29,674 nt of DNA, from positions 1 through 29,674 of IMG/VR virus record IMGVR_UViG_3300009425_000064. One strand, written 5' to 3'. Shown one piece after another: positions 1-29,674 of the stretch (within the stretch, counting starts at the first letter, position 1; every line of letters begins with the position of its first letter). Origin of the DNA: a virus. The position numbers and the translations under genes are program-made. The notes under the pieces are model-generated. The model made no database searches. It worked only from the letters and a program-made list of their open reading frames with translations, and was not told where the DNA came from.

Positions 1-672
1 GCTTCTCAACATAGTAAAAGATTTCCCTTAATGCATTTTGATAATAACGAAGGTCTTAATAAACCTTTACGTTATGCAAAAAACCAAAAGTCTCCTTTCG
101 TAGACGAACAAGATGGTAACGTTATACTTGAACCTATAATCTTTGAAGATGGTATGTTAAGTGTAGTTAAAGAAAATCAAGTGTTACAAAAGTTTTTATC
201 TTTACATCCTCAAAATGGAGGTTTGTTTGAAGAAGTTAATAAAGGAAAAGAAGCAGCTGATGATGTTGAAATAATGTATGCAGAGGTAGATGCTTTAATT
301 TTAGCTAGACAAATGACAATTTCTCAATTAGAAATGATTGGTAGAGTATTGTTTGGAGATGTTAATAAAATGACTACAGCAGAATTAAAAAGAGATATGT
401 TAGTTTTTGCAAGAAATAATCCTGCAGATTTAATTAATATAGTTAATGACCCTATGTTAAAATTACAGTCTAAAGTTCAAATGTTTTTTGATAATAAATT
501 ATTGATTTACAAAAACAACAAAAGAGATGTGCATTTTAATACGTCATCTAATAAAAAACGAATGGTTACAATACCATATGGTGAAGACCCATTATATATT
601 GTATCTTCTTATCTTCAATCAGATGAAGGCGTAGAAGCATTAAAATTGCTAGAAAAACGTTTAGAAAAATAA
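1..672 (+). CDS. Phage late-region protein, 5' end missing (function unknown)
   Basis: The frame is open from base 1 through the Met codon at 31, so this is the 3' part of a gene that starts outside the window; 223 residues are visible and it ends in TAA. The visible part is mainly charged and probably helical, with a conserved-looking stretch around LILARQMTISQLEMIG and MLVFARNNPADLI. I have an impression of similar proteins encoded beside capsid or connector genes in marine Bacteroidota phages, but I cannot name a function. It is followed by a strong terminator and a new promoter, so it closes a transcription unit that probably carries head genes to the left. Being a late structural or assembly protein is an inference from position only. 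Confidence 0.75.
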   Translation, partial: ASQHSKRFPLMHFDNNEGLNKPLRYAKNQKSPFVDEQDGNVILEPIIFEDGMLSVVKENQVLQKFLSLHPQNGGLFEEVNKGKEAADDVEIMYAEVDALILARQMTISQLEMIGRVLFGDVNKMTTAELKRDMLVFARNNPADLINIVNDPMLKLQSKVQMFFDNKLLIYKNNKRDVHFNTSSNKKRMVTIPYGEDPLYIVSSYLQSDEGVEALKLLEKRLEK

Positions 673-680
673 GAAATTAG

Positions 681-714
681 AAAGGGGTTAAAAAAATTAA
701 CCTCTTTTTTTTTT
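681..714 (+). terminator. Rho-independent terminator after the first gene
   Basis: Arms AAAGGGGTTAA (681-691) and TTAACCTCTTT (697-707) pair over 11 base pairs with one G-T wobble, around an A5 loop, and a run of ten T residues (705-714) follows. It begins nine bases after the TAA of the upstream gene. The poly-A side of the stem could also serve the opposite strand, but no minus-strand gene is nearby. Confidence 0.85.
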
Positions 715-717
715 GCT

Positions 718-725
718 TATCTTTG
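718..725 (+). promoter_or_regulatory. Bacteroidota-type promoter -7 element TATCTTTG
   Basis: TATCTTTG matches the Bacteroidota housekeeping sigma -7 consensus TAnnTTTG exactly, lies directly after the terminator and ends 15 bases before the ATG at 741. The same eight bases occur at 8727-8734 before another gene. I do not see a convincing -33 TTTG element at the usual distance, where the terminator stem lies, so the call rests on the -7 match and the position. It would start transcription of the tail module. Confidence 0.6.
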
Positions 726-740
726 TAGAAAAGAATACAG

Positions 741-1478
741 ATGATACAACAAGTTTATGAAGCTGTTCTTGCTATTTTAAATAAAAATAATTACGGGTAT
801 TTATCTCCTGCTGATTTTAATTTATATGCTCAACAAGCTCAGTTAGATTTATTTGAAGATATTTTTTATCAATTCAATTATCAACTTAACAAAGAAAATA
901 TAAGACAGTCAGGCACAGGATATGCGGATATTAAAAAAGGATTAGTAGAAGTAATAGATATGTTTTCAGTTACCAAGCCTTTAACTACAGCTGCTAACAA
1001 CACTTATCAAATGCCATCTGTAATAACAACAGGTTCTGATTTTTATTTTATAAACAAAATATTATGTTTTAAAGCTGATGGAGTAACGTATACAGGTGAA
1101 GCAGAAAGAGTTAGTCAGGGTAAAATAACATTACTAAACAATTCTTTATATACTGCACCTACTACAACATACCCTGCTTACACTACAGAAGGAAGTATAT
1201 TAACAGTATTTCCTACATCAATTGTAGCGGCAAATCAAGTTCAGGCACAATACATTAGATATCCTGAAACACCTATTTGGACATATGTATCATTAGGTGC
1301 AGCACAACAACCGCAATTTAGTATTACAGCAAGTTATCAAGACTTTGAATTACCTTTAGATTACTTTCAAGATTTAGTAAATAAAATTTTACAATTTGCA
1401 GGAATGGAAATAAGAGAAATTGAAGTTGTACAATATGCTATAGGACAAGACCAAAAAGAAACTCAAGACGAACAATAA
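741..1478 (+). CDS. Putative head-tail connector/tail ring protein
   Basis: This 245-residue protein is the first gene after the terminator-promoter pair and ends in TAA overlapping the ATG of the next gene (TAATG), which suggests translational coupling. The N-terminal part (about 1-60) is helical, with a GYLSPADFN stretch and a run of aromatic and acidic residues. The rest is beta-rich with many Thr, Tyr and Pro residues. There is no signal peptide or membrane segment. Proteins with this N-terminal pattern sit in front of the ring and nozzle genes in crAss-like and flavobacterial phages, from family memory. A connector or ring role is therefore inferred from gene order; the exact position in the virion is not shown. 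Confidence 0.6.
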   Translation: MIQQVYEAVLAILNKNNYGYLSPADFNLYAQQAQLDLFEDIFYQFNYQLNKENIRQSGTGYADIKKGLVEVIDMFSVTKPLTTAANNTYQMPSVITTGSDFYFINKILCFKADGVTYTGEAERVSQGKITLLNNSLYTAPTTTYPAYTTEGSILTVFPTSIVAANQVQAQYIRYPETPIWTYVSLGAAQQPQFSITASYQDFELPLDYFQDLVNKILQFAGMEIREIEVVQYAIGQDQKETQDEQ

Positions 1479-2401
1479 TGGCTTATATAAATCAATATCA
1501 ATATTATACAAATAATGAGACTACTCCACAAGATGAAAATTGGGGGTCATATCAATATATTAGTTTAGAAGATATAATTACTAATTTTTTATTAATGTAT
1601 AATGGTAATCATTCTTTGGTTAATAATGAAGAAAGATATAAAGTATTGTTTCATGCAAAAAGAGCAATACAAGAATTAAACTACGATGCATTTAAAGAAG
1701 TTAAAGTATTAGAGCTTCAAATTAGTGATACCTTACGTTATGTATTACCATCTGATTATGTTAATTGGGTTCGTATCTCTTTGTCTTACAATGGTTTATT
1801 AAGACCATTAGTTGAAAACGTACAGATAAATAGTGCTAGTGCTTATTTACAAGATAATTCAGGTAATATATTGTTTGACCAAAATGGAAATATTTTAAAA
1901 CCTGAAAATTCAGAGTTTACAAAAGAAAGATTACAAAACCACCAAAGAACACAATATTTAAATCAAAACGCTCCTTACAATGGATATTGGGGATGGGAAG
2001 TTGATGGAGCATGGTTTTTTGATATGGCTATAGGAACGTCATGGGGATTAAACACAGAAACAGCTAACGCTAATCCTACATTTCGTATAGACAAAAAAGC
2101 AGGAGTAATAAATTTTAGTTCTGCTATGAATGACAAATTAGCTATATTAGAATATATATCTGATGGTATGGAAAATGGTGATGATTCACAAATTACTGTA
2201 AATAAAATGTTTGAAGATTATATGTATGCATATATAGAATATGCTATATTAAATAGTAAACTTGGTGTTCAAGAGTATGTAATTAAAAGAGCTCAAAAAA
2301 GAAAATCATCACTATTAAGAAATGCCAAGATTAGAGTAAGTAATATTCATCCGGGTCGCCTTATCCAAAATATGAGAGGTCAAGATAAATGGATAAAATA
2401 A
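1478..2401 (+). CDS. Putative tail ring/gatekeeper-type protein
   Basis: A 307-residue protein that starts inside the stop codon of the preceding gene and ends one base before the next ATG, so genes two to four look like one translated unit. The N-terminal half is helical (around ITNFLLMYNGNHSLV and YKVLFHAKRAIQEL), followed by LPSDYVNWVRISLSYNG, an aromatic-rich middle, and a basic C-terminus (HPGRLIQNMRGQDKWIK). This arrangement is what I remember for tail tubular or adaptor proteins (T7 gp11-like position) of crAss-like and marine Bacteroidota podoviruses. The structural role is supported by the context; the sub-class is an inference. Confidence 0.65.
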   Translation: MAYINQYQYYTNNETTPQDENWGSYQYISLEDIITNFLLMYNGNHSLVNNEERYKVLFHAKRAIQELNYDAFKEVKVLELQISDTLRYVLPSDYVNWVRISLSYNGLLRPLVENVQINSASAYLQDNSGNILFDQNGNILKPENSEFTKERLQNHQRTQYLNQNAPYNGYWGWEVDGAWFFDMAIGTSWGLNTETANANPTFRIDKKAGVINFSSAMNDKLAILEYISDGMENGDDSQITVNKMFEDYMYAYIEYAILNSKLGVQEYVIKRAQKRKSSLLRNAKIRVSNIHPGRLIQNMRGQDKWIK

Positions 2402-2402
2402 T

Positions 2403-5400
2403 ATGGCAAATATACAAAAGAATTTTATACAAGGTAAAATGAATAAAAGCGTTGATGAACGCTTAATTCCTAATGGTCAATATATAGATGCTTTAAATGT
2501 TAGATTAGGTTCTACCGAAGCATCAGAAATTGGTTCAGTAGAAAACTCTAAAGGTAATACAAAAATTACAACACTTACTTTTAGTGGAACTGAATTAAGT
2601 GCAAATGCTAGGTGTATAGGTGCTTATGAGGATGGTTCTAATGAAACTATTTATTTTTTTGTACATGACCCTTCTTTTACTGTAGGAACGACAGGTAAAC
2701 TTGATATGATAGTTTCGTTTGATGAACAAAACGATGTAACTACTTATCATGTTGTTTCAATGAAAGAGGGAGCAAGTGGTACAAATACTACTTTAAATTT
2801 TGATTCTAAATTTTTAATTCATTCTATAAATAAAGTTGAAGATTTATTGTTTTTTACAGACAATCTAAATCAACCTCGTTTTATTAATGTTAAAAGAAAT
2901 TATCAAGAACCTTTTAGTAACATAGATGTAATTACAGCAGAGTCTTTATTAGTTATAAAAAAACCACCTGCAGCAAGTCCTGAATTTTCTTTGTTTACTT
3001 CACCTCAAGAAAATAATTATTTAGAAAACAAACTTGTTTGTTTTGCATATCGATATGAATATCAGGATGATGATTATTCAGCTACATCACAATGGTCAAA
3101 ACCTGCGTTTTTACCTAAAACCTTTTCTATAGGTATTGATGATAAATTAAATAATGGTATGGAAAATGCTAGAAATGGCGTTTCTGTAACTTACAATACC
3201 GGTAGTTCTTTAGTAAAATCTATTGAAGTTTTATTTAAAGAGTCAAATAAAAATACTATAAACATAATAGATAAATTTAGTAAAGAAGAAAATGGTTTTG
3301 TAGATAATCAAGATGTAACGTTTGAGTTTGATAGCAATCAAATTTTTACAATTTTAAATTCTGACCAACTTGGAAGATTATATGATGCTGTACCTTTAAA
3401 AGCAAAAACACAAACTTTAATGGGCAACAGATTAATTTATGGTAATTATATTGAGGGATATAATTTAACTTCATCTAATGGAGAACCTATTAATTTAGAC
3501 TACACAACAACACTTGTAAGCAAAGCAATTGGATTAAGTGATGTAACTACTACATTATCAAACGGAACGTATACAATTGACACCACAGCAGGAACACAAA
3601 CAATAACCGATTCAATTGTTAGTTTAGATTTAACTGATTTTGATTTAGTTGTTGGAGCTCAAATAACGTTTGATATAAGACTTGTACATGCTTCATTTAC
3701 AGGAACTCCTGTTCCAAGTGAAACAGTAGCACAATTAGACTTATCATTTTCATTTACATTACCAACAAATTACAATACGCTTACTTCATTAGTAAATTCA
3801 ACAGAATTTCAATCAGCAGTAGGTCCGGGTCAGCCAATAGCAACATCATGTAGTTTAGGAACAACTTGGACAGATGAATATAACTGTTTAATGCCTAACA
3901 CTTTAAGTTCATTAACAGCTTATACTTCAGGAATAGGTTCAGTTACTTATCCTGCAGTTGGCGCAATGACAGCTACTGTTTCAGGAAATAGTATTATTGT
4001 ACAAATTCCTGCTATGCAATGGGTGGATAATACAGCAGCACCAACCGTAACAATAACAGAATATTTTAGTATTCAAACTAGCGAAGCAACATTTCAAAAA
4101 ATAAGCAATACAGAAAGTTTACATAGTAATAGAGATTATGCAGTTGGTATAGTATACATGGATGATTTTAATCGTTCATCTACAGCTTTACTAGCTCCTA
4201 ATTCATCAGTTCATGTGCCATGTTCAGTTTCAGATTTTAAAAATAATATTGATATAGAAATACCAACAAATATGCTCCCTCCTTTTTGGGCAAAAAGATA
4301 TAAGTTTGTTATAAAACCATCTGAAACTAGATACGAAACCATATATAGTAATTTGTTTATAAATGACCCTAATGCTTCAGGATATTGGTTTTTATTAGAA
4401 GGAGAAAATGTAGAAAAAATATCAGAAGGACAAAGACTTCAAGTTAAATCTGATACGTCAGGTGCGATTAATAATTGTGCTGTTGCTACAGTTTTAGAAA
4501 AAGTATCTCAGCCTGCAGGATTTATAAAGTTTGATTCTTCTTTTTCTTCTACTCAAGTAGATGCTCCGGCAGCAACTTATATGCGTATAGTTCCTAATGA
4601 TTTTAATGTAGTGTTAGATGAAGGAGCTGTTGAATTTAAACAAGCTGAACAGTGTACAGATATTTCAGGAGACTCTCCTATGGCTGCATGTTTAATCAAT
4701 CGATTGGATAGTTCATCATCTCAACCTTCCGGTTATTTATATAGTGATTATACTATTCCTGAAGGTAGTCGTATAAAACTATATTTTAGATTTAGACGTT
4801 TAGGAACAGGTGACGGTAACAAGAAATGTGAAAGAAGAATTTATGAATTAGATTTAGATTTAGTTTCTTCAGCAAACTATAATAATTTTCAAGAATGGTT
4901 TATTGGTGACAATATTGAATTAAGACTTGATGATGGTACATGGACAGGGGGAAGCACATCAGCAGGAAACCCTCCAACAAACACTTTATTAGGTAATCTT
5001 AACTCCGCTTTTAATGGTAGACCAACAGAAATTGAAGCGGGCATGAGTTATAATAATAGTATAACAACAAACTTTTTTAGATTTGTAAGAAGCGTTACAG
5101 ACAATGGATTATGGTTATGTGCTACAGGTACAGAAAGTTGTTCAGGTATTGGACAACAAAGTAGAAGACGTTCGTGTTCTAAAATTGAAGTAACTGTATT
5201 TAGAAGTGAGGATACTATAGTTTTTGAAAGCGAACCACAAGAAAGTTTGCCTGATGTGTTTTATGAAGGAGACCAAAGTTATCCTATTATTTCAACTACA
5301 GGTTTGCATGGTGGTGGAACAAATGCACAAATTCTTGCAGGAAACAGAACACAAACCTCAGCAACTTCAGGTAAAATACAAACAACATTATTTAATTGTT

Positions 5401-6911
5401 ATGCATTTGGTAACGGAGTAGAAAGTTTTAAAATATTAGATTCTATTGGAGGGCAAGAATTACAAGTTGGTAATAGAGTTACAACAACAGCTAATCAAGA
5501 ATACCAAGAAGCACATAGATTTGCCGACTTAACTTATAGCGGTAGATATAGTGATTTTTCAAATATTAATAAACTAAATGAATTTAATTTTAGTTTAGCA
5601 AATTATAAAATATTAGAAGATTCTTTTGGTCCTGTAGCAAAATTATATTGAAGAGAAACAGATGTTTTAGTTTTACAAGAAGATAAAATCTCATATGTAT
5701 TAGCAGGTAAAAATTTATTATCAGATTCTACAGGAGGAGGTGCTATAGCATCAGTTCCTGAAGTTTTAGGAACGCAAATAGCTAGAAAAGAAGTATATGG
5801 GATTAGTAACAATCCTGAAAGTTTTGTTTGCTATGGAGCTGATAAATATTTTACAGATGCTAAAAGAGGTGCTGTGTTACAAATGCGTGGTACAAGTATG
5901 CAAAATGAACAACTGTCTGTAATATCCGAAATGGGGATGCGTGGATTTTTTAGAGATTTATTTATTAATTCTTTTGACACACAAAAACTTGGCGGATATG
6001 ACCCTTACATGAATGAGTATGTATTGTCAAATAATTGTATTTTATTACCTGCTTCTGTACAAGAAGAAAATTGTGGAATATCTTTTAACTATGGAATTCT
6101 ATCTCCATCAACTCCACAAACATTTATAGTAAGACTTGGACAGCAAATAGGTCAAGTTTCAATAGTGTATACAACACCCGTTCTTGATAATAATACTACT
6201 TTTAAAATTACAGTAGATTACAATGGAGCTGAGGTTGTTAATACAGGTGATATAACAAGTGGAGGTACAGTAACTTTTGATAAAAATAATTTGCTTATTA
6301 ATACAGCTACAGTAAATGTAGTTGTTGTAGGAGGTAATGCACAAAACTTAGGAATGTCTGTTAGCTGTCCACAGGCTGACCAAATCACAGTAAAAACTAT
6401 TGTTATAACAAGTGACACAAGTTCAGGTGCTTTAATACACACATATTATGGATATAGTGATGCAGCTTTTTCGACATTACTAACAAGTCAATTTGTTCAG
6501 TTTGGAAATGGTGTAAATCCAATAGTTTCTAGTTTTGTAGAAGTTACAGGAGGTCAAGGACTTAACACAATACCAACAGACAGTTCTACAGTACAGTTAG
6601 GTACACTTTTCAAACCTTCAGATGATTATTTGTTTGACACTACATCAGATAGATTTGGATATTTGAGAAGTGCAACAAATTACAATAACAATTCATCAGA
6701 TATTACAAGTCTATTAACATCTATTGATAGTGCGTCAAATTGGCTAACTACAAATACTACATTAGCACCGTCAAAATATTTTGGTGAATTTACAATGCCA
6801 AATAATGACTTAGATTTTTTATATTTGGTATATGATTTAAGGTCAACTTTTCAATTACAAATGTGTTTTTCACCTACAGGGGAACAAGACGCTTGTTGTG
6901 GATGTGTATAA
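2403..6911 (+). CDS. Tail nozzle/'muzzle'-like structural protein, interrupted by in-frame TGA
   Basis: The reading frame runs from ATG 2403 to TAA 6911, 1502 residues if the TGA at 5649-5651 (codon 1083) is read as an amino acid. The downstream part is in the same frame, has no start codon until 5874, and encodes the most conserved-looking segment (VLVLQEDKISYVLAGKNLL, then YGADKYFTDAKRGAV at about 1140-1160), so this is one protein and not two genes. The N-terminus (FIQGKMNKSVDERLIPNGQY) is the pattern I know from large nozzle or stabilization proteins of crAss-like phages, probably beta-propeller rich and analogous to T7 gp12. The C-terminus ends in a cysteine cluster (CCGCV). Without readthrough the product would be 1082 residues and lose this conserved part. 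Function is inferred from the family pattern and gene order. Confidence 0.75.
5649..5651 (+). other. In-frame TGA inside the nozzle gene
   Basis: The codons around it read AAA TTA TAT TGA AGA GAA ACA. Coding continues in the same frame for 419 more codons without another stop. TGA is one transition away from TGG, and Trp fits the local sequence (KLY-x-RETDVLVLQ), although I cannot be sure which residue homologues have here. The following base is A, as in known leaky UGA sites such as that of phage Qbeta. Confidence 0.9.
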
Positions 6912-6922
6912 ATTAAAATAAA

Positions 6923-7879
6923 ATGGGAATAACAGTAAATTATTATTTAGATACAAACGATTTTCAAACAGCCACAGCTGTTTATACAGACAATGCTTTG
7001 ACTGTATTAGCTCCTGATGGATGGTATTCTTATAGTAATAGATGGCGAAAACAAACAAGTGGTGTTTTAGGTTCTGTTGGGGTATGTCCATCTTGTAATC
7101 AAGCATGTTCTTCATCACCTTTTTTATCTGCTTATTCTTATTTTATGGGAAGTAATACTGAAGGTGCGGGTGTTTACAATTTAACAATTGATACAGGTTC
7201 TGCGGCAGGAATTAATAGAATGTTTCTTGGTCGAAATGCTAGTGATTGTTATGGTATTCAAATAGTACATGACTCTGCTGTAGTTAACAATTGGATTACA
7301 GGTGAAGGATATGAATCACCGGGAAATAGTGATGCAATATGGATGGGAGATACTACTGTAGCAGCAGGAACTGTGTATACTAATCAACCATCGTTTACAT
7401 GGAATGGAACATCTTGGGTACAGTCTTCTACTAATGTAGGTTATACAGTTAATAGCACAACAAATTTTACAACAACACAAGACCTATATAATCTAGCAGT
7501 ATTTTCAAAAACTACAGCTGTAAATACAACAGTACAAATTACAGTTTTTATTCCTCCTTTTTCAAGTTCAGGAGTTAATACAAATGTTTTATTTTCTCCT
7601 GTATGTTCTGCATTATTAATTGCAACACCTTATAATGCTACATCTTATCCTAATCCTGCTGATGCATGTAATGCTACAGGAACAACTGATAGTGTTTTTA
7701 TTGCTAACGCTACATCAGGAAATATATCTACAGATATAATACCTGTTAAATATTCTTATGCATTTACAAATACATTTGGAACTACTGCAGTTGGTGTAGG
7801 ATATTATAAAACAAGTCAAGGATATATGCAAGTAGATAGTAATGGAGTAGTAATCGATGTAGGCAGTTGTCCTCCTTAA
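6923..7879 (+). CDS. Putative tail-associated structural protein with Cys cluster
   Basis: This 318-residue protein is rich in Thr, Ser, Asn and Val and looks like a beta-structured surface protein. The N-terminus contains ATAVYTDNALTVLAPDGWYS and a cysteine group CPSCNQAC at about 54-61; the C-terminus ends in a short YYKTSQGYMQVDSNG repeat-like strand and GSCPP. It is 11 bases after the nozzle gene, with an A-rich leader and no Shine-Dalgarno sequence. The position between nozzle and the next tail gene suggests a tail fibre, spike or adhesin-like component. I do not recognise a specific family and host-binding is only a guess. Confidence 0.6.
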   Translation: MGITVNYYLDTNDFQTATAVYTDNALTVLAPDGWYSYSNRWRKQTSGVLGSVGVCPSCNQACSSSPFLSAYSYFMGSNTEGAGVYNLTIDTGSAAGINRMFLGRNASDCYGIQIVHDSAVVNNWITGEGYESPGNSDAIWMGDTTVAAGTVYTNQPSFTWNGTSWVQSSTNVGYTVNSTTNFTTTQDLYNLAVFSKTTAVNTTVQITVFIPPFSSSGVNTNVLFSPVCSALLIATPYNATSYPNPADACNATGTTDSVFIANATSGNISTDIIPVKYSYAFTNTFGTTAVGVGYYKTSQGYMQVDSNGVVIDVGSCPP

Positions 7880-7889
7880 AATTTAAAAT

Positions 7890-8720
7890 ATGAGTTGTAC
7901 AAATCAAACAGTAAGTTATAGCGATGGCGTAAAAGGGTTTCCTTCTTTTTACTCCTATCATCCTAACTATATGATAGGCATGAATAATTACTTCTATTCA
8001 TTTGACAAGGGTAATCTTTACCGTCATAACAGTAACGATAGAAGAAACAGTTATTATGGTGTAGATTATAGTTCTACTATTACAAGTGTATTTAATGAAT
8101 CACCTTTAGAGAATAAATTATTTAAAACTATTAATTTAGAGTCTGACGCTTCATGGTCTGTAGATTTTACAAGTGATATCCAATTTACAGGATATATAAA
8201 TAGCACATCGTTTGTTAAAAAAGAAGGTGCGTGGTTTGCGTATTTAAGAACTGAAGGTTCTGTTGCAGGAATAGGAACACCTATTGACAGCCAACAATAT
8301 CCTTTACGTTCTATTATGGGTATAATGAACAGTACAGCTAGAGGTGGTACTATAGCTAATCCTATTATACAGTTTAGTATTGGTATAAATTCTAGTTTAG
8401 CGTCTTATATAAATCCACAAATAAATATAAATGATTTTATTTATTGGAGTGATTTAACGGGAAATAACGAATTAACATATGCAGGAAAAATACAATCTAT
8501 AGCTTACTCACCTATTAATGGTGTTGTAAGTATTACAATTGACGCTGCCGGTGCGGTTGTTATACCTGCGGGAACATTATATTTTGCAGCTGTAAAAGAC
8601 CAAATTGCAGAATCATATGGTATATTAGGACACTATGGTAAATTTAAATTAACTAATAGTGATATTACAGCTACAGAGTTATTTGCTGTAGAGTCAGATG
8701 TTATGAAAAGTTATCCTTAA
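7890..8720 (+). CDS. Putative tail structural protein
   Basis: A 276-residue protein, ten bases after the previous gene. It contains GFPSFYSYHPNYMIGMNNYF near the N-terminus, SPLENKLFKTINLESDASW at about 71-89 and FVKKEGAWFAYLRTEG near 109-124. I remember this order of motifs (FYS-P--M-GMN-, FKT-N-E, FVKKEG-W-AY-R) from tail proteins of crAss-like and other Bacteroidota phages, encoded next to the nozzle gene, where it may be a detached part of the nozzle assembly. No transmembrane segment or enzyme motif is visible. The gene ends in TAA and is followed by a promoter for the next gene. Confidence 0.65.
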   Translation: MSCTNQTVSYSDGVKGFPSFYSYHPNYMIGMNNYFYSFDKGNLYRHNSNDRRNSYYGVDYSSTITSVFNESPLENKLFKTINLESDASWSVDFTSDIQFTGYINSTSFVKKEGAWFAYLRTEGSVAGIGTPIDSQQYPLRSIMGIMNSTARGGTIANPIIQFSIGINSSLASYINPQININDFIYWSDLTGNNELTYAGKIQSIAYSPINGVVSITIDAAGAVVIPAGTLYFAAVKDQIAESYGILGHYGKFKLTNSDITATELFAVESDVMKSYP

Positions 8721-8726
8721 AATTAG

Positions 8727-8734
8727 TATCTTTG
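8727..8734 (+). promoter_or_regulatory. Bacteroidota-type promoter -7 element TATCTTTG
   Basis: An exact copy of the TATCTTTG element at 718-725, here in a 20-base gap and ending six bases before the ATG at 8741. It matches TAnnTTTG. The very short distance to the start codon would give a leaderless or nearly leaderless message. No clear -33 box is visible in the upstream coding sequence. Confidence 0.5.
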
Positions 8735-8740
8735 TGTTAA

Positions 8741-9151
8741 ATGAAATTTAATATAAGGGTACTTAAGGAAAACGACTATGAAGATATATTAGTCGGATGG
8801 TGGAAAGATTGGAAATGGATTCCTCCTGTAAAAGATTTTTTACCTCTTAATGGCTTGGGTGGTATTATGGTAGAGTGGAATGATATACCTGTTTGTGCGG
8901 GTTTTATTATTCAAACTAATAGTAAAGTAGCATGGATAGAATGGATTGTATCTAATAAAAATTTTAAAGAAAAGCTTCATAGAAAAGATGCTTTAAATTT
9001 ATTGGTACAAACATTAACTGATGTAGCTAAAAAAACAGGTAGTACATATGCGTATACAATACTTAAAAGTCCTTCTTTAATAAACACATACAAAAATAAT
9101 GGTTATTTAGGAGAAGAACAAAATATAAACGAGATGATAAAAAAATTATAA
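8741..9151 (+). CDS. GNAT-like acetyltransferase family protein
   Basis: A 136-residue protein with the layout of a small GNAT fold: an N-terminal strand and helix (IRVLKENDYEDILVGWWKDW), a central strand pair (VCAGFIIQTNSKVAWIEWIV), a helix that would follow the acetyl-CoA loop (about 84-101) and a C-terminal segment YTILKSPSLINTYKNNGY that resembles the usual GNAT ending. The typical Q/RxxGxG/A acetyl-CoA loop is not clear, so enzyme activity is uncertain. Such genes occur within structural modules of marine phages. A copy of the TATCTTTG promoter lies directly upstream, and the stop is one base before the next ATG. The substrate is unknown. Confidence 0.55.
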   Translation: MKFNIRVLKENDYEDILVGWWKDWKWIPPVKDFLPLNGLGGIMVEWNDIPVCAGFIIQTNSKVAWIEWIVSNKNFKEKLHRKDALNLLVQTLTDVAKKTGSTYAYTILKSPSLINTYKNNGYLGEEQNINEMIKKL

Positions 9152-9152
9152 T

Positions 9153-10088
9153 ATGGCGTTAGCAACCACAATTTTAGCAGCAAGTGCATTAGCAATGTCT
9201 ATAGGAACTACTGTGGCATCAGGTGCACAAGCAGCAAAACAACGAAGAATTCAAGCAGGTGCTGAAGAAGATGCAAACAGATTTATGAAAGATGCAAGAG
9301 ATAAGCTTGAAGTAAACGAATATGACGAGTTAAGTATTAACAGTTTAGTTTATGACAATCAAAGAGAAGAGCTTTCTAAGGTTGGTGCAGCACTTATAGA
9401 AAATGCACAACAATCAGACAGACCAAATATGGGTGCTCAATCTATTGTTGATGCAGTCAACAAAGCCAATACATCTATAACTGAAAAAGAAGTAAACGAA
9501 TTACAAGATTTAGATTTAGTTCAAGCTGAAGAAGCTACAAGAAAAAGTGATATAGGCATACAATTAGATTTAGGCGAAGTTCAAGGTGCACAAAAAGCCG
9601 CAGCTGATGCAGGAGAATTAGCACAAAAATATAAATCAGATTTTCTGACTCAACTTCCTCAAACAGCAATGGCTGCAGTTTCTACACTTGCTCCTGTTTT
9701 TGGTAAAAATGCTCAAACAAAAGGAATAGAAGGTTTTGAGTTTGGAGGTAAAACAGGTCTTGAAGGAATACAAGCTAAGTTTGGTGACGATGATTTTATA
9801 AAATCTTTAGATGGTAAAGGGTTTGGTTCTATACCATTTGAAAATTTAAAGGACATAGGTAAGTTAAAGTCTAATGCTTTAGATGATTATGTAAGAAATA
9901 ATTTATCAGGTGGAAATTTAAAATATTTAATGGATAATCAAACAGGTAATGCTAATCCTTTTACACCAACTACAAGTAAACAATATAGCCAAACTTTTAA
10001 AGATGCAGGGTTAAATAGTGGTGTAATGACAAATTCTGACAAAATAGCAGAGTTAGAAGCTGCATTAGCAAAACTAAAGAAAGGATAA
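9153..10088 (+). CDS. Internal virion/ejection protein with N-terminal hydrophobic segment
   Basis: A 311-residue protein starting with a long small-residue hydrophobic helix (about 2-26, TTILAASALAMSIGTTVASG), followed by charged, Ala- and Gln-rich helices (about 27-165) and a low-complexity Gly-rich region. It ends in a short Leu/Ala helix (KIAELEAALAKLKKG). Small size, membrane-insertable N-terminus and position just before two larger helical proteins match the T7 gp14-gp15-gp16 ejection set, where the smallest member enters the outer membrane. The same role is inferred here. The start follows the previous stop by one base and the stop precedes the next ATG by one base. Confidence 0.65.
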   Translation: MALATTILAASALAMSIGTTVASGAQAAKQRRIQAGAEEDANRFMKDARDKLEVNEYDELSINSLVYDNQREELSKVGAALIENAQQSDRPNMGAQSIVDAVNKANTSITEKEVNELQDLDLVQAEEATRKSDIGIQLDLGEVQGAQKAAADAGELAQKYKSDFLTQLPQTAMAAVSTLAPVFGKNAQTKGIEGFEFGGKTGLEGIQAKFGDDDFIKSLDGKGFGSIPFENLKDIGKLKSNALDDYVRNNLSGGNLKYLMDNQTGNANPFTPTTSKQYSQTFKDAGLNSGVMTNSDKIAELEAALAKLKKG

Positions 10089-10089
10089 T

Positions 10090-11979
10090 ATGGCAACTAA
10101 TTTTGGATATATAAGAAAAGACCAAGACGCTAGAGTAAATTGGCAAGAGGTTGGTAAAAACGCTAGTGATACTATACAAGCTGAAATTGATAGAAGAGAA
10201 ACTATTAAAGCTGATATAGATGCAGATTCTAATGCGTTAGACACACAAATATATGAAAACATTGATTCTGATAATGCAGACCTTGCGTCTGAAATGTTAA
10301 GTGTTGCTAATTTAACTTCAGAAACTAGATTACGTCAAGATAAGAATCTAAAAAACGGTTCTTTAAGCCTTAAAGACTACACTATTCAAAGAAATAACCT
10401 TAAACAAGGTGTCGCTAATATTAGCGAAATGAATAAATCTAAAATAAAAATAGATACTGAGTTTCAAGCATTAGTTCAAGCCGGAACAATAAATCCACAA
10501 TCAGTTGCTGTAAGAGCATACAATGAACAATTTGAAAACCTAAACAATTTTGGTATTCAGTTAGATGAATTTGGAAGTCCATATTTAGCTAAAAGAATTA
10601 AAATAAAAGATGAGGAGACAGGTGTAATTAATGAAACTTTTTCTACCGACCCTAATGATATATACAGTATAAAAGGTGCAAGAGCAAACATGGGTCAAAT
10701 ATTAAAACAACAAGATTTTACTAAAAATGTACAAGGTTATGTAGGGTTAGCAGGAAAAACTTGGGTGGAAGCAGGAGGTCAGTTTAAAACTGTAGATGAC
10801 GCATGGCAAAACGAAAACTTTAGAAAAATAATTGAAGCTGAAATTAGAGCTGATTTAACTAACCCTGATTTTGCGTCAGGATTTGCAGGTCAGTATTTAC
10901 AAGGTTATGAATATGCGTTTTTAAAAGGAGATAGTAAAGCTAATGCTAATCAAATTCCTTTAGTTCAAATTAATGGACGTTGGACCTTTGATGCTGACAG
11001 TAAGCAAGGTAAAAAACTTGTTGACGAGTCAGTTACTAAGTTAACAGAAATGACTAGAGGAGGAATGTCTAAAAAGGAAACTCCTTATTCACCGAGTGAG
11101 TTAAAAGGATATGGAGAAATAGGTGACGAAAAAGATAATATAGAAACTACAGCTAAGTTAATAGGTGATATATATAATGGGGATGTACAAGAGCTAAAAT
11201 CTGCATTAGTTTATTTTGAAGGGAAAGAGAGTAAAATTACAAATTTAGAAGTTAGTGATGATGGTAGTAAGTTTTCATATGATGTTAACACAGAAAATGG
11301 TGGAAAGGTTACAAGAACATTAGACAGAAACTTTGGACCTGAAAATTTCTTAACTCAAATGAGCAAACAAATTGGTACATATGATTTAGCTCAATTAAGA
11401 GGTACAAAAGCATATGATTCTTGGAGTCAAAGAAATGATGGAAACTATACTAATCTACCTAAAACCACAAGCTTCTCGGGAGCTTATACCGAAGCAGCTA
11501 CAGAGGTTGAGAATCTTCTTACTAGAGAAGGCTTAAATGAAGATGGCACTACGGTTGTATCTGCACTAGATAGTTTTAATAAAGCATATGATAAGGATAC
11601 ACCTTTGGGCGATAAAGTATCTATTATTTCACAAGAATTCTTAGAATCAAAGATAGAAAATGCTCAAGTTGAGCAAGGTAGTGATGGATATCTATATATA
11701 GAGATAGATGGTACTACTACAGGACCTATTGTAATTAAAAACAGTCAAGGAGGAAAACCTGTTTCAAAAATAATTAGTGACATACAACAAGCTCGACAAA
11801 ATGGGAAAAGATATACTCCTGAAATGTCAGGTGTTACTAAAGAGGAATTTGTCGCTGCTTTAAATATAGATAAAGTTAAATTTAATCTAGATGATGCTTG
11901 GAATGGTGGAAAAGGTAACCCTGAGGAGTCAGCAGGAGGATATGAGAACAGCCGTGTCAATGGTAGTCAGTTTAATTAA
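10090..11979 (+). CDS. Internal virion/ejection protein (T7 gp15-like position)
   Basis: A 629-residue, mostly helical hydrophilic protein with no signal peptide or membrane segment. The N-terminus (FGYIRKDQDARVNWQEVGKN) is a pattern I remember from the second ejection protein of Bacteroidota podoviruses. The C-terminus is Gly- and Asn-rich (about 604-629) and looks disordered. It lies between the small hydrophobic ejection protein and the giant last one with one-base and 18-base gaps. A role in the internal core and DNA-ejection tube is inferred from order and composition, not from a catalytic motif. Confidence 0.6.
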   Translation: MATNFGYIRKDQDARVNWQEVGKNASDTIQAEIDRRETIKADIDADSNALDTQIYENIDSDNADLASEMLSVANLTSETRLRQDKNLKNGSLSLKDYTIQRNNLKQGVANISEMNKSKIKIDTEFQALVQAGTINPQSVAVRAYNEQFENLNNFGIQLDEFGSPYLAKRIKIKDEETGVINETFSTDPNDIYSIKGARANMGQILKQQDFTKNVQGYVGLAGKTWVEAGGQFKTVDDAWQNENFRKIIEAEIRADLTNPDFASGFAGQYLQGYEYAFLKGDSKANANQIPLVQINGRWTFDADSKQGKKLVDESVTKLTEMTRGGMSKKETPYSPSELKGYGEIGDEKDNIETTAKLIGDIYNGDVQELKSALVYFEGKESKITNLEVSDDGSKFSYDVNTENGGKVTRTLDRNFGPENFLTQMSKQIGTYDLAQLRGTKAYDSWSQRNDGNYTNLPKTTSFSGAYTEAATEVENLLTREGLNEDGTTVVSALDSFNKAYDKDTPLGDKVSIISQEFLESKIENAQVEQGSDGYLYIEIDGTTTGPIVIKNSQGGKPVSKIISDIQQARQNGKRYTPEMSGVTKEEFVAALNIDKVKFNLDDAWNGGKGNPEESAGGYENSRVNGSQFN

Positions 11980-11997
11980 TAATTTTTAAATAAAGTT

Positions 11998-14900
11998 ATG
12001 AACGAAGAAGCTTTTAAACAACTTTACGAAAGTTTTGTTAATACAGGATATGAAGGAGATAGACAAATGTTTATAGACTTAATGTCATCTAATGAAGAAG
12101 CTTTTACACAAGGTTATGACGCTTTTACATCTACAGGATATGCAGGAGATAGAACTGCGTTTGCTAATTTAGTAGGTGTTAACGACCCATTAAAAAAAAA
12201 AGTATCAGAAGAACCGGTGGTGGAAAAAGATACTACAGAAGAACCGGTGGTGGAAGAAAATGCAGATTTGTCAATTGGAGACCCTGCGGATTCCTTAAAA
12301 AAGTTTGGACCAAACTCATTAGGCTATAATCCTGCTGTAGAGGGTGACGATAAAAAAACTACAGAAGCAAGAAACAAACTAAACCTTTGGAATGCAGAAA
12401 CAACTAAATTACTAAATCAATTACCTGAAAAATATGAAGACTTATCTGACAAGGATAAAGAACTATATGAAGATATAGAGGGAGCACAATCTGCTATATA
12501 CCAAAGGGATGGGTATCCTTTAACAGAGGAGGAGTCTGCGCTGACAGAAGTTAGCACTCCTGACGATATGCCTGTGCTTACTAAAGAAGAAACAGAATTT
12601 ACAATTAATAACCTATTTAAAGATTATTTATTAAATAAAGCCGATAAATATCAAACCCTATCAGATAATTTTTATGACCAATACCAAAATGAGTCTGAGA
12701 AGTATAAAACAGAAAATTTCTACATAGAAGAATATGGAAAGAAAGAAGGTGTTAAAATATATGAAGGTGTAAAAAAGAAAATTGAAACAAAAGAAAAAAG
12801 CGATTATAAACTTAATTTAAAATCAGATTTACAAAATAAAGGGATAAGAACACTTGACCAAATGTTTGATGAAGAAGATGAGTTAGAATTAAAAAATAAA
12901 ATTTCATCTATAATAACTCCTGATTTTGTTGGTCAAAGTGACAATACAGCTACAATAGAAAAAATGAATCAAGAGTTTAGTGAGTATGGATTAATATTTA
13001 CTAAATCATATTTCGGGGGTGGTATGCATGTGACTACAGCTAATGGAAACGCTACAATAAAAATAGATATAGATTCAAATTTTTCCGATATATCTGAAGC
13101 AAATGATTTAAAAGATTTTGTTTTATTAAATGCAAACCATGAAAATAAAGATTTTAAAGAAGAAGAAGAGTTTTTATCTCAATCTCAGCGTGCACAAGAA
13201 ATGAGAAAAGGTGCTAGAACAAATAATGATGGTACTCAATCATCTCATTTAATGGCTACATTTGAAGAAGACGGTAAGTATATTGTAGCTCCTACTTTAT
13301 TTCCTAAAGATGATAACAATCAATCTAAATATTCTTCTTCATGGGTTGAATTAAAAGGACTTGAAGCATTAAATTTAGCTAAAAAAAGAGGTGAAGTGTT
13401 TGAGTTTAACACAGAAGAAGAAGCTGATAATTTTGCAAGAGGTTCATGGAAGGAAGTAAGTTTAATTGATTTAGAAGCAAATACTTTTTACAAAGAAAGA
13501 GGATTAAATTATTTTCCTCTTCACGATGCAGAAAATGAATACGATAAACTTAATGATGAAATTAATTTTATTAATACTATAATTGAAGACCAACCACTTG
13601 AAACTTTTGGTCGAAGTAATGTACCAAAAGAAAATACTGCAGGTTTAACAATGCAACTAACTGATTTAAATAAAGCAAATCAAAAAAAATATGCTCATTT
13701 ATTTAGTGGTGGAGTTATAATAGATGATTTACAACAATATCAAAAAGATTTAATTGCAAAAAGAACTGTATTAAATGGAACTTTAGATAGAGAAAATATT
13801 AGAAGAACAAGAGAAGATTTTGATGTTGTATTAAGAAAAGCATTTGATGAAAAATCAACAGTAGCTAAAAACAGAGTTATTGAAATTGTTGAACAAGAAA
13901 AAGCACTAGATAAAGAATCTTTATTAGAATTTCAATCTAAGGTTTATAATATTCCTAAAATAGCATCTACAATAACATTACCAAGTCAACAACAAAACGC
14001 TGTTAATCATTATACAGGTTATTTAAATCTTCAAATGGAGAAAAAAATGGCTAGAGCAAAATATGAGAATGCTTATTTGTATTTCAATAGAATGGAAAAC
14101 AAAAATGTACAAGCGTCCGGCTATGAAGATAACGAATTTAAAGGGTTTTTTCTAGAAGGTAGCAAAGGTATTGAACAGGGTAATTCATTAAATGCTATTT
14201 TACAATATAGTTTGGGAATGGATTTCTTAGACTTTGGAAGTGCTACGGTTGACCCTAATGATGTTAAGTCTGTAGCGAGAGCTATTGTAGAGGGAGTAAG
14301 AAATAAAGCGTCTAAAGGCGATACAAGAACTATGTTAGCATGGAACAATGCTAACTCATGGGAAGAGATATTCAATGTTATACAAAACGACCCTGCAGAG
14401 TGGGCGTTGCAATTGTCGGCTAATAGTATAGGACAAATGTTAGAATACGGAACGCAAATAGTTACAGTTTCAGGAGCAGCAGGAGCAGGAACAGGAGCGG
14501 GTTATGGTCTTTTAGGTGGTAATCCCCTAACAGTTGGAGGAGGTGCTTTAACAGGTTTTGGATATGGTTTAAGAACAGGTTTTGCTGCAACAGCTTACGC
14601 AATGGAATATACCAATGCAGTAATGGAAACCATGACTAATATGGGTTATGACCTGACTAATCCTATGGATGTAGAAACAGCTTTGATGGATGGGGCGATG
14701 TGGAAAAAAGCTAGTGCACAAGGTCATGCAAGAGGTATACCAATTGCTACTGTTAGTTATTTTACAGCAGGTTTAGCAGGCAAACTTTTAAGTGCAACTA
14801 ATCCTGTTATTTCAGCTAGAGGAGCTGTAAATGTAGGAGCAGCATTATTTGGAGAAGCAGCTATAGGAGTAGGTGGTGAAGCATTAAGTGAAGTTTCTGC

Positions 14901-17900
14901 ACAAGCAAGTGAAATTATGTTTCAAACAGGAAGAACTACATTTGATGGTAAAGAAATAGTTGCAGAAATGGGAGGAAGTTTCGGAACTCAAACTTCTAAT
15001 GGTGCTGTAAATATGATGCTAATAAATAGAGAATCAAAACAAAAACAATTTTATCAAAATCTTACTAATCCTGATTTTATAGCTAATTATACTGAAGCTA
15101 CAGACGAACAAATAGTGGATTATATTAATAAAATGATTAAAACAGGAAGAATTGATGAAGCTCGAGGTCAAAATGTTAAGAAAAATGTTGGTATTAAAAG
15201 AAATGCTGTAGAGTTAGCACCGGATGCAGCTCCACCTGTAATATCAAGATTGATGCAGTTAATAAATGCTAAAGAAATACTAAGTTCTGATGTAAATAGA
15301 AGAGAAATATATAAAGACAAACTAAAAGAAATAAATTTAGAAATAGCTAGTACTGTTGTTATGGGAGAAGTCTCTAATAAAACAACAGATTTAACTAGCG
15401 GTCTAGCAGGTAATGATGTTGCTAAAATTAATACTTTTAATAGACGACCTCCTACATTTAGAGTTGGTAACATGGCAACTGAAGATGAAAATGTATTTAA
15501 AAAAGCTATAAATAAAATGACCGATTGGCGTACAGCTGTTGGTATACAAGTTTTTGATAATGAAAGTTTAGGAAAGGAATTGTCAACTATAGTAGCTCAA
15601 AAAATAAATTATTTAAAAAAGAAAGAAGCAGATATGTTAGGGATAGACCTTGACCCATCTGAATTAATTAAAATAGAAACAGATGCCGATACAAAGCAAG
15701 AGACAGGCGAGGTGGTTAGCAGCCAACAAACGTACAATTTTCAACAAATGGAAGAACAAGTATCCGGTGAAAATCAAGAATCTCCCGGAGAAAGTAACCA
15801 AGAAGAAATAACTGATTTACAAAAAGCAAGAAATGGTGATGTAGAAGCACAAAAAAAGTTTGAGAAGTATGGAATTGAATGGTAGTTTAAACCTACTTAT
15901 AGATTTGTAGGAAAATCTGAACTTGATGCTCTTAATAATAATGAAACTATTGAAGGTAAAAATAAATCTGTTGGTGTAGATGTTACAAACTCAGAAGAAG
16001 TTACGACAGCTACAGATGCTGAATATAGAGTAACTTATAAAGGAGATGTAATAGATTCTGCTTTACCTGACAATAAGCTTCGTATGAAAAATGATGTTGA
16101 TGGTCATATACAAGGAGGTTATACACTAGCAGATGTGTCTGTTATAGAAAAAATTAATCCTGACGGAACTTTTGAAATTGTTTATGAATCAGAAACAACT
16201 GAAGATGTAGACATAGAAGCTGTAGAAAGATTTGAACAACAACTAGATGCAGAAGAATCAGTTAATTTTAGATTGAAAGATGATGCTGTAACTGAACCAA
16301 GTAGAGAAAAAGTTGAATCTATTACACAAAAAATTAATGAACTTGAAAGTGATAACGTAAATGTTAAAATTGAAAGAGATGAAGAAAGTGTATCTATAGA
16401 TGTTAATGAATTAAATAATAGAACAGATAACAAATTAAATGAAATATCTTTTGATGTTGTAAATAATTTACCAACTTCATTTACTATATCTGACCAACTT
16501 ACAACAGGAAACGCTACAAATCCAAATACAGGAAACACAATAGATAATTTAAAAGGAGCTATAGGGTTTAATGGTACGGTAGGAAATGAAAACGCTGCTT
16601 GGGCAAGTACTACAGAAAAGAATGCTCAAGGAATGATTAATAAAGCTCAAACTGTATATAATAACAATAAAAAAGTTTATGATAATTTTTGGAACGAAAA
16701 CCCTGAATACAATGGCTTAGTTATGGTCAATGTAGTTAAAATGGCTGAAGATGGTATTGTTTCTAATGAAGCTATGTTTAGAGTGTTAGCTGACAATCTT
16801 ACTAAGTTACCTGAAGAAAATAGAGTTAAAGCATTAAAAACTTTAAAAGAAGAAATTATTAGTAGAAGAGACAAGGCAGAGAAAAAGAAACCCTTTAATG
16901 ATATAATAGCATTGTTAGAAGCTGACAACATTCAATCAATTGATAATGTGGTAGCTCCTGAATTTATTAATAAACTTTCGTTAGGTGCAAGGGTTAATCT
17001 TATGAATATAATAGGGTACGGAAAGCCTAATAAACCGGGTGAAACTAAAAATGCAGGTACAATTAGTGAAAATTCTACAGTTACTAGAGCTTTAATGGAG
17101 AATCAAGATAAATCTAATAACAAATTAGTTAACATTGGAAGCATTGCAGAAATTATTACAGACCCACAATTAAAAAATGTGTCTGAGTTAAGTATAATTG
17201 GTGTTGTAGGTGTAGATGTTTTAAATCCTGAAGTTCTTAAATCTAATCATCTTAACTATCCGTTTGCACCTAAAGGAAAATCAATAGGAGTTTTATCTAA
17301 TCCGGTTGCAATGGAGAAAGCTTATCCTATAGCATATGAAAAAGCTTTAGGAAGTTTAATAGAAAAAGAACAAAAACCTTCTGAAAAGAAAGTAAAAGGC
17401 AAAAAAGTTAAAAAACCTAGCACAAAAGTTACAGGTAAACAATTAAGAACTAATCAAACAGGAATTGGTATTGGTATAGCTTCTAAAGATTATATAGGTG
17501 CATTAGCTAACTACGACCAAAGTAATATAAATAAACTTGTAAACTTCATTAACAAATCTTTCCCTAGTGTAATGATGAGTGTAGATAGTGAAGTGTTTCA
17601 GCAAGTTATAAATGAACCCGGTACTCAAAAGTATTTAAAAGGTAATGAAATAATATATGGTGTTACTAAAAATGGAGATATATATATAAATCCTGATGTA
17701 CATAATACTGAAAGCTCTTTATATAATACAGCAATACATGAGATGGGTCACATTTGGACTGACTATTTACAAACAACTCGTAAAGGTAAACGTATATATG
17801 CAAGAGGTGTAGAGTTAATTAGCAAAACAGATGAATATAAAAAACAATTAAAAAAGTTTGATGGCGATTCTAAAAAAGCAGCTGACGAAACTATGGCTAT

Positions 17901-20900
17901 TTTAATAGGTAACGAGGGAGAAACTATTGCTAATTCAACATTACTTTCTAAATTTAAAGAATGGCTATTTGGTATGTGGAAGTATATCAAGAGTCAATTT
18001 AAAATGTCTAAAGATTTAACTGAACAAGAGATTCAAGACATGAATCTTGATAAGTTTATTGGAACTGCACTAGCAGATATATTTAGTGGTAAAGAAATAG
18101 CTTTAACTGATATACAAAAGAAAGCTTTAAAAAATCCTGAATTAGCATTTAAAAAAGGTTTATCAACAGAAGACATTATCTATCGAGGTAGACAATCAGG
18201 ATTTACACAAAATCAAATAATTGAAGTATTAGTTAGAAGAAATAAATTATCTAAAACAGACGCTAAAAAAGCAGTAGAGGATATGGCTATAAACATAAAA
18301 GTACCTCCTGCGTTTGCTAATATAGAGGGTGGTATAAATGTTGGTAGAGAAATCCTGCAAGAACTAGACCAAGTTCGTGAAGCTAGACAGGCAAAAGAAA
18401 AAGCTGAAGGTAAACGTACTAATAATAAATCAGAAAGAGAAGCAAGAAAAAAAGAAATTGAAAACAATAAAAAATTTAAAAGTTTACCTGAATTAGATAG
18501 ACAAAATTTAATTATTGCTTATGATAAGATGTTAGGAAGCAAGGCAGGTGTGCAAACACAAAGAGAAATAAATGAAATTCTTTCTGAATTAAGAGGTCGT
18601 AAAAAACAAGACAAAGTTAATTTAGCTACTAGAAATAAATTACAAAACGTAATACAAGCACTAATTCCTAAGTCAGATAATATTAATAAAGCTAAGTTAG
18701 ATAGATTAATAAAAAAGATGGCTAAGGTAAATGAAGATAACTTTAGAGCAACTGTATTAGAAGTTCAAGATATAGCAGATGTAATTATAGCAAAAGATAT
18801 TAAAGATTTAAGAAATAAAATTTCAGATTACGTTAAATCCAAAAGTACAGCTAAAAAAAGTAATAAGAAACCTAAAGCAGGAACTGTTGAGTACAGAGGT
18901 ATGGAGATTTTTAAAGCTGTAGATAGATTGATGCAGATGTCACCTGATGAATTAATTTCTAAACAAGAGGAACTTGCTAAAAAAGAATCAGAAATCGATG
19001 AAGCTTTGGCTGACGATTTAAATTCTAAAAATATTTTAAATTCAGACCAAGTTACGCTTTTAGCTGAAGTAGAAGCTTTTTCAAGAATGGGGAATATAAA
19101 TGAAATGTCCTTAGCTGAACTCGAAGACATGTTTCAAGCTTTAAAAGAAGAGACAAAAGAATCTAGAAAAAAACTTTTAGATAGAATTGATAACAGAAGA
19201 AAAGAAGCTGCAGCATATGAAAAACAAGCCGATAAAGCTATTTTTGCAGACAATTCTTTTTTATTCGATAAAGATGGTAGACCATTAACTCCTGAAGAAA
19301 TTAATAATAATAGAAAAAATATATTAACTTCTTTAAAAGATAATGGATTTGTAAAAACTGCAAGAGAATATGCACAACAATTTTTTAGTGGATATAAAAA
19401 TGTAGGTGCAAGTGTGAATCCTGTTACAACGTTAAGACAATTTTTTGACGGTTTATTATCTCATACAGGAACAGTATTTAATATGCTTGATGGTCGTAAA
19501 GGAAAGTTCTTTACTAAAGTGTTTCAAAAAAGATTAACAACTTCTGATTTTAATAGAGAAGAAGGTATAAGAAATAGTAATACTGAATTAGATAACATAG
19601 CAAAAAATGCCGGTATAACTAAAGGCAGAGTCAAAGGAGTACCACAAGAAATATACAGTAAACCAAATTTAGAATTAATAATTGAAGGTCAAATAAAACT
19701 TTTTAATGCTGACATGTTAATGAGTATGTATGCTTATAGTAAAAATAATGACACAAGAAAACGTCAGATAGAACAAGGCATAACAGACGAAATTATAGAA
19801 AAAATACAAAAACATTTAGGAAATAAATTAGTTGCATATGTAGACGGTGTTGTAGAATGGTTAACTAACACTTATTTTGAAGGTGTTAATGATGTGTATA
19901 TAAAAAATAATGATGTATCTCTTGAAAAAATACAAGAGTATTTTCCTGTAGCTGTACAGTTTGATTCAAGAAAAAGTCAACAAGCAGATTTACAAAACCC
20001 TAGTAACTACGGTTCAGCATTTAAAGGTAACTCACCGAGTAGTGTAAAAACAAGAGGAAACAAAGGACCTCTTGATTTAAATTCTAGTTTTACAAATAAA
20101 TTAAACAATCATATTCAAGAGATGGAAAGGTATAAGGCTTATGCCGATACTGTTTCTTTATTTAATAAACTTTTGAAAGTTCCATCTATAGCTAATTTAT
20201 TAGATGCAACAGGAAGTACAGACCTTGTTAATAAATTATTAAATTATTCTATTAATGGTACGCTTGGTAATTCTACAAAAATGAATGGTTTAATAAATTA
20301 TTTAATGGGAGGGTTTATCTCTTATACACTTAATTTAAAATTGATGCAAATACCTAAACAAGCGGTATCATCTATTATGGCGTTTCAAAATTTTTCTACA
20401 GAACAATCCGGAATTCTAGGTGCATTAGGAAGAGCTAGAAAAAAAGGTGGAATAACAGGTTTAGCAGCAAGTATACCTTCACTTCCTTTAGATGGATTAA
20501 TGTTTGTGTTTAGATATGCTCAAGTTTTAGCTATGACATCTTTAGGAAAAGAAGGTGGAATTAAAACAGCTAAACGAATATCAGCAGGGTTTGAAAAAAG
20601 AATGAATGATGCTCTCAAAGGAGCTAGTATAGCAGAATTAGAGTCAGGTCAAAAATTAGGATTGAATACACAAGTAGCTATTGGTGAAAAAGGATTGTCT
20701 TTTTTAATGAAATTGCCGGGATTGAATAAAACAGAACTTACACCAAGACAATTAAGTGAAAAATTAAATGCTTTTTTAGGAGCAGGTACTACAATAGGAG
20801 ATATATTAGGTGTGCTTGGTTATTTAGCTACATATAATCAAGACATAGCAAATGGAATGACTGAAGTAGATGCTACCATGAAATTTATTGAATACAACAT

Positions 20901-21708
20901 GACACAACAGTCTAGAAGAGATATGGATAAAGGTGGTCTTCAAATGGAAGGTGGCTTATTAAGATTGTTTACTACATTTGGAAGTACAATGCTTTTACAA
21001 TTGAATGAAAGTGCAATGAGAGCTAGAAACATCAGTAGAAGTCTTGCTAATCAGGGAGAACAAATTCTAAAAGGTAATTTTAAAGAAGCTTTTTCTAATG
21101 AAAATAAAGTAAAACAAGAAGATGTCAGAGGATTATTATTATCAGGAGCTATAGCAAATATGTTATTTGCTGCGGCATCAGGAATGGTTATTTTAATGAG
21201 AGGTAGTGATGAAGAGAAAGAAAAAGTTTATGACAAAATAAAATTAGCTCAGTATGGTTCAACACAAATAGAACAAATTCCTGTACTAGGTGGTACAATA
21301 AATGCATTTATTTTTGAACTTGTAAATGGAAGAAAAATGACAGCTTTTGAAAGAAATCAAACTACTGTTGAACCTGTTGAAAGAATAGTTCGAGAAATAA
21401 TGCGTGAATTTGAAAATGGTGAGATTTTAAACGGTTTAAAACCTGCAACAGAATTTGGAGTAGGATTTCAATTTGATTTCTTTGAAGGTTTATATAATAT
21501 AATAATGAATGGAGATGAAACCGAAACATATATTTATGATATGTTAGGTGTGCCGCAATCACAAAGACCTGAATCAGGAAAAAGAAAATCAGGAGGAGAA
21601 AAGAAGGTGCAAAAAATAGACAAAACACACTTGAAAAAATATAATCCTAAACTTTACCAAAAATTATTAGAGTACGAAAGAAAGAGAAAAAAACTTAAAA
21701 ATAAATAA
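11998..21708 (+). CDS. Giant multidomain ejection (polyvalent) protein with HEMGH metallopeptidase, interrupted by in-frame TAG
   Basis: The frame runs from ATG 11998 to TAA 21708, 3236 residues if TAG at 15883-15885 (codon 1296) is read through. Parts in order: two 30-residue repeats (2-61), an acidic linker, a conserved-looking domain at about 400-485, a Gly/Ala-rich hydrophobic stretch (about 820-960), the TAG, a YRFVGKSELDAL domain, then a zinc-peptidase site HEMGH (His1914, Glu1915, His1918) with Glu1964 a possible third ligand in DETMAILIGNEGE. A long helical part and a Lys-rich end follow. The size and last position in the late block match giant ejection proteins that carry enzyme domains into the cell (T7 gp16 position). 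The peptidase may cut the cell wall or host proteins; its substrate is unknown. Coding after the TAG lacks a start codon until 16084. Confidence 0.75.
12001..12180 (+). repeat. Two tandem 30-codon repeats at the start of the giant protein
   Basis: Residues 2-31 and 32-61 of the giant protein repeat NEEAFxQxYxxF, TGYxGDR and a final FxxL pattern with exactly 30-codon spacing. The DNA copies are diverged, so this is a duplicated protein domain and not a recent DNA duplication. Similar short repeats are found at the N-termini of large Bacteroidota phage proteins, from memory. Confidence 0.8.
12206..12255 (+). repeat. Perfect 20-base direct repeat in the acidic linker
   Basis: CAGAAGAACCGGTGGTGGAA occurs at 12206-12225 and 12236-12255, a 30-base period, encoding EEPVVE twice. 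The GC content is well above that of the surroundings. It lies just after an A10 run (12192-12201) in the same linker, so this short stretch should be prone to copy-number change. Confidence 0.9.
15883..15885 (+). other. In-frame TAG inside the giant ejection gene
   Basis: The codons read ATT GAA TGG TAG TTT AAA CCT, and the same frame continues open for 1940 codons. It falls just before a recognisable domain (PTYRFVGKSELDAL). TAG is one transition from TGG and one from CAG, so Trp or Gln are both possible original residues. Confidence 0.9.
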
Positions 21709-22108
21709 TTTTAAAAGGAGAATCTTTTTTATTAAAGTAAATCATTAATTCTTGGTCGTTGTATGAATGAGTTCTTGGTTTTCTACCACCCCATGTAACT
21801 AATCCTCTCATATGTTTTACTTGACAGTATATTATACCATCAAAACAACTCCATATCATAACAGGGTTTAATCTTTTATCAGCAAGTTTTACAAGTTTTC
21901 TAGCTGCAACAGGAAGAGGAAAAGCATCTTTAATGCTAGCTAATTTACCTTTTACTTCTGCATAAGATATATGATTTCCTTTACTATCAAAAATTTTAAA
22001 GTCTATATCGTTTCGGTCAAGTTTTTTAAAGCTACCTTTAAATTTTGTTACAAATGTCTTGATAGCTTTCTTTTCTCTTTCTAAATCTTTTTCATTTTCA
22101 AACCTCAT
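21695..22108 (-). CDS. Putative PD-(D/E)XK nuclease
   Basis: A 137-residue protein. Residues NDIDFKIFD (33-41) followed by YAEVKGK (49-55) give the PD-(D/E)XK pattern with Asp36, Glu51 and Lys53 as likely metal-binding and catalytic residues; a basic helix and a C-terminal strand pair (IWSCFDGIIYCQVKH) complete a small nuclease fold. The N-terminus is very charged. It is the last gene of the early block and starts inside the stop of the zinc-ribbon gene (11-base overlap). A role in DNA branch cleavage, repair or host DNA breakdown would fit the neighbours, but the specific substrate is not visible. Confidence 0.65.
   Translation of the reverse strand: MRFENEKDLEREKKAIKTFVTKFKGSFKKLDRNDIDFKIFDSKGNHISYAEVKGKLASIKDAFPLPVAARKLVKLADKRLNPVMIWSCFDGIIYCQVKHMRGLVTWGGRKPRTHSYNDQELMIYFNKKDSPFKIIYF
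21713..21730 (+). terminator. Possible weak terminator at the convergent junction
   Basis: AAAAG (21713-21717) can pair with CTTTT (21724-21728) around GAGAAT, followed by T residues to 21730, five bases after the TAA of the giant gene. The stem is short and AT-rich. It lies within the 3' coding end of the minus-strand nuclease gene, whose stop overlaps the plus-strand gene by 14 bases. It is the only candidate seen for ending late transcription here. Confidence 0.3.
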
Positions 22109-22262
22109 CTATATCTGATTTAGTGTATATGTATACACTATCTACATCACATTCTTCATTTGTACAGGTATAGTTACCTACAATACCACCTGCATCATCA
22201 TCATAGTTAGAGTCGTGTCCACCACCCCACAATAGTTGTTGTTTACATTTAGGACATATCAT
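22098..22262 (-). CDS. Small zinc-ribbon protein
   Basis: A 54-residue frame from ATG (22262-22260) to TGA (22100-22098). It starts in an ATGA overlap with the stop of the phosphoesterase gene and overlaps the nuclease start by 11 bases, filling what would otherwise be a 150-base gap. The protein begins MICPKCKQQLLWGGGH and has a second pair CTNEEC at 33-38, so CxxC plus CxxxxC could bind one zinc ion. The tail is acidic. The overlaps on both sides and the intact zinc pairs support a real gene. Its role, perhaps binding nucleic acid or a partner among its neighbours, is unknown. Confidence 0.75.
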   Translation of the reverse strand: MICPKCKQQLLWGGGHDSNYDDDAGGIVGNYTCTNEECDVDSVYIYTKSDIDEV

Positions 22263-23008
22263 AATTCCATCATTTTATTTATAGCTGTATGACCACCGAG
22301 TACAACTCCACAACCGATTGCTTGTTTTTTAAAATTTCTAGCATAGGCTGCAGCGTAACTTTTAGAGTCCACACCACACCCGGTTTGCATTGCAAACACC
22401 CTAAAGTTTTTTCCAACGAACCATTGCACATATGCAGAGACATGTGTGTGACCGCATACGCTTGACATCATGTTATTTTTTGCTTTTGCAGCCGCTTGCC
22501 CTCCTTCTCCATGCTCAAAAAGTACATTGTCATAGACAATAGATTCTACCCAATTCCAATTAGGAGTACCTAGTACTGCGTTATAAGACTTAATCCATGC
22601 CGAAGGTATACCCCCTGACATTGCCTTCCTTGCAGCCATTCTATCGTGGTTTCCGATACATACATCAGCCACAGGGAAGGCTTTGTACCATTTCTTTACA
22701 ATTTTTATTGCTAATTCCAATTCATTGCCTGCTGAATAACCGTTCGGGTCAGGCTCATGATATGAAAATGCATGATTATCCAAAATATCTCCAATATAAA
22801 TTACTTGGTTGCAATTGAATTTTGCATACACTTTTTGACAAAACTCTAGATATCCATCTAAAACAAAGGGAGCATGTAAATCTCCTATAACTAAAATTCT
22901 TCTTTCGTCTCTGTTTAAATTTTCAAATGCAATTCTTTTGTTTCCACTTAGACGAGGTCTGATTTCATCTATATTGCTTTTATCTCCTGTAAGTTCGTTA
23001 AATTTCAT
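22259..23008 (-). CDS. Calcineurin-like metallophosphoesterase
   Basis: A 249-residue protein with all the standard motifs of the metallophosphoesterase superfamily in order: GDLH (42-45), GDILDNH (73-79), GNHD (119-122), FEHG (164-167) and GHTH (186-189). These bind two metal ions and catalyse phosphate-ester hydrolysis. The substrate cannot be told from the motifs; members act as nucleases, nucleotide phosphatases or protein phosphatases. The start overlaps the end of the previous gene by 11 bases and the stop overlaps the zinc-ribbon start. Neighbouring nucleases and helicase suggest a nucleic acid or nucleotide substrate, which is an inference. Confidence 0.9.
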   Translation of the reverse strand: MKFNELTGDKSNIDEIRPRLSGNKRIAFENLNRDERRILVIGDLHAPFVLDGYLEFCQKVYAKFNCNQVIYIGDILDNHAFSYHEPDPNGYSAGNELELAIKIVKKWYKAFPVADVCIGNHDRMAARKAMSGGIPSAWIKSYNAVLGTPNWNWVESIVYDNVLFEHGEGGQAAAKAKNNMMSSVCGHTHVSAYVQWFVGKNFRVFAMQTGCGVDSKSYAAAYARNFKKQAIGCGVVLGGHTAINKMMEL

Positions 23009-23186
23009 CTTCCATATTTTCTAATATAGAACGTAACATTCTAATGTTATGTAAAACTTCTGTTTTTAATTCGGGATACTGTTGGTCAACAAGGAGTTCA
23101 TATATTTCATTGTTAGAGTCATGAATTTCGTTCATCACAAAATTGATGTGTTTCATTCGTTCATACTCTACTCCTTTTTCAGGCAT
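22998..23186 (-). CDS. Small helical protein, unknown function
   Basis: A 62-residue, strongly charged and probably all-helical protein (HNIRMLRSILENMEDEI at the end), with no cysteine pairs or membrane segment. It starts 16 bases after the DnaA-like gene and its TAA overlaps the start of the phosphoesterase gene, as expected for a member of the same early operon. I do not recognise it. Another start at Met11 is possible. Confidence 0.55.
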   Translation of the reverse strand: MPEKGVEYERMKHINFVMNEIHDSNNEIYELLVDQQYPELKTEVLHNIRMLRSILENMEDEI

Positions 23187-23202
23187 AATTTAATCCATAT
23201 TT

Positions 23203-23739
23203 CTAATCATATATCCCATTGAATATAGTATTTAATTTTTTTTCTATTACCTTTTCTGTATTAAGTTTTGTTCGAGTTCTTATTATGTCAAAAATAGTTT
23301 TAAATCTTTCTTCTTGACTTGAAGTTTTTTGTAATTGCTTTTTAAGAGTCTCTATCTCTAAAGATAACAATTTATTTTTATCTTCCAAATTCAAACATCT
23401 GTTTTTTAACTCGTCAGGCTTCAATATATTAGGTGCAGGGTCAGTTAAATTATACAATTTCACACACATATCGTACTTTTTTTTAAGTTCTTTATCATGT
23501 AACATTAAAAATTGTATTGACTTATAGTAATGCATGACAGATGCATGACTCTTTAGGTTTAAATGCAATGCAATAGATTGATAGGTTGCTTTTTTATCTC
23601 TCATTAATTTTGTAAAAACCATGCGAGCATCTACTAAATTTCTAACTCTTCCTTTTGTGTCTAGACTAATGTTAAAAACTTGTTTTATAATTCTTTTATA
23701 TATGCTAACTTTTGTAGATTCTTTGTAGTATTGATTCAT
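23203..23739 (-). CDS. DnaA domain IV-like DNA-binding protein
   Basis: A 178-residue protein. Residues 20-80 follow the DnaA domain IV pattern: RVRNLVDARMVF (31-42), a helix-turn-helix in TYQSIALHLNLKSHASVMHYYKSI (52-75), where the DnaA signature around DHTTVLHAxRKI corresponds to SHASVMHYYKSI. It lacks the AAA+ ATPase. The C-terminal half has a coiled coil at about 112-140. Stop is TAG; the start overlaps the upstream gene by 35 bases. It might bind DnaA-box-like sites at the phage or host origin, or act as an early repressor; this is inferred from the domain only. No classical TTATCCACA box was seen in the window. Confidence 0.6.
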   Translation of the reverse strand: MNQYYKESTKVSIYKRIIKQVFNISLDTKGRVRNLVDARMVFTKLMRDKKATYQSIALHLNLKSHASVMHYYKSIQFLMLHDKELKKKYDMCVKLYNLTDPAPNILKPDELKNRCLNLEDKNKLLSLEIETLKKQLQKTSSQEERFKTIFDIIRTRTKLNTEKVIEKKLNTIFNGIYD

Positions 23740-24079
23740 TTGGTTTTAAAATTTGATTTGAATTAATATAATCTAAGTATGTATCAACTTTAATAGGATT
23801 AATATCTATAAATATAGGAAATTCATTTGGTTGATTTATATATTCAATTTCAAAAAAATATGGTTCTTCGTATCGTAATACTCCGGAAATCATTTGTGTA
23901 TATCCTTCTACTTTTGGAAGAAGATGTAAATTACCTTCTAATAAAACTATTATAGGTATGCTATAATCTTGCGGCATATCTCTCAACGCTTCTGCTACTT
24001 CATCTTCATATTCATAATGACTTACATCATCTTGAATTAAATCTTCAATCTCCTCTAAAAACCTCTGTGATGCATCCAT
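23705..24079 (-). CDS. Conserved-looking early protein, unknown function
   Basis: A 124-residue acidic protein with a helical N-terminus (FLEEIEDLIQDDVSHYEYED) and a beta-rich remainder (IPIIVLLEGNLHLLP, PYFFEIEYINQP). No catalytic motif, cysteine cluster or membrane segment is visible. It overlaps the VRR-NUC gene by 35 bases at its start and the DnaA-like gene by 35 bases at its end, which ties it to the early operon. The codon usage and composition match its neighbours. I do not recognise the family. Confidence 0.6.
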   Translation of the reverse strand: MDASQRFLEEIEDLIQDDVSHYEYEDEVAEALRDMPQDYSIPIIVLLEGNLHLLPKVEGYTQMISGVLRYEEPYFFEIEYINQPNEFPIFIDINPIKVDTYLDYINSNQILKPNESILQRIYKS

Positions 24080-24287
24080 GTTTTTCTAATTCTTTTAATC
24101 GATATTTTTGTAATGTTGACAGCCTTCCCTTTGCTGTCTTTACCTCGCTAAACAAAACTTGAGAGTTAGGAGGTATTGCTACTAAATCCGGTATTCCATT
24201 TTTATTAGTCTTAACTAATTTTAGAACATAATATCCTTTTGCTTCTAATTCTTTTATTCTTTTACTTTGTATTTGCTGTTCAGTCAT
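24045..24287 (-). CDS. VRR-NUC domain nuclease
   Basis: An 80-residue protein made of one VRR-NUC (PD-(D/E)XK) domain. The pattern is TNKNGIPDLVAI (27-38) with Asp34, then FSEVKTAKGRLSTLQ (46-60) with Glu48, Lys50 and Gln60, all at the expected places. Stand-alone phage VRR-NUC proteins are thought to cut branched DNA such as Holliday junctions. The pairing with an SNF2-type helicase two genes upstream is common in phages and suggests work on replication or recombination intermediates. The start overlaps the previous stop (ATGA), and the end overlaps the next gene by 35 bases. Confidence 0.85.
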   Translation of the reverse strand: MTEQQIQSKRIKELEAKGYYVLKLVKTNKNGIPDLVAIPPNSQVLFSEVKTAKGRLSTLQKYRLKELEKHGCITEVFRGD

Positions 24288-24481
24288 CCGTTTTTTCTAT
24301 AGTCTTCTAAAAATCCAATAAAAACTATAACATTCATACTAACCGATGATATAATTTCTAGTAAATCATGGTAGTTATGGATTGATAAGTGTATGTGTCC
24401 TACTACCCAAAAAGGTATTGCAAGGTTTTGACTTATCCATGTAACTAAAAATCTAATGAATTTCATAACCCTGTATTCCAT
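24284..24481 (-). CDS. Small membrane protein
   Basis: A 65-residue protein with two hydrophobic segments, about 8-30 (IRFLVTWISQNLAIPFWVVG) and 43-58 (IISSVSMNVIVFIGF), and a charged C-terminus. It could span the membrane twice. Its ATG directly follows the TAA of the helicase gene; a second start at Met6 is possible. It resembles small two-helix proteins found in many phages, and I considered a holin or a fragment related to low-affinity iron permease-like proteins. Neither is well supported, and lying in the early block speaks against a holin. Confidence 0.5.
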   Translation of the reverse strand: MEYRVMKFIRFLVTWISQNLAIPFWVVGHIHLSIHNYHDLLEIISSVSMNVIVFIGFLEDYRKNG

Positions 24482-25714
24482 TTACAAATTTAAGAAATCT
24501 CTTTTAAAATGTTTTAAAGTATAATCCTTCTTACGAGTTACTGCCTTGTATATTTTATTTTCTATTCCTTTGTCAGAAAATATCCAATAAACATTATTTT
24601 TTAATCTATTTTTAGTTGTCATTCTATCTCTCGATTGCTAATAGGAGGTGGCAGAAAAATCAATGTTATAGTAAACTAACGCATCGGCTTCCTTTAGACT
24701 AATACCTTCCCTCCCACTAACAATCTGTAATGCTATACTTTTATTTGTCTCTTTGAAGACGCTTAATTCCGTTGAAATGGTTTCCCCATAAACTTCCTTA
24801 ATAGCATTTAGTTCTTCCTTAAACTTATAAAAGATAGCAATCTTTTTATTCGCAAATTTGTTTTTAATAAATTTTGCTTTAGATAAGTCTAGAACCATTG
24901 AGTTGCCGCTTTCAAATTTAACTGTTCCTGAATAAATTTGATGAAGTTTTGACATAAGCTTTACAGGGGTATCACCCATCAAGATTTCTGTTTTTCCTTC
25001 TATCACTAAATGTTTTTTTAATTTGTTTGCTAACTCGTAAGTTGATTCTTTTAAGCTAACATACAAAATTTCTTCGATTGTTTCTACTTTAAATCCTGCG
25101 TTTTTTTGAGAAAAATTTATTGTGTAAGGTTGCATTTTATGAATTATATTTTCATGACCTTTGGAATAATCTCTAATTTGCAAACCTCCTATTGGTTTTA
25201 CTACTACCCTTACATAGTCATCAGAAAATCTGTAAAAGTTTTTATATTTAGAAAATGGATTGTTTGGTATTCCATAGACTTGATGATACATCTGACTAAA
25301 AGACTCAGGTGTTGGTGTTCCTGATAATAAAATCACCATTGGTTTTGACTTCTTTATTAATTGGCTTACTTGCTTTGCTCTTTTACTTGGTTTAGGGAAA
25401 GCTCCCATAGAATGAGCTTCATCACAAACAATTACATCCCATTTAGTATTTGGAATTTTGTGAAGACTTTCATAATTAATTACTAATAATTTATAACCGG
25501 GATTTAAAAGTTTATAATCACTTTCAATACTTGAAATAGCTTTTTTTTTAGTAACAAACAAAACATTTTTTGGATTTACTTTACTAGCAATACCTAAACT
25601 TGTTAATGTTTTCCCTGTCCTTACCTCCATAGCAAGATAAACAAAACCCCTTGTTAGAAGGGTTTGCTTACCAATTTTTATAATGGTTTTTTGATAAGGT
25701 CTAAGCTCTAGCAT
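24482..25714 (-). CDS. SNF2-type DNA helicase/ATPase, interrupted by in-frame TAG
   Basis: The frame runs from ATG 25714 to TAA 24482, 410 residues if TAG at 24640-24638 (codon 359) is read. Motifs: Walker A RTGKT (32-36), DEAH (98-101), SGTP (131-134), IAIFYKF, then IVSGREGISL and NIDFSATSY-x-QSRDRM as motifs V and VI. The TAG is directly before Gln in motif VI, where related phage helicases have Trp, and 51 more codons follow (ending TLKHFKRDFLNL). A protein ending at the TAG would lack motif VI and its arginines, so it should not be an active ATPase. The enzyme probably remodels replication or recombination intermediates with the VRR-NUC nuclease. The TAA lies next to the following ATG. 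Confidence 0.85.
24638..24640 (-). other. In-frame TAG at motif VI of the helicase gene
   Basis: On the minus strand the codons read GCC ACC TCC TAT TAG CAA TCG AGA GAT. The peptide SATSY-x-QSRDRM is motif VI of SNF2-type phage helicases, in which I remember Trp at x (SATSYWQARDR). This is the clearest of the three cases because the expected residue is known. A TGG-to-TAG transition is the simplest explanation. Confidence 0.9.
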
Positions 25715-25963
25715 TCAAATTTTTCTATATTTGTTTTTTGTCCAATTGTCTAACACAATTTTTATGTCTTGACATTTATTATAATCTTCTACTTCCATAA
25801 AGTATTCTAACAAATTTTGTAATACTTCTTTTTTTAATGGATTATTGACATCATGTGCAAACCATCCATCTGTTGCTATTTTTTTAACATCTATATAGAT
25901 ATCTTTAATAATTAAATTATATGAATTTATCATGGCTTGGTGTACCATTTCATCTTCATCCAT
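25715..25963 (-). CDS. Small early protein, unknown function
   Basis: An 82-residue acidic protein, probably helical throughout, with Trp34 and a segment VLQNLLEYFMEVEDYNKCQD. Its ATG overlaps the TAA of the primase-helicase gene (TAATG) and its TGA is directly followed by the helicase ATG, so it is translated between two replication enzymes and may work with one of them. The Asp/Glu-rich N-terminus could mediate binding. I do not recognise a family. Confidence 0.65.
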   Translation of the reverse strand: MDEDEMVHQAMINSYNLIIKDIYIDVKKIATDGWFAHDVNNPLKKEVLQNLLEYFMEVEDYNKCQDIKIVLDNWTKNKYRKI

Positions 25964-28383
25964 TATATATCAATTTTAGAATTGTATTCTAGTTCATGTT
26001 TAGTTCTGAATCTTATCCATTTTCCTGCCGCATCTCTTCCTTCTTCAGGAGGAACACCTTGTTTAAAAATCGCATAAGCTGTCAGCCATTTGTAAAATCT
26101 AGTTCTTGATATGGTCATTTTAGCTTTAGGTCCATAATCAGGATTCTCTTCTATAAAATTAAAATATAAATCTTGTTTACGAATAGATACATGTGTTCTT
26201 AGTAAATCGTTAGGTTCATGCCCTGTAATTAATCCACACCATTCAATAAAGTCATGCGAAGTTTCAGCTGAAAGCTGTCTAACTTTTAAGTTTACAAATA
26301 CAGATTGCATTAATCCGTTTTCTAAATACAGCTGTAAACATTTAATCATATAGTTGTCAAATTCACACCACATATCTTCATCCCAATCACCAAACATTAA
26401 TTTTCCGAATTCATCAAGAGGAGTAAATGACTTTGTATAATACTGATGTAGTTCTAATTCCCACTTTCTTCTTGCAAATGAATTACCTGCTCCCTTTATA
26501 GCATAGTTAGTTGTAATAGCAATTTTAGGAGATTTACTGAAAGGAATTTTTATTGCATCTTTGTTTTTCTTTTCAAGCGTAAGACCTTCAGTAATTAAAC
26601 TAAACAACCTCTCAAAGTCAAAATATTTTTTTACATCATCAAAACACAAAATTTGTGTATCAGCTGAAACTAACTGATATGCGAAAGAACGTTCAAATGC
26701 AAAACTCTTACCATCAATAGTTACTAATTTTTTCATATGTGATAACGCATTCATAAACAATCCTTTACCTGTTCCTCCTTCAGGATTGTCACTAATAACT
26801 TCATCGTTAAGAATTACAGCAGGACAAAATGATAAATTTTTATATCCATGCATTAGAAATCCAATTGTAGATTCCATAGATTTTATTCTGCTTTCATTTT
26901 TTGCACATATGTTTTCTATAAATTTTTTATAATCACAATTATCAATTAAACATTCATTAAAGTCTCTATCAATAACATGGTCTTTCCAAACAAAACCACC
27001 TAAATCAATATAGTCTATCATAGTCAATGAACTTTTAGTTATCTTAACAGCACAATTTTTGTAATACAAATACGAGGTATCTTTACTATCAGCTATAAAA
27101 TATATATTTACAGAAGATAAAAGTGTAAGAAATTCATCTTTGAAGAATCTTGTTTGGTCTGCAAAATAATTATATATAGATAAATCATCTAACTCAATTA
27201 GTCCACTTAATATAAAATCTTTAATTTCTTTTTCAGTAGTATGGTCTATAAGGTTGTTCTGTACTCGAACAAAAACGTAATTTTTACTACCTTCAGGACA
27301 AAATTTATAGAACCCATTATCTTCTAAGTATTCTTTAAATAAAACATGTATTATTTTTATAGTTCCCTTATCGTTTTTAACCCAAAAAGTTTGATTATTA
27401 TTAGATTCTTCTGCTTTGTTTAATACTGAATCTATAATTTTAGAATCTAAATTTGATTCTTCTAGTTGGTTTCTTATTTCTTTTTTTGATACACCTCTTC
27501 TTAATTTTGCTTTTACAGAATTTACTTTGTCTTCATCCATGTAAATTTTAGTTCCAAAATTAGCTGTATTAGAATACGCAGAATCTATTGTTCTTTCTAT
27601 CTCTCTAGTTGTAAAATCTTTTGTACTAAATTGTCCAAGAACATATGATGCTAAACTTTTATTAATTCCAAAATCATTCAAAGCAGAAGCTAGAACAAAA
27701 GTGTTTTGATTTCTTTGTCCTGATGACATTGGATATTTTTTAGTCCACCACTTTAATAGTATATCTACTATTTTATTTTCATCTGTAATAGGAATTGTTA
27801 GAGGGTCTTTATTTACATTAAGCTCTAAATATTCCTCTTCTTCAATTTTATCCCAAAGTTTTGAGTTTTTATTTATAAAAATTATAGGGTCATAAGATTC
27901 ATAACAAACTCTTGAAATATTTTTACAAGTCTTGTCAAAGTATTCAGAACTAAAATATTTATCTAATGAATTAAAATATTTAGTGTGGTTTTCTGCATCA
28001 GCAGGAATTTTTATTAAAACTTTTAATCCATTTCCTGTTGGAGATATGAATACAGCATAAACAAATTTGTTGTTAGATAAACTTTCTTTATCCTGCATTA
28101 GTGTCTTAAAGTTAGGGTAACCATCAAAATCTAGACAAATAAACCCACTATGTTGAACAATAGATGAGTCTGTACGTTTGTTGAATACACCTGAAAAACA
28201 AATAGCAGGTAAAAGTTTTTTTATTTCATTCCTTTCGGATTTTTTTTTAAGTTTTCTAATTTGTTGTACAAGTGCCTTAGAATCAGAGCCTTCCCTTATT
28301 CTGTTAAGTATAATATCTATTTCTACATGGTAAGGAGCAATGGTTTCTTTAATATTTTTGAAGATTGTTACTTTTTGTGTCAT
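25963..28383 (-). CDS. Primase-helicase (VirE-N/BT4734-like primase plus SF3-type helicase)
   Basis: An 806-residue fusion. Residues 60-170 carry the primase-like part: CLDFDG (83-88), SPTGNGLKVLIKI (114-126) and SRVCYESYDP (157-166), as in BT4734-like/VirE N-terminal proteins of Bacteroidota. A PriCT-like segment covers about 210-275. The C-terminal ATPase has Walker A GGTGKG (536-541), Walker B ILCFDD (578-583), a sensor ITTN (623-626) and Arg finger FARRK (636-640), as in D5-like SF3 helicases. It would prime and unwind DNA at phage replication forks. The upstream gap has features of an origin. The stop overlaps the next ATG. Polymerase activity was not seen in this window, so it must come from elsewhere. 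Confidence 0.85.
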   Translation of the reverse strand: MTQKVTIFKNIKETIAPYHVEIDIILNRIREGSDSKALVQQIRKLKKKSERNEIKKLLPAICFSGVFNKRTDSSIVQHSGFICLDFDGYPNFKTLMQDKESLSNNKFVYAVFISPTGNGLKVLIKIPADAENHTKYFNSLDKYFSSEYFDKTCKNISRVCYESYDPIIFINKNSKLWDKIEEEEYLELNVNKDPLTIPITDENKIVDILLKWWTKKYPMSSGQRNQNTFVLASALNDFGINKSLASYVLGQFSTKDFTTREIERTIDSAYSNTANFGTKIYMDEDKVNSVKAKLRRGVSKKEIRNQLEESNLDSKIIDSVLNKAEESNNNQTFWVKNDKGTIKIIHVLFKEYLEDNGFYKFCPEGSKNYVFVRVQNNLIDHTTEKEIKDFILSGLIELDDLSIYNYFADQTRFFKDEFLTLLSSVNIYFIADSKDTSYLYYKNCAVKITKSSLTMIDYIDLGGFVWKDHVIDRDFNECLIDNCDYKKFIENICAKNESRIKSMESTIGFLMHGYKNLSFCPAVILNDEVISDNPEGGTGKGLFMNALSHMKKLVTIDGKSFAFERSFAYQLVSADTQILCFDDVKKYFDFERLFSLITEGLTLEKKNKDAIKIPFSKSPKIAITTNYAIKGAGNSFARRKWELELHQYYTKSFTPLDEFGKLMFGDWDEDMWCEFDNYMIKCLQLYLENGLMQSVFVNLKVRQLSAETSHDFIEWCGLITGHEPNDLLRTHVSIRKQDLYFNFIEENPDYGPKAKMTISRTRFYKWLTAYAIFKQGVPPEEGRDAAGKWIRFRTKHELEYNSKIDI

Positions 28384-28558
28384 AATTATGTTGATTTTGT
28401 GTTGATTAAATTTGTATAATTGGTTGATTATCAGTCATAGTGTTGAAAATGTTATATTTATATTCATATAAGAACAAAAAAATAATATATATTTATATAT
28501 ATCCCTTATAGCTCTATAGAAAGCTAAATTTCTAGCATTTCAACACAGAAAAAAGCTG
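28384..28558. other. AT-rich intergenic region, candidate origin or early control region
   Basis: About 175 bases without a gene between the terminator of the SSB-like gene and the primase-helicase ATG. It holds three GTTGATT copies at 11- and 22-base spacing (28390-28429), a long AT stretch with only a few C or G (28450-28505, including a TATATATTTATATATAT run) and a hairpin TAGAAA/TTTCTA (28517-28534). Repeats plus an easily melted stretch next to the replication initiator is the usual layout of an origin. It must also hold the primase-helicase promoter, but no exact TAnnTTTG was found on the minus strand. Confidence 0.4.
28390..28429 (+). repeat. Three GTTGATT copies in helical phase
   Basis: GTTGATT lies at 28390-28396, 28401-28407 and 28423-28429; starts are 11 and 22 bases apart, so all three face the same side of the helix. 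Partial copies continue upstream (GTTGA at 28442). They start only seven bases from the ATG of the primase-helicase gene, so they could be an operator or origin iterons. Confidence 0.55.
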
Positions 28559-28581
28559 AAAAAAGGAGGATTTCTCCTCCT
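28559..28581 (-). terminator. Rho-independent terminator after the SSB-like gene
   Basis: Read on the minus strand, AGGAGGA (28581-28575), loop GAAA (a GNRA-type tetraloop) and TCCTCCT (28570-28564) form a perfect 7-base-pair stem followed by six T residues ending at 28559. It is 22 bases after the TAA of the SSB-like gene. It separates the exonuclease-SSB unit from the primase-helicase operon, which then needs its own promoter. Confidence 0.85.
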
Positions 28582-28603
28582 ATTTCAATGAATATAAACA
28601 AAT

Positions 28604-28873
28604 TTAAAAAGGTAAATCTGTATTTACATTTGATGTTTCTTCTTTCTTTAAATTAGCTGATGCTCCTTCTTCTTTTACATAAGGAGGAGACATTTTAATA
28701 CTAACGTATTTTTCTCCTGCTTGTGTTGTTGAAGTCCATCCTGCTAATTCTACAACCTTACCATCTAATGTTGTAGCAGAACCTACCATGTCAGGTTTTG
28801 AAGAAGAATCTTTGTATTGATTCTTAAACAAACTTCCTGAACCTGCCTTGTGTACATACTTTTCTTTGCTCAT
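28604..28873 (-). CDS. Putative single-stranded DNA-binding protein
   Basis: An 89-residue protein. The middle (about 28-64: PDMVGSATTLDGKVVELAGW then KYVSIKMSPP) looks like a small beta barrel of the type found in short phage proteins related to SSB or DUF736, and the end TSNVNTDLPF resembles the DxDLPF/DDIPF tail that SSBs use to recruit partner proteins. The N-terminus is basic (GSGSLFKNQYKDS). It follows the exonuclease genes and ends at a strong terminator. The SSB assignment rests on the tail and the neighbours; the fold match is weak. Confidence 0.5.
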   Translation of the reverse strand: MSKEKYVHKAGSGSLFKNQYKDSSSKPDMVGSATTLDGKVVELAGWTSTTQAGEKYVSIKMSPPYVKEEGASANLKKEETSNVNTDLPF

Positions 28874-28977
28874 AATTTTTTTATTTTTATATTTTGTTCC
28901 ATGTGATTAATTGTAGATATCATAATATCATTTTTATGCTCTACACTATTACAAGACATTGGAACTTCCATCCACAT
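28870..28977 (-). CDS. Very small protein between exonuclease and SSB-like genes
   Basis: A 35-residue frame starting MWMEVPMSCNSVEHKNDI and ending in a TGA that overlaps the ATG of the SSB-like gene (ATGA). The same frame is open further upstream to 29061, but the 28977 start is preferred because it lies after the exonuclease stop and has an A-rich leader. The ATGA overlap supports translation. There is no recognisable domain; it could also simply be a leader used for coupled translation. Confidence 0.45.
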   Translation of the reverse strand: MWMEVPMSCNSVEHKNDIMISTINHMEQNIKIKKL

Positions 28978-29011
28978 AATAGTATTTTTTGAAGTTTTTT
29001 TAGGTATGTGT

Positions 29012-29674
29012 TTAGATAAAATCTTCCACAAAAAACTCACTAATTTTTTCAGTTGCGTCATCAGAATAATATTTGTTATAAATTTCAGTTGCTCTTTTTA
29101 CTTTCTCTTCTCCGTTTACTAATGCTTCAGCACTAACATCCCACCATGATAAAACTTTGTAATTCTTGTCAATCACTAAAAACTTTACAGGTTTACCAAA
29201 CAGCTGTTGGTATATATATGCTTGGCTATCATAGTTATAATAAAAACTATTACGTTTAAATTTAAAACTATCACTAGATGTTTTTAAATCTATAACATAA
29301 TCTTTAGTAATTATATCAGCTTTGCCTTTCCATAAATTACCATGTAATTCAGCTACAGCAGGAACTTCATACTCATTAGCAGGGTCATATATTAAAGAAG
29401 CAAAGTGTTTATTTGAATCTATTGTCTCAACCCATGATTTTATCTCGTTAGCTTCTCGCTGTAGTAATAACATATTACCATCAATACTTGCTTCTTTGTA
29501 TGCTTTAGTTGTTCTAGATGATACATCAATGATTGGAAACTCTTTTGCTTTTTGAGGTTCTAATATTAATTGATGAAAATATCTACCTGCAAGAAAATTT
29601 TTATTATCTCCTTCATTTTTTTGAAATAGAGCAGGGTGTTTTAATAGCTGACCAATATTAGAATTAGATAAATA
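29012..29674 (-). CDS. RecE/Cas4-like PD-(D/E)XK exonuclease, 5' end missing
   Basis: The frame is open from the right edge of the window, so the internal Met at 29473 is not the real start; 220 residues are visible and it ends in TAA. Visible motifs: a basic region with AGRYFHQLILEP, and then GKADIIT and YVIDLKTSSD (catalytic Asp, Asp and Lys at about visible residues 120, 129 and 131), followed by YDSQAYIYQQL. This is the pattern of RecE-type (PDDEXK_1/DUF3799) phage exonucleases that degrade one strand of double-stranded DNA ends for recombination. The SSB-like gene lies downstream in the same unit. An annealing partner was not seen and may be outside the window. Confidence 0.8.
   Translation of the reverse strand, partial: YLSNSNIGQLLKHPALFQKNEGDNKNFLAGRYFHQLILEPQKAKEFPIIDVSSRTTKAYKEASIDGNMLLLQREANEIKSWVETIDSNKHFASLIYDPANEYEVPAVAELHGNLWKGKADIITKDYVIDLKTSSDSFKFKRNSFYYNYDSQAYIYQQLFGKPVKFLVIDKNYKVLSWWDVSAEALVNGEEKVKRATEIYNKYYSDDATEKISEFFVEDFI

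Follow-up and report, generated by a model that had tools for sequence, protein, structure and literature searches.

TAG is read as glutamine in some crAss-like phages (genetic code 15, PMC9523058). In plant viruses, UAG followed by CAR-YYA has been described as the TMV-type readthrough motif (PMC3542737). Helicases of the SNF2/ResIII type within superfamily 2 (phrog_62) are found in environmental phages, among them a Manatee Spring podovirus (MW202828) and Nitratiruptor phage NrS-1. Here we analyzed a virus record of 29,674 bases, referred to as the window, in which a helicase gene of this type carries an in-frame TAG.

Besides the SNF2/ResIII-type helicase, which lies on the minus strand, the window codes for a muzzle protein of the crAss type, a giant protein and a primase-like protein. 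Judged by the muzzle protein, its nearest annotated phages are a Manatee Spring podovirus and phages of Flavobacterium, Cellulophaga and Tenacibaculum. In a megablast search of the phage collection, the initial 25 kb of the window gave no match. The features considered in this study are as follows.

24480..25714, minus strand: SNF2/ResIII-type helicase gene, 410 codons if the internal TAG is read through
24638..24640, minus strand: in-frame TAG in place of an invariant TGG (Trp359), just 5' of motif VI; TGG in 80/80 relatives
24605..24637, minus strand: motif VI, codons 360-370, QSRDRMTTKNR, immediately 3' of the TAG
5649..5651, plus strand: TGA interrupting gene 2403-6911 for the muzzle, a virion structural protein; a near-identical contig has GGA here
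15883..15885, plus strand: TAG within the giant gene 11998-21708, located in a variable linker; the gene is a single ORF in relatives

The helicase gene and its internal TAG

The TAG at 24638-24640 on the minus strand was confirmed in the sequence. The helicase ORF runs for 358 codons up to this stop and then remains open for 51 further codons until a TAA, which would give 410 residues with readthrough. Given the off-frame stop frequency of the window, the chance of a 51-codon open stretch is about 0.6%, and the frame is therefore an interrupted real gene rather than a chance reading. The translated product matched ResIII (1.8e-11) and SNF2-rel_dom (4.5e-9) over their cut-offs, Helicase_C under its cut-off (0.00076), and phrog_62 (9.7e-55). 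With these matches to N- and C-terminal helicase domains, the predicted product is an SNF2/ResIII-type superfamily 2 helicase.

The first-pass annotation had placed the TAG just before QSRDR and had assigned the replaced residue to motif VI as its tryptophan. The former is correct, as QSRDRMTTKNR directly follows the stop. This segment aligns with SNF2 motif VI, for instance QAMDRAHRLGQ of INO80, and in this weak match Q360 and R364 fall on the Gln and the first Arg of the motif. The replaced residue is indeed a Trp in the relatives, but Trp359 is the residue directly before motif VI, which starts at Q360. In the window contig, all of the motif VI residues (Q360, R364 and R370) sit beyond the stop. 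The annotation had further stated that truncation would remove the arginines needed for ATP hydrolysis; motif VI with R364 and R370 is lost as claimed, but the position of the second canonical arginine (Q+7) is occupied by Thr in 81/81 sequences. An invariant arginine, R370, is found at Q+10 instead, and from the alignment it may substitute for the second canonical arginine. On the general biochemistry of superfamily 2 helicases, losing everything from Q360 onward would be expected to inactivate the helicase.

Comparison with helicase relatives

The comparison set consisted of 80 IMG/VR loci carrying the helicase at 65-93% identity. At the position of the TAG, every relative has TGG, and none of them contains an internal stop in the aligned helicase gene. 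Residues Y358, Q360, R364 and R370 are invariant across the alignment. Apart from the TAG, no private change of the window was detected at helicase columns that are invariant in the relatives. TGG is retained throughout the set and no internal stop occurs in it. The TAG is thus shown to be a single-base nonsense change that only this contig carries and that arose very recently.

The age of the change is indicated by the codons on its two sides. Relative to L002, its closest relative, the window shows 11 synonymous and no nonsynonymous codon differences in the 51 codons after the TAG, and 76 synonymous and 29 nonsynonymous ones in the 358 codons before it. The pattern after the TAG implies that the tail was under protein-level selection until very recently and, hence, that the stop is very recent. 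Searches of IMG/VR with exact DNA patterns spanning the helicase stop revealed no near-identical contig.

Two further stops in the window

For the TGA at 5649, a near-identical contig was available. Contig L122, in another IMG/VR record (G006), differs from positions 1-11779 of the window by 3 bases (99.97% identity over 11,779 bases), and one of the three differences is the TGA itself, which is GGA in L122. At the second difference, 10828, more distant relatives agree with L122 against the window, and the third, at 11703, could not be polarised. In the 80 muzzle loci compared, Gly or Ala stands at the TGA position, and no stop was found in the muzzle gene of the relatives in 117,611 aligned codons. 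For the helicase and muzzle genes together, the relatives have no stops in about 150,000 codons. A natural split of the muzzle protein into two genes, prompted by two structural features under the phage matches, was dropped, as the elemoF record holds one 4482-base gene and a neighbor overlapping its start. The idea that all three stops arose through one G-to-A mechanism at Trp codons was also dropped, because the muzzle change is GGA/TGA.

No relatives of the giant protein emerged from peptide-pattern scans, and its gene was instead traced within the contigs of the helicase relatives. Four relatives carry it as a single ORF of 2938-3311 codons, and MW202828 also has it as one gene. The linker around the TAG at 15883 does not align with the relatives, so the original codon is not readable there; in the 66 codons after this TAG, the same frame continues with the coding signature of this phage. 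A search of IMG/VR with exact DNA patterns spanning this stop yielded no near-identical contig. The giant protein (11998-21708, about 3240 codons) is without a Pfam or PHROG match. Its identity to the closest relative is about 41-53% depending on the segment, compared with 88% for the flanking muzzle protein and 93% for the helicase.

Origin of the stop codons

A reassigned TAG, as with TAG = Gln in some crAss-like phages, has a precedent in those phages (PMC9523058), and the muzzle protein of the window is of the crAss type. However, TAG terminates the genes 23203-23739 and 23705-24079 no more than 3 codons from the TAA or TAG ends of their relatives, and TGA terminates four other window genes at the end points of their relatives, one of which runs about a dozen codons further in some relatives. 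Since TAG and TGA still end genes where the genes of relatives end, neither codon has been reassigned, and this comparison of terminators already refutes a reassigned TAG. In addition, the residue replaced is Trp rather than Gln, just two such TAGs occur in 30 kb, and no suppressor tRNA was found. No tRNA gene was detected in the window (a fragment), in G006 or in the scanned stretches of the relatives, although a suppressor tRNA could come from the host. We consider reassignment to have practically no chance of being correct. Functional readthrough or host nonsense suppression, which would yield 358- and 410-residue forms, is very unlikely as well, although the frame after the stop is conserved and CAA follows directly. 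This CAA had been taken as a TMV-like readthrough context, but it encodes the conserved motif VI glutamine (CAA in 30 and CAG in 50 relatives), and the sequence CAA TCG leaves the CAR-YYA motif incomplete. The stop is conserved in 0/80 relatives, so that both stop conservation and the 3' context of programmed readthrough are missing, and one of the two further stops is another codon, TGA, with a sense codon in the near-identical contig. Together with the termination of neighboring genes by TAG and the lack of tRNA genes in the stretches scanned, these results do not bear out the proposal that an active phage would need readthrough. A phage population in an unusual host that efficiently suppresses both TAG and TGA, and tolerates sparse, scattered nonsense codons in essential genes, seems more improbable still. 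Fixation of the stops in the population would imply strong nonsense suppression by the host, for which we found no support here. A naturally shorter, active helicase ending at residue 358 is scarcely credible either: nothing but the ORF itself speaks for it, whereas none of the 80 relatives ends at this point, the invariant Q360, R364 and R370 would be lost, and purifying selection acted on the tail until very recently.

The TAG in the helicase gene is probably a base error in the assembly consensus, and all three stops are private nonsense changes in one contig, for which we infer consensus errors as the most likely source. An error is favored because the TGA at 5649 is GGA in a contig that is otherwise almost identical, and because position 10828 also speaks against the window. 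Likewise, the TGG of all 80 relatives, the absence of amino-acid differences after the TAG, the stop-free muzzle genes of the relatives and the use of TAG and TGA as ordinary terminators speak for this explanation. With a consensus error, the real phage population would most likely keep the Trp codon and make the full 410-residue helicase, and no recoding mechanism is needed. Should a particle truly carry the TAG, translation would halt after residue 358, and the product, without motif VI, would probably be inactive. Scaling 3 differences per 11,779 bases to the whole window gives about 7.6 expected changes. The nonsense share of random single-base changes in these genes is 6.2%, so that about 0.5 stops are expected in the window, and at least three would occur about 1% of the time (Poisson). 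Since the window was brought forward for its stops, the latter figure is not strong evidence against error, but it is compatible with a truly defective variant. The stops would then be real mutations of the defective genome that was sequenced, which would be either non-viable or complemented by intact phages that share its cell. We regard this as possible but rather unlikely. The three stops in one contig exceed what the estimated error rate predicts, and the two testable genes are free of stops in the relatives; however, the rest of the window is intact, with no frameshift and, at the invariant columns of the helicase, no further private change, and just 3 of 11,779 bases separate it from the contig lacking the muzzle stop. 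Under either reading, error or defective variant, the TAG is a nonsense change private to this contig and has no function.

Hence, the TAG had been observed correctly in the first-pass annotation, but the functional reading given to it is not supported, and most likely it reflects a sequencing or assembly error or a dead mutant and not a novel use of the genetic code. Before readthrough or recoding is invoked for isolated in-frame stops of metagenomic phage contigs, such stops should be compared with relatives and with near-identical contigs.

Comparison with known systems

The window resembles the code-15 crAss-like phages (PMC9523058) in its crAss-type muzzle protein and in-frame TAGs. It differs from them in that Trp is replaced, TAG still serves as a terminator, the stops are few and no suppressor tRNA was found. 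TMV-type readthrough (PMC3542737) shares with this locus the UAG followed by CAA. In contrast to that motif, which comes from plant viruses, the six bases here are unfinished (CAA TCG) and the CAA is a conserved Gln codon. The window protein also resembles the SNF2/ResIII helicases of environmental phages: it aligns with them across 99% of its length, with 66% identity to the MW202828 helicase and 33% to that of NrS-1, and it is distinguished from these relatives by a stop at residue 359 that occurs in the window contig only.
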